Under the pieces are notes generated by a model that was not told where the DNA came from, searched no databases, and saw only the letters and a program-made list of their open reading frames with translations. From Cordylochernes scorpioides (taxonomy: Eukaryota; Arthropoda; Arachnida; Pseudoscorpiones; Chernetidae), in the NCBI GenBank assembly GCA_030710605.1, contig CP092864.1, positions 144,885,114 through 144,949,113 on the forward strand: a stretch of 64,000 bases of DNA, given 5' to 3'. Positions 1-64,000 of the stretch are shown here, piece after piece; the stretch's first letter is position 1; the number at the start of each line of letters is the position of its first letter. Both the position numbers and the translations under genes were made by a program.

Positions 1-272
1 ATTTTAAAAATGAGTTACTAATTTCAACAATGGAAGACGCTAAGTTCATATTGATTATTTTTACATTATTATTGTTTTAATGCATTTACATATAAAGAGA
101 TGCCTTTTTTGTTATCTATATAGGTATATTAATATTTAAAAAGTGAGATTTACCCCCGTTTTCACACAAAATACATGTTGTTCGAGAAATAAAATACGTT
201 ATAGGAACCCATATTATATCTATTGGCTCTGGTTTTGACCAACCTTTTATAATACAATATAATGCGGCTATG

Positions 273-629
273 ATTATAGAAGGACATTTAACAAATTTTA
301 ACGCAAATGTTTCTTTTTACAAAACGAAAAATCGTGATTTTAATTATTTTAAGGAGAAATAACGATTATTCCTATCCTTAGAGATGAAGTATGAAAGGAT
401 GAATTGTGAAGTGTAATGATGAACGGGAAAATAAAAGTGTCCAGGGAGGGGAATGGGACACTTTTATTTTTCCGTTTATCATTACTCTTCACAATTCATT
501 CTTTCATACTTCATCCCTAAGGATAGGAATAGTCGTTATTTCTCCTTAAAATAATTAAAATTACGATTTTTTGTTCTGTGAAAAGAAACATTTGCGGTAA
601 AAACTTGTTAAATGTCGTTTTATAAACCT
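273..629. repeat. Foldback element F1
   Basis: Two long inverted arms (about 273-448 and 450-629) meet at a short centre containing GTGTCCAGG and its partner GGGACAC. The arms share blocks with other copies in this window (14300-14690, 44320-44560, 1352-2580), including the string GATGAAGTATGAAAGGATGA and its complement. No coding sequence is present. The centre looks like the collapsed remains of the tRNA-like cap kept in the copy at 1834-2239. Confidence 0.8.
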
Positions 630-702
630 TTTATGTTTATACAGATAGAAGGAATGTTTATTCATCCCTGTCTTTACAATTTAACAAAATAAATAACCAA
701 TC

Positions 703-1205
703 AAAGGCCAGATTTCTTCATTTTTTATTTCTATAGATTTCACATGTTCTACTGTACTGCAATGGAAGAAGAAAGAGAAATTCTTCGTCAAGAGACCGGC
801 TATAATAGCAATTCGCCTTATGTTTTAATGGCAAAAGTCGTAAAATCCAGACCCTTTGCATTCGCTTTTTATAAATACTGGAAATCAGTTCAATCAAAAT
901 ATTTATCACTGACACCGGATCCAACTCGATAATTGGTCGAGGTCAATACCCAATATTTGTATATAACTACGATGCTAATTTGTTATTTATTTATTTTGTT
1001 CTACAGGGAGAATCCTGTATGGCACGTGTGCCCAATAAAGGCTATTGTTGTTGTTGTTGTTTCTATAGATTTCAGGCCAAAATGCCTTTTAATTAGAAGT
1101 ATGACCTCCTGTCAAGTTAGAAGGAAGTCAAATTTCTAGTTCTCTTTTTAAAGAACATTTTGGTCTGAAATCTAGAGAAATAAAAAAATGATGAAATCTG
1201 GCCCT
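703..1205. repeat. Palindromic element split by a LINE insertion
   Basis: Arms of an inverted repeat (GGCCAGATTTCTTCATTTTTT at the left in imperfect form and its complement near 1180-1203) are interrupted by a LINE 3' fragment at 741-1058. Removing the insert and one target copy restores a palindrome of roughly 180 bp. I see no gene in it. Confidence 0.65.
741..1058 (+). mobile_element. 5'-truncated LINE, 3' end with (TTG)n tail
   Basis: The insert is flanked by a 15-bp direct repeat, TTTCTATAGATTTCA, at 726-740 and 1059-1073, the signature of target-primed reverse transcription. It ends in CCAATAAAGGCTATTG followed by TTG repeats, as in many R1/Jockey/I-type LINE 3' ends. From 744 to 932 an open frame of 62 aa reads like the C-terminal tail of a LINE ORF2 after its zinc knuckle (a cysteine, then EEEREILRQETG, then a basic aromatic-rich end). 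It is only the tail of a retrotransposon gene. Family assignment is an inference. Confidence 0.7.
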
Positions 1206-1474
1206 TGTATTGCTTGTTGATTTTGTTAAAAAGATAGAATAAATGGATTTTAAAAGGGTCGAGAAATAAGCATCGTATATAAATTAAAAAACACTTCATA
1301 ATCTATCAATATCAGAAACAAGTTGCATTTGTGATTTGGTTTGAAAAAATATATAGGTATATATACTTAATGACACATACCTATATATGTTAAATGTAGA
1401 GCACTATTCCTATCTTTAGGGATGAAGTATGAAAGGATGAATTGCGAAGAGTAATGATGAACAGAAAAATATAT

Positions 1475-1800
1475 ATTAAAAATGGCATATCCTGACCAGG
1501 AGCACATGTGCTTTACAAAAGGCAGAGCGCCATCTGGTGGAACAGAAATCAACTAAACATTGATTTAGCCTGTTCCCTGATATTTGGCCAAACCAATTTC
1601 TTGATAAATCAAGAAAAGCTATCCACGAATGCGTTTCGCGCTTTTAGCGCTCGTCAGCGTGGAGTAGGCTAAACCACTGCGACCAAAAAATATTTTTTGG
1701 TCCCAATGGCTTCCTGAAAAAACAAGAAATGGGTATTTATGGCCAAACTTGCGTAAATACGCTTAGCACATTAAAAAACGAAAGAAAAAAATAAAAGATA
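1475..1800 (-). mobile_element. Hammerhead-bearing retroposon-like element, copy H1
   Basis: Read on the minus strand, this copy has a perfect hairpin GACCAAAAAA/TTTTTTGGTC, then a type I hammerhead (1622-1663), then a downstream part ending in sequence also found at 30940-31025 (GATGGCGCTCTGCC and GCACATGTGCTCCTGGTCAG). A second copy lies at 26150-26480. No ORF is seen. The conserved ends and AT-rich tail suggest a non-autonomous retroelement. Boundaries are approximate. Confidence 0.6.
1622..1663 (-). ncRNA. Type I hammerhead ribozyme (H1)
   Basis: On the minus strand the order is TCCACG, CTGACGA, GCGC, loop TAAAA, GCGC, GAAA, CGCAT, T, CGTGGA. This gives a 6-bp stem I (TCCACG with CGTGGA), the core CUGANGA with N=C, a perfect 4-bp stem II with a 5-nt loop, the GAAA core and a minimal stem III. 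Predicted cleavage falls after the U at 1628. Minimal stem III is known for retroelement hammerheads in animals. All invariant core bases I can check are present. Activity is untested. Confidence 0.75.
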
Positions 1801-1833
1801 AAAAGATCAGGTGTTGAAATCAATAAAAGTAAA

Positions 1834-2239
1834 ATTATAAACAATACTTAAAATTATACCGCATAAGTTTCTTTTCTATGAAAAATCAATATTCATTTTA
1901 AAGAGAAATATTTACTATTTCTAACTTTTTTGAATGAAGTATGAGAGGGTGAAAATATGAAGAGTAATGGCGAACGGGAAAAATAAAAGTGTCCAGGGGC
2001 GGGAATCGAACCCACAACCTTCTGCTTACCGGGCAGGTGCCATGTCCACTAGGCTACCCTGGACATTATTTCTCCGTTCATAAGTAATATTTTTCCCGTT
2101 CGCCATTACTCTTCATATTTTCACCCTCTCATACTTCATTCAAAAAAGTTAGAAATAGTAAATATTTCTCTTTAAAATAAATATTGATTTTTCATAGAAA
2201 AGAAACTTATGCGGTATAATTTTAAGTATTGTTTATAAT
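1834..2239. repeat. Foldback element F2 with tRNA-like cap
   Basis: The arms at about 1834-1990 and 2065-2239 are near-perfect reverse complements over about 165 bp. The loop between them is a 74-nt tRNA-like sequence whose acceptor stem continues the palindrome. The arms are alignable to but diverged from F1 and F3. The arms carry no ORF. A transcript would form a very long duplex ending in a cloverleaf. Confidence 0.8.
1991..2064 (-). tRNA. tRNA-like sequence (tRNA-Arg-related pseudogene) at palindrome centre
   Basis: Read on the minus strand it folds as a cloverleaf. It has a 7-bp acceptor stem (GTCCAGG with CCTGGAC), a 3-bp D stem around TAGTGGACAT, a 4-bp anticodon stem (CTGC with GCAG) with loop CCGGTAA, and a T arm GTGGG-TTCGATT-CCCGC with an intact B box. 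The body resembles tRNA-Arg (GCCTAGTGGA, TTGTGGGTTCGA). The loop reads anticodon GGT, and position 33 is C instead of the invariant U, so a working tRNA is doubtful. Confidence 0.5.
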
Positions 2240-2602
2240 CACACGCCGCAGTCCTTTATAATGTATTAAAAGTAAAATTAAATATTATTTTCATCAGACG
2301 AATCCCACTGAGGATCGTCTGGTATGATGTCACGTCCTGAAGTCGGACAGATCTCCGCGACTATTGCCATGTCGAGGAATTGAACAGACCTCTGCTCAGG
2401 TGACAGGTACTGGTACTTAAGGATAAATAAAAGTGTCCCATTCCCATCCCTGGACACTTTTATTTTCCGTTCATCATTACTCTTCACAATTCATCCTTTC
2501 ATACCTCATCCCTAAGGATAGGAATAGCGCTCTATATTAAACATAAATAGGTATGTGTTATTAAGTATATATACTACAAAATGATTTATAATATATTTTA
2601 GT

Positions 2603-2815
2603 TATGATGCATTAGCGCGCCATCTGTTATGGAAATTCGAAACTATTTTAGGCGCGTAGGATTTTTTTTTTTTAAATTAAACAATTTTTACTGTGCCATC
2701 CGATTAATTTTTTCCATTGCATTAAGGGCAGTAGAAATTGTTTAATATCAAAAAGAATCATACGCGTCTATAATATTTTCGAATTTTCAATATATTTTAG
2801 TAAGTTGAATGTAAT
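2603..2815. repeat. Palindromic MITE, family R, copy 1
   Basis: Imperfect inverted repeat with ends TAGCGCGCCATCTGTTATGG and GAAATTCGAAACTATTTTAG, closed by the complement near 2770-2810. Other copies are at 21590-21770 and 49262-49365. It is non-coding. Confidence 0.6.
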
Positions 2816-3067
2816 GCCTTAAAACACTGAAAGTAAAAATAAATGATAGTTTTATTCGGGATCTTTATTCAAAATTCATTCCAATATATAATTCGAGAAA
2901 GCATAATTGGAATTTGAATATAGTTGGAATATAAATATACAAGAACCTGTGATATGAGCCTCATTCTAAAGAATAAATATATACTAATTGAAGATAAATG
3001 AAGAAAAAATATCCTGTTAGAGCCATTAAATGGCTTCAGAAAGATATAATATCAAATTAAAAGTCAT
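2816..3067. other. AT-rich spacer, nothing recognised
   Basis: No ORF, repeat family or structured element was recognised in this stretch. Confidence 0.5.
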
Positions 3068-3253
3068 CATTACAATCAAAACAGACGACTAAACTATGCA
3101 TCCTCTCTCGGCTGTCTCTGAAAACGATCAGATTATCGGAGCGGCGACAAATTTTCCTAAACTGGTGTTGACCCAACTCTGACAGTTTTCAGAGCGTTCG
3201 AAAGTTGGTCCATAGTTTAGGTATCTGTTTTGATTGGAATTGTAATCTTTCTT
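3068..3253. repeat. Foldback element
   Basis: ATTACAATCAAAACAGA near 3068-3085 is mirrored by TCTGTTTTGATTGGAATTG near 3223-3243, and ACTAAACTATG by CATAGTTTAG. Nested inner complementarity (CTGAAAAC with GTTTTCAG) extends the hairpin. Non-coding. Confidence 0.6.
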
Positions 3254-3299
3254 TTTATAGATCAATACCCTTTTTTCCAGGCAAAATTCCTATATCAGT

Positions 3300-3602
3300 A
3301 TATATTATTAGATAATAAAAAAAGACATATATTGGTTTTAATAAAAGATTTATTTTCTGATATTTCGGCTGGCTGAACGCCAAACCTTTATCAAGGCATT
3401 ACATTTTTGTATAAACAAACTCAGCGCCGCATAGTGTTATAATATCACATATGATACCATGTGATATTATAATGCTATTCGGCGCTGAGTTTGTTTATAC
3501 AAAAATGTAATGCCTTGATAAAGGTTTGGCGTTCAGCCAACCGAAATATTGGCAAATAAATCTTTTGTTAAATTCAATATATGCCTTTTTATTATCTAAT
3601 GA
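3300..3602. repeat. Large palindrome with hammerhead-like hairpin in each arm
   Basis: Arms at about 3300-3450 and 3465-3602 are close reverse complements around a centre with GGCGCTGAGTTTG. Each arm contains TTGATAA, then AGGTTTGGC, a short loop, GCC(A/G)(A/G)CC and GAAATAT. This resembles a hammerhead CUGANGA-stem II-GAAA block with two core changes (first C to T, G8 to A). It is therefore at best a decayed ribozyme. Confidence 0.6.
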
Positions 3603-4344
3603 TTGCTATGGATTGCTCTATTTTCAGAAGGATGTATTAAATACATATTTTAGAGGATGTCTTTTTTCAATTTGATGGATCACATTTACCTTTAAAGTTA
3701 TCGGTTATTTATTAATAGCCTTTATTAGGGACAATCATCCCTTACGGGATTCTGCTAGTTGGTTAAACAGAAATAATATGCATCTATAGAAAGTGAAGAA
3801 TAATATCAATCTTTTCTCACGCTGAGTAGCTCTTCAATTGATAGATAAATGATAACAGGCAAACAGTCGCTCTATAATTGATAAATAGATGAGAAAGATG
3901 TCTCAGATGTTTGCCATCATCTTAAGGCTTTATTTGAAACTGATTGAGAGTTGTTATCACAGTTATCTTCCAAAGATAAGAATTGAAATAAAGAATTGCG
4001 TATTCTCTGGTTAGATTGTGAAGACCCTAAGGTTGGATTGTAGTGTAATGGAGCCATGCAGTAGATCTACTCCTGCGTCGTCCTTCAATGGCGTCTACTG
4101 GGGCAGATTTTACCTGAGGTAGGAGCTAGTTAGGTACCTTGGTGGCTGTGACCGAGCGTAGACCCGAGTACTTGGAATACCGCTCGTCCTGCATCACAAC
4201 TCAGTATCCATCATACTGTCTACTTTCTCAAGTATGGACTTAGATGGTAATAGCGTCGATTTAACCAGGTTCGAACCCCGCATTGACAACCTTTTTTATA
4301 TTCAAGAAAAATTGTTTCAATAGTTACCGATTATTTTTATAAAA
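3603..4344. other. Intergenic spacer, no gene recognised
   Basis: Mostly AT-rich. From about 4010 to 4300 composition is more balanced and ends in a B-box-like GGTTCGAACCCCGCATTG near 4270, suggesting a worn tRNA-SINE head. I see no A box or reliable cloverleaf. Confidence 0.4.
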
Positions 4345-4718
4345 TCCAACCATATCAGTCTTCTTCTTTCTTATCTCCACTCAATCATATTAGGGTATCA
4401 AGCTTGTAGTGCTTGAGACTTGAAAACCATCATGACTGGGTGAAGTAGAATGTGTCCGCCTTTGTCAATAAAACTGGGAGCACTACTCAGTGGCAGGCCG
4501 ACTTATCTCCAAAAGAAATGGCCGCCTCTGACATGAGGTACAGATGCCATGTGCAGCTGCTCCTAACATGGAGTACAAACGCTGCTCATCCTGTATCCCT
4601 GGAGCCCTTACAGGGTACTTTAAGCCGTGCCAGCTGAGCCCAGGTTTTTTAGTGAGCTTGTTACTGCTCCCTCTCCTCCTTTTTCTTCCGGGCTTGGGAC
4701 CGGCAAAGGCGGAGTTCA
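4345..4718 (-). mobile_element. SINE-like retroposon, family B
   Basis: About 350-bp element read on the minus strand. It starts CTCCGCCTTTGCCGG and ends GAGTGGAGATAAG followed by AAGAAG repeats. Eight copies occur in the window, and the copy at 61621-61970 is bounded by a 14-bp target duplication. There is no protein. The open frames in it differ between copies and carry no domain. Confidence 0.75.
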
Positions 4719-4911
4719 ACCATATCAGTGAAGACAAGTAACCAAACGAAGCTATGGCATCCTGTGAGTGAAAATTTAAACTGATTTTTATATGAGATTT
4801 CACTAGTTTACTTGAGTATAAAAGTTGTCTCTAAATACTCATTATAATTATCATGGTCTGTATCACGTGTACTTGGAATAAGTTAAAAAATACCTCAAGT
4901 ACATGCTACTA

Positions 4912-5596
4912 TACAGGGTGATCCGTTAGTCCTGATACCATTTAAAAAATCAACTAATAAATTATTTTTATAATATTTGTCTAATTATCAAAATATGTGT
5001 GTGTTCAGGTTCCATGCAAGTCTAATTCAGAAAAAGTCATCCCTCGATATTAAAGAAAGAATTAAAATTATCAAACTCTATTATCAACATGGTAGTTTCA
5101 CAACTCTACGACGTCAATGGTCAAAGAATTCAGAGTCTTCTGCACATTCTAAATCAACCATAACAAGAATAATTTTGAAACTACCGGTAGTGTGGCAGAT
5201 CTCCCTAGATCAGGAAGACCACACTCTGCTACCTGTGAAACTAATATAAACCTAGTTAAAACATCTTTAGAAGCTAGTTCTCAAAAATCAACAAGGATGT
5301 TGTCTCAAGAGCTAAAATACCCAGAATCTTCATCCAAAGAATGCTAAAAGGCCTTGGTTATAAGCCCTATATTCCTAAATTAATTCATGCACTTCATGAA
5401 GATGATTGGGATAGAAGGATGGAATTCTGTGAAAAAATGCTTGAAATGTTCCAAAATGATCAAAATTTGTCTAATCGAATAATGTGGACTGATGAGGCTA
5501 TATTTACATTGAATGGCCGTGTCAATCGACATAATTGTGTTTATTGGGCTTCAGAAAATCCACAGGTAGAAATTGAGAAGGAAGTTAATTCCCCTG
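4912..5596 (+). pseudogene. Decayed Tc1/mariner-superfamily transposase (5' part)
   Basis: The start matches a transposon end (TACAGGGTGATCCG after TA). Two frames carry transposase pieces. One (about 4977-5190) has a helix-turn-helix-like region (DIKERIKIIKLYYQHGSF). The other (5341-5580) has WTDEAIF, the usual context of the first catalytic Asp, followed by LNGRVNRHNCVYWA. A frameshift near 5190 and loss of the C-terminal half, where a palindromic repeat begins at about 5597, make it non-functional. Confidence 0.75.
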
Positions 5597-5597
5597 G

Positions 5598-6030
5598 ATA
5601 GATGGCGCAAGCTATCAGCAACTTTCAGTTGCACGATAAGGTTATGCCTTTTTCTTAATTTATTCACCTTATCTAAGTACAATGTTACATTTGTACTATT
5701 TTTTTTTTTTTTTGAATTTATATATATTTGAAATAAAACTTTAATCTATTACCTAAAATAAAATATTATGAGAAAGGCACACATCTCGTTATCGTGCAAC
5801 TGAAAGTTGCTGATGGCTTGCGCCATCTATCGGAATAAATATCAACTATTCTCATTGATTTTTATAGTCATCTCCTCATCGTTCAACTGAAACTTGCTGA
5901 TGGCTTGCGCCATCTATCGGAATATTGCATTTAATGCATTAAAATCAACGAGAAGAGTTGATATTTATTCAGATAAGTGGCGCAAGCCATCAGCAACTTT
6001 CAGTTGCACGATAAGGAGATGCCTTTTTCA
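5598..6030. repeat. Palindromic MITE, family S, at least two copies
   Basis: Inverted repeat ends GATGGCGCAAGC and ATCAGCAACTTTCAGTTGCA appear at 5598-5643 and, inverted, at 5788-5833. A second, partly overlapping set runs 5880-6025. Related fragments lie at 13550-13610 and 27155-27205. Non-coding, and it truncates the upstream transposase. Confidence 0.65.
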
Positions 6031-6287
6031 TAATTTATGCACCTTATTCCATTACAATATCACATTTGTGATATTTTTTCACTTTTTAAAATGAAATATT
6101 TATAGTTTTTTATTCTAGTTTGCCTTTAAATTTTATTGAAAAAATAAAAGGGTTCGGGATTTATGGGCCATTGTTTTCATGGTAAATATAGGATTGGGAA
6201 ACACTACTTATATTATCATTCAAGAACCATATTTTCGCTGAAAAGGAGGTTTCACTACTGATGAACCATCCTCTCCTGTTTTAATTT

Positions 6288-7234
6288 ATACTCATGGACA
6301 AAACTTAAGGAAGTGGAAAGTCTTTGATGTCTCCGATCATCTATTTTTTTTAAAGGAAACAGACTTTGTTCACACTTGGTTATATCATGTGTCTTCAATA
6401 AAGGTCACCATGTATTAAATATCTTTCAGAATTGATGTCTGAATCCCGATATATACATACTAAAATGTACAACTTTCTTAAGTTTTGTCCATGAGTGTAT
6501 ATTGTTTATCTCGTGTGTATTCAATAAAGGTCACTTTATATCAAATATCTTTCAGCGTTATTGTCTGAATCCCGAGATACAATCTAAAAGGTACAACTTT
6601 CTTAAGTTTTGTCCATAAGTATATCTTTTAGAGTTATTGTCTGAATCCCGAGATACAATCTAAAAGGTACAACTTTCTTAAGTTTTGTCCATAAGTATAT
6701 CTTTTAAAGTTATTGTCTGAATCCCGATATACAAGCTAAAAGGTACAACTTTCTTAAGTTTTATCCATGAGTATATCTTTTAGAGTTATTGTCTGAATCC
6801 CGATATATATACAAGCTAAAAGGTACAACTTTCTTAAGTTTTGTCCATGAGTATATCTTTTAGAGTTATTGTCTGGATCCCGATATACAAGCTAAAAGGT
6901 ACAACTTTCTTAAGTTTTGTCCATGAGTATATCTTTTAGAGTTATTGTCTGAATCCCGATATATATACAAGCTAAAAGGTACAACTTTCTTAAGTTTTGT
7001 CCATGAGTATATCTTTTAGAGTTATTGTCTGAATCCCGATATACAAGCTAAAAGGTACAACTTTCTTAAGTTTTGTCCATGAGTATATCTTTTAGAGTTA
7101 TTGTCTGGATCCCGATATACAAGCTAAAAGGTACAACTTTCTTAAGTTTTGTCCATGAGTATATCTTTTAGAGTTATTGTCTGTATCCCGATATACAAGC
7201 TAAAAGGTACAACTTTCTTAAGTTTTGTCCATGT
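6288..7234. repeat. 76-bp-type satellite within a Tc1-like element end, array 1
   Basis: The block opens with CTCATGGACAAAACTTAAGG and closes with CTTAAGTTTTGTCCATG, an inverted terminal pair. Between them about nine to ten tandem units carry GAGTTATTGTCTGAATCCCG and GCTAAAAGGTACAACTT, most about 70-76 bp. Some units carry extra TA dinucleotides. The same unit makes the larger array at 18612-20847 and single dispersed copies at 13828-14030 and 53555-53755. Confidence 0.85.
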
Positions 7235-7690
7235 TGATAAATAGTTGGTAAGATTCACCATTGATGAAACAAGCCTTTTCCAATTTATATCCTCGCACCA
7301 AGTTGCAGCTTTGCAGGGTCGTCGACCTTGGTTTCCTCCTTCTTGGTGTTATACACGTTTCTCGAGCGGGTTTCCATACTCAAAGCAAATAAATAAAAGT
7401 AAATTACCTCTTAAAGCTATTGCGTTTATTTATTCGTTGTCTTCCTCGTAGGTCGTGATCCGCAGTCCTCGTCTAGGTCCTCTCTCGCTCCAATAACCAA
7501 TCAAGATATATGTACAATAAAATATAACAAAAGGAATGAAACTATATAAAGGAATGATGATAGTCTCTAAATAATCTAATTCAAATAAATATCAAATATC
7601 ATAAAATAATTTGAATAAATGTAGGCCGCATTAAAATTGATGCAACAATATTATCATAACCAAAAATGTACATAGCCTGTAACTGTAATA
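7235..7690. other. Spacer, no gene recognised
   Basis: Contains a worn fragment with ATTCACCATTGATGAAAC (family V, see 13670-13810) at the left, then AT-rich DNA. Confidence 0.4.
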
Positions 7691-7696
7691 TATGTA

Positions 7697-9011
7697 CAAG
7701 GTGTGTCCAATAAATAATGAGACCGGTCAAAAACAAAGAAAAAATGAAATAATAATTTTTTTAAGTCTATTAAAAATAGAAAGCTTCAGCTACACTGCGG
7801 TATATCACATCACGTGATTGCGCGCGCAGTCGATAAATTGTAAGCTTGTAAAAAGAACGCCTTGCATAACAACTTCTAATTTGTAATGGATAGAAAATTC
7901 GAACAACGAATTGTATTAAATTTTGCAACAAAATTGGGAAATCGGCTTCAAAAACTTTAGATTTGTTGAAATTGGCATTTGGAAATGAAAATGTAAATAA
8001 GCCCACCAGATTTAGATGGTTTTCACGTTTTAAAAATGGAATGGAATCGGTGAAAGATGAGAAGCGTGTTTGACATCCAATTCTGCACAGGAACCCTGAA
8101 AAGGTGAGCCAAATTTCAAATTTGATAAAATAAAATCCACAAATAGGGTTACGGGACATTGAAGAAGAAACAGGGATATCAAAATCATTAGTTGGATCGA
8201 TAATTAAAGAAGACTTTAAGTTAAAGAAGACACCTTCAAAATTTGTCCCTAAAATGCTCACAATCCAACAAAAGGAGAATCGCGTTGAGGTTGCCAAAAA
8301 TGCTTGAAATTGTGGAAGAAAACCCTAATTGGAAAGAAAAAGTAATACTGGAGACGAGACATGGGTTTACGGGTATCACGCGGAAACAAAACGCCAATCC
8401 ATGGAGTGGAAAGGAAAATATGAACCAAGAACGAAGAAATCCCGACTTTGCAAGTAAAAAAACAAAGCCTTATTGGTCATGTTCTTTGACATAAAGGGAA
8501 TTGTGCATTATGAATATCAAGAGGAAGGTCAAACAATCAATAAGGAGCCTTATTTAAACATTATGAGACGTGTACGTGAATCAATTCGTCTGTAAAGAAG
8601 TGAAATGTGGAGTTCCAAAAATTGGATTATCCATCATGATAATGCACCACCACACACTGCTACATCTGTACTGACTTATCTGGCTAAACACGGCATCAAA
8701 ATACTTCAACAACCTCCCTAATCCCCAGACCTAGCTCCAAATGATTTTCTTTTCTCTTTCCAAAACTCAAAATGGCTCTAAAAGGAAGGAGATTTGACAC
8801 TAGAGAGTCCATCATAGCGGATTCGAAAAAGGTCTTGAAGAACATCCCGAGAGATGCCTTTTCTTAATGTTTTATATCATGGGAGAAGAGATGGAAATTA
8901 TGTATACATGCGGGAGGGGACTATTTTGAAAAATACTAATAATTTTTTTTTTTAATCATTCGATTTTTTCTTTATTTTTGACCAGTCTCATTATTTATTG
9001 GACACACCTTG
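7697..9011 (+). mobile_element. Full-length mariner-like element (inactive)
   Basis: About 1.3 kb, bounded by TA and by inverted repeats of roughly 30 bp (CAAGGTGTGTCCAATAAATA at the left, its complement at the right). Length and layout are those of a complete mariner. Its single transposase gene is broken by frameshifts and stops (see next entry). Confidence 0.9.
7886..8867 (+). pseudogene. Mariner transposase pseudogene
   Basis: In changing frames on the plus strand the N-terminal helix-turn-helix region (start MDRKFEQRIVLNFATKLG), then GDETWVYGY-like sequence near 8355, HHDNAPPHTA near 8635 and SPDLAPNDF near 8725 can be read. These match the mariner DD34D catalytic blocks. In-frame stops near 7945 and 8065-8070, another near 8595, and several frame changes make it a dead gene. 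The conserved blocks date it as a moderately old copy. Confidence 0.85.
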
Positions 9012-9175
9012 TATGTTATACATCGTCAGCTCGGCGAGTATTATGTACCTAGCTCCGATAGATGGCGCGCGCTCTGGGCGGGAAGTTTGTAAACATCAGC
9101 CGCCATCTTAGGAACGTAGCCTATCGCTAAGGGTTTGGTTCTTTGAATTTACTTCCTTATTTAATAATTATTTTT

Positions 9176-9490
9176 CGGGTTCGGTGGAAGGATGGTCTAA
9201 ACCGTTGGTTTTTCGACCGGTACAACCCGGGTTCGATTTCCGCATTGGACACTTTTTTTCTGATAAAAAAAAAAATGTTCCATTGGCGCCCGATTCTTGC
9301 AAAAGTCCAACCCCACCAGCGAGTGTAAGTAACCAAACGGGGCTCTGGCACATTTGAGGTGCAAAGTCGAACTGCTTTTCACATTGGTAGACATGTGGTG
9401 TACTTACTTTAAAAGCAGTCGCCTATTTCTACCCACCGTGATTATAATCATGGCCTTTACCACGTGTACTAGGGAGATAAGTAAAAAAAA
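9176..9490 (+). mobile_element. tRNA-derived SINE, family A
   Basis: The head GGTGGAAGGATGGTCTAAAC carries an A-box-like segment and CCCGGGTTCGATTTCCGC a B box, about 75 nt in all. A 200-bp body follows (CCCACCAGCGAG, AAGTCGAACTGCTTTTCACA, ACATGTGGTGTACTTAC) and a tail TACTAGGGAGATAAG-A(n). This is the best full-length copy. Pol III transcription from the internal boxes is expected for the family. It encodes no protein. Confidence 0.85.
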
Positions 9491-9658
9491 TATATTTTAA
9501 TCTACTTAACTTAATTTATTTATTTTCTCTTTTGTTTTATATATCTCCCAAAATTTTCACTTATCTAAACTTTTTTATTTTCTATTCTACCAAAACACAA
9601 CAACGAGACTCGTTTCCTTCATTACTGGGACAATATTATTACGTAGAGTACAAACCAT
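9491..9658. other. AT-rich spacer
   Basis: No feature recognised. Confidence 0.4.
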
Positions 9659-10142
9659 ATTCCAGAATTGAATGTTTTCATAACGTTCAAGAATAATGTA
9701 GAAAAATCGGGAGAACAACTAATTGCTTATTTAAAGCGATTGCGCAAGGCTTAGCGCTGGCTGCTTTCTGATTGGCTGACTGAACTTGAGCGTTCTGGAA
9801 ATATCTACTCCGGGATATATAGGGATGAGGAGCTCATGCCAGGGGGAAGAAGGAGAAGTAAGAGAGTAGAAGAAGGAAGCTACGTGGTGTACTCCGAGCA
9901 AACGCGAGCTGCTGCTCAAGAGGTCGGACTGCTGCTTACCGCCGACGTCGGTGTACTTCGTTGAAGATTCTAGAAGGTTCTACCAACTTCTATCTTCTGT
10001 TCTTCTCCTGCTTTCCTTCACTGTGCTGCAGTTGGTGAGTTTGTAACTGCTGTTTTCTTTATTGTTCTTTTATTTTTCACTTTTCTATAATTCATTTATT
10101 GTTTAGGCTTAAATAAAGTCCTAAAGATCCTTTGTACCCACG
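9659..10142 (+). promoter_or_regulatory. Promoter-like unit with heat-shock elements, copy 1 (or LTR)
   Basis: In order: an HSE-like run TAAcgTTCaaGAA (9681-9693), CCAAT-type GATTGGCT (about 9770), TTCtgGAA (9793-9800), TATA box GATATATAG (9814-9822), and a perfect four-pentamer heat-shock element GAAgaTTCtaGAAggTTC (9963-9980). A 5' splice site GTGAGT at 10035 pairs with an acceptor TTTAG at 10106 (72-bp intron), and AATAAA sits at 10112. A second copy lies at 11352-11784. It could be an LTR of a stress-responsive retroelement or a duplicated stress-inducible non-coding gene. The ends are not TG...CA. Confidence 0.6.
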
Positions 10143-10321
10143 GAAGTTATTCTTTGCCAACCAACAACGCAACAATTCGTTCATATTATTTTCACTGATA
10201 ATCATCATTTGTCCTTTTATTTTTAAAATAAAAGCTCAAGAGTTGAAAATTTCCATTCTCTACATGCAGAGAGTAGTATAAGGTCTGCAATGAGAAAAAT
10301 ATTTGAATAAAAAAATTGTTT
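10143..10321. other. AT-rich spacer
   Basis: No feature recognised. Confidence 0.4.
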
Positions 10322-10640
10322 TTTTTTTTTTTTTGCTCATCCCTGATACATGTGGTACAAGCCATGATAATCATGGTGGGTAGGGTAGGCGACTGCTTTT
10401 ACTGTAAGTACACCACAAATCTACACATGTGAAAAGCAGTTCGACTTTGCACTTACAAATGTGCCAGAGCCCCGTTTGGTTACTCGCACTCGCTGGTGGG
10501 GTTGGACATTTGCAAGAATCGGGGGCCATTAGGCTATTTTTTAAACAGAAAAAGTGCCCAATGCGGGAAACGAACCCTTGTCGTAGCGGTCGAAAACCAA
10601 CAGTCTAAACCATCCTTCCACCGATCCCCCATTTGTGATA
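10322..10640 (-). mobile_element. tRNA-derived SINE, family A
   Basis: Minus-strand full-length copy. The T-rich start of the plus-strand view is the A-rich tail, and the tRNA-like head with B box GGGTTCG lies near 10570. It inserted between the two heat-shock-element units. Confidence 0.8.
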
Positions 10641-10649
10641 ATAATGAGT

Positions 10650-11225
10650 AACAATCATCACTACCTCTACTATAAATATGCATCACATACATACAGCTTT
10701 ATTAAGACCACCGGTCTTATACAGATTCACCACAGGAAGAAAGCATAGATGGAGCTCCTATAATCCAGACAGCGCAGACCCCAACAGCCTCCAGGTCCGA
10801 CGCATGTCCAGTGGCCACAGAATCCACCGTACATAGGTTAGCGTATCACTGAAAAGGCGATTTTGTAATCAGCCCTGTTTTAGTCTTCACTTTCTTCATC
10901 TAAATAGACCACGACATTCGGCGATTCTATTAATCTCCTCCGAACGGTGACTGCGGTCTTGTAGAATTTATATAAACCAGAGACCTTGATCAAACATCAT
11001 TGTATTCATCCAGTTATATATTTGTTGACTATCGGATTGAGACAAGGATAAGTCGCCCAAGAATTATTTTCTATGATTCTCCAAACAAAAGCAATCACAT
11101 ATTGTATGCATGATTTCGTCTTGTATTCTGCTATTACATAGATCACAGGTTAAAGGACAGTTATTCTTCCAGCGCTTTGAACGATTTTCTGGAAAGAACA
11201 CCCATAGGAGTCTCAGTTGCGCAAA
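10650..11225 (-). pseudogene. LINE ORF2 C-terminal fragment
   Basis: On the minus strand from about 11225 the frame reads LFAQLRLLWVFFPENR, then a Cys/His cluster NCPLTCDLCNSRIQDEIMHT, typical of the zinc-binding segment that follows reverse transcriptase in LINEs. A TAA follows, after which the same frame continues for about 30 codons, so the gene is broken. A polyadenylation-type CTTAATAAAGCTGTATG occurs further on (near 10695). Catalytic RT motifs are absent. The LINE clade is not determinable. Confidence 0.55.
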
Positions 11226-11351
11226 AAGTCATTTAATTACCAGAGGAGTATTTGAAAGGTTGAGTAAATAAAAGCAATTTTCTGGTCGAAGTATATTTTA
11301 TTTTAGAGAAACATTTATTAAATTGCTATGTAGAATTTAAAAAAGGAGCGA

Positions 11352-11784
11352 ATTCCAGAATATAATGTTTTAGAACGTTCAAGAATAATATAGAAAAATC
11401 TAAAGCGATTGCGCAAGGCTTAGTGCTGGCGAATTTCTGATTGGCTAACCAACCATGGCCGTTCTGGAAAGATCTATTCCGGGATATATAGGGATGAAGA
11501 ACTCATGCAAGGGGAGTAGAAGAACGAAGCTACGTGGTGTACTTCAAGCAAGCTGCTGTCTCAAGAAGTCGGGTTGCTGCTTACTGCCGGAGTACTTCCT
11601 GGAAGAATCTAGAAGGTTCTACCAACTTCTGTCTCCTGTTCTGATCCTGCTTTCCGTCACTGTGCTGAAGTTGGTGAGTTTGTAACTTCTGTTTACTTCA
11701 TTGTTGTTTTATTTTTGCACTCTTCTGTAATTATTTTATCGATTAGGCTTAAATAAAGTCCTAAAGATCCTTTATACCCACGTT
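11352..11784 (+). promoter_or_regulatory. Promoter-like unit with heat-shock elements, copy 2 (or LTR)
   Basis: Direct repeat of 9659-10142. It has a perfect HSE GAAcgTTCaaGAA (11373-11385), GATTGGCT (about 11439), TTCtgGAAagATC (11462-11474), TATA box GATATATA (11483-11490) and GAAggTTC (11612-11619). Splice signals lie at 11674 (GTGAGT) and 11746 (TTAG), a 73-bp intron, and AATAAA at 11752. Exon length, splice sites and poly(A) signal are conserved between copies although reading frames are not. This argues for a non-coding or LTR role. Confidence 0.6.
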
Positions 11785-12534
11785 GGTTTGTCAACCAAAA
11801 AAAGCAAAAATAGCCTTTTAATAAGCCCTTGTGTTTGAAGTTTATATGTTAATTTTGTGATTAATTCTTTTTTTTTTTCAATTCATAGAAGCATTTTTCT
11901 AACCGATATATTCAATTTTTTATCATAATCATTTTTATAATATTATTTTTTTCTTAGTTAGTTATCAAATCATTTTGTAATTGTAGTTCCTTTTTTTTGT
12001 TGTTGTTGTGTTCCTTTTTGAGCAATAAAATATATATAGAACTAAGGTGTAATATTCAATTCAATCATATGGAACCAACATCGATTCATTTTTAAAACAA
12101 AGCAAAATCATAAGCTTATACAACTTTCACTTTTTCATACAACTTGCATATTAAGTACAATTGTTTATATTTTATTTTCTTTTTTTTTTATGTCGTTTGG
12201 TGGCAAATTTATGATTGGACCACACTGGGGTCGTCTGCAAGTTATTATTATATTGGAGAAGGGAAAGAATTCTCAACTTATCGATTTATAGATAAAGACG
12301 CTCTTTTAACTTACTTAGCATAATGAAGAAATTGATAAATAGCCTCATAAGCTCAATTAACTAATCAATATTTTAATTTTAATTAAAATTAGTTGTGCGC
12401 AATTACGTAAGTGATGAGAAATGGGGTATATGAAAAAGAAGAATATTAAATAAGATGTTGTGACTTTAACAAAATATGTTTGTGTGAACAATGGTTACCC
12501 AGAAATTATTTGAAAAAGAGGTAAAATAAAAATC
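11785..12534. other. AT-rich spacer, no gene recognised
   Basis: T-rich runs and no repeat family recognised. No ORF of note. Confidence 0.45.
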
Positions 12535-12660
12535 AGGTAAAAAGTTTCTTTTAATTTTGAATTTGAAAAATTTCGAGCAAATATACTGTTCTTCAACGGG
12601 CTGATACTTTATTAACAAAAGTTCTAAAATTATTTTGTGTAAAGATCATTTAGAGATTGT

Positions 12661-13197
12661 TTTTTTTTTTCTTATCTAAATACATGTTGGTACAGGCCAT
12701 GATAATCAAATTCTTCTTTCTTACTATTGGGTGAAGTAAAATGCGTCTGCCTTTGTCATTAAGACTGGGAGCATTACTCAGTGGCAGGCTGACTTAGCTC
12801 TAAAAGAAATGGCCGCCTCTGACATGAGGAACAGACTCCACGTACAGCTGCTCCTAACATGGAGTACAAACGCTACTCATCCTCTATCCCTGGATTAGGA
12901 GCCCTTACAGGGTACTATCAGCCGGGCCAGCTGAACCCAGGTTTTTTAGCGATCTTGTTACTGCTCCCATCCTCCTTTTTCATCCGGGCTTGGGACCGGC
13001 AAAGGCGGAGTTCATGATAACCATGGTGGGTAGAAGAAGGCGACTGCTTTTACTGTAAGTGCACCACATGTCTATACATGTGAAAAGCATGGCGACTTTG
13101 CACTTACAAATGTTTCAGAGCCCCGTTTAGTTACTTGCACTCGCTGGTTGGGTTGGACTTTTGCAAGAATCGGGAGTCATTGGAGCATTTTTAGAAA
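12661..13197 (-). mobile_element. 5'-truncated SINE A, itself interrupted
   Basis: Flanked by an 8-bp duplication AGAGATTG (12653-12660 and 13198-13205). Only the body and tail of SINE A are present; the tRNA-like head is missing. The SINE is split at ATGATAATC by the family-B insertion. Confidence 0.75.
12707..13014 (-). mobile_element. SINE-like retroposon, family B (nested)
   Basis: A near-complete B copy inside SINE A, with ATGATAATC to the left and ATGATAACC to the right as its probable target duplication. It fixes the relative age here: MITE N, then SINE A, then B. Confidence 0.75.
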
Positions 13198-13325
13198 AGA
13201 GATTGTACATAAAGTATTAGCCCGTTGAAGAGCAGTATATATTTGCTCGATAGCTTGTAAATTAAAAATTGAAAGAATCTTTTTACCTGATTTTTAGTTT
13301 TCCTTTTTCAAAAAATATGTTTGGT

Positions 13326-13669
13326 TTTAAAAGTGAAAATCATTTTTTTTTACACATTTGTTACCTTTTTGAAGAAATATTTTTATACAAACCTTATACT
13401 TCAATGATTCAAAAATAAAACATAGGTAAATATATAAGTAAATTGGTTTTTAGGATAAATATTTCAAAGTATTTAGATTTTAGCTAAACTTTTTTTCTAT
13501 ATAAAAATATGTAAATTTTTTCTAGAATTCTATATATTAAGAAAAAAGCCATTTCCTGATCGTGCAACAAAAAGTTTCTGATGGCTTGCGCCATCTATCG
13601 GAGTTTTTAATTTAAATAATTGATTAAAAATCAACGAATATAAATAATATATAATCAACGTATAATTCT
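13326..13669. other. AT-rich spacer with MITE S fragment
   Basis: Holds a family-S end at about 13555-13603 (GATGGCTTGCGCCATCTATC). Nothing else recognised. Confidence 0.45.
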
Positions 13670-13810
13670 TTTAAAAATGAACTATTTTTACTGCCCTTAC
13701 TGCAATAGAAAAATTAATGGGAGGGCCTGGCTCATCAGTGGTGAACCCTCTCAGCGGTTTCGCCAGTTTAAGCGTTGTAGTATGCAATTCCATATGGAAT
13801 CACAGTAAGG
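13670..13810. repeat. Family V repeat (hammerhead-like permuted motif)
   Basis: Repeat with TACTGCCCTTACTGCAATAG then GGGAGGG and, on the minus strand, CTGGC-GAAA followed by CTGATGA-GCCAG. Further copies: 15960-16100, 17970-18130, 29990-30150 and, degenerate, 6235-6285. The strings FYCPYC in one frame might suggest a zinc finger, but stops and frames differ among copies, so I treat it as non-coding. Confidence 0.55.
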
Positions 13811-13827
13811 ATGTCAGGAGGTATACA

Positions 13828-14030
13828 ATCATGGACAAAACCTAAGGAAGTTGTACCTTTTTAACATGTATATCGGGATTCAAACAATAACTCTGAAATA
13901 TATTTGATACAAAGTGACCTATATTGAAAACACATGATATAACAAGTGTTAACAAAATTGCCTCTGTCTCCTTCGAAAAAAAAAACACGACCGGCGATAT
14001 CAAAATATAAAACTTTCTTAAGTTTTGTTT
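13828..14030. repeat. Single copy of the 76-bp-related Tc1-like element
   Basis: Starts CATGGACAAAACCTAAGGAA, contains GGGATTCAAACAATAACTCT (inverted satellite unit) and ends CTTTCTTAAGTTTTG. It is the dispersed, non-tandem version of the element whose end is amplified at 6288 and 18612. Confidence 0.7.
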
Positions 14031-14299
14031 TAATTAATGTAGAAATAAGCTTCCAGATACGTATCTGTATGATCTACATAAATTTATCAAGCAATAATGG
14101 AGATTGATTTCTTGACTGAGAAGTAAAAGGTTGTATTCATTTTCTCTCTATTATTCATTTTGCTGTTTTGACCATTAACTAGTAGGTTCTATTCTAAGCG
14201 TTATCTTCGCCAACAAACCCACAACTTTATGAAGATATTTTTAACTTCCCGATAGATGGCAATATGTTATTAAGTAAAATAGTTCATGTATTGTTCATT

Positions 14300-14690
14300 A
14301 ATTAAACGACATTTAACAAGTTTTAACGCAAATGTTTCTTTTTACAGAACGAAAAAATCGTAATTTCAATTATTTTAGGGAGAAATAACGACTATTTCTA
14401 TCCTTAGGGATGAAATATGAAAGGATGAATTGTGAAGAGTAATGATGAACGGAAAAATAAAAGTGTGCAGGGATGGAAAACGAACCCACATTGTTCCGGC
14501 AGATGCCATCGCTGGACACTTTTATTTTTCCGTTCATCATTACTCTTCACAATTCATCCTTTCATACTTCATCCCTAAATATAGGAATAGTCGTTATTTC
14601 TCCTTAAAATAAATAAAATTACGATTTTTCGTTCTGTAAAATAAGAACATTTACGGTAAAACTTGTTAAACGTCGTTCTATAATGATAGC
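14300..14690. repeat. Foldback element F3
   Basis: Inverted arms 14303-14460 and 14515-14690 with the F-family core. The centre keeps a shortened tRNA-like remnant (ACGAACCCACA ... GCTGGACAC), intermediate between F2 with the cloverleaf and F1 without it. Confidence 0.75.
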
Positions 14691-14749
14691 CGCATTATAT
14701 TATGTTATATTGTTAATTAATGTTTGTACTGTTTACAGAATGTTGTCTT

Positions 14750-15910
14750 AGAATTGATATAAACTGCATGATGATCCGATACCACTTCGACATGCTGTCT
14801 GATCAAAATCTGGATTCTCTGAATTTGTGTTCTGGTGATGGGTGACTTCTAGTCCTAGATGGTGACCATACCCTTCCATGTCTCTCGTAACATCTCCTTT
14901 TTTACTTATTCCATGATACAGGCCATGATAGTCATATTGGATAGTTGCATTCTAGATGATCCGATACCAATTCGACATGCTACCTGATCAAAATCTAGAT
15001 TCTCTGAAATTCTGTTCTCTTCTTCTTTCTTATCTCCACTCAATCGTATTAAGGTGTTAAGCTTGTAAAGCTTGTTGATGGTGTCTGTTGGGGATGAGTA
15101 GAGCACATCAATGGATTAGAGGAGATTTGACAACCATCATGACATCATTTCTGTTCTGATGATTGGTGACTCCTAGTCGTTGATGGTGACCATATCCTTC
15201 CATGTCTCTCGTACCTTCTCCTTTTTTACTTATCTCACGATACAGGCCATGATATTCATAATGGATAGTTGCATTCTAGATGATCCGATACCACTTCGAC
15301 ATGCTACCTGATCAAAATCTAAATTCTCTGAGTTTCTATTCTGGTGATGGGTGGCTTCTAGTCGTAGATGGTCACCATATCCTTCCATGTCTCTCGTACC
15401 ATCTCCTTTTTTACTTATCCCACGATACAGGCCATGATAGCCATAATGGATAGTTGCATTCTAAATCACCCGATACCACTTCGACATGCTACATGGTAAA
15501 AATTTAGATTCTCTGAGATTCTGTTCGGATGATTGGTGGCTTCTTGTCGTAGATGGTAACTATATCCTTCCAGGTATCTCGCACCAACATCTTTTTTACT
15601 TATCCCACGATACAGGCCATGATAGCCATAATGGATAGTTGCATTCTGGATGTCCCGATTCCACTTCGACATGATACCTGATGAAAGTCTGGATTCTCTG
15701 AAATTCTGTTCTCTTCTTCTCTTCTTTATCTCCACTCAATCATATTAGGGTGTCAGCTTGTAAAGCTTGTTGATGGTGTCTGTTGGGGATGAGTAGAGCA
15801 CATCAATGGATGAGAGGAGATTTGACAACCATCTTGACATTATTTCTGTTCTGTTGATGGGTGGCTTCTAGTCGTAGATGGTGGCCATACACCACGATAC
15901 AGGCTATGAT
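14750..15910. repeat. Composite tandem repeat from SINE pieces
   Basis: About five diverged units of roughly 180-230 bp share GATCCGATACCACTTCGACA, CTTCTAGTCGTAGATGGT and ACTTATCCCACGATACAGGC. The last part matches the 3' end of SINE A, and interspersed ACTCAATCATATTAGGGTGT pieces match the 3' end of family B. It seems to be a tandem expansion of a composite insertion. No conserved ORF. Confidence 0.65.
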
Positions 15911-15959
15911 AGATATAATGGATAGTTAGAGACTGATTTTCTTGCCAGTGCACCACAAA

Positions 15960-16100
15960 GCGGTTCGATTCTGTATATGATCCGAATGGCCCAATACAGA
16001 ATGGTAGACTAAAATGGCGAAAACGCCAGGATATTTCACGACTGATGAGACAAACCTTCCCTAAATTTTCTCTAATTGTAAGGACAGTCTAAATGTTTTG
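15960..16100 (+). repeat. Family V repeat, diverged copy
   Basis: Contains TGGC-GAAAA and CTGATGA-GACA on the plus strand in the same arrangement as other V copies. AT-rich DNA with an (AT)n tract at 16243-16262 follows, up to 16760, with no gene. Confidence 0.45.
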
Positions 16101-16764
16101 TTCGGAAAATAGCAATTCACGTTAAATAGTTTCATTTATTGCCTATAGATAACGTGTAAATTGCCTTATGTTTAATTGCATAATTTATTTTTAAAGACGG
16201 TTCATCCAATCGTATTAAACCTTTCTCTCGTATACAAACATAATATATATATATATATATATTGAAATTTATTTCAATTTTATATATTAGTTTCATTTTT
16301 ATCTTTCAATACATTCCTGTTTGTTTCCCTTCAATAGTAAAATTGTTTACATTAAAGTTTAGATCAAAGGAGATAACTATCAATAATTGCACTATTTAGA
16401 ATTACAAATTGGTGTTGGTTTAGAGATGAATGAATTCAAACACTGTTTAGTTTTCCTTAGCTCTTAAGTAAATAGACTTTTAGATTCTCAGAGCTGAGGT
16501 CGATGTTTCATTTAAATTAATACTCAGTGTTTTATTTTATCATCATCACACAGACTCTTAATTCATTGGAGTTCGTGTCCTCCAAATCTCTCATGTAATT
16601 ACTAATTGATCACAATCTAATCTTACCCTTAATTAGTTTCTAATTGCAATTTTTGATCTCTTAACCCGATACTGAAATCCGTTGTGACGATGAAGGGTCT
16701 TCAATCTTAACAACGTTTATAGTATTTTTCATAAGGCAATATATATTTTTTATTATTTGACATA

Positions 16765-17110
16765 ACTACGCCCTTGCCGGTCTCAAGCCCGGAGGGGGAG
16801 CAGTAACAAGCTCACTAAAAATCTGGGCTCAGCTGGCCCGGTTGATAGTACCCTGTAAGGGCTCCAGGAATACAGGATGAGCAGCGTTTGTACTCCATGT
16901 TAGGAGCGGCTGCACATGGCGTCTGTTCCTCATGTCAGAGGCGGCCATTTCTTTTGGAGCTAAGTCGGCCTGCCACTGAGTAGTGCTCCCAGTCTTAATG
17001 ACAAAGGCAAACGCATTCTACTTCACCCAGTCATGATGAATGTCAACCATCAAGGGTCACAACTTGATACCCTGATATGATTGAGTGGAATTAAGAAAGA
17101 AGAAGAATAT
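16765..17110 (+). mobile_element. SINE-like retroposon, family B
   Basis: Plus-strand copy starting GCCCTTGCCGG and ending GAGTGGAATTAAGAAAGAAG. Diverged about as much as the others. Non-coding. Confidence 0.75.
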
Positions 17111-17384
17111 TATTTGACATATTGGAAACAATATCCCAGCTTGGGATACTTGCGCCTAAATACATTTTAGCAACTTATATACAATTCAATAAACAAGACT
17201 AAAAAGAAAATTAAAACTGAAAGGTTGGTTTTCTCAAACACAAAAGAAAGTCTGCAATAAATTTACAAAAATTATTGAATTTTACATTGGTGTCTTTGTT
17301 ATATACAAACTAGCCGAATGACCCGGGCAACACCCGTGTTTTACCGGATTGAATGTTTTGATTCAAATACTATTTGTTACACAA

Positions 17385-17545
17385 TTATAAATTGGCGCCT
17401 TAAATAAATGCATATATTAGTTAATAACTATAGCCTATGTGCTTTATCTGTCTATGTACTGTTGGCTTCCGTAGGCGTCTCTTACTGGGAAAAAGAAAGA
17501 GAGGATTCCATTTAGTTATTAACTAATATATGCATTTATTTAAGG
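17385..17545. repeat. Small palindrome
   Basis: TAAATAAATGCATATATTAG at about 17402 is matched by its complement at 17523-17542. The inner part has a (GAAAAAG)-rich stretch. The following 17545-17760 is more GC-rich with a G(10) run; no gene recognised there. Confidence 0.5.
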
Positions 17546-17969
17546 AGCGACCCCGCTCCAACACAATAGTTACAAAAAACAAAAAACGAGTGGGGGGGGG
17601 GGCAAAGTAAAATACAAAGTGTCTCGCGTAGTGGTGGCGCCATCGTAGCCACGTGATCGTAGCCAACCAATAGGAGAGCGCCATTCCAAAAAAAAAAAAA
17701 GCAAACGGTGACAGAGATGATGACGCTCGTAACTGTATATAGAATTCGCACATTTCTTCGATGGGATAAAAATGATTACTTCTGTAGCTGTGAAAGAATG
17801 GACATTCTATTAATAAATGTATTGAGTGTTGGTTTTCTTTTCCACAGAAATAGCTAGGATCATCTGTTGCCCCGAATTTCGCCAGAAATTCTCCAATAAG
17901 GCACTATAAAGCGTTCTCTATACATAAGAAATACAAATATTAACCATGAATGTCTCTTTTTCAGAAAAA

Positions 17970-18130
17970 ACAATATTCTAATGTTCTTAATGAGATGGAA
18001 AATATTGAAGACTTGGCTCATATTCCGGCCTGATGGATTAAATTGGAGAAACAGGTGGGAGGGTTCACCACTGATGAGCCAAGCCTTCCCAATATATTTC
18101 ATCGCAGTAAGGACAGTAGAAGTTTGTTTT
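17970..18130 (+). repeat. Family V repeat
   Basis: On the plus strand it has TTGGA-GAAAC and CTGATGA-GCCAA, with TTGG facing CCAA, then CATCGCAGTAAGGACAGTAG. The open frame across it on the minus strand (18102-17860) has no recognisable domain and is not conserved in the other copies. Confidence 0.5.
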
Positions 18131-18224
18131 ATTTTTAAAAGAAAGATTCGTACTTAGTGTTTTTATATTTATTAATTTATCTTCCACTCGATCTTGGTTC
18201 TGCTTTAGTAAATATATTTACCAG

Positions 18225-18475
18225 ATTTTTTCTTCTTCTTTTTTCTCCACTCAATCATATTAGGCTATCAAGCTTGAAAAGCTTGAGACTTTTGATGTTG
18301 TCTGCTGGGGATGAGTAGAGCTCATTAATGGATGTTTCAATACAGTTAATAAGGTGTTTTGGGGTTGCAGGTTGACACTTAGTACATAGTGGGAAAACCT
18401 TGCAACCTTTCTGGAATGTCATTATACGTAGATGATCAGACTTAAGTCTGGAAATCAAAGGCTGTAATGTAATGG
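18225..18475 (-). repeat. Repeat related to family B 3' end (family D)
   Basis: Minus-strand element ending ACTCAATCATATTAG-like then AAGAAG, with a body containing GGGGATGAGTAGAGCTCAT. The same body fragments appear near 15090, 15790 and 52860. It is probably a sister of family B using the same 3' tail. Confidence 0.5.
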
Positions 18476-18611
18476 TGGTTTTATTTTTTGAAAAAAAAAA
18501 ATATTTTCTTACTGAATTTACTGTAATAATAATATATTGGGATCACAACGTTGAGAATTATTTACGCGGTTATGTTTATTTTTTGAAACTAAACAATCAT
18601 TATATCTCTTT

Positions 18612-20847
18612 TACACTCATGGACAAAATTAAGAAAGTGGAAAGTCTTTGATATCACCAGACATCTGTTTTGATCAGACTTCCCTATCTCGTGTGCCTTC
18701 AATATCTTTCAGAGTTATTGTCTGAATCCCGATATACATGCTAAAAGGTACAAATTTCATAAGTTTTGTCCATAAGTGTATCTTTCAGAGTTATTGTCTG
18801 AATCCCGATATATATGGTAAAAGGTACAACTACCTTAAGTTTTCCCATAAGTGTATCTTTCAGAGTTATTGTCTCAATCCCGATATACAGGCTAAAAGGT
18901 ACAAATTCCTTAAGTTTTGTCCATAAGTGTATCTTTCAGAGTTATTGTCTGAATCCCGATATACATGCCAAAAGGTACAACTTTCTCAAGTTTCGTCTAT
19001 GAGTTTATCTTTCTGAGTTATTGTCTGAATCCCGATATACATGCTAAAATGTACAACTTCCTTAAGTTTTGTCCATAAGTGTATCTTTCAGAGTTATTGT
19101 CTGAATCCCGATATACATGCTAAAAGGTACAACTTCCTTAAGTTTTGTTCATGAGTGTATCTTTCAGAGTTATTGTCTAAATCCCGATATACATGCTAAA
19201 AGGTACAACTTCCTTAAGTTTTGTTCATGAGTGTATCTTTCAGAGTTATTGTCTGAATCCCGATATACATGCTGAAAGGTACAAATTCCTTAAGTTTTGT
19301 CCATGAGTGTATCTTTCAGAATTATTGTCTGAATCCCGATATACATGCTAAAAGGTACAAATTCCTTAAGTTTTTTCCATAAGTGTATCTTTCTGGGTTA
19401 TTTTCTGAATCCCGATATACATGCTAAAATGTACAACTTCCTTAGGTTTTGTCCATAAGTGTATCTTTCAGAGTTATTGTCTGAATCCCGATATAAATGC
19501 TAAAAGGTACAACTTCCTTAAGTTTTGTTCATGAATGTATCTCTCAGAGTTATTGTCTTAATCCCGATATATATGCTAAAAGGTACAACTTCCTTAAGTT
19601 TTGTCCATGAGTGATTCTTTCAGAGTTATTGTCTAAATCCCGATATACATGCTAAAAGGTACAACTTCATTAAGTTTTGTCCATGAATGTATCTCTCAGA
19701 GTTATTGTCCGAATCCCGATATACATACTAAAAGGTACAACTTCCTTAAGTTTTGTCCATGAGTGTATATTTCATAGTTATTGTCTAAATACAGTTATAC
19801 ATGCTAAAAGTTACAACTTCCTTAAGTTTTGTCCATGAGTGTATATTTCATAGTTATTGTCTGAATCCCGATATACATGCTAAAAGGTACAACTTCCTTA
19901 AGTTTTGTCCATGAGTGTATCTTTCAGAGTTATTGTCTGAATCCTGATATACATGCTAAAAGGTACAACTTCCTTAAGTTTTGTCCATGAGTATATCTTT
20001 CAGAGTTATTGTCTGAATCCCGATATACATGCTAAAAGGTACAACTTCCTTAAGTTTTGCCCATGAGTATATCTTTCAGAGTTATTGTCTGAATCCCGAT
20101 ATACATGCTAAAAGGTACAACTTCCTTAAGTTTTGTCACTGAGTGTAACTTTCAGAGTTATTGTCTGAATCCAGATATACATGCTAAAAGGTACAACTTC
20201 CTTAAGTTTTGTCCATGAGTGTATATTTCAGAGTTATTGTCTCAATATTGTCCTCACTTCTTTTTTCTAGATTTAATTCATTTTGTCTCCTCTCTAATTG
20301 TAAATACGCTGCTGTATCACCTCATAAGCATAAATAAATACCGATATACATGCTAAAAGGTACAACTTCCTTAAGTTTTGTCCATGAGTGTATATTTCAG
20401 AGTTATTGTCTCAATCCCGATATATATGCTAAAAGGTACAACTTCCTTAAGTTTTGTCCATGAGTATAACTTTCAGAGTTATTGTCTGAATCCCGATATA
20501 CATGTTAAAAGGTACAACTTCCTTAAGTTTTGTCCATGAGTGTATCTTTCAGAGTTATTGTCTGAATCCTGATATACATGCTAAAAGGTACAACTTCCTT
20601 AAGTTTTGTCCATGAGTGTATCTTTCAGAGTTATTGTCTGAATCCCGATATACATGCTAAAAGGTACAACTTCCTTAAGTTTTGTCCATGAATGTATCTC
20701 TCAGAGTTATTTTCTGAATCCCGATATAAATGCTAAAAGGTACAAATTCCTTAAGTTTTGTCCATAAGTGTATCTTTCAGAGTTATTGTCTGAATCCCGA
20801 TATACATGCTAAAAGGTACAACTTCCTTAAGTTTTGTCCATGAGTGA
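18612..20847. repeat. 76-bp satellite, array 2 (about 28 units)
   Basis: Near-perfect 76-bp units: GTGTATCTTTCAGAGTTATT, GTCTGAATCCCGATATACAT, GCTAAAAGGTACAACTTCCT, TAAGTTTTGTCCATGA. A 100-bp unrelated piece interrupts at about 20243-20340. The array begins with the same ACTCATGGACAAAATTAAG end as array 1, so it grew by tandem amplification of a transposon terminus. Short ORFs inside are by-products. Confidence 0.9.
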
Positions 20848-21034
20848 AGTTTTGGGTTCTAATACATATTGACCAAATAACATTTCTTGACAAATGAAGA
20901 AACGAAAACCAGATACGTGTTTTAGTTTGTTGGCCCTGCTTCAACAATTATAAGAATTGGCCTTTAAGTTTCATTTAAAATAAAAGAATTGGTATTTCAA
21001 GTTAAAAATGAGTTAGAACTCAAAACTATATGGC
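20848..21034. other. AT-rich spacer
   Basis: Nothing recognised. Confidence 0.4.
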
Positions 21035-21305
21035 CACGATAATCATGGTGAGTAGAAGTAGGCAACTGTTTTAATGTAAGTGCACCACATGTCTACACAT
21101 GTGAAAAGTAATTCGACTTTGCACTTACAAATATAACAGAGCCCCCTTTTGGTTACTTGCAATCGCTGGTGGGGTTGGACTTTTGCAAGAATCAGGGGCC
21201 ATTGAAGATTTTTTTAATCAGAAAAAAAGTGTCCGATGCGGGAAATGAACCCAGGTCGTAGCGGTTTAAAACCATAGGTTTAGGCCATCCTTCCACCGAC
21301 CCCCG
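21035..21305 (-). mobile_element. tRNA-derived SINE, family A
   Basis: Minus-strand copy with the tRNA-like head near 21232-21303 and B box remnants (ATGAACCCAGG). It lacks part of the 3' tail. Confidence 0.75.
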
Positions 21306-21475
21306 GTTTAATTATCTAAGTTACATTGGGTAAAATATAGAAAAAAGCATCTCTTCTGATCGCCCAGCTGGAACCCCTTTAACAACCGATTTCGTGCATT
21401 TTCCTTGCTCTTCTCTTTCGAAATATAATCCTTTGCCAGCAATTTTAGATAATAAACTAAACGTCTAAGAATGAG

Positions 21476-22069
21476 TATCTTTTATTAAACGTTTTTCAAG
21501 CTTTCGGGATAACGCCCTACTACAGGATAAATTGAAACAAAATAAAACTTAAATATGCTATGGCAAGTAATATGTACATTATGAAAATTCGAAACTATTT
21601 TAGACGCGTAAAATTATTTTTGAAATCAAACAATTTCTACTATCCTTACTGCAATGGAAAAATTAATGGGAGGTAGTAAGGGCAGTAGAAATTGTTTAAT
21701 ATCAAAAGAATCTTACGTGTCTAAAATAGTTTCGAATTTTCATAACAGATGGCGCGCGAGTGCATCATATGTAAATCATAAAATTTGCATTATATCAGCT
21801 GTGTTTTCAACCTATTTTATAATTGATATATTTACATAATAGAGAAAATTTGGTATTTAACATAGGTAAAATAGGAGCAAATAGTGTCTATGAACTAGAT
21901 TACTCAATTAGATGAACTCAATTATAAAATAGGTTAAAAAACACAGCTGATATTATGTAAATTTATAATGTACATATTATTTGCCATAGCAAAGTTTCAT
22001 TTTGTATTAATTTTCAAGTAGAAGGGCGTTATCCCGAAAGCTCGAAAAAACGTTTAATAATAGATACTT
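21476..22069. repeat. Large palindrome with an inner MITE
   Basis: The outer arms carry TTTCGGGATAACGCCCT and its complement AGGGCGTTATCCCGAAA, plus ACGTTTTTC/GAAAAAACGT. A family-R palindrome (21590-21770) lies inside. CTGTAGTA-GGG-loop-CCC-GAAAGC on the minus strand is again hammerhead-like but lacks the CUGANGA core. Confidence 0.65.
21590..21770. repeat. Palindromic MITE, family R, copy 2
   Basis: GAAAATTCGAAACTATTTTA and its complement TAAAATAGTTTCGAATTTTC flank an inner TTACTGCAATGG/AAGGGCAG hairpin. The flank CAGATGGCGCGCGAGTGCAT matches copy 1. Confidence 0.65.
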
Positions 22070-22260
22070 GTTGCGACCACACTTTGCCTCAGCGAGCGTG
22101 AACTGGGACAAAGCTTCACTACACATGTGGGCAGTAGTGTGGCGGCCTCACTACGCCTCGGCAAGCGCGAGCTGGGAGAACACCTCGCTACTCATGCGCG
22201 GGCGGCATCCGGGACTCTTGCCTCGTGCGTCGTTCGAACAGCAAGGCTTGTTTCCAGCGG
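22070..22260. repeat. GC-rich direct repeat of unknown origin
   Basis: Two diverged units of about 70 bp share the pattern CACACTTTGCCTCAGCGAGC and CACTACGCCTCGGCAAGCGC with the following GAGCTGGGA. GC content is clearly above the surroundings. It may be a piece of an LTR or imported exon. The frame is open on the plus strand (22068-22511) but I see no domain. Confidence 0.4.
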
Positions 22261-22625
22261 CCGTTACTTCTTTCTTCTTTATATATTTCGGGGCTTTGAA
22301 TAATTTATTTTATAAAAATAATTATAATTTTATAAGCGGCCTTTCCACAAGCCACACCACCACGCACGCAACCATCCCACATACTCATCCTTGGAACGTT
22401 TATTATCTAAACTTGTTATTCTATATTTGGATTACATATGTTACACCAGATAGGTATTCTAAAGAAAGTGGAGATTCCAATGGGATATTCAACTTACATG
22501 GCCGAAGTTGAGAGGGAAATGGAAGATCGGTTTGACAGCCATTTCTTCTAGGGCCTTTTCACGCCTGTGGACACACACCTATACATTAGACTTACTGCCA
22601 TGGTTAACAGATCTACTCAAGTAGA

Positions 22626-22783
22626 TGATAAGGTACAATTTGGATTTTTTATAGATTAGAAACACACGATAAATAAGACTAAATCCAAATAAAAGTGTTT
22701 GACGTTTTGGAAATAACATTAATAATGGTAACAGCGTTGTTACCGAAATGTCACAAATTGTTTGTTATTATTATCTTGTGTAG
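22626..22783. mobile_element. MITE family M, copy 1 (degraded)
   Basis: Starts GATAAGGTACAATTTGGA and ends ACCGAAATGTCACAAATTG. Short inverted version of the M family best seen at 54330-54612. Confidence 0.55.
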
Positions 22784-22787
22784 CCAG

Positions 22788-23334
22788 GTAGATATTAATG
22801 GAAATTTTGCTGGAAGGATATTGATCTAAAGAGACAAAGATCGCCTCTCCCGTCAAAATGGTGGACGCTTTTCAGTTTGCCAAAGCTGATGTTGTGGCTT
22901 TGTCACCGACCCGAGCCCGCTAGTTTACGGCGACGGTCAATAGATGGCGTCTAGTTTTGACGTCTAATTTGACGGGAGAGGCGACCTTTGTCTCTTTAGA
23001 TAAATTTCCTTCCGGCAAAATTTCCATCTATATTTTAGCCATAGATTTGGCCCAGCCATTATGCCAGCTAAACACCTCTTTGGCAGATTGTCAAGATTCC
23101 ACTAGATCCCGTGTAAATCTCATGGAATAAAGTCCGCCCTAGACTGACGAGGGCCATTAGCCCGAAACCATGGTTTCTAGGTGGACCATTTTCAGTTTGC
23201 CAAAGTTGTGTTGTAGCTTTGTCACCGACCCGAAACCGCAAGTTTGCGGCAACAGTCAATAGATGGCGTCTAGTTTTGACGTTTATTTTCACGGGAGAGG
23301 CGACCTTTGTCTCTTTAGATTAAGTAGATATTAA
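22788..23334 (+). mobile_element. Retrozyme-like or Penelope-like partial dimer
   Basis: Flanked by an exact 11-bp repeat GTAGATATTAA (22788-22798, 23324-23334). The insert has three parts. The first is an inverted copy (22799-22858) of sequence also present at 22974-23025. A full unit follows, with a hammerhead at its end. Last comes a second partial unit: GTGGAC...TTTTCAGTTTGCCAAAG at 22861 recurs at 23181, an offset of 320 bp. Tandem units, 5' inversion and a hammerhead at the unit junction are features of Penelope-like elements and animal retrozymes. No ORF, so non-autonomous. Confidence 0.7.
23138..23181 (+). ncRNA. Type I hammerhead ribozyme (unit-junction copy)
   Basis: Order on the plus strand: CCTAGA, CTGACGA, GGGC, loop CATTA, GCCC, GAAA, CCATGG, T, T, TCTAGG. 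Stem I is 6 bp (CCTAGA with TCTAGG), stem II 4 bp (GGGC with GCCC) and stem III 3 bp including the A15.1-U16.1 pair (ACC with GGU). All core positions of CUGANGA and GAA match. Predicted cleavage follows U23175. It is located exactly at the junction of two 320-bp units, so self-cleavage of a longer tandem RNA would give monomer-length products. Activity untested. Confidence 0.82.
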
Positions 23335-23469
23335 ATTACCTTTATATAAAAAGGCTCCCCAAGAAACAAGTTCATTATAAACGGTTTCTTGGCTTCTTAA
23401 TCAAACTACTTCGGGGGGTTGAATGTTAATTTATAATTTTATAACGATTTCATTGGGTTTAATTATCTT
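23335..23469. other. Spacer
   Basis: Nothing recognised. Confidence 0.4.
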
Positions 23470-23765
23470 TTTTTTATCCCTAATACACGTGGTACAGGCC
23501 ATGCTAATCATGGTGGGTAGAAGAAGGCGACTGCTTTTATTATAAGTTTACCACATGTCTACACATGTGAAAAGCAATTCGACTTTTCATTTACAAATCT
23601 TACAGAGCCCCGTTTGGTTACTTGCATTCGTTGGTGGGGATGGACTTTTGCAAGAATCGAAGGCCTTTGAAGATTTTTTTAATCAGAAAAAAGTTCCCGA
23701 TGCATGAATTGAACCCGGGTCATAGCGGTCGAAAACCAACGGTTTAGACCATACTTCCACCGAGT
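23470..23765 (-). mobile_element. tRNA-derived SINE, family A
   Basis: Minus-strand, near full length. The head with B box lies near 23705-23765. Confidence 0.8.
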
Positions 23766-23767
23766 CC

Positions 23768-23930
23768 CGGAACGGACTGTCTGGTGTCACATCTGTGGAC
23801 AGAAAAGACGCAGAAATAGGTCTCCGGAATTGTGGCCGTGTGGATCAACCAGAAAGAGGTGTCAAGGAAGATCCTTCATGTGGTAGACAAAGAAGGCAAG
23901 TCAATCAACTGTATATAATTATTAATCCTC
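23768..23930. other. Coding-like stretch of unknown identity
   Basis: Two plus-strand frames stay open for about 40-50 codons. One begins RTVWCHICGQKRRRNRSPE, with a CxxC pair and a basic run. There are no clear splice sites on both sides and no second Cys/His pair. I cannot assign a family. It may be an exon relic or chance. Confidence 0.25.
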
Positions 23931-23951
23931 TCAAAACCTTTGTATAAAGTA

Positions 23952-24128
23952 CAGTTAAACCTGTCTATAGCACCCCCTCTAAATAGCGCCTCCCTCTCTA
24001 TAGCGCCCGACTTTAAATAAGTAGTACGATGCGATTTACCTTAAAAGTGACCTGTCTATAGCACCCAATCTCTATAGCATCCTATTTTGGTGAGTCCCAA
24101 GAAAGGGCGCTATAGACAGGTTTATCTG
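23952..24128. mobile_element. Pogo-type MITE, family Q, copy 1
   Basis: TA-flanked element with ends CAGTTAAACCTGTCTATAGC and GCTATAGACAGGTTTATCTG. Non-coding, about 177 bp. A second copy is at 46214-46390. Confidence 0.75.
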
Positions 24129-24539
24129 TATATCGAACTAAGCTGTATCCATAACGAACCCATAATATTTTCCTAGAAACCTTATTCACAAACAACGACC
24201 GTCAAAAAGCGTCATAACAATATGTTACAATATATAGAAGACCTGACTATTATAAATTTTGTATTATGATTCTTTTATATATTTGAGGTATTCTAAAAAA
24301 TCATCATTTCTTCTTTCAAAAGAGTATAAAAGGCAGAGAAAAAAAAAACCTTAAAGAACAAAAAAGGTTGGACTCAATATTTGGTGAAGAAGGTTCCAGT
24401 GTGAAAGGACATAGCCTGGGGACAGGATTGTTAATTAAGGTAATTAGATGGACCAATCAATAGAGTTAGGAGTGAATGTGGACCTTGACTGTTCGATCGA
24501 ACTGGGGTGTGGTGGATCTTAGAAGATTCTGTGGAGTTT
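24129..24539. other. Spacer with a TATA-like box
   Basis: GAGTATAAAAGGCAG at about 24324 resembles a core promoter, but no downstream ORF or exon is recognised. The rest is unassigned. Confidence 0.25.
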
Positions 24540-25980
24540 GAGAAAACAAATATCGATATAAAAACATCTAATTAGCTTATTGTAATCTTCAGTGAAAGAA
24601 GAGCGGTGAAGCATTTCTGTGAAGTACTCAAGAATTTCAATTAAAATCTCTGGAAATTGGCATCGTTTCACTTCCTATAGAAGTGTAAACATGAAACAAT
24701 GATTTTTTTTTTGCTTTTCCCTACAGGCCACTATAATCATGGAGGGTAGAAGTAGGCAACTGCTTTTACTGTAAGTGCACCACATGTCTACACATGTGAA
24801 AAGCAGTTCGACTTTGCACTTGAGAAAACAAACATCTATATAGCTTATTGTAATCTTCAGTGAAAGAAGAGCGGTGAAGCATTTCTGTGAAGTACTCAAG
24901 AATTTCAATTAAAATCTCTGGAAATTGGCATCGTTTCACTTCCTATAGAAATGTAAACATGAAACAATGATTTTTTTGCTTATCCCTACAGGCCACTATA
25001 ATCATGGAGGGTAGAAGTAGGCAACTGCTTTTACTGTAAGTGCACCACATGTCTACACATGTGAAAAGCAGTTCGACTTTGCACTTGAGAAAACAAACAT
25101 TGATATAAAAACATCTAATTAACTTATTGTAATCTTCAGTGAAAGAAGAGCGGTGAAGCATTTCTGTGAACTACTCACGAATTTGGGATTAAAATATCTA
25201 GAAATTGGCATCGTTTCACTTCCTATAGAAATATAAACATGAAACAATGATTTCTTTTTGCTTATCCCTAGTACATATGGTACAGGCCATGATAATCAAG
25301 GTGGGTAGAATTGGCGACTGCTTTTACTGTAAGTGCACCACATGTCTACACATGTGAAAAGCAGTTCGACTTTGCACTTGAGAAAACAAACATTGATATA
25401 AAAACATCTAATTAACTTATTGTAATCTTCAGTGAAAGAAGAGCGGTGAAGCATTTCTGTGAACTACTCACGAATTTGGGATTAAAATATCTAGAAATTG
25501 GCATAGTTTCACTTCCTATAGAAATATAAACATGAAACAATGATATCTTTTTGCTTATCCCTAGTACATATGGTACAGGCCATGATAATCAAGGTGGGTA
25601 GAATTGGCGACTGCTTTTACTGTAAGTGCACCACATGTCTACACATGTGAAAAGCAGTTCGACTTTGCACTTGAGAAAACAAACATTGATATAAAAACAT
25701 CTAATTAACTTATTGTAATCTTCAGTGAAAGAAGAGCGGTGAAGCATTTCTGTGAACTACTCACGAATTTGGGATTAAAATATCTAGAAATTGGCATCGT
25801 TTCACTTCCTATAGAAATATAAACATGAAACAATGATTTATTTTTGCTTATCCCTAGTACATATGGTACAGGGCCATGATAATCATGATGGGTAGAGTAG
25901 GTGACTGCTTTTACTGTAAGTGCACAACCTGTCTACATATGTGACAAGCAGTTCGACTTTGCACTTACAATGAAACAACG
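24540..25980. repeat. Tandem array, about 265-295-bp units with SINE A 3' ends
   Basis: Five units start near 24540, 24823, 25087, 25380 and 25672. Each has GAGAAAACAAA, AGTGAAAGAAGAGCGGTGAA and CATCGTTTCACTTCC-like sequence joined to a minus-strand SINE A tail/body fragment (CCACATGTCTACACATGTG). High identity among the later units points to recent expansion. Confidence 0.8.
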
Positions 25981-26149
25981 ATAAATAACATAAGTTGAAT
26001 AATCTCCTGGAGAGGTATATTATCAAAAATACAAAATCGTGAGACGAAGAGGCCATTTTGTCCTTTTGATAATGATACCAGGCTGAATCAAAAGTTCATT
26101 CCCAAAAATAAGATTTTAATACACATTAAATAATAAAGAAAACAAAAAA

Positions 26150-26480
26150 GGCATATCGTGGGCAGAAGCACATGTGCTTTTAAATAGCAGAGCGCCTGAC
26201 ATTTTTTTTTTCTATTATTTTTTCACATGTTGAGCGTATTTCGCAAGTTTGTCTTAAATATCCATTTCTTGGTTTCTCAAGAAGCCTCTGGGACCAAAAA
26301 GATTTTTGGTCGCAGTGGTAAAGCCTACTACACGCTGACGAGGGTCAACAGCCCGAAAACGTTCGTGAATGGCTTTTTTAAAAGACTTTCGATGGAAATC
26401 TTGGCAGAAGCACGTCAGATCCATGTCAGTATCTACAATTATTACCAGCTGTGGGTCACAGATTTCATAGGGAAGAAGCT
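26150..26480 (+). mobile_element. Hammerhead-bearing retroposon-like element, copy H2
   Basis: Homologous to 1475-1800. The hairpin GACCAAAAAG/ATTTTTGGTC (26292-26311) is followed by the hammerhead at 26331-26367. The left piece 26150-26205 is an inverted copy of the element's other end (GCACATGTGC, GCAGAGCGCC), a 5' inversion like that in the element at 22788. The open frame through it (26227-26634) is not conserved in H1 and is rejected as a gene. Confidence 0.6.
26331..26367 (+). ncRNA. Type I hammerhead ribozyme (H2)
   Basis: Order: CACG, CTGACGA, GGGT, loop CAACA, GCCC, GAAA, ACG, TT, CGTG. Stem I is 4 bp and stem II 4 bp with one terminal G-U. The core is intact and stem III minimal. 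Compared with H1, stem II changed from GCGC/GCGC to GGGT/GCCC with pairing retained. Cleavage is predicted after U26363. Confidence 0.72.
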
Positions 26481-26639
26481 ATGTAGCAAAGTATTTATTA
26501 TTTTATTAACAGATTATCATTTTTTATGTTTATATTTTGATTACTCTGTAAAATTCCCTTATTGCTTATCTTTTGTTTATTTTACCATCCATGAAGGTCT
26601 GTGCGGCTTCTTTTTTTCCACTATCTTTTGCTAGTCATG

Positions 26640-26935
26640 ATGGTCTGTATGGCTTCTTCCACTATATTTGACTAGCCATGATAAACTTTGTGGCTTCTTT
26701 TTTTTACTATCTTTGACTATTCATGATATGAGTGGCTTCTTCCACTATCTTTGACTATTCATGATATGAGTGGCTTCTTCCACTATCTTTGACTATTCAT
26801 AATATGAGTGGCTTCTTCCACTATCTTTGACTATTCATGATATGAGTGGCTTCTTCCACTATCTTTGACTATTCATGATATAAGTGGCTTCTTCCACTAT
26901 CTTTGACTATTCATGATTTGTAGTCATGATAAATA
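26640..26935. repeat. 38-bp minisatellite, about seven units
   Basis: Unit GTGGCTTCTTCCACTATCTT plus TGACTATTCATGATATGA. Early units diverged, later ones nearly identical. Confidence 0.85.
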
Positions 26936-27732
26936 GTTTGTTCTTGCCTTAAATAAATTTCTGTGTCATCCTGAAGTTTGTCTTTTCTAATTTTCCACGT
27001 GGCAGTATGCTACTCCCGTCGTAGGGTTTATATGACCGAAAGCTTGAGTTCAAGTATTTAGGCCAGAAGGGCGTTCGCACGCCATACTATATGAAAAACA
27101 GTACAAAAGTGAAATTATACTGGGATCAGGTAGATAAATTAAGTAAAATACATATCCTGATTGTACAACTAAAAGTTGCTGATGGCCTATGCCATCTGTC
27201 GGAATAAATATTATATATTAGTTTGAAATATACTACATATATATATATAATTATTTATAATAAATACTCCATTGGAATTATTAAAGATTATTAATTATAC
27301 CCTATTGAGGAGAGAGAGATACTCAAAATAAAATATCTACGTAACCTAGTGACTAACACTGGGAGGTTAAAAATGTCCCAAATTAAAAAAATATATATTT
27401 ATTTATTTCAATTCTTTTAAAAAACTACACATTCACTAGAAAATATATTTATATTATGTAAGAGGCATATTAAATATTTAAGTAGTTTTTTAAAAGATAA
27501 AACTTTCTATTTTAAAAATCGGAAAGTTTTTAAAAGTTTAGCTTCTCTTTTCCATTGAAGCCAATGATTACTTGTATATATATACCACCTTTTTATTTTA
27601 TTCTATTTCAACACACAAAAAACGATATCCTAGCTATGGACAATTGCATCAATTTACATTTTCAAACTGAAAAAGTTATAAACATATTATACAAGAAAAT
27701 ATATTTTTATAAAAGTTAAACAATAAGATATA
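26936..27732. other. AT-rich spacer with MITE S fragment
   Basis: A MITE S end lies at about 27158-27205 and a GACCGAAAGCTTGAG block near 27035 recalls the palindrome arms at 21490. No gene. Confidence 0.4.
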
Positions 27733-28051
27733 CACTGGTGTCCAAAAAATAAGAAACTTTTGTTTTTTAATGATATGTTTTAAAATATACAACGCTAAAA
27801 GCTAAAGAGTAATTTAATTAGGTAGTTTAAGTCGTAGAATTTATTTATCGCAACCAATTGATTCGATAAAATTCGATTGCTTGTCTTTATAAGTGTGCTA
27901 TTTGGCGTGTCGTTTACCCCATCTAAGTATTGTCCAATTATAATTCTATTTAAAAATCAGTTAATTATGAGTTAACGAAAAATTTTAGCAGATGATTTAA
28001 AATGGAGAGCTGTTGGAAGAATGGAGGAAGGGCAATCACAAGTTGAAGTAG
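27733..28051 (+). pseudogene. Tc1-like element, 5' end up to assembly gap
   Basis: Begins TACACTGGTGTCCAAAAAAT, a Tc1-type end. At 27967 ATGAGT is followed at once by TAA, then the frame continues RKILADDLKWRAVGRMEEGQ, the usual N-terminal helix-turn-helix start of a Tc1 transposase. The early stop and the gap make its state uncertain. Confidence 0.65.
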
Positions 28052-28151
28052 NNNNNNNNNNNNNNNNNNNNNNNNNNNNNNNNNNNNNNNNNNNNNNNNN
28101 NNNNNNNNNNNNNNNNNNNNNNNNNNNNNNNNNNNNNNNNNNNNNNNNNNN
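28052..28151. other. Assembly gap (100 N)
   Basis: Exactly 100 N, a conventional placeholder of unknown length. It falls inside a transposase-like frame. Confidence 0.99.
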
Positions 28152-28721
28152 GTTTTGTTAAAACCTCAGGACTTTTAAGACAGTTGGGGATTGTGTATGA
28201 CACAATAACACAATATGGCCGCCCGGATATGCCAATCCCATCTCTCTCTGGTTGTCTAGGTTCCTTTTTTCAACTTTTAATGTGTTTATTTCTTTCCCCA
28301 CCTTTTATTACCACATATATATATATACCATCCTCAAAATTAGTTTCCAATCTCATTAAAACATTTAAATGAATAAACCTAATAATAATAATATATATAT
28401 AAAAAGTTTTATAACTTTTGTAACACACACATTGAGTTTCATTATTTATAAGATGTTTTAGCATAAAAACATTAAAATATTTTCTTCATTTCTCACAAAA
28501 TGTGTTCGAATATGTTTAGAAGAAAATTATTGCATAGATAGTTTTGAAATATTGTAGAATACACTATGAAACAAACATATAGCAGTGGTTTGAATCTTCC
28601 AGTTTTCTGGGGATGTTCTATTGTTATCAGAGCATATGGAAAAATTAAGATTTCTACTGAGAATTATTTTAGTCAGAAGTTCAGCTGTTTTTTAATAGAG
28701 GCCTGATTATATAGTAGAAAT
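28152..28721. other. AT-rich spacer after the gap
   Basis: No recognised gene. It may contain the remaining part of the Tc1-like element but I see no catalytic motif. Confidence 0.35.
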
Positions 28722-28918
28722 ACTAAAAGAAAATAAGACCTAATCCAAATAATTTGTTAGTGTGTGACGTTTCGGCAACAACATTGTCACCATCATCAGA
28801 CAAAAGAAAAATCACACACACACATCACACAATCAAAAATAAACATCACACACTGATAAATTATTTGGATTAGTCTTATTTTCTTTTATTATAATCTATA
28901 ATCCAAATTGTGCTTATC
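28722..28918. mobile_element. MITE family M, copy 2
   Basis: Palindromic element, left arm ATAAGACCTAATCCAAATAA and TGACGTTTCGGCAACAACAT, right arm TTGGATTAGTCTTATTTTC. It inserted next to a P-family MITE (28925-29640). Confidence 0.65.
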
Positions 28919-28924
28919 ATAGTA

Positions 28925-29640
28925 GAGATACCTATCTGTAAAGGGCAATACCGAGTTTCAGAGTCAAAATGTCCTTTAGAGACAGGTTTCCTCTTGCTTA
29001 GAGATGCTAATTAGTAAAAAGAAAATTCAAGGTAATAAGACCAAATCCAAATAAATAAATAGTGTGTGACGTTTCGGTAATGAGGTACTAAATACAATCA
29101 GTACTTTGCTGGTCCCAATCCGGGATGAAAAAGGAGGAGGGGGAGCAGTAACACGCTCACAAAAAAACCTGGGCTCAGCTGGCCTGGCTGATAGTACCCT
29201 GTAAGGGCTCCTAATCCAGGGATACAGGATGAGTTTGTACTCCATGTTAGGAGCGGCTGCACATGGCATCTGTTCCTCATGTCAGAGGCGGCCATTTCTT
29301 TTGGAGCTAAGTCGGCCTGCCACTGAGTAGTGCTCCCAGTCTTAATGACAAAGGCAGACACATTCTACTTCACCCAGACATGATCTCAAACTTTACAAGC
29401 TTGATACCCTAATATGATTGAGTGGAGATAAGAAAAAGAAATACTTTCGTTTGAAAATGGTAACAACACTGTTACTGAAACGTCACACACTATTTATATA
29501 TTTGGATTTGGTCTTATTACCTTGTGTTTATAATCTATAATCCAAACTGTGCCTTATCATAAAAAAAATTGTCATTTTTAGTGATGAAAACTTGTCCTTT
29601 GTAGAGAAAGGTGTTCTCTAGAGATGGTATCCTGTCATGG
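28925..29640. mobile_element. Pogo-type MITE (P) split by MITE M (copy 3), split by SINE B
   Basis: P halves at about 28925-29012 and 29565-29640 surround an M element (29027-29562), which is itself interrupted by a plus-strand family-B retroposon at about 29098-29440. Another three-level nest. Confidence 0.65.
29098..29440 (+). mobile_element. SINE-like retroposon, family B
   Basis: Starts TTTGCTGGTCCCAATC, ends GAGTGGAGATAAGAAAAAG. Inserted in MITE M copy 3. Confidence 0.75.
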
Positions 29641-29959
29641 AGTATGTTCTATTCTAAATTCAAAGATTAGCTTAGAAATACAAAGTACTGTTCTCAGAGT
29701 CTCTTATCTTCTAAATGGCACATTTAAAGAGTTCTGAATTTCAGAACAAATACAGTCTCATTATAACATCAACATCTGGGACATTTGTTATAACCAGGCT
29801 GATGATGTAATGGTGAGTGCCATAGCATGAAACCATAGTATACAGTTTATATAAAAGGGCATACCTGGATCTATAAAGAAAAAAATAAACAATTTTTATC
29901 GTAATATTTCAAGAGATTGCTCCCTCTTTATCAATTTATTTCACAGTACAATGGTATAA

Positions 29960-30280
29960 AATGAAAGAATTTAAAAGCATGAATGTTTCTTTCATACATA
30001 ATACAAATTTCTACTGTCCTTACTGCGATGAAAAAATATTGGGAGGGCTTGGATCATCAGTGGTGAACCCTCCCAGCGGTTTCGCCAATTTAATCCACCA
30101 GACCGCTTCTCAGAGCCCTAATACTGTATTGGACGATTCTGCTTATATACGCAGCACTGAAGGATGGAATCTCAGAAATGGTTTTCAAGAAAACTATGGA
30201 CATAAGCTTTTTTTTAGGACAGTAGAATTACATTCAAATGGTACACAATTACAATGTGCAATAAATTTATAAAGAGGGAT
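29960..30280. repeat. Family V repeat, longest copy
   Basis: Carries CTTACTGCGATG, GGGAGGG and, on the minus strand, TTGGC-GAAAC and CTGATGA-TCCAA. A 103-codon frame (29961-30272, plus) begins MKEFKSMNVSFIHNTNFYCP, but the same repeat elsewhere is full of stops. A real gene is therefore unlikely. Confidence 0.5.
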
Positions 30281-30309
30281 CAATCTCTCGAAATATTTTG
30301 AAAAAAATG

Positions 30310-30640
30310 CTCTTTTTTTTTCTTTATACATCCAGGTATGCCCCTTTATATTAATTTTTTTCTACTCATGATAAAATTGTGGAAAAAGTTTTAAAATTAC
30401 AAAAATATTTTCTCACAATGAGTTTATTTTTTATTAAGAAACGCTAGCTTTCAAGCGATAATCACTCTTCAACGGACTTAATAAAATATTAACTTCATTC
30501 TAATAGAATTTTTTTTTTGGATGGAGTGTGATGAAGTCGATGTTTTATTAAGCCCGTTGAAGAGCGATTATCACTTGAAATCTAGCATTTTTTTAATAAA
30601 AAAAGAAACTCATTGTGAGAAAATATAAACTTATTTAATG
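30310..30640. repeat. MITE family N, copy 2
   Basis: Arms with CTCTTCAACGGACTTAATAA (about 30466) and TTATTAAGCCCGTTGAAGAG (about 30547) flank a short loop. The outer arms GTGAGAAAATAT/ATATTTTCTCAC extend the pairing. Confidence 0.75.
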
Positions 30641-30789
30641 GATCGCCTTTTAACTCATAGTGTACAGGTTGTGGTTTTGTCTTAATTGTCAAACTGGTAT
30701 TATTCTTCATCATCAATAGTAACGTTTTTTACTAGAGTGATGAATACATTGTTGTGATGCATAATTAAATGGAGCAATGTAGGTACATA

Positions 30790-31024
30790 CATATAGACAG
30801 TAGAACCTTCTTTTTAGCTGACGCCCTGCTATTGGACACCTCTCCATAAAGGACAGTTTTAATTTGTTTAAATTACCATTTTTACAAAAAAAAAATCAAG
30901 AAAATTGGGTTGTCCAAATATCAAGGAACATGTTAAATCAATGTTTAGTTGATTTCTTTTACACTAGATGGCGCTCTGCCATCTAAAAAGCACATGTGCT
31001 CCTGGTCAGGATATGCTTTCATTA

Positions 31025-31074
<50 letters not shown>

Positions 31075-31236
31075 TAGAACCTCCCTGTAAAGGACAATAC
31101 TTAATTGTAGAGCCAAAGTGTCCTTTAAGAAGAGGTGTTCTCTTACCGGAGAGTTTCTAAATAGTAAAAATAATAATTTTAGCAATGAAATCTGTCCTTT
31201 ATAGATAGGTGTCCTCTCATGGAGGTTCTACTGTAT
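30790..31236. mobile_element. Pogo-type MITE P fragments, H-element end and (AT)n tract
   Basis: A partial P copy at about 30797-30880 is followed at 30940-31025 by the 3' part of the hammerhead-bearing H element (GATGGCGCTCTGCC, GCACATGTGCTCC). An (AT)21 microsatellite follows at 31028-31070, then a complete P copy (31072-31234) with ends CAGTAGAACCTCCCTG and GAGGTTCTACTG. Confidence 0.7.
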
Positions 31237-31374
31237 TGTACAAATAAATTCTAGCCCTGCAATTTAAAGGGAACAATCGAATAACCATGTAACAACAACA
31301 AAATTTTGCAAGAAAAAATGCATGCCTGAATAATTGATATAAGCAATTTTTTACAATTAAGCATAAACAGATTA

Positions 31375-31572
31375 GGTATACAATTTGGATTATAGATTAC
31401 AAACACAAGGTAATAAGACCAAATAAATGAAGAGTGTGTGACATTTTGGAAACAGCGTTGTTACCATTATTATTACTACATTCAGTACTTCTGTCTGATG
31501 ATGGTAACAACGCTGTTACCTAAGCGTCACACACTATTTATTTAGATTTGGTCTTTTTACCTTGTATTGAAC
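31375..31572. mobile_element. MITE family M, copy 4
   Basis: Inverted arms with TACAATTTGGATTATAGATT and, on the right, CTGATGATGGTAACAACGCT-GTTACC. The right hammerhead-like core has lost its GAAA (reads TAAG). Confidence 0.65.
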
Positions 31573-32034
31573 ATAATTTAATATATAGTTTTGACACACA
31601 TTATATAAGGAGAAAATTACACATAAATTATTTACATTTTTAAAAATTATTCAGAGTTTTCTATATTGTTTCTGTCATTTTTAAAACCTATTCCCTTTAT
31701 ATATTATGTCATTATATGTATATAAACTTCCTACATAAAATTTTGTGTCAAGACAATTTGAAAATATTAAAACATTTATTCATTTAAGGATATAAATTTT
31801 CTTTAAAAAGTTGTAAGATTATGCAAATCGAGACATATTTGCATATAATTGTTGACAGGCCTCAGTTACTGAACTTCTGACTAGTGAAAGATTACAGCAA
31901 TTGGATCTCTCATGGACCAAATTGAACAGATATTGATACAAAATTTGTTCCGCAACTTATACACACCTCTGTTCAAAGTTAAAGTGACTTGAAGACTTTT
32001 TTCTCATGATAACAATCACTAAAATAGGCCCTTC
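31573..32034. other. AT-rich spacer
   Basis: Nothing recognised. Confidence 0.4.
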
Positions 32035-32390
32035 ATATATGAAAGCCAGCTGCGAAACAAGCAGAATAACTGACAAATAAGCAGTCACGGACCAACAGCA
32101 GCATTGTTAGAAGAGGAGAAAGACCTCTTTAAAATCCTGAGTTCAACTGCTCCGGTTGATAGACCTCAGCAAGGGTCCCTCTCCAGGGATACAGATGAGC
32201 TGCATCTGTACTCATGTTGGAGTCAGCAGCAAAGGTTTCCATGTTAGGAACGGCCTCAAATTACAGCAAAGTCAGACTTTCACCAAAGTGTGCCTGGGTC
32301 ATGGTGCCATGATCAACGAAAGCTGGACCCCTACACCCATTCATGAACTCATGGAATTCGTGTAATCTTTACACAAGGGGATAAGAAACA
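32035..32390 (+). mobile_element. SINE-like retroposon, family C (partial)
   Basis: Contains AGACCTCAGCAAGGGTCCCT, GTGTGCCTGGGTCATGGTGC and ends ACACAAGGGGATAAGAAAC. The longer copy is at 48745-49235 in reverse. Its 5' part shares short blocks with family B (CCAGGGATACAG). Confidence 0.7.
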
Positions 32391-32544
32391 ATGACTAGAA
32401 TAGGTGACCTGCTAGAGATAAGTCATTGGTCATTTTAATTAATCGAGAAAAAGATTGATTATACTGTAGAACCTCACATAAGGTACAATTTTGATTATAG
32501 ATTAGAACTGACACCATTATGGATTTGGTCTTATTATCTTGTAG

Positions 32545-32705
32545 TATAACCTTTCTGTAAAGGACAACACCTAGTTGCAAAGCCAAAGTTTCCTTTATGG
32601 AGAGGTATCCTCTTACTGGAGAGTTGCTAATAATAATAAAATTATAATTTTGGCGATGAAAACTGTCCTTTTTGAAAGGTGTATCCTTTCATGGAGGTTC
32701 TCTAA
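32545..32705. mobile_element. Pogo-type MITE P, copy 3
   Basis: CTGTAAAGGACAACACC at the left and CATGGAGGTTCTC at the right. The ends are degraded. A family-M end fragment sits just before at 32485-32545. Confidence 0.6.
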
Positions 32706-32901
32706 TATATTGGCGTTTGAAATTCCCACGATTGAAAGAAAAATGGAATGATATATAATTATAGGGTAATTTTAGGATATTTAAACAATTATCAATGCAT
32801 TGTTGAGAAAATCCATGAAGCAAGTCTATTGGATTGGTAAAATGAATAACTTTGAAGGGAATGACTATATAACTAATGGTTTTGATCATGAACACCTAGG
32901 G

Positions 32902-33802
32902 CAGGGGTTGGTAATTTGCGGCTTGCGAGCCACATGCGGCTCTTTAAATGTGAAGCTGCAGCTCTTTATATAGTTCCATACACAAATATATATATGCTAA
33001 ATTAAAATATTATTTAATTAAAAAATATATTTCATGGATTCAAATATTCTGTTTAAATCTACCACCAGATGTCGGGACTTTCGCTATATAAAACCGATTG
33101 TTGTTGTTTCACGTTGGCCGGTTCAAAACTTTTGTACATTATGTAAATAATATTTTGTTTTCCTTAGTCTACTCGCCTTTAGCCAGGCAGTACTTTTACT
33201 AAATTATGTTTTTTTTTATATATATTCCTTTAGCGCAATTAAATCTATTTTTGATAACTAATTTTATCATAATCTCTTCCACGACTGCATACTAAAAGCA
33301 AGCAAATGACCAATAATTCCTCTACAAGTAATTAATCTCAAAAGAGCAAAAAATCTTTATTAAATATAATATATAATATTTTTTGCTTATCACTAGTACA
33401 CATGATACAGGCCATGATAATCATGGTGGGTAGAAGAAGGCAACTGCTTTTACTGTTAAGTGCACCACATGTCTATACACATGAAAAGCAGTTCGACTTT
33501 GCACTTACAAATAAATATGCCAGAGCCCCGTTTGGTTACTTGCACTCGCTGGTGGGGTTGGACTTTTGTAAGAATAGGGGGACATTGGAGATTTTTTTTT
33601 TTTTTAATCAGAAAAAAGTGCCAAATGTGGGAATCGAACCCGGGTCGTAGCGGTCGTAAACCAACGGTTCATACCAGCCTTCCACCGACTCCCCATTCCA
33701 AAATATTATTTATGCGAGTACCATTTATTGTTGGCAAGAGAAAAAAGACTTTTAAAGTTTGTAATTTGTAATTTTTGGCTCTTCCGACTTTGTAGACCAC
33801 TG
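32902..33802. mobile_element. Non-autonomous hAT element
   Basis: Ends CAGGGGTTGGTAATTTGCGG and (inverse) CAGTGGTCTACAAAGTCGG, with the common hAT string GCGAGCCACATGCGGCTCTT. An 8-bp target duplication with one mismatch flanks it (ACCTAGGG 32894-32901, ACCTATGG 33803-33810). No transposase. A SINE A copy is inserted at about 33375-33700. Confidence 0.85.
33375..33700 (-). mobile_element. tRNA-derived SINE, family A
   Basis: Full-length minus-strand copy inside the hAT element. The head with B box GGGAATCGAACCCGGG is near 33630. Confidence 0.85.
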
Positions 33803-33997
33803 ACCTATGGGAATACCCAGGGTTTAAATTTGCTTATTTCACTTCAGGGTAGCTAGCTTTAACCTCTCATTGCTATTTGTAAACAGTATTAGAATATGGA
33901 CACTAAGGTATTTTCAGTGAAACTATGTATAAACTTAAAACATCATTTACATATGCAGAGCAAATAGAAGACTGTAAAAATGGAGATCACGTATAAA

Positions 33998-34350
33998 CTC
34001 CGCCTTTGCCGGTCCCAAGCCCGGATGAAAAAGGAGGAGGGGGTGCAGTAACAAGCTCGTTAAAAAAACTAGGCTCAGCTGGCTCGGCTGATAGTACCCT
34101 GTAAGGGCTCCTAATCCAGGGATACAGGATGATCAGCGTTTGTAATCCATGTTAAGAGCGGCTGCACATGGCGTCTGTTCTTCATGTCAGAGGCGGTCAT
34201 TTCTTTTGGAGCTAAGTCGGCCTGCCACTGAGTAGTGCTCCCAGTCTTAATGACAAAGGCATTATACTTCACCCAGTCATGATGGTTGTCAAATCTCAAG
34301 CCTTACAAGTTTGATACCCTAATATGATTGAGTGGAGATAAGAAAAAAAG
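33998..34350 (+). mobile_element. SINE-like retroposon, family B
   Basis: Complete, from ACTCCGCCTTTGCCGG to GAGTGGAGATAAGAAAAAAAG. Confidence 0.8.
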
Positions 34351-34524
34351 AAGAAGATAATGTATAGAGAAAAATAGTCGAACTTTCATTATGACAACAC
34401 ATCTTGGAACCAAGATGCTGTTATAACAATGTCTTTGTTATAACCAAGATTAATATAATTGGGTCTTAAAACTTGGGAGCCTTAGAATTAGAATGTTATA
34501 ACCAATCTGCTGTTATAAAAGAAG

Positions 34525-34665
34525 TTGTTGTTCTTGTTTCTCATCCCCTTGTACAAAGATAACACGAATTCCATGATTTCATGCTTCTCGAACTATTTGA
34601 TGATAAGCAGTGGCCTCTTCCACAGGTCCTGTTTAGTGCTTAAAAGAGGCTGTTATAGTGAAAGT
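34525..34665 (-). mobile_element. SINE-like retroposon, family C (3' fragment)
   Basis: Reverse copy of the 3' end (TTGTTTCTCATCCCCTTGTA, TCCATGATTTCATGCTTCTC). Only about 140 bp remain. Confidence 0.65.
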
Positions 34666-34844
34666 CCAGTGTATCTTTAGCACTAATCAACAAAAGCTAT
34701 TGATATAAACATCAATATAAATGGATGTCTGGGGAAAGAGAAAAAAATTACATAGATTAGATTTGTTGTTGGTGTTAGTGTCTATCAAGTCAAGTTTGAC
34801 TTTTAGAGACTATAGGGAAAAAAATTCTCGAATTTGATCTGTTA
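34666..34844. other. Spacer before the satellite
   Basis: No feature recognised. Confidence 0.4.
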
Positions 34845-37800
34845 GTGACCATCCCTTGCATCTCATCTAGGGACCTTCCTATAGTTTTCTCGACCCCTTC
34901 AATCAAGATAAACCCAGACATGAATAGATCTTACAGAAACTGTCACAACACCCAACTCACTCCAGACCATATATACCCAGCCATCCTTGCATTCATCTAG
35001 GGACCTTCCTATAGTTTTCTCGACCCCTTCAATCAAGATAAACCCAGACATGAATAGATCTTACAGAAACTGTCACAACACCCAACTCACTCCAGACCAT
35101 ATATACACAGCCATCCTTGCATCTCATCTAGGGACCTTCCTCTAGTTTTCTCGACCCTTCAATCAAGATAAACCCAGACATGAATAGATCTTACAGAAAC
35201 TGTCACAACACCCAACTCACTCCAGACCATATAACCCAGCCATCCTTGCATCTCATCTAGGGACCTTCCTCTAGTTTTCTCGACCCCTTCAATCAAGATA
35301 AACCCAGACATGAATAGATCTTACAGAAACTGTCACAACACCCAACTCACTCCAGACCATATATACCCAGCCATCCTTGCATCTCATCTAGGGACCTTCC
35401 TATAGTTTTCTCGACCCCTTCAATCAAGATAAACCCAGACATGAATAGATCTTACAGAAACTGTCACAACACCCAACTCACTCCAGACCATATATACCCA
35501 GCCATCCTTGCATCTCATCTAGGGACCTTCCTATAGTTTTCTCGACCCCTTCAATCAAGATAAACCCAGACATGAATAGATCTTACAGAAACTGTCACAA
35601 CACCCAACTCACTCCAGACCATATATACCCAGCCATCCTTGCATCTCATCTAGGGACCTTCCTATAGTTTCTCGACCCCGTCAATCAAGATAAACCCAGA
35701 CATGAATAGATCTTACAGAAACTGTCACAACACCCAACTCACTCCAGACCATATATACCCAGCCATCCTTGCATCTCATCTAGGGACCTTCCTATAGTTT
35801 TCTCGACCCCTTCAATCAAGATAAACCCAGACATGAATAGATCTTACAGAAACTGTCACAACACCCAACCACTCCAGACCATATATACCCAGCCATCCTT
35901 GCATCTCATCTAGGACCTTCCTAAAGTTTTCTCGACCCCTTCAATCAAGATAAACCCAGAGAATGAATAGATCTTACAGAAACCTGTCACAACACCCAAC
36001 TCACTCCAGACATATATACCCAGCCATCCTTGCATCTCATCTAGGGACCTTCCTATAGTTTTCTCGACCCCTTCAATCAAGATAAACCCAGACATGAATA
36101 GATCTTACAGAAACTGTCACAACACCCAATCACTCCAGACCATATATACCCAGGCCATCCTTGCATCTCATCTTGGGACCTTCCTATAGTTTTCTCGACC
36201 CCTTCAATCAAGATAAACCCAGACATGAATAGATCTTACAGAAACTGTCACAACACAACCCAACTCACTCCAGACCATATATACCCAGCCATCCTTGCAT
36301 CTCATCTAGGGACCCTTCCTATAGTTTTCTCGACCCCCTTCAATCAAGATAAACCCAGACATGAATAGATCTTACAGAAACTGTCACAACACCCAACTCA
36401 CTCCAGACCATATATACCCAAGCCATCCTTGCATCTCATCTAGGGACCTTCCTATAGTATTCTCGACCCCTTCAATCAAGATAAACCCAGACATGGAATA
36501 GATCTTACAGAAACTGTCACAACACCCCAACTCACACAAGACCATATATACCAGCCATCCTTGCATCTCATCTGGGACCTTCCTATAGTTTTCTCGACCC
36601 CCTTCAATCAAGATAACCCAGACATGAATAGATCTTACAGAAACTGTCACAACCACCCAACCACTCCAGACCATATAATACCCAGCCATCCTTGCATCTC
36701 ATCTAGGACCTTCCTATAGTTTTCTCGACCCCCTTCAATCAAGCCATCCTTGCATCTCATCTAGGGACCTTCCTATAGTTTTCTCGACCCCTTCAATCAA
36801 GATAAACCCAGACATGAATAGATCTTACAGAAACTGTCACAACACCCAACTCACTCCAGACCATATATACCCAGCCATCCTTGCATCTCATCTAGGGACC
36901 TTCCTATAGTTTTCTCGACCCCTTCAATCAAGATAAACCCAGACATGAATAGATCTTACAGAAACTGTCACAACACCCAACTCACTCCAGACCATATATA
37001 CCCAGCCATCCTTGCATCTCATCTAGGGACCTTCCTATAGTTTTTCTCGACCCCTTCAATCAAGATAAACCCAGACATGAATAGATCTTACAGAAACTGT
37101 CACAACACCCAACTCACTCCAGACCATATATACCCAGCATCCTTGCATCTCATCTAGGGACCTTCCTTAGTTTTCTCGACCCCTTCAATCAAGATAAACC
37201 CAGACATGAATAGATCTTACAGAAACTGTCACAACACCCAACTCACTCCCGACCCATATATCACCCCCAGCCATCCTTGCATCTCATCTAGGGACCCTTC
37301 CTATAGTTTTCTCGACCCCTTCAATCAAGATAAACCCAGACATGAATAGATCTTACAGAAACTGTCACAACACCCAACTCACTCCAGACCATATATACCC
37401 AGCCACTCCTTGCATCTCATCTAGGGACCTTCCTAAAGTTTTCTCGACCCCTTCAATCAAGATAAACCCAGACATGAATAGATCTTACAGAAACTGTCAC
37501 AACACCCAACTCACTCCAGACCATATATACCCAGCCATCCTTGCATCTCATCTAGGGACCTTCCTATAGTTTTCTCGACCCCCTTCAATCAAGATAAACC
37601 CAGGACATGAATAGATCTTACAGAAACCTGTCACACACCCAACTCACTCCAGACCATATATACCCAGCCATCCCTTGCATCTCATCTAGGGACCTTCTAT
37701 AGTTTTCTCGACCCCTTCAATCAAGATAAACCCAGACATGAATAGATCTTACAGAAACTGTCACAACACCCAACTCACTCCAGACCATATATACCCAGCC

Positions 37801-40800
37801 ATCCTTGCATCTCATCTAGGGACCTTCCTATAGTTTTCTCGACCCCTTCAATCAAGATAAACCCAGACATGAATAGATCTTACAGAAACTGTCACAACAC
37901 CCAACTCACCCAGACCATATATACCCAGCCATCCTTGCATCTCATCTAGGGACCTTCCTATAGTTTTCTCGACCCCTTCAATCAAGATAAACCCAGACAT
38001 GAATAGATCTTACAGAAACTGTCACAACACCCAACTCACTCCAGACCATATATACCCAGCCATCCTTGCATCTCATCTAGGGACCTTCCTATAGTTTTCT
38101 CGACCCCTTCAATCAAGATAAACCCAGACATGAATAGATCTTACAGAAACTGTCACAACACCCAACTCACTCCAGACCATATATACCCAGCCATCCTTGC
38201 ATCTCATCTAGGGACCTTCCTATAGTTTTCTCGACCCCTTCAATCAAGATAAACCCAGACATGAATAGATCTTACAGAAACTGTCACAACACCCAACTCA
38301 CTCCACCATATATACCCAGCCATCCTTGCATCTCATCTAGGGACCTTCCTATAGTTTTCTCGACCCCTTCAATCAAGATAAACCCAGACATGAATAGATC
38401 TTACAGAAACTGTCACACACCCAACTCACTCCAGACCATATATACCCAGCCATCCTTGCATCTCATCTAGGGACCTTCCTATAGTTTTCTCGACCCCTTC
38501 AATCAAGATAAACCCAGACATGAATAATCTTACAGAAACTGTCACAACACCCAACTCACTCCAGACCATATATACCCAGCCATCCTTGCATCTCATCTAG
38601 GGACCTTCCTATAGTTTTCTCGACCCCTTCAATCAAGATAAACCCAGACATGAATAGATCTTACAGAAACTGTCACAACACCCAACTCACTCCACCAGAC
38701 CATATATACCCAGCCATCCTTGCATCTCATCTAGGGACCTTCCTATAGTTTTCTCGACCCCTTCAATCAAGATAAACCCAGACATGAATAGATCTACAGA
38801 AACTGTCACAAACACCAACTCACTCCAGACCATATATACCCAGCCATCCTTGCATCTCATCTAGGGGACCTTCCTATAGTTTTCTCGACCCCTTCAATCA
38901 AGATAAACCCAGACATGAATAGATCTTACAGAAACTGTCACAACACCCCAACTCACTCCAGACCATATATACCCAGCCCATCCTTGCATCTCATCTAGGG
39001 ACCTTCCTATAGTTTTCTCGACCCCTTCAATCAAGATAAACCCAGACATGAATAGATCTTACAGAAACTGTCACAACACCCAACTCACTCCAGACCATAT
39101 AACCCAGCCATCCTTGCATCTCATCCTAGGGACCTTCCTATAGTTTTCCTCGACCCCTTCAATCAAGATAAAACCCAGACATGAATAGATCTTACAGAAA
39201 CTGTCACAACACCCAACTCACTCCAGACCATATATACCCAGCCATCCTTGCATCTCATCTAGGGGACCTTCCTATAGTTTTCTCGACCCCTTCAATCAAG
39301 ATAAACCCAGACATGAATAGATCTTACAGAAACTGTCACAACAACCCAACTCACTCCAGACCATATATACCCAGCCATCCTTGCATCTCATCTAGGGACC
39401 TTCCTATAGTTTTTCTCGACCCCTTCAATCAAGATAAACCCAGACATGAATAGATCTTACAGAAACTGTCACAACACCCAACTCACTCCAGACCATATAT
39501 ACCCAGCCATCCTTGCATCTCATCTAGGGACCTTCCTATAGTTTTCTCGACCCCTTCAATCAAGATAAACCCAGACATGAATAGATCTTACAGAAACTGT
39601 CACAACACCCAACTCACTCCAGACCATATATACCCAGCCATCTTGCATCTCATCTAGGGGACCTTCCTATAGTTTTCTCGACCCCCTTCAATCAAGATAA
39701 ACCCAGACATGAATAGATCTTACAGAAACTGTCACAACACTCCAACTCACTCCAGACCATATATACCCAGCCAATCCCTTGCATCTCATCTAGGGACCTT
39801 CCTATAGTTTTCTCGACCCCTTTCAATCAAGATAACCCAGACATGAATAGATCTTACAGAAACTGTCACAACACCCAACTCACTCCAGACCATATATACC
39901 CAGCCATCCTTGCATCTCATCTAGGGACCTTCCTATAGTTTTCTCGACCCCTTCAATCAAGATAAACCCAGACATGAATTGATCTTACAGAAACTGTCAC
40001 AACACCCAACTCACTCCAGACCATATATACCCAGCCATCCTTGCATCTCATCTAGGGACCTTCCTAAGTTTTCTCGACCCCTTCAATCAAGATAAACCCA
40101 GACATGAATAGATCTTACAGAAACTGTCACAACACCCAACTCACTCCAGACCATATATACCCAGCCATCCTTGGCATCTCATCTAGGGACCTTCCTATAG
40201 TTTTCTCGACCCCTTCAATCAAGATAAACCCAGACATGAATAGATCTTACAGAAACTGTCACAACACCCCAACTCACTCCAGACCCATATATACCCAGCC
40301 ATCCTTTGCATCTCATCTAGGGACCTTCCTAAAGTTTTCTCGACCCCTTCAATCAAGATAAACCCAGGACATGAATAGATCTTACAGAAATTGTCACAAA
40401 CACCCAACTCACTCCAGACCATATATACCCAGCCATCCTTGCATCTCATCTAGGGACCTTCCTATAGTTTTCTCGACCCCTTCAATCAAGATAAACCCAG
40501 ACATGAATAGATCTTACAGAAACTGTCCACAACACCCAACTCACTCCAGACCATATATACCCAGCCATCCTTTGCATCTCATCTAGGGACCTTCCTCTAG
40601 TTTTCTCGACCCCTTCAATCAAGATAAACCCAGACATGAATAGATCTTACAGAAACTGTCACAACACCCAACTCACTCCAGACCATATATACCCAGCCAT
40701 CCTTGCATCTCATCTAGGGACCTTCCTATAGTTTTCTCGACCCCTTCAATCAAGATAAACCCAGACATGAATAGATCTTACAGAAACTGTCACAACACCC

Positions 40801-43590
40801 AACTCACTCCAGACCATATATACCCAGCCATCCTTGCATCTCATCTAGGGACCTTCCTATAGTTTTCTCGACCCCTTCAATCAAGATAAACCCAGACATG
40901 AATAGATCTTACAGAAACTGTCACAACACCCAACTCACTCCAGACCATATATACCCAGCCATCCTTGCATCTCATCTAGGGACCTTCCTATAGTTTTCTC
41001 GACCCCTTCAATCAAGATAAACCCAGACATGAATAGATCTTACAGAAACTGTCACAACACCCAACTCACTCCAGACCATATATACCCAGCCATCCTTGCA
41101 TCTCATCTAGGGACCTTCCTCTAGTTTTCTCGACCCCTTCAATCAAGATAAACCCAGACATGAATAGATCTTACAGAAACTGTCACAACACCCAACTCAC
41201 TCCAGACCATATATACCCAGCCATCCTTGCATCTCATCTAGGGACCTTCCTATATTTTTCTCGACCCCTTCAATCAAGATAAACCCAGACATGAATAGAT
41301 CTTACAGAAACTGTCACAACACCCAACTCACTCCAGACCATATATACCCAGCCATCCTTGCATCTCATCTAGGGACCTTCCTATAGTTTTCTCGACCCCT
41401 TCAATCAAGATAAACCCAGACATGAATAGATCTTACAGAAACTGTCACAACACCCAACTCACTCCAGACCATATATACCCAGCCATCCTTGCATCTCATC
41501 TAGGGACCTTCCTATAGTTTTCTCGACCCCTTCAATCAAGATAAACCCAGACATGAATAGATCTTACAGAAACTGTCACAACACCCAACTCACTCCAGAC
41601 CATATATACCCAGCCATCCTTGCATCTCATCTAGGGACCTTCCTATAGTTTTCTCGACCCCTTCAATCAAGATAAACCCAGACATGAATAGATCTTACAG
41701 AAACTGTCACAACACCCAACTCACTCCAGACCATATATACCCAGCCATCCTTGCATCTCATCTAGGGACCTTCCTATAGTTTTCTCGACCCCTTCAATCA
41801 AGATAAACCCAGACATGAATCGATCTTACAGAAACTGTCACAACACCCAACTCACTCCAGACCATATATACCCAGCCATCCTTGCATCTCATCTAGGGAC
41901 CTTCCTAAAGTTTTCTCGACCCCTTCAATCAAGATAAACCCAGACATGAATAGATCTTACAGAAATTGTCACAACACCCAACTCACTCCAGACCATATAT
42001 ACCCAGCCATCCTTGCATCTCATCTAGGGACCTTCCTATAGTTTTCTCGACCCCTTCAATCAAGATAAACCCAGACATGAATAGATCTTACAGAAACTGT
42101 CACAACACCCAACTCACTCCAGACCATATATACCCAGCCATCCTTGCATCTCATCTAGGGACCTTCCTCTAGTTTTCTCGACCCCTTCAATCAAGATAAA
42201 CCCAGACATGAATAGATCTTACAGAAACTGTCACAACACCCAACTCACTCCAGACCATATATACCCAGCCATCCTTGCATCTCATCTAGGGACCTTCCTA
42301 TAGTTTTCTCGACCCCTTCAATCAAGATAAACCCAGACATGAATAGATCTTACAGAAACTGTCACAACACCCAACTCACTCCAGACCATATATACCCAGC
42401 CATCCTTGCATCTCATCTAGGGACCTTCCTATAGTTTTCTCGACCCCTTCAATCAAGATAAACCCAGACATGAATAGATCTTACAGAAACTGTCACAACA
42501 CCCAACTCACTCCAGACCATATATACCCAGCCATCCTTGCATCTCATCTAGGGACCTTCCTATAGTTTTCTCGACCCCTTCAATCAAGATAAACCCAGAC
42601 ATGAATAGATCTTACAGAAACTGTCACAACACCCAACTCACTCCAGACCATATATACCCAGCCATCCTTGCATCTCATCTAGGGACCTTCCTATAGTTTT
42701 CTCGACCCCTTCAATCAAGATAAACCCAGACATGAATAGATCTTACAGAAACTGTCACAACACCCAACTCACTCCAGACCATATATACCCAGCCATCCTT
42801 GCATCTCATCTAGGGACCTTCCTCTAGTTTTCTCGACCCCTTCAATCAAGATAAACCCAGACATGAATAGATCTTACAGAAACTGTCACAACACCCAACT
42901 CACTCCAGACCATATATAACCAGCCATCCTTGCATCTCATCTAGGGACCTTCCTATAGTTTTCTCGACCCCTTCAATCAAGATAAACCCAGACATGAATA
43001 GATCTTACAGAAACTGTCACAACACCCAACTCACTCCAGACCATATATACCCAGCCATCCTTGCATCTCATCTAGGGACCTTCCTATAGTTTTCTCGACC
43101 CCTTCAATCAAGATAAACCCAGACATGAATAGATCTTACAGAAACTGTCACAACACCCAACTCACTCCAGACCATATATACCCAGCCATCCTTGCATCTC
43201 ATCTAGGGACCTTCCTATAGTTTTCTCGACCCCTTCAATCAAGATAAACCCAGACATGAATAGATCTTACAGAAACTGTCACAACACCCAACTCACTCCA
43301 GACCATATATACCCAGCCATCCTTGCATCTCATCTAGGGACCTTCCTATAGTTTTCTCGACCCCTTCAATCAAGATAAACCCAGACATGAATAGATCTTA
43401 CAGAAACTGTCACAACACCCAACTCACTCCAGACCATATATACCCAGCCATCCTTGCATCTCATCTAGGGACCTTCCTATAGTTTTCTTGACCCCTTCAA
43501 TCAAGATAAACCCAGACATGAATAGATCTTACAGAAACTGTCACAACACCCAACTCACTCCAGACCATATATACCCAGCCATCCTTGCAG
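34845..43590. repeat. 131-bp satellite, about 67 tandem units
   Basis: Unit contains CATCTAGGGACCTTCCTATA, GTTTTCTCGACCCCTTCAAT, CAAGATAAACCCAGACATGA, ATAGATCTTACAGAAACTGT, CACAACACCCAACTCACTCC and AGACCATATATACCCAGCCA. Spacing of GGACCTTCCT between units is 130-131 bp. The unit is not a multiple of three, so the many short ORFs (for example those starting MNRSYRNCHNTQ) are by-products. Units from about 35880 to 40580 have many one-base insertions and deletions, while 40600-43590 are nearly identical. Confidence 0.95.
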
Positions 43591-43783
43591 CCCTCTATAT
43601 GGCAGACATCAATCCAGAAGAGGACATCCTTACGAACAAAGCACCTCAGTTGGCCTGTATTGTGATCAGGTGTCCTCTTACCGGAGAGTTGCTAAATTTT
43701 AAAAATGGTAATTTTACAAATGTAAACTGTCCTTTGTGGAGAGGTATCCGTTAGCAGGGTGTCTGCTAAAGGGAGGTTCTACT
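43591..43783 (+). other. Satellite edge joined to a coding-like tail and a P-MITE half
   Basis: The last unit runs from ATCCTTGCA straight into GCCCTCTATATGGCAGACAT, and the frame stays open: AALYMADINPEEDILTNKAP and on to about 43660. A partial P-MITE (43663-43783) follows. The stretch may be the ancestral sequence from which the satellite unit was copied. No family recognised. Confidence 0.35.
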
Positions 43784-44319
43784 GTAAATAGATACTGCAT
43801 TCTCGAGAATTAGTCGAATTAACTTTAAACAAAGGTGTGTATAACAATAATATTTTCATTTATCCCATTGATAACAATACACATGCTTGAAGGTATTATC
43901 ATTTGAGAACAAAGAGCTTTTTACTTAATGAACATACATTAGAGTAAAATCAAATGAATCTTTTGTGATATAAGGAGCAAAAGTGCATTTCTTTTGATAA
44001 TAAAAAAAGAACAAACGGATGGAGCACCTTAGTTATGATGGTCAAAAGAGAATATTATGAATAAATTGATAATATTCATTGAAATACACAGCTAAATATG
44101 GCAATGCTATACATTTTGCACAAGAACAAAAGAGCCAAATACTATATAGAGATATATTTACAAACACCAAAACAAAATTATTTGAGGTTGGAGAACACAT
44201 AAAATGTATGGATTAATACGCATGATTGTGATCAATATCATTTATAAGCTAGTTTAAAACAAGTTTACAAAAATTTTATAAAAAGAGAAACAATTAAATT
44301 TAGAACGAAAATTGCAATT
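43784..44319. other. AT-rich spacer
   Basis: No gene or repeat family recognised. Confidence 0.45.
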
Positions 44320-44560
44320 ATACTGCGAATGTTTACTTTGAACGAAAAATCGGGATTTATTTTAAGGATAAATAGCGATTATTTCTAACCTTAGAGATGA
44401 AGTATGATAGGATGAATTGTGAAGAGTAATGATAAACGGAAAAATAAAAGTGTTCTTGAGTAAAAAATAATCGTTATTCATCCTTAAAATAAATTCCGAT
44501 TTCTCATTCAAAAGAAACATTTGTGTTATAATTGCAATTTTCGTTCTACAATCATAAGCC
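44320..44560. repeat. Foldback element F5 (collapsed centre)
   Basis: Arms 44325-44450 and 44462-44560 with the F-family ends (GAAAAATCGGGATTTATTTT and complement). The tRNA-like centre and inner right arm are deleted. Confidence 0.7.
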
Positions 44561-45540
44561 GCATTTAATTGTCTTATAATTGAATTTATTTGGAGAAATT
44601 TTGGAAGCTATGATAACAATAGAGGCAAAAAAATCAAATTTAGAAAAGTTAAAACATAAGATTTCATTTTTAAAGGAAGAAGTAAACAACGGAAGGAAAT
44701 AATGAGCGTAAACACCGAAAAAATGTAAATGTTTGGTCATTGACCTTTTATTAAGGCATCTCTTTGAGGTGAATTCACAACTCCTCAACTTTTAGGTGAG
44801 GAATTCCTTACAAGAAAATTTCACCAGCATAAGTAATATCCAAATTAAAGATAGTCAAAAGCAAAAAAATAAAACACATTGGACAAACAATCATTGTGTG
44901 TGATTTGATACATAGATTTTTTTTTTTTGGTCCGATAGGAAAAAAAACAAAAACTAAGGAAGAGAAAGGAGAGTAATATACAGTTTCTCGATGCATATAT
45001 TACATTATTTATAAATATTTTATTGGATGGATTTCTTTTTCTTATTTGGTTAGAAATGGAGGCTTTCCGTATGGTTGCGAGATGATTGGATGGTGATTCG
45101 CTACCAGGGAAATGCCTTTTCTACATTTCTCCTCCTCCTCACCTCTCAAAAGCCATCAATGTAGCAATGCAACTTTGGTCTCTTAAGCTTAGTAAAGGTA
45201 GAAAAACACAATCGTTTTTTTAAATAAGTGATTCGCATAAAAAGTGTATCGCCACTCTGAATGTAATGAAAACTTTCCAAAATGTTCTCTAAGAGTTTTG
45301 GCTAGAAAAAAATAACCAAATGGGAATGGCACCGGCCTAGAAATAGGAAAAATTTGAGCCGGAAGATTGGCAACAGAAGAGAAAGCTTATAGGAAAACTA
45401 CCAATTTTGATAAATGCTAGTCACTACGCCGGGAGTCTGTCTTCTGTCTGATGTTGGAGATATGTCTCTCTTGACTGCTCATGGGGTCTGCGCGGTGTGC
45501 TTCTGTAAACACAGCAGTACTGTAAGTTGGGCTATTATTA
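44561..45540. other. AT-rich spacer, no gene recognised
   Basis: Small ORFs on both strands lack any motif. No repeats noticed. Confidence 0.45.
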
Positions 45541-45885
45541 GACAGAGGTTGGTGGACATATAGGTTGTTGGGCTGTTAGTGGACATATAGGTTGTTGGGC
45601 TGTTAGTGGACATATAGGTTGTTGGGCTGTTAGTGGACATATAGGTTGTTGGGCTGTTAGTGGACATATAGGTTGTTGGGCCTGTTAGTGGACATATAGG
45701 TTGTTGGGCTGTTAGTGGACATGTAGGTTGTTGGGCTGTTAGTGGACATATAGGTTGTTGGGCTGTTAGTGGACATATAGGTTGTTGGGCTGTTAGTGGA
45801 CATGTAGGTTGTTGGGCTGTTAGTGGACATATAGGTTGTTGGGCTGTTAGTGGACATATAGGTTGTTGGGCTGTTAGTGGACAAG
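45541..45885. repeat. 27-bp minisatellite, about 13 units
   Basis: Unit GGTTGTTGGGCTGTTAGTGG plus ACATATA. Because 27 is a multiple of three, the minus strand reads (MSTNSPTTY)n, but only within the repeat. Confidence 0.9.
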
Positions 45886-46213
45886 GTTACTTGCCCTCAC
45901 ACTGGTTGGGGTGATTTTTACAAGAATCTGGGTCCATTGAAGGATTATTTTTTCTTTGAAAATTATTATTGAGTATATGAGATTATATTGAGCCCAATAT
46001 GATATTTGACTATGAGTTGTGTCTGTCAATAATTAACAGTTTGTACCATTCTGCCACAATCCCTCTCAATATTTATGGATCATAAAGATTTTTTTATCTC
46101 TATTACCAAATTTAGTTTTGAGACTTACATTGAAGTTATTCATTATCATATTTGAGGTTTATAAGAAAATATCTACACAAATATTCATTTTTAAGCGAAT
46201 ATATGTAAATATA
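45886..46213. other. Spacer
   Basis: The start (TTACTTGCCCTCACACTGGT to about 45950) resembles a worn SINE A body. The rest is AT-rich. Confidence 0.35.
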
Positions 46214-46390
46214 CAGTTAAATCTGTCTATACCGCTCCCTCTTGGGACTCACCAAAATAAGGTGCTATAAAGAGGGGGTGCTATAGACATGTCACTTTTG
46301 ATGTAAATTGCATCGAACTACGTATTTAAAATCGGGCGCTATAAAGAGGGAGGCACTATTTTAAAGGGGCGCTATAGACAGGTTTACCTG
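46214..46390. mobile_element. Pogo-type MITE, family Q, copy 2
   Basis: Ends CAGTTAAATCTGTCTATACC and GCTATAGACAGGTTTACCTG, TA-flanked. Confidence 0.75.
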
Positions 46391-46551
46391 TATAAAGATT
46401 AAGATAATCAATATATAAACCACATGTTACATTATAGAAATTAGAAGTTGTTCAGGACCACTTACCTTATGGCTCAAGGCATCCTATGGCTTAGGAAAGG
46501 TACCGAGATACGGGTTTTAACCTGCCTATCTTTAGATTTACCCGTCCTGTC

Positions 46552-47938
46552 AAGAGCTGGGCACACAATAGATAGAATGTCAAAGGCTGGGCATATAATA
46601 GACAAAATGTCAAGGGCTGGGCATATAATAGATAGAATGTCAAGGGCTGTGCATACAATAGACAGAATGTCAAGACCTGTGCATACAATAGACAGAATAT
46701 CAAAGGCTGTGCATACAATAGACAAAATGTCAAAGGCTGTGCATACAATAGACAGAATGTCAAGAGCTGTGCATACAATAGACAGAATGTCAAGGGCTGT
46801 GCATACAATAGACAGAATGTCAAGGCCTGTGCATACAATAGACAGAATGTCAAAGGCTGTGCATACAATAGACAGAATGCCAAGAGCTGTGCATACAATT
46901 GACAGAATGTCAAGGGCTGTGCATACAATATTCAGAATGTCAAGGCCTGTGCATACAATAGACAGAATGTCAAAGGCTGAGCATACAATAGACAGAATGT
47001 CAAGGTCTGTGCATACAATAGACAGAATGTCAAAGGCTGTGCATACAATAGACAGAATGCCAAGGGCTGTGCATACAATAGACAGAATGTCTAGGGCTGT
47101 GCATACAATAGACAGAATATCAAGGGCTGTTCATACAAAAGACAGAATGTCAAGACCTGTGCATACAATAGACAGAATATCAAGAGCTGTTCATACAATA
47201 GACAGAATGTCAAGGTCTGTGCATACAATAGACAGAATGTCAAGAGCTGTGCATACAATAGACAGAATGTCAAGGGCTGTGCATACAATAGACAGAATGT
47301 CAAGGCCTGTGCATACAATAGACAGAATGTCAAAGGCTGTGCATACAATAGACAGAATGTCAAGGTCTGTGCATACAATAGACAGAATGTCAAGAGCTGT
47401 GCATACAATAGACAGAATGTCAAGAGCTGTGCATACAATAGACAGAATGCCAGGAGCTGTGAATACAATAGACAGAATTTCAAGGGCTGTGCATACAATA
47501 TTCAGAATGTCAAGGCCTGTGCATACAATAGACAGAATGTCAAGGGCTGTGCATACAATAGACAGAACGTCAAGAGCTGTGCATACAATAGACAGAATGT
47601 CAAGGTCTGTGCATACAATAGAGAGAATGTCAAGAGCTATGCATACAATAGACAGAATGCCAAGAGCTGTGAATACAATAGACAGAATGTCAAGGGCTGT
47701 GCATACAATATTCAGAATGTCAAGGCCTGTGCATACAATAGACAGAATGTCAAGGCCTGTGCATACAATAGACAGAATGTCAAGGCCTGTGCATACAATA
47801 GACAGAATGTCAAGGCCTGTGCATACAATAGACAGAATGTCAAGGCCTGTGCATACAATAGACAGAATGTCAAGAGCTGTGAATACAATAGACAGAATGT
47901 CAAAGCCAGTGTATACAATTGACAGAATGTCAAATTAT
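46552..47938. repeat. 30-bp minisatellite, about 46 units
   Basis: Unit GTGCATACAATAGACAGAAT plus GTCAAGGGCT, with recurrent variants at the GGG/GGC/GAG/AGG position. Thirty is divisible by three and units lack stops in several frames. Long ORFs therefore exist on both strands (plus 46448-48034, with repeat HTIDRMSRAV). I see no sign of a real gene. Confidence 0.9.
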
Positions 47939-48314
47939 TCATATTATGAAGAACCTTTAAAAATTCAAGGGAAAAATCTTGGAAACTTAGTGCTACCCAT
48001 TTTTTTCCCAGTAGTTCTTCTTCCCAAGAAGTAACAATTAACAGCAGTGTTGAATTATAAGAAAAATTGCTAGTCACTTTGAACTGTTTATTTGGAAATT
48101 GATTTTATTTTATGTTTCTAATCTATGATCCAAATTGTATCTAACCATTTTCGATAGAGTTCAATAGACCTAAGAAGTTATTCTTTTTATGAGATGAAGA
48201 AAATAAATTCCAAATTGAATTTTTATCTATATCTATGTAATCTTGTTACTTGATATATACTTATTTAAGTTTGTGTAATTTATCACCTATAATGATTTGT
48301 ATAAAATATATATA
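47939..48314. other. Spacer with MITE M end fragment
   Basis: A family-M end occurs at about 48085-48145. Otherwise AT-rich. Confidence 0.35.
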
Positions 48315-48539
48315 CAGTAGAACCTCCCTGTAAAGGACATCTAATTGCAGAGCCAAAGTTTCCTTTAAGGGGGAGGTGTCATTTTACCGGAGAGTTATGG
48401 ACACCTCTCCACAAAGGACAGTTTTCATTTGCAAAATCAACATTTTTACTATTTAGCATCTCTTGTAAGAGGACACCCCTCCCTAAAGGATACTTTGGCT
48501 CTGCAATTAGGTGTTGTCCTTTACAGCGAGGTTCTACTG
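48315..48539. mobile_element. Pogo-type MITE P, copy 5
   Basis: Ends CAGTAGAACCTCCCTGTAAA and GAGGTTCTACTG. The interior is palindromic, so the element reads as two opposed half-copies. About 225 bp. Confidence 0.75.
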
Positions 48540-48744
48540 TATCTTGAAAAAAAAAAATACCAATGAACATACCAGAACTCCTTTTATAATTTTGCCTAAA
48601 GGGAAATATTGGGATTACTTTAAACATTTTTTTATTGAATCAAATTTGTTTATTTCAAAAAAAGAAATATAATCTAACAGCAACAAGTTTTTTTTTAAGA
48701 GATAGAAGCTAACGGTGAAAGGTCATATACACAGTCACATTCAG

Positions 48745-49235
48745 TTTATTGTTGTTGTTTCTTATCCCCTTGTGTAAAGATTACAAGAATTCCATGAGTT
48801 CATGCTCCTCGAGCTGTTTTATGATAAGCAGCGGCCTCTCCCAAAGGTCCCTCATGGAATGGGGTATAGGGGTGCAGCTTTCGTTGATCATGGCACTATG
48901 ATCCAGGCACACTTTGGTGAAAGTATGACTTTGCCTGTAGTTTGAGGCCGTTCCTAACATGGAAGCCTTTGCTGCTGACTCTAACATGAGTACAGACACA
49001 GCTCCTTCATATCCCTGGAGAGGGACCCTTGCTGTAGTCTATCAACCGGGTCAGTTAAACTCAGGATTTTTAAAGAGGTCTAATCCTCTTCTAACAATGC
49101 TGCTGTTGGTCTGCGACCGCTTATTCGTCAGAGTTATTCTGATTGTTTCGCAGCTGGCCTTCATATCTGAAGGTCGCTCCCCTATTCACCACCTGGGGAC
49201 GCGCCCTATAGCAGTCAGCTCTGCCCAGGGACAGT
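48745..49235 (-). mobile_element. SINE-like retroposon, family C (longest copy)
   Basis: Minus-strand copy about 480 bp long, from GGCAGAGCTGACTGCTATAG to ACACAAGGGGATAAGAAAC and AAC repeats. No RNA-gene head was identified. A middle block (CCGGGTCAGTTAAACTCAGG in reverse) matches family B at the corresponding place, so B and C share a core. Confidence 0.75.
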
Positions 49236-49261
49236 TTATTTATTTGGATGAAGTTGATTTA

Positions 49262-49365
49262 ACTTAAGGTTCGAAACTATTATAGACACGTATGGTTCTT
49301 CATTCATACACGTCTATAATAGTTTCAAATTTTCATAACAGACGGTGAGCTAATGCATCATAATT
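49262..49365. repeat. Palindromic MITE, family R, copy 3
   Basis: TTCGAAACTATTATAGACAC and its complement enclose a 20-bp loop. Followed by ATAACAGACGGTGAGCTAAT as in other R copies. Confidence 0.65.
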
Positions 49366-49516
49366 TAATATTGCTTAATAAAATACAATTAAATATTTTA
49401 ATAATGAGATATAGTTCTATTCATCAGTTCTAATTCCATAGTTTTTCACTACTATAGAGTCAGTGTGTCTGTAAGAAGTTTCAGCTGGTGAACTGACAGC
49501 TCCATCAGGTTCTCAC

Positions 49517-49633
49517 CTTCAGAACACAAGTGGCATATTCGTAGGACGCTGTCCGGAGGTCGATTCCGTTCACCTCAAGAATCTGGTCACCCTGCATGAT
49601 GCGTCCGTCAAGGTCCGCTACGCCTCCCTTCAG
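49517..49633 (-). CDS. PDZ-domain exon D of multi-PDZ scaffold gene
   Basis: A 117-nt exon (39 codons, phase 0 at both ends) with acceptor ATTCAG before it and donor GTGAGA after it. It encodes [20 protein letters not shown] then [19 protein letters not shown], the second half of a PDZ domain (beta-C to alpha-B region; the pattern A-D-x-D-G-R-x-x-x-G-D-Q-I-L-x-V-N-G is diagnostic). It continues directly from exon C, which supplies the carboxylate-binding loop. The final beta strand must lie in a further exon beyond this stretch that I could not find. Resembles the last PDZ domains of MPDZ/INADL (PATJ) proteins, which organise epithelial polarity and junction complexes. Confidence 0.88.
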
Positions 49634-49911
49634 CTGAATCACATACAGAGTTGTTGAGGCATGACGGTGTTTACATTGTCTACATTAGGGAAAAGAGAGG
49701 GAGAGAAAACAAGTGTACAGAGGGTGGCAAAATGATAAAAACATCATATTTTGGTTGAAAGTGGTTTCATTACTTTTGTCTATAGATTCTGTTACCGAAT
49801 CATCACACACTATTTATTTATTTGGATTTGGTCTTATCACCTTATGTGAATTGACAGTTTTGTTAGGAGATTTTGTGGTCTTATTATATACATAATTAGT
49901 ATGCCACAAAT

Positions 49912-50296
49912 CGCCCAAAACCTAACCTAACTTAACCATACCTAACCTAGCCTAATCTTACCCAACCTAACCTAACCTAGCCTAACCTAACTTAACCTAG
50001 CCTAACCTTATCTAACCTAACCTAACCTAACTTAACCTAGCCTAACCTAACCTAACCTTACCTAACCTAACCTTACCTAACCTAGCCTAATCTTACCCAA
50101 CCTAGCCAAACTTACCTAACCTAACTTAACCTAGCCTAACCTTACCTAACTTAACCTAGCCTAACCTTACCTAACCTAACCTAACCTAACTTAACCTAGC
50201 CTAACCTTACCTTACCTAACCTAACCTAGCCTAACCTAACTTAACCTAGCCTAACCTAGCCTAACCTTACCTTACCTAACCTTCCCTAACCTAACC
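49912..50296. repeat. Interstitial (CCTAA)n telomere-like tract
   Basis: Nearly 400 bp of CCTAA repeats with frequent CTTAA, CCTAG and CCTTA variants. TTAGG is the common arthropod telomere motif. The tract lies within the intron between PDZ exons C and D and not at a chromosome end, and its degeneracy indicates age. Confidence 0.85.
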
Positions 50297-50559
50297 ATGT
50301 GTCACCCTTCTCCCTCAAAGCTGCAAAGCTCTGGTGACTGAGAATGGCCATAGAGGTTCTACCTTAGCATCTTGGTGCCATCATTGATGGGAAATGCTGA
50401 GAATCACTGATTGCTATGCTCACCTTCACTCCAATAAAACTGCCAATCAACATCCAGTTTTTCATTATGTGCAAGATTCATAAAACACTGCTCTGAATGA
50501 CCATAGGGGTTAACACCTAGGTGTCTTTTTATCGCTGGTGAAAAGGAATTAAATATTTT

Positions 50560-50865
50560 AATCGTAAAGTACAAGAAAATAAGACCTAATCCAAATAATT
50601 TAATAGTGTGTGGCGCTTCAGCAACAGCATTGTCACCATCATCAGACAAAAGAATAAATTAGGACGACCAAAAGGTCATAACAGGAACTTTTGTTGTTGT
50701 TACTACTGTTATTCTTGTATGTACCCTACATTTCTGTGCTTGGAGAATCCGTATAAGACTAAATTGTCTTAATAAAGCTTTTTGTTGTTGTTGTAAGAAT
50801 AAATTAGGTCTTATTTTCTTGTGTTATAATCTATAATCTAAATTGTGCTTTATCCTTTAATCATA
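50560..50865. mobile_element. MITE family M, copy 5, split by LINE tail
   Basis: Arms 50570-50661 and 50807-50865. The interruption 50662-50806 is a LINE 3' end. Confidence 0.65.
50662..50806 (+). mobile_element. LINE 3'-end fragment with (TTG)n tail
   Basis: Ends TTGTCTTAATAAAGC and TTG repeats, flanked by the duplication AGAATAAATTAGG (about 50649-50661 and 50807-50819). Too short to hold coding sequence. Same kind of tail as 741-1058. Confidence 0.65.
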
Positions 50866-50884
50866 AAGATAGAGGCTGCCTGGC

Positions 50885-51190
50885 CGGCATTCATAGTTCT
50901 TAAAAATAAAGATACTTCGGTCAGTGAATATTTTTATTATCTCGACGTTTCAATATAAATATTTTGTCCTCATCAGGAGCGAACAAAAATTAAAACATTT
51001 GGTAAAACGTTAAAAATTATTCTAAGGCTGCATGGGCATTCTCAGCCTTGCAGTCTTAGAATAATTTTAAAGGCTTTGTAAAATGTTTTAATTTTTGTTC
51101 ACTCCTGACGAGGTCAAAATATTTTTGTCTAAACGTCGAAGTAATAAAAAGATTTAATGGCCGAAGTATCTTTAATTTTGAAATAAAATA
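50885..51190. repeat. Palindrome with hammerhead-like arms
   Basis: Inverted arms carry, on the minus strand, TCCTGATGA-GGACAAAA...GAAACGTCGAG and, on the plus strand, TCCTGACGA-GGTCAAAA...TTTGTC-TAAACGTCGA. Comparing them suggests an ancestral CUGANGA - GGACAAAA/TTTTGTCC - GAAACGUC hammerhead now decayed in both arms. Centre around 51030. Confidence 0.6.
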
Positions 51191-51434
51191 TTTTAAACCA
51201 CTGTTAGTTTTTCAGGAAGAGATTGTCATAAAACAGATTTATCACCAAAGATCAACATTAAAAAAAAAAAAAAAACACAAAAAATGTGACATTTCTTTAA
51301 CTCTGCAATATTCTTGAGTTCTCAACTCAACACATCTTATTTAAATTTAGTTCAAAATTCTCATCATTAGGCTATTTCCCTACAAATCTATTGAACAATG
51401 AAACAAGGGGTGGGTCTCCCATGAAACAGAATAC

Positions 51435-51620
51435 CTAGCGGGGTCGGTGGAAAGATGGTCTGAACTGTTGGTTTTTGACAGCTACGACTCAGGTTCGATT
51501 TCTGCATTGAGCACTTGTTTCTGATTAAAAAAATGCTGCAATAGCCCATGATTCTTGCAAAAGTCCACACCACGAGCGAGTGCAAATAACTTAAACGGGG
51601 CTTTGGCACATTTTTAAGCC
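51435..51620 (+). mobile_element. tRNA-derived SINE, family A (5' part)
   Basis: Head GGGGTCGGTGGAAAGATGGT with B box CAGGTTCGATTTC; body to about 51620. Its tail region is displaced. Confidence 0.7.
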
Positions 51621-51774
51621 ATAATCAACAACAAGTCTCCAAGGATAAATGTCTTATTACCGACACATCAAGCTTTCAGGTATAACGTACCTTCTACAGG
51701 AATACCGAATATGAAATGAATCTTAGCTGTTCAATAGATTTATCATACATACAAATAAATATATATTTGTAAGT

Positions 51775-52215
51775 GCAAAGTCGAACTGCTTTTTACATCT
51801 CTAGACATATGGTACACTTACAGTAAAAGCAGTTGCCTACTTCTACCCAACATATTTATCATGGCGTGTACTAGGGATAAGCAAAACTGATTTTTACATA
51901 TGTAGACATGTGGTGCACTTACAGTAAAAGCAGTCGCCTACTTCTACCCACTATTATTATCTTGGCATGTACCACGTGTACTAGGGTTAAGAAAAACTGC
52001 TTTTCACATGTGTAGACATGTGGTGCACTTACAGTAAAAGTAGTCACCAATTTCTACCCAAAATGATTATCATGGCATGTACCACGTGTACTAGGGATAA
52101 GCAAAACTGATTTTCACATGTGTAGACATGTGGTGCATTTACAGTAAAAACAGTCGCCTACTTCTACCCACCCTGATTATCATGGCCTTTACTATGTGTA
52201 CTAGGGATAAGCAAA
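51775..52215 (+). repeat. Tandem array of SINE A 3' ends (four units)
   Basis: About 115-bp units each run from CTGCTTTTCACATGTGTAGA through CACTTACAGTAAAAGCAGTC to GTGTACTAGGGATAAGCAAA. Each tail abuts the next body. It lies just downstream of PDZ exon C, at its donor side. Confidence 0.8.
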
Positions 52216-52231
52216 GAAAAAGAATACCTAC

Positions 52232-52456
52232 AGCCTCATCGACGAAGATGCCAGGGGCTCCAGAGCGACGACCCTCCACACTGAGGCCCAAAGGTCGGCC
52301 AGTCTTTCGCATCAGCTCTACTTCGATGATGTCGTACACCTCGCAGCCTCCTGTCTCACGGAACACAGTGAGCTGGACGGGTGCATTGGGCGGGTTGAGG
52401 AACAGTGCAGCCTCCGCAGCACTGTGGGGGGCCTCACGCAGGTTGGTGCCGTTCAC
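52232..52456 (-). CDS. PDZ-domain exon C of multi-PDZ scaffold gene
   Basis: A 225-nt exon (75 codons), phase 0 both ends, acceptor CTGCAG, donor GTAGGT. Residues 1-33 (VNGTNLREAP through VQLTVFRE) complete the PDZ begun in exons A and B. A short linker (TGGCEVYDI) follows, then IEVELMRKTGRPLGLSVEGR, the first strands of the next PDZ with carboxylate-binding loop RPLGL. It joins exon D after FVDEA. Close spacing of the two domains (about 12 residues) is like the adjacent C-terminal PDZ pair of MPDZ/INADL. Choosing GCT|GTAGGT as donor keeps frame with exon D; the alternative GTAG|GTATTC would not. Confidence 0.9.
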
Positions 52457-52525
52457 CTGCAGTTACATCAGATATCTCTATACTTTGGATCTATATTCAA
52501 TGTTACATTAAACATTTAAGATGTG

Positions 52526-52840
52526 GAAAAGCTCGCTAAAAATTCTGGGCTCAACAGGCCTGGCTGATAGTACCCTGTAAGGGCTCCTAATCCAGGGATA
52601 CAGGATGAGCAGCGTTTGTACTACATGTTATGAGCAGCTGCACAAGGCGTCTGTTCCTCATGTCAGAGGCGGCCATTTCTTTTGGAGCTAAGTCGGCCTG
52701 CCACTGAGTAGTGCTCCTAGTTTTGATGACAAAGGCAGATGCATTCTACTTCACCCAGTGATGATGGTTGTCAAATCTCAAGCTTTACAAACTTGTGATA
52801 CCCTACTATTATTGAGTGGAGATAAGAAAGAAGAAGACAT
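52526..52840 (+). mobile_element. SINE-like retroposon, family B (5'-truncated)
   Basis: Begins at AAGCTCGCTAAAAATTCTGG and ends GAGTGGAGATAAGAAAGAAG. A family-D fragment (GAGCTCTATTCATCCCCAGT) follows to about 52965. Confidence 0.7.
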
Positions 52841-53094
52841 TATTGACTGTATTGACTCATCCATTGATGAGCTCTATTCATCCCCAGTAGACACCATCAA
52901 CAAGCTCTACAAGCTTGAAACCCTGATATGATTGAGTGGAGATAAGAGTGAAAAAGAAGAAAAGAGACAGTAATAGTAACAATATTTCAGCAATGTTATT
53001 TACAATGTGTCAAATAGGGGGAAAGAAGAAAGAAAGGTATAAACTTTATATACAAGCAATCAAGAACAGACATCATCACCAACAGCCAGTCCTG

Positions 53095-53235
53095 AACATC
53101 TTTCGAATTGTACCAAATCCTCCAAAAAGATCCCTGGGAAAAACCCCAGGACTATAATAGAAAAGCTGAGACAATGGAACCTATTGAAGATCGTTTAAAC
53201 GACTTGAGGAATGAGCAACAACATATCAAGAACAA
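53095..53235 (+). other. Coding-like repeat, copy 1
   Basis: One plus-strand frame reads TSFELYQILQKDPWEKPQDY, then NRKAETMEPIEDRLNDLRNE, a helical charged segment. A second copy occurs in reverse at about 54148-54262 within a SINE A copy, with the same block diverged. The duplication suggests the start of a transposon ORF and not a host exon. Family unknown. Confidence 0.3.
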
Positions 53236-53299
53236 GTATTTTATTTTCTTAAAAAAACAATAATTAGTAATATTTACAGAAATTTATATTAGTAAGAGT

Positions 53300-53550
53300 G
53301 AAAAAAACAGTTGGCCCGGCTGATAGTACCCTGTAAGGGCTCCAGGGATACAGGATGAATAGCGTTTGTACTCCATGTTAGGAGCTGCTGCACATGGCAT
53401 CTGTTCCTCATGTCAGAGGCGGCCATTTCTTTTGGAGCTAGGTCGGCCTGCCACTGAGTAGTGCTCCCAGTCTTAATGACAAAGGCAGACGCATTCTACT
53501 TCACTCAGTCATGATACCCTAATAAGTTTGAGTGGAGATAAGAAAGAAGA
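53300..53550 (+). mobile_element. SINE-like retroposon, family B (5'-truncated)
   Basis: Starts AGTTGGCCCGGCTGATAGTA, ends GAGTGGAGATAAGAAAGAAG. Confidence 0.7.
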
Positions 53551-53554
53551 AGAC

Positions 53555-53912
53555 TAAAATAAGTTTTCCCTTTCAGCATGTATATTAGGATTCAGACAAT
53601 AACTCTGAAAGATATTTGATACACAGTCACCTTTATTGAAGACATATAAAAGATAACGAAGTGTGAACAAAATTTGCCTCTGTCTCCTTGAAAAAAATAG
53701 ATGGGCAGTGATACCAAAGAATTTCCACTTCCTTGAGTTTTGTCCATGAGTGCTGTAGAATCTTTCTCTAGAGTCTTTTAGAGAAAGGTGTCTCTCTTCT
53801 TACTGGAAAACTGCTGAGGAGTAAACAAGGTCATTTTGGAGATGAAAAGTGTCTCTATTGTTAACAGATGAAGACTGTAGTGAGTGTCCTCTCATGGAGG
53901 TTTAACTGTAAA
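53555..53912. mobile_element. Tc1-like satellite-related single copy and P-MITE
   Basis: 53555-53750 holds AGGATTCAGACAATAACTCT and ends TTGAGTTTTGTCCATGAGTG (the dispersed form of the 76-bp satellite element). 53755-53912 is a pogo-type P copy (CCTCTCATGGAGGTTTAACT). Confidence 0.6.
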
Positions 53913-53924
53913 TTCCAGGGGGAG

Positions 53925-54320
53925 GTGGAAGAATAGTTTGAACCGTTTGTTTTTGACCGCTACGACCCGGGTTCGATTACCACATTCTGGTTAAGAAAAA
54001 AATGCTCCAATGGCCCCGGAATTTTGTAAAAGTCCAATCCCACCAGCAAGTGCAAGTAACCAAATGGGGCTCTGGCACATTTGTAAATGCAAAGTCGAAC
54101 TGCTTTTCACATGTGTAGACATGTGGTGCACTTACAGTAAAAGCAGTCGCTTCCTTCTGTTGTTGCTTATTCCTCAAGTCGTTTAAACGATCTCCATTAG
54201 GTTCCATTGTCTCAGCTTTTCTATTATAGTCCTGGGGTTTTCCTAGAGGTCTTTTTTCGATTACTTCTACTCAACATGATTATCATGGCCTGTACCATGT
54301 GTACTAGGGATAAGCAAAAA
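53925..54320 (+). mobile_element. tRNA-derived SINE, family A, with insertion
   Basis: Head with GACCCGGGTTCGATTACC; the body is interrupted at about 54148-54262 by a reverse copy of the coding-like repeat seen at 53095. The tail ends TGTACTAGGGATAAGC. Confidence 0.75.
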
Positions 54321-54329
54321 TAAAATCTG

Positions 54330-54612
54330 TAGATTCTAAACACAAGGTAATAAGACCAAATCCAAATAAATAAATAGTGTATGACGTTTCGGTAACAGCG
54401 TTGTTACCATCTTCAGATAAAAGTATTTAATGAGAAATTTTACCACAACATGTTTTAAATAGTTACTGTTATCAATGCTGTGGTAAGATTTCTCATTCAG
54501 TACTTTTGTCTGAAGATGGTAACAACGCTGTTACCGAAACGTCACACACTATTTATTTGGATTTGGTCTTATTACCTTGTGTTCATAATCTATAATCCAA
54601 ATTGTGCGATAA
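54330..54612. mobile_element. MITE family M, copy 6 (best example)
   Basis: Palindrome with ends near AAACACAAGGTAATAAGACC and ATAATCTATAATCCAAATTG. Each arm carries a hammerhead-like hairpin: on the plus strand at 54510-54543, CTGAAGA, T, GGTAAC, loop, GTTACC, GAAA, CGTC. The core matches CUGANGA and GAAA and has a GUC site, but one extra T sits between core and stem II, and stem I is only 3 bp (TGT with ACA). Confidence 0.75.
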
Positions 54613-54661
54613 AAAACTGTAGATTCATTTCAACTCTACACTCGACAGAAGAAGAACTCAC

Positions 54662-54745
54662 CTCCAGGATCTGGTCTCCCCGCATAAGCCGTCCGTCAGC
54701 CGACACAGCACCCTCGGGGTAGATGTCATGGATGATCACAGCACC
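54662..54745 (-). CDS. PDZ-domain exon B of multi-PDZ scaffold gene
   Basis: An 84-nt, 28-codon, phase-0 exon between acceptor GTGCAG and donor GTGAGT. It encodes GAVIIHDIYPEGAVSADGRL then MRGDQILE, the middle of a PDZ domain (beta-B to beta-D region), joining exon A (RPLGM loop) to exon C (VNG). The pattern matches PDZ domains of the MPDZ/INADL class ([30 protein letters not shown]). Confidence 0.9.
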
Positions 54746-54964
54746 CTGCACCACATGTATTGTCATTCCTTGACAACAACCACCAAGATTTCCATTGGAT
54801 TTCTAGAATGGAGACTTATCAGCTGACATTCCTTTTAGAATTTGATATCTCAGCCAAAAGTTAATTTTATACATACAGCATTTTTATGGAATTATGTAAA
54901 ATGGTATTTGATTATATTTAAACTTGTAAAATGAAAGGATTTAATAGCACGAATGTTTCTTCTA

Positions 54965-55253
54965 TAAAAATGGTAATAAGACCAAATCCAAATAAATAAA
55001 TAGTGTGTGACGTTTCGGTAACAGCATTGTTACCATCTTCAGACAAAAGTACTGAATGAGAAATTTTACTACAGCATGTTTTAAATAGCTACTGTTATCA
55101 ATTTAAAACATGCTGTGGTAAAATTTCTCATTCAGTACTTTTGTCTGAAGATGGTAACAACACTGTTACCGAAACGTCATACACTATTTATTTATTTGGA
55201 TTTGGTCTTATTACCTTGTTTTATAATCTATAATCCAAATTGTGCCTTATCAA
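54965..55253. mobile_element. MITE family M, copy 7
   Basis: Complete inverted pair with hammerhead-like hairpins facing outward (plus-strand arm CTGAAGATGGTAACAACACT-GTTACC-GAAAC near 55147). Confidence 0.75.
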
Positions 55254-55400
55254 TTTCTTTTATACATAATACAAACTTCTACTGCCCTTACTGCGATTAA
55301 AAAATATATTGGGAGGGCTTCATCGCAGTAAGGACAGTAGAAGTTTGTATTATCTATAAAAGAAACATTCGTGCTTTTAAATCCTTTCATTTTATATATA
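55254..55400. repeat. Family V-related hairpin
   Basis: CTTCTACTGCCCTTACTGCG and its complement CGCAGTAAGGACAGTAGAAG enclose GGGAGGGCTTC. An abbreviated V element. Confidence 0.5.
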
Positions 55401-55477
55401 TAAATGGCGCGTTATTGCTTTGTGTTAAGTTGTGTTATTTTAACTTGTGTCCTTTTGTCTGATATATTGTATACAAG

Positions 55478-55727
55478 AAATACAAGAAAACAAGACCTAA
55501 TCCAAATAATTTATTAATGTGTGACGTTTCGGCAACAACATTGTCACCATCATCAGACAAAAGAATAAAATGATTGATGAAATTTGATGAAAAATTGTTT
55601 TTTTTTTCTTTTGTCTGATGATGGTGATAATGCTGTTACCGAAAAGTCACACACTATTAAATTATTTGGATTAGGTCTTTTTTTCTTGTATTATCATCTA
55701 TAATATAAATTGTACTTTATCATATAC
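55478..55727. mobile_element. MITE family M, copy 8
   Basis: AATAAGACCTAATCCAAATAA subtype arms. Plus-strand arm CTGATGATGGTGATAATGCT-GTTACCGAAAAG. Confidence 0.7.
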
Positions 55728-55944
55728 AAGAAAAAGTTAACGAGTATATGTTAAATTGACAAGTTGCAAGAATGATAAGGCACAATTAGGATTATAGATT
55801 ATAAATTACGCCCGAAAGCTCGAATTTATTTTTCAAATAAAGAAACTTATCCTTTTTGAATCTTTTCGTTATTATAAACACCTTTGTTTAAGTAGACAAG
55901 AAATGATTCCAAGAAAGAGCCTTTACCATGTTTTATACTTTCAA

Positions 55945-56395
55945 ACATAGTAATAAAAGAAAATAAGACCTAATCCAAGTAATTTATTAGTGTGTGACGT
56001 TTCAGCAGCAACATTGTCACCATCATCAGACAAAAGAATAATTCAGAAAAAATATCTAAGCAAGTTCTTAAATAGTTCTGTTATCAAGTGTTTAGATAAC
56101 AGATAAGGAAAAATAGTTTTTCAAGTCAACTTGAAATATTCTTCTTAGAATTAAAAGTGGATTTAAAAAAAATATATAATTAAAGGCATATCTGTAAATA
56201 TTATTTATATTGTTTATCTTGTTTAAACACTTGCTAACAGTACTATTTAAGAACTTGCTGTGACATTTTTTTCTCAATTATTATTTTGTCTGATGATGGT
56301 AACAATGTTGTTGCCGAAATGTCACACACTATTAAATTATTTGGATTAGGTCTTCTTTTCTTGTATTATAATCTATAATCCAAATTGTGCTTTAT
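55945..56395. mobile_element. MITE family M, copy 9 (long interior)
   Basis: Same arms with an added inner palindrome carrying AAACACTTGATAACAG-type sequence (56085-56255). A related interior is at 56990-57290. Confidence 0.7.
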
Positions 56396-56399
56396 CATT

Positions 56400-56520
56400 C
56401 AAACATAGTAGTATAAGTATTGTAGAACGACATTTGAAATAATCCCGCATGTGTTTCTTTTGAATGAAAAATCGAAATTTATTTTAAGGAGAAATAACGA
56501 CCATTTCCAATTATTCCATT
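56400..56520. repeat. Foldback F arm fragment
   Basis: GTAGAACGACATTTGAAATA and AAGGAGAAATAACGACCATT match one arm of family F only. Confidence 0.5.
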
Positions 56521-56906
56521 ACCATCAGCAGGCAAAAGAATAAATGAGAAAAAAAGGAAATATCTTTATTTACGGGGCTGCTAACCAAAATAGATGATTT
56601 TTGAGTCCCAATGGCGGAATAAGCGGAATATATACTCTAATATATAATATGTATATATGGTTTTGACCAAGGACTTGGTTGTTGTTATGTGATGTAATCA
56701 ATATATAGCGTGAGATGTTTTTTGTTCTTATGATAATTCTGTAATAATAAAATATTATACAAATATATAACAGTAGCATACAATATCTTTTAAGATTATT
56801 GAATATTGGTAGAAGAATACATAACATATATAAAACCACTATGACCAGGCTGGGGAAGCTAGGCACAGGATCTCCATCAGGGAAGAGGCAGGTTAGGCCG
56901 AATAAG
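56521..56906. other. AT-rich spacer
   Basis: No gene recognised. Confidence 0.4.
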
Positions 56907-56981
56907 TTCCCAATGCGGGAATCGAACCTGGGTCATAGCGGTCGAAAACCAACGGTTTAGACCACCTTTTCACAGACCCCC
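56907..56981 (-). mobile_element. SINE A tRNA-like head only
   Basis: Only the 75-nt tRNA-related head (B box GGTTCGATTCCCGC on the minus strand) remains, without body or tail. It was either deleted or reverse-transcribed from a short RNA. Confidence 0.65.
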
Positions 56982-57346
56982 ACGATGAGAAAAATATAAT
57001 TATAATATCACGATGAGAAAAAATACCACAGCAAGTTCTTAAATAGTACTGTTATCAAGTGTGTAAACAAGATAACAGATAAGGAAAAATAGTTTTTTAA
57101 AGACAACCTAAAATATTATTCATAGAATTAAAGCAAAAAGTTTATATTAAAAAAAAAAATCCTCTTTTAATTCTAAGAATAATATTTTAGGGCGTCTTAA
57201 AAAACTATTTTTTTCTTATCTTGTTTACACACTTGATAACAGTACTATTTAAGAACATGCTGTGATATTTTTTCTCATTATTCATTTCATCATCGGTTGC
57301 CAGCTAGCTCTCTACCTGTGCACATCTCTGCTCTCTTGCTCCTGCC

Positions 57347-58555
57347 ATGACTCCCTCTAGGAAGAAAAAGAAGAACGCCCAGATGCCCCCTGTACCCCTC
57401 GTGACCCTCGCTCAACTGCAAAAGGAGGACGAGGATGCGAGGCAATACTACAGTAAAGCCGCGGCATCCCCTGTCCCTGGAACCATGATGACTCTGTACC
57501 AGAGCTCACTCAATTTCGTCAAGATGCGGTCTGATCAGATCAAGGCCCTCCTTGCTGAGGTAGAGAACCTCTCTGGCATCCTAGCATCTTTTAAGGAACT
57601 GGATGAAGATGCCAACAAGCCCCAGACTGACTGCCAAAGCACCCTAACAAGCCCTGCTCCTTCCTGCAAGGAAACCAGTTCCCAAACTGACCCCACCGAG
57701 CCCGCCACTCCAGCTCCTGCCAAAAGGAAGCAGCCTGATGCTCCAAACCCGCCCGCAAAAAGATCTAACCTAAAAGGTCACACAAACCCTGCGCCTTCCC
57801 GCGTCCCCAAGCCTGCGGCCGCCCAAGTGGTCCTCCATGGGGAAAAATCGGCGGCCCACACAGTGGTCGTCTCTGATGACCCACAGGCTGACCCAAGGGA
57901 TATTTACAAGGCTGTCCGCGCTGCCCACACTCTACCCCAAGGTGTTTGGGCCTCTCTACGCACCAAGGGGAAGCTGGTCCTCCACTCCAGCAATCCCGAC
58001 ATCATCCCTGAGGTAACAACCTCCCTGGCCAGCAAGCTAACGGGAATGAAGGTCCGCCAGCAGAAGAAGATCCTGCCTAGAATCTGCCTCTTCAGAGTGG
58101 ATGAGGAGACCTCCAATTCCACTATTGAGGAGACCTTCCTGGCAACCGCTGCAGTCAGCAAACTCCCTGGAGAAAAAGTGGTGCGCGTGGCGCACCGTTC
58201 TGCGCCTAGAAACGGGACCTGCACCGCCTTCATCGAGGTGGACCTCAAGACCTTTGGAGCCCTGGGCGTTCGCGGAAGAATCGTGGTTGATGGTGTTATC
58301 CTCAACTTCGAGGAGTCCATCCGCGCCCGCGTCTGCTTCCGCTGTTGTGGCTTCGGCCACAACTCTGCCCAATGCACCAGAGCTCCTAGGTGCTTCCACT
58401 GCGGTGAAGACGGCCATGAAGGCCGCGAATGCCCAACCATTGCTGACCAGCGCACCCTCAAATGTACCAACTGCTGCTCAAAGGGCCTCCTAGCCAAGCA
58501 CGAGGCGAGATCCTCGAACTGCCCAATCCTGAATTCTAAGGCCCTCACGTATTAG
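57347..58555 (+). CDS. LINE ORF1 (Gag-like, three zinc knuckles), intact
   Basis: Uninterrupted 402-codon ORF. The N-terminal part is basic and Pro-rich (RKKKKNAQMPP start, PAKRKQPDAPNPPAKRS around 125-140). A globular middle of about 200-320 follows. Near the C-terminus are CCHC knuckles at residues 330-343 (CFRCCGFGHNSAQC) and 349-362 (CFHCGEDGHEGREC), and a third Cys/His cluster at 373-392 (CxxC, H, C). This order is that of R1/Jockey/I-type LINE ORF1 proteins, which bind element RNA. Codons are GC-rich against an AT-rich background, and the ORF is open despite its length, so insertion is recent. No ORF2 (endonuclease or reverse transcriptase) follows. Confidence 0.85.
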   Translation: MTPSRKKKKNAQMPPVPLVTLAQLQKEDEDARQYYSKAAASPVPGTMMTLYQSSLNFVKMRSDQIKALLAEVENLSGILASFKELDEDANKPQTDCQSTLTSPAPSCKETSSQTDPTEPATPAPAKRKQPDAPNPPAKRSNLKGHTNPAPSRVPKPAAAQVVLHGEKSAAHTVVVSDDPQADPRDIYKAVRAAHTLPQGVWASLRTKGKLVLHSSNPDIIPEVTTSLASKLTGMKVRQQKKILPRICLFRVDEETSNSTIEETFLATAAVSKLPGEKVVRVAHRSAPRNGTCTAFIEVDLKTFGALGVRGRIVVDGVILNFEESIRARVCFRCCGFGHNSAQCTRAPRCFHCGEDGHEGRECPTIADQRTLKCTNCCSKGLLAKHEARSSNCPILNSKALTY

Positions 58556-58860
58556 ACTTCAAGAACCTTCTGCCCACAACTCCACCTGCCATCTTCTACA
58601 GTATTCTGGCCTATGCTAGACTCCTGCCTCACTGCTCCCTGGCGCTGCTTCCCTCCTTTCCCAACGACTCCACCATCCCTGCGAGACACCTCCTGCCGCC
58701 AGATCCAAGGATCCCTTGCCACCTGACATCGCGTCTGCAGCCATGATGAGAAGGGCTAGAAGTCCATCCCATTTGGACAATTAGCCGTAACCCAACACCA
58801 CCATTTTTTCTCAATATTTGGGGCTAGAAGACCTTATCATAAAGACCAATTAGCCCGGAA
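58556..58860 (+). mobile_element. LINE sequence after ORF1, ORF2 missing
   Basis: About 300 bp that stays GC-rich to about 58750, then AT-rich and repetitive (GACAATTAGCCGTAACCC; GACCAATTAGCCCGG). No endonuclease or RT motif. Either an internally deleted LINE or a non-autonomous ORF1-only derivative. Confidence 0.5.
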
Positions 58861-58974
58861 TTCAAGAATTCAATTTTTTCTCTTTTATTCTTTTGTCTGA
58901 TGATGGTAATAATGCTATTACTGAAACGTCACACACTATTAAATTATTTGGATTAGGTCTTATTTTCTTCTACA

Positions 58975-59425
58975 CTTAAAAGATTTTGATTGTTGGAAGT
59001 AAAAAAAAAAAGAAAACTTCTATTGTGGCTGATAAACAAAGGATCCTTCTATTGTTGCCTATAAACAATGAATACTCTCATTGCTGCCCATAATAAAAGA
59101 TTTTGATTGTTGGAAGTAAAAAAAGAAAACTTGTATTGTGGCTGATAAACAAAGGGTCCTTCTATTGTTGTCCATAAACAATGAATACTCTCATTGCTGC
59201 CCATAATAAAAGATTTTGATTGTTGGAAGTAAAAAAAGAAAACTTGTATTGTGGCTGATAAACAAAGGGTCCTTCTATTGTTGTCCATAAACAATGAATA
59301 CTCTCATTGCTGCCCATAATAAAATATTTCGACTGTTGGAAGTAAAAAAATGACATACTTCTATTGTGGCTGATAAACAAAGGGTCCTTCTATTGTTGCC
59401 TATAAACAACGAATTTATTTTTATT
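58975..59425. repeat. Tandem repeat, about 115-bp units, four copies
   Basis: Units share GATTTTGATTGTTGGAAGT, TGTGGCTGATAAACAAAGG and CATTGCTGCCCATAATAAA. The second and third are almost identical. Confidence 0.85.
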
Positions 59426-60000
59426 TTATTATTACAGAAGCACGAAATCTATCAGACTATTGTGCTATATTAGAATTATTTACATATATATCTTTAATTA
59501 TTTACACGATGAATTAGTAGTGATTTATAAATCTGTGTACAAATAGCTCTAAACTTGCCAAAGTTTTCATAAGATTGAGTATATACAAAAAGATAATTTG
59601 GCATTATGTCAAAGTAAGCAAGTACAATTTGGTTAGTCAGAGGGCAAGCCAACAAAAGATGCTCTGGTGTTTAGCAGCATAGCAAATCCCTAAGATGATT
59701 AATATGGCCATTTATAAACAATGGTATAATCATGATAATTCTTACAATGGTATAAAACTATATAACAAATACTACTTGAAAAGACTAGAGAATATAATCA
59801 GGTTCAGTTTTGAACATAAGATTGATTTGTATTTTGATTCTTGCGATTTCATGCAAATATTTCTACAAATGGGAGCATACTATTGAGATTTGGTAAGTTA
59901 GAATTCTCTACTGATCTTATGACACAGGTATTTATTTATTGACTGAAAACAATGAATACTCTCACTGGAAAACTTCACCAAGGCTTCATGAACTACTCAC
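59426..60000. repeat. Direct-repeat segment (partner at 60745-61350)
   Basis: 59695-59935 matches 60748-60783 plus 61130-61350 (GATTAATATGGCCATTTATAAA, GGTATAATCATGATAATTCT, TTCTCTACTGATCTTATGAC). The second copy is split by a palindromic insert at 60785-61135. No gene. Confidence 0.65.
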
Positions 60001-60284
60001 CATAGGCGTGTCCTCTCCACCCACCACCTTCATGCCTAGGGGTCGGCCCGAGCTACGGTCCACGGTCAAAGTGACCTCCCGGCCTGGGATGACAGGACAC
60101 ACCTTCGGATCTGTCAGAGGCTTGGGGGCCTCCACTTTAGGGGGAGGCAACGGTGAGGGTGTCCGTGGAGGGGAAGAACGCGAAGCAAGGGATGCGGATT
60201 TCAGTCCAGGCATCCGCGCAGGACGGCGGCAGTTGAGTTTCCCAGAGAGATGGCCAGGTTTGAAGAAGGGCAGTTGTGGACAGC
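60001..60284 (-). CDS. PDZ-domain exon A of multi-PDZ scaffold gene
   Basis: The 3' end is firm: donor GTGAGT directly after ...GGEDTPM, phase 0. The frame is open upstream to a probable acceptor GCGACAG at about 60285 (an in-frame TGA lies beyond it), so the exon start is provisional. The exon encodes a Pro/Ser-rich linker (SSPPRTPSPLPPPKVEAPKP), then the first strands of a PDZ domain, REVTLTVDRSSGRPLGMKVV, with carboxylate-binding loop RPLGM. It splices to exon B, 5.3 kb away. No further upstream exon is seen before the window end. Confidence 0.85.
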
Positions 60285-60469
60285 CTGTCGCATGTTTGTT
60301 AGGACTGTCACTTCAACCTGGCGTAGGTACCAAAGAATAATTCTTTCCCATTCTTTTAATGATCAATCCTGAAGATAGAGGTGATCACAAAGCATTCATA
60401 GAATTATGAGACAATGGCCAAAGTGTCTTAAATCTTTTAATGGTGTACACATTCCTATTGACAAATACA

Positions 60470-60595
60470 TTTCAATTCTATAAAACAATTTCTTGTATCA
60501 ATATTGAGTAAAATTAATAATTCCTCCAGAGAAAAGTGTCTTCTCAAAAAGACACTTTTACCTGGAGAAATGATTAATTTTACTCAAATACATAT
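60470..60595. repeat. Short hairpin element
   Basis: TTGAGTAAAATTAATAATTC and GATTAATTTTACTCAA pair around AAAAGTGTCTTCTCAAAAAGACACTTTT. Confidence 0.55.
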
Positions 60596-60784
60596 CAGGA
60601 AAGCATCTTCAGACAAAAGTACTGAAGTACTTGAGGAAAGCAAATAAGATCACCACATCAATACATATTTTCAAAGATGACATTCCAACCTTCCTCATGT
60701 CCAATATGAATCACTTCATCATGAACAAGCAACATAGAAAATCCCTTAAGATGATTAATATCACCATTAATAAACAATGGTATA

Positions 60785-61135
60785 ATTATTTTGGCTGAAA
60801 TGGTGCTGTGAGCTATAGTTCCAATAAGTTCCTGTATGTGTTGGGTTTTTGTATATAGAGGTTGTAAAATTGTTATTATTGTATGATAAGTTCATGAAAA
60901 GGAAATTTATTGATTTGTTGTTATCTACTTCCATAGATAAATTTCCAAAATAAATTTCCTGGACATGAACTTATCATACAATAATAACAATATTACAACC
61001 TCTATATACAAAAAACCAACACATACAGGAACTTATTGGAACTATAGCTCACAGCACCATTTAAGCCAAAAAGTAGGATTAGTAAAAGCTCTTATATATA
61101 GAACTTTTACGCTCATCAATGATACAACTAAAATG
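60785..61135. mobile_element. Palindromic MITE splitting a duplicated segment
   Basis: Arms of about 140 bp: TGTGAGCTATAGTTCCAATA and TATTGGAACTATAGCTCACA, TCATACAATAATAACAAT and complement. Unique in the window. Confidence 0.75.
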
Positions 61136-61350
61136 GTATAATCATGATAATTCTTCCAATAGTGTATAAAACTATATAATAAATACTACTTAAAAAGACT
61201 AGAGCATATGATCAGATTCAGTTTTGAACATAATAAGATTGATTTGTATCTTGATTCATGCGGTTTCATGCTAATATTTCTACAAATGAGGGGCATACTA
61301 TTGAGATTTTGTAAGTTAGAATTCTCTACTGATCTTATGACACAGGCATT

Positions 61351-61606
61351 AATGATCCACGTCATACCTCAGGCTGGAACATGGCATGGCACAACAGATG
61401 ATCCATAAGAGATTAAGGCATAGCAAAACCATAATATGCAAATATAGATTATAAATGTCATAGATATAGAAGGTAATGGGTTTATCCAACATGACAGCAT
61501 CCAAGATAGTCATCGGAAAAATTTGTGTCGAAGTGTGGATAGAACTCTTCAGTTATGGACTAGGTCAATGGGGAGAGAGGGAAGTAGGGATCAACAACAC
61601 ACTTGT
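61351..61606. other. Spacer
   Basis: No feature recognised. Confidence 0.4.
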
Positions 61607-61620
61607 ACTAAGAAACACAA

Positions 61621-61970
61621 CTCTGCCTTTGCCGGTCCCAAGTCCCGATGAAAAAGGAGGAGGGGGAGCAGTAACAAGCTCACTAAAAAACCTGGGCTTA
61701 GCTGGCCCGGCTGATAGTACCCTGTAAGGGCTCCTAATCCAGGGATACAGGACGAGTTTGTATTCCATGTTAGGAGCGGCTGCACATGGCGTCTGTTCCT
61801 CATGTCAGAGGCGGCCATTTCTTTTGGAGCTAAGTCGACCTGCCACTGAGTAGTGTTCCCAGTCTTAATGACAAAGGCAGACGCATTCTACTTCACCCAA
61901 TCATGATGGTTGTCAACTTTACAAGCTTGATACCGTAATATGATTGAGTGGAGATAAGAAAGAAAGTGCG
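61621..61970 (+). mobile_element. SINE-like retroposon, family B, with target duplication
   Basis: The clearest copy: ACTAAGAAACACAA at 61607-61620 and again at 61971-61984. It starts CTCTGCCTTTGCCGG and ends GAGATAAGAAAGAAAG. The target was the left end of MITE M copy 11. Confidence 0.88.
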
Positions 61971-61984
61971 ACTAAGAAACACAA

Positions 61985-62203
61985 GGTAATAAGACCAATT
62001 CCAAATTTAAAAAAAAAAATAGTGTCTGACGTTTCTGTATGAGCGTTGTTACCATCATCAGACAAAAGTGCTGAATAATGTATAGATTCAGTACTTTTGC
62101 CTGAAGATGGTAACAACGCTGTTACTGGAATGTGACACACTATTTATTTGGATTTGATCTTTTTACCTTGTGTTTATAATCTATAACCCAAATTGTGCCT
62201 ATC
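61985..62203. mobile_element. MITE family M, copy 11
   Basis: Arms AATAAGACCAATTCCAAAT and ATTTGGATTTGATCTTTTTA, with degraded hammerhead-like hairpins. Confidence 0.65.
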
Positions 62204-62333
62204 ATATACTGGCTTGTAATGAGTATCCACTCTATATAGAGTGGAATATCTTTATACCAGCAACATGGTTATATCAACCTAATTATAAAGCCCTAAGTAT
62301 TTTAATATGGTTATAACAACCTACTTTGTAGTA

Positions 62334-62496
62334 CAGTAGAACCTCCCTGTAAAGGACAACACCTAAATGCAGAGCCAAACTGTCCTTTAGGTAGAGGTGT
62401 CCTCTTACCGGAGAGTTGCTAAATTGTAAAAATTGTAATTTTGCAAATGAAAACTGTCCTTTATAGAGAAGTGTCTGCTAAAGAGAGGTTCTACTG
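62334..62496. mobile_element. Pogo-type MITE P, copy 6
   Basis: Complete: CAGTAGAACCTCCCTGTAAA to GAGAGGTTCTACTG, flanked by TA. A half copy lies at 62951-63027. Confidence 0.75.
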
Positions 62497-62499
62497 TAT

Positions 62500-62640
62500 G
62501 ACCAAATGCAAATAAATACATATTGTGTCACGTTTGGGTAACAAAACACTGTTACCCAAAGGTCACACACTATTTATTTATTTGCATTTGGTCTTATTAT
62601 CTTGTGTTTCTAATCTATAATCCATATTGTGCCTTAACAA
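62500..62640. mobile_element. MITE family M, minimal copy
   Basis: A 140-bp version in which the two arms meet at GGGTAACAAAACACTGTTACCC. No hammerhead-like core. Confidence 0.65.
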
Positions 62641-62945
62641 CCTAATTCTGAAGTTCCAAAGTTTGAGTCCCAATTATTTTAACCGTTATTATAACAACAA
62701 CATGGGTAAAACAACCTAATTCTAAAGTTCCAAGTATTTTAACCATGGCCATAATAGAAACATGGGTATAAAAACCTAATTCTAAAGTCCCAAGTATTGA
62801 CTTCTAATTATTTTAACTTGGTTATAACAACAACATGGTGAGGGTAAAAAAATCTGAAAAACTTGGTCCCAAATGATGTTGTTTTTGTTAATTAAACTAC
62901 AATTTAGTAAGATAAATACAAAGTATGGTAAACACTGTGTTGTAC
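62641..62945. repeat. Degenerate tandem repeat, about 60-bp units
   Basis: Repeats of ACCTAATTCTAAAGTTCCAA, TATTTTAACCATGG and ATAACAACAACATGGGTA, also seen at about 62240-62330. Three to four diverged units. Confidence 0.6.
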
Positions 62946-63149
62946 TCTAGAACCTCCCTGTAAAGGACACTTAATTGCAGAGCCAAAATGTCCTTTAGGT
63001 AGAGGTGTCCTCTTACCGGAGAGTTCCTTGTAATATATAATATGTATATATGATAATTTAAACCAATAACCCTATATTATGTAATACATATAACAAGCTT
63101 GTCATGTTGTATATAGAACTAATTATAAACTACAACTAATTATACGCAT

Positions 63150-63740
63150 AATTGACGTGTGTCCTTGTATCTCCAGATGTAATGTACTGAGGATGAATAA
63201 ATAAAATATAATAGATTAAAAGCTAAGTTAAGAGCCAAAGAGAGAATCACAAGTGACTTCTAAAGATAGATTGGACCCCGACAGTCTGTCGCCAGTGTCC
63301 GGTGTCCATCGACACGTGCATGACCCAATTCTCTTAGTCAGGGCGGTCGTATAAAAAGGCCGCGTAGCAACAGCCAGTTCTAGTTCAGTTCCCCATCAGC
63401 GTCACCCCTTGCCGGTTGTCTCCAGGGACCAACTCATCGACCATGTAAAACAGTAAGAAACCTTCTCGATCTCCATCTTAGCTTTTGGCTCGCTTTTTAT
63501 CTATTCAAGGAACTTTCTTTCAACTGTGTCACTTCGTTTTTTGTGTGTGGACATTCCCCAGTTTTCCACTCTGCCTCGACCACGACTGTCTGTACCCTGT
63601 GAGAACTGTTAAAGATCCTACAAGGTGCAGAGAGGTACGGGAAAACTCTCCACCCCTGACTGTCCCTCGCGGTTACTACAGGTTTGACCCTCGGTTGCCA
63701 CAACTTATAGCGAGAGTCGACGAGGTTCTACAACAGGCTT
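63150..63740 (+). promoter_or_regulatory. TATA-containing promoter- or LTR-like region
   Basis: GTATAAAAAGGCCGCG at about 63349-63364 is a strong TATA box, followed about 28 bp later by CAGTTCTAGTTCAGTTCC, an initiator-like stretch. GC content rises across 63270-63740. An open frame (63485-63769) has no recognisable domain. It may be the 5' end of a gene or the LTR and leader of a retrotransposon extending beyond the window. Confidence 0.45.
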
Positions 63741-63747
63741 ACCAAAC

Positions 63748-63925
63748 ACCAACACAATATTACAGCTAGTCGACAGGCTCTCAACACATTATTACAGCTA
63801 GTCGACAGGATCCCTAATCACAGATAAGTCGACTCAACACAATATTACAGCTAGTCGACAGGATCCCTAATCACAGATAAGTCGACTCAACACATTACTA
63901 CAGATAGTCGACAGGATTACCACAA
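63748..63925. repeat. 53-bp tandem repeat in leader region
   Basis: Units CTCAACACATTATTACAGCT, AGTCGACAGGATCCCTAATC, ACAGATAAGTCGA, with variations, three to four times downstream of the TATA box. Confidence 0.75.
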
Positions 63926-64000
63926 CGAAGGAGACCACAACGAAGAAGGTAAAGACTGTCCAGATAAAAAAGAGCCAAGAAGCAAGATGGAGGAGCAAAC

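Follow-up and report, generated by a model that had tools for sequence, protein, structure and literature searches.

A 525-bp insert at positions 22799-23323 of the window (the whole 64-kb stretch of DNA that we analysed) is, to judge from its sequence, very probably a partial-dimer insertion of a retrozyme of the metazoan non-LTR type. As for how it got there, the best explanation overall is a partial-dimer retrozyme insertion with Penelope-type placement, which we consider probable. The insert is bounded by exact 11-bp direct repeats (GTAGATATTAA), and most of the testable features of metazoan non-LTR retrozymes fit it.

The insert consists of an inverted leading piece followed by a direct part of 1.45 head-to-tail units of 320 nt (Table 1). 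The two homologous direct blocks (22860-23004 and 23180-23323) have 89.7% identity over 145 columns, with a spacing of 319/320. Unit 1 and unit 2 differ at 14 of 142 columns (7 transitions, 6 transversions, and 1 gap), and 2 of the transitions are at CpG. This divergence might seem to prove that the template was a heterogeneous multimer, but it is not decisive because the changes could postdate the insertion. The inverted piece matches the unit at 91% over 66 nt if the overlap at its edge is included (22792-22857 against 22968-23033), and its core has 5 differences in 60 columns. Its outer (left) end corresponds to 23026/23027 in unit 1 and the right end of the insert to 23001; that is, the inverted piece reaches 25-26 nt further 3' in the unit. 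The right end of the insert carries neither poly(A) nor a simple-repeat tail, and the origin of the last 3 nt of unit 2 is uncertain.

As a control for the target-site duplication, we exhaustively compared pairs of sites 525 bp apart (with a slack of +-4) at 32,229 positions of the window, excluding the insert and the main tandem arrays. Exact matches of at least 8 bp occurred at 52 of these positions and matches of at least 9 bp at 4; none was 11 bp or longer. Parts of both flanks match other repeats, but among the 14 best matches per flank in the window, none spans both flanks as an empty target site would. A sequence-only reading of this DNA had described the exact 11-bp flanking repeats, the 320-bp offset between two homologous blocks, and the inverted leading piece, and all three hold up. 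It had also given the element as 22788-23334; we confirm an insert within that span, at 22799-23323, and the end at 23334 takes in the right duplication.

Table 1. Features of the retrozyme insert, of the second hammerhead family, and of inverted repeats that resemble the hammerhead core. Positions are those of the window.
Feature	Position	Strand	Basis or remark
Left target-site duplication, GTAGATATTAA	22788..22798	.	Sequence and control
Inverted leading piece, 59 bp	22799..22857	-	Reverse complement of the unit sequence corresponding to 22968-23026
Unit 1, 316 nt	22860..23175	+	Starts 4 nt downstream of the cut-site-equivalent position; ends at the cut site
Type I hammerhead	23132..23186	+	Predicted cut 23175/23176; H17 is T23175
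Stem Ib, GUCC/GGAC	23132-35/23183-86	+	By eye; beyond an asymmetric internal loop, GC/U
Stem I, CCUAGA/UCUAGG	23138-43/23176-81	+	Sequence
Hammerhead core, CTGACGA	23144-50	+	Sequence
Stem II, GGGC/GCCC, with CAUUA loop	23151-54/23160-63	+	Sequence
Hammerhead core, GAA	23164-66	+	Sequence
Helix III palindrome, ACCATGGT	23167-74	+	Sequence
Unit 2, 3'-truncated	23176..23323	+	Clear homology to unit 1 up to 23320, 145 nt past the cut
Right target-site duplication, GTAGATATTAA	23324..23334	.	Sequence and control
Second family, copy A	1478..1794	-	Hammerhead 1617-1670; AT-rich ends uncertain
Second family, copy B, inverted leading piece	26144..26196	-	83% to copy A over 54 columns
Second family, copy B, direct piece	26202..26377	+	Hammerhead 26320-26376, helix III decayed
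Second family, fragment C	30895..31038	+	Without hammerhead; 86% to copy A over 144 columns
Core-mimic inverted repeats	54387-54416, 54510-54539, 55013-55042, 55145-55174	-, +, -, +	Pattern search
Further core-mimic inverted repeats	55527-55556, 55615-55644, 56000-56029, 56290-56319	-, +, -, +	Pattern search

At the junction of the two units lies a putative type I hammerhead. (Position names such as H17 follow the usual hammerhead numbering.) As RNA, the helix III palindrome (ACCAUGGU) would form two pairs and a tetraloop, followed by a U and then the predicted cut. By both a descriptor search and a covariance model, this hammerhead is well beyond chance. Our strict descriptor (stem I of at least 6 bp, stem II of at least 4 bp, and helix III of at least 2 bp) matches the site and has 0 matches in 8000 simulated windows, which were first-order Markov sequences with the dinucleotide make-up of the real window. 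A looser descriptor (4 bp for stem I and 3 bp for stem II) had 31 matches in the 8000 simulated windows and 4 in a separate run of 1000, and the loosest had 67 in the 8000. (Simple pattern counts are raised by inverted-repeat elements with arms such as CTGATGATGGTNACAA...CCGAAA, which mimic part of the hammerhead core.)

A check by covariance model, which the earlier reading had suggested, gave a split answer. Rfam has no hammerhead match at 23132-23186 up to E = 1 (searching 21500-24800) or up to E = 5 (searching the whole window). In contrast, we obtained a match with a covariance model that was built from the other two hammerheads in the window (copies A and B, discussed below), with the tested site left out. 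The match has 28.9 bits and E = 3.3e-5, by a short and rough calibration, and it is the model's only further match in the window up to E = 5. Against our reading, the local minimum-energy fold (-20.6 kcal/mol) is more stable than the hammerhead (-14.9 kcal/mol), in a comparison of secondary structure only, with tertiary contacts outside the model.

We found no reading frame of at least 110 aa in 22799-23323; the minus strand has one stop-to-stop frame of 83 aa (23071-23319). Outside three satellite stretches, the window has 101 stop-to-stop frames that reach 70 aa, and we compared 30 of them to Pfam. None of the 30 matched a reverse transcriptase (RT) or GIY-YIG domain, and the sole match was a weak one to a Tc3-type transposase (E 0.01, 16.5 bits, with a cut-off of 31.5). 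Nor did we find a second copy of this retrozyme family within the 64-kb window. Patterns for the family had 0 matches in viral contigs (5 patterns) and in prokaryote genomes (2 patterns), which are collections without eukaryotes.

The locus itself has only one hammerhead. Because unit 1 begins 4 nt beyond the cut-site position, no hammerhead precedes it; unit 2 breaks off about 145 nt after the cut. With one hammerhead, there is a single predicted cut, and no 320-nt monomer or circle would arise from this locus alone. The sequence-only reading was right, then, about a retrozyme-like element that lacks coding capacity and has a hammerhead at the junction of 320-nt units, and about the core bases and three stems at 23138-23181 (the outer stem Ib is our addition). 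Its claim that RNA from the locus would be processed to monomers of about 320 nt is not supported. As its sequence presents it, the locus is a fossil of an insertion; in our model, monomers and circles could come solely from multi-unit source copies with at least two hammerheads. We also folded the predicted 320-nt circle. Its minimum energy has z = -3.2 (1 of 300 shuffles was as low), and its paired fraction is 61.9%, compared to a mean of 59.6% for the shuffles. The hammerhead does not form in the predicted minimum-energy circle. The paired fraction, close to that of the shuffles and below the "above 70%" in a passage of PMC4918200, speaks against our reading.

What could have placed a partial dimer in this site? 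By analogy to known insertions, the most likely agent is a Penelope-like reverse transcriptase/endonuclease, and we rate this as somewhat better than an even chance. In passages of PMC3846280, a Penelope insert has direct pLTRs and, next to them on the 5' side, a shorter pLTR in inverted orientation; the duplication is 9 bp long, and one inverted pLTR may carry a tail of 31 bp. (Other Penelope copies in that account have 8- or 10-bp duplications or none, and solo pLTRs occur.) A Penelope protein cuts and extends both strands and starts at internal RNA sites, and the tail of 30-40 bp is the interval between the two start sites (PMC11167929). Inverted pLTRs and short 3' extensions appear as peculiarities of Penelope in passages of PMC8969392, which also state that metazoan retrozymes may rely on Penelope-like elements. 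PMC7229834 names LINEs or Penelope-like elements as the mover of metazoan retrozymes, with a preference for Penelope-like elements, which resemble retrozymes in their type I hammerheads and tandem copies and are found with them in the same genomes. In the literature that we examined, then, Penelope mobilisation of metazoan retrozymes is a proposal. The anatomy of our insert, which is that of one insertion with clean ends, is suggestive of Penelope-like insertions more than of twin priming by LINEs, because it has an internal right end without poly(A), an offset inverted piece, and a short duplication.

We propose that the insertion may have arisen as follows. A multi-unit source locus would be transcribed, and hammerheads would cut the RNA into 320-nt units, which could be ligated to circles; some of the RNA would stay multimeric. 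The enzyme would make cuts 11 bp apart in the two target strands and begin reverse transcription inside the RNA, about 145 nt past the ribozyme cut. One cDNA would span 1.45 units, running through an uncut hammerhead and ending within 4 nt of a cut 5' end. The cDNA of the opposite strand would begin 25-26 nt further 3', at the position of the Penelope "tail", and extend for about 59 nt. The two cDNAs would then be joined head to head and repaired. Of all this, the DNA anatomy and a hammerhead (by sequence and covariance) are shown directly, and we infer cleavage, circles, the identity of the enzyme, and the nature of the template.

In this scheme, the template was presumably a linear multimer, partly processed and cut at its 5' end, rather than a circle, because the direct cDNA runs through one uncut hammerhead and halts 4 nt short of the next cut position. 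On a circle, the ligated junction would have been crossed once and yet have caused a stop the second time, so a linear template is simpler. As a broader and more tentative idea, which we hold at somewhat less than even confidence, metazoan retrozymes may be inserted by Penelope-type machinery with two internal, opposite-strand starts about 145 nt past the cut, on a partly cut linear multimer; the unit would have kept the Penelope start-and-tail signal and lost just the gene. We also considered a hairpin at the start/tail region that would parallel the Anolis stem loop, but it is weak (-0.5 kcal/mol for the tail) and we dropped it.

Alternatively, the retrozyme could have been inserted by a LINE (such as an RTE or L1-like element). 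Twin priming produces 5' inversions and could account for the inverted leading piece. A passage of PMC4918200 likens 15-bp duplications at hammerhead repeats of Nematostella to LINE mobilisation, and the window contains repeats with a twister-like 5' end of the RTE kind (as in passages of PMC7761336), so LINE machinery has probably been active here. We nevertheless consider insertion by a LINE unlikely. Not only does the right end lack a poly(A) or simple-repeat tail, but the inverted piece duplicates a region of the direct copy instead of continuing upstream of it. Furthermore, in unit coordinates its outer end is 25-26 nt past the right end. If such ends were random over 320 nt, simple arithmetic gives about 1 in 8 for an end that is 0-40 nt beyond.

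It is less likely still that the insert is a fragment of an autonomous Penelope-like element, with pLTR copies that bear a hammerhead and no open reading frame. The insertion anatomy would be alike, solo pLTRs are on record (passages of PMC3846280), and Penelope hammerheads are of type I and lie near the pLTR/ORF border (PMC11167929). But in the hammerhead of the insert, helix III can form two pairs around a palindromic tetraloop, and stem I has two parts separated by an internal loop, while passages of PMC7761336 describe Penelope hammerheads as minimal variants without helix III or loop-loop contacts. Also, the units are joined directly at 320 nt, with no reading frame between them. (A complete autonomous element was rejected, as the 525-bp insert has neither the room nor an RT plus GIY-YIG frame.) We consider it highly improbable that the hammerhead arose by chance in a repeat of the satellite or MITE kind. 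In favour of this, satellites and palindromic repeats abound in the window, and Rfam has no match at the site. Yet the window has three hammerheads by the loosest descriptor, a number that 0 of the 8000 simulated windows contained, although two of the three are within copies of one family. The covariance match (E 3.3e-5) is across families, and the predicted cut falls right at the unit junction. A retrozyme placed by Penelope-type machinery remains our preferred reading.

The other two hammerheads belong to a second family, which agrees in part, by sequence, with a Penelope-type insertion anatomy. Copies A and B are 80% identical over 181 columns. The predicted cut in copy A is between 1628 and 1627, its helix III has a one-pair form with a tetraloop, and it has a sub-threshold match to the Rfam family HH9 (1608-1673 on the minus strand, 23.1 bits with a gathering threshold of 52, E 0.3). 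Between A and B, stem II has one compensatory and one wobble change; shuffles equal this in 241 of 500 cases, so in a comparison of two sequences, the changes do not stand out from chance. The clear alignment of A to fragment C breaks near GATATGC, 143 nt past the cut in A (compared to 145 nt in the reported insert), but the ends of A and C are blurred because AT-rich similarity continues beyond GATATGC. Copy B, like the reported insert, has an inverted leading piece, which is possibly about 30 nt longer than tabulated (a T-rich match with E 1e-4 in a two-sequence comparison). There is no clear target duplication around copy B, and its right end, 14 nt past the cut, is unexplained.

Both hammerhead families have the 8-mer AGATGGCG about 86-93 nt past the cut. 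We rejected this as a sign of kinship because AGATGGCG occurs 12 times in the window: at 5600, 9060, 21747, 22942, 23261, and 30966 on the plus strand, and at 1535, 2625, 5828, 5915, 9108, and 13596 on the minus strand, in differing sequence contexts. The 8-mer resembles a CTCF-type core.

The window holds various other repeats and genes. Four matches to twister-P1 (RF03160) lie at 33991-34045 (+), 12963-13017 (-), 4667-4721 (-), and 61614-61668 (+), with 30-42 bits (below the gathering threshold of 67.2). They sit at the start (5') of a dispersed repeat that is about 360 bp long. Of the seven other long matches to the copy at 33996, four start within 3 nt of 33996, next to the expected twister cut. 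A passage of PMC7761336 mentions RTE elements with a truncated twister at the 5' end, and this repeat is probably of that type. There is a tRNA-Thr gene (1989-2064, minus strand) between the 152-nt arms of a 99% inverted repeat (1834-2239), and these arms have relatives elsewhere in the window. Tandem arrays include a long satellite with a 131-bp unit (34849-43589), arrays with units of 76 bp (18703-20846) and 30 bp (46548-47933), and others. A degenerate AACCT array (49919-50296) has 75.8 copies with 78% matches; AACCT is a rotation of the complement of TTAGG, the arthropod telomere repeat. Finally, a 415-aa stop-to-stop frame (57308-58552, plus strand) has CCHC-like knuckles near its end, by eye, and we liken it to the first protein of a retrotransposon; it has no Pfam match up to E 0.01.

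The insertion adds suggestive evidence on what mobilises retrozymes. Its scar (an inverted copy, an offset end, and a short duplication) could be counted over thousands of copies in any genome with retrozymes. If the ends on both strands fall together in one internal region, then the question of the mover would be answerable largely by sequence.

Passages of PMC7229834 (Cervera and de la Pena 2020) describe metazoan non-LTR retrozymes in Acropora, Mytilus, and axolotl, with self-paired RNAs of 170-400 nt, GC below 50%, and, when present, duplications of more than 4 bp. Our insert is like these in its head-to-tail units of 320 nt with 46.9% GC, its exact 11-bp duplication, and its lack of coding capacity. 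It also shares the type I hammerhead, which here has a helix III and a two-part stem I. Together with the repeat content of the window, a retrozyme of this type suggests an animal host. It differs in having 1.45 units and a single hammerhead, whereas the coral arrays in those passages range from dimers to 62-mers. It also differs in its inverted leading piece with an offset end; the word "inverted" does not appear in the main text of PMC7229834.

The hammerhead repeats of newt and axolotl, of 330 and 350 bp in passages of PMC7229834, are similar in unit size and in their short helix III. Specifically, the two-pair helix III with a tetraloop in our insert is the form of HHR_Amex2 and of invertebrates in the same source. 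Those repeats reach about 120,000 copies in tandem repeats, whereas here we have single short insertions.

In comparison to Penelope-like elements, the insert has no RT or GIY-YIG frame, a fuller hammerhead, and a 320-bp unit. The published tails (30-40 bp, or about 31 bp) slightly exceed its offset of 25-26 nt, and its duplication is 11 bp instead of the 8, 9, or 10 bp in passages of PMC3846280. What the insert shares with these elements is direct repeats with a shorter inverted repeat on the 5' side, a short duplication and, if our reading is correct, a start of reverse transcription at an internal site downstream of the hammerhead.
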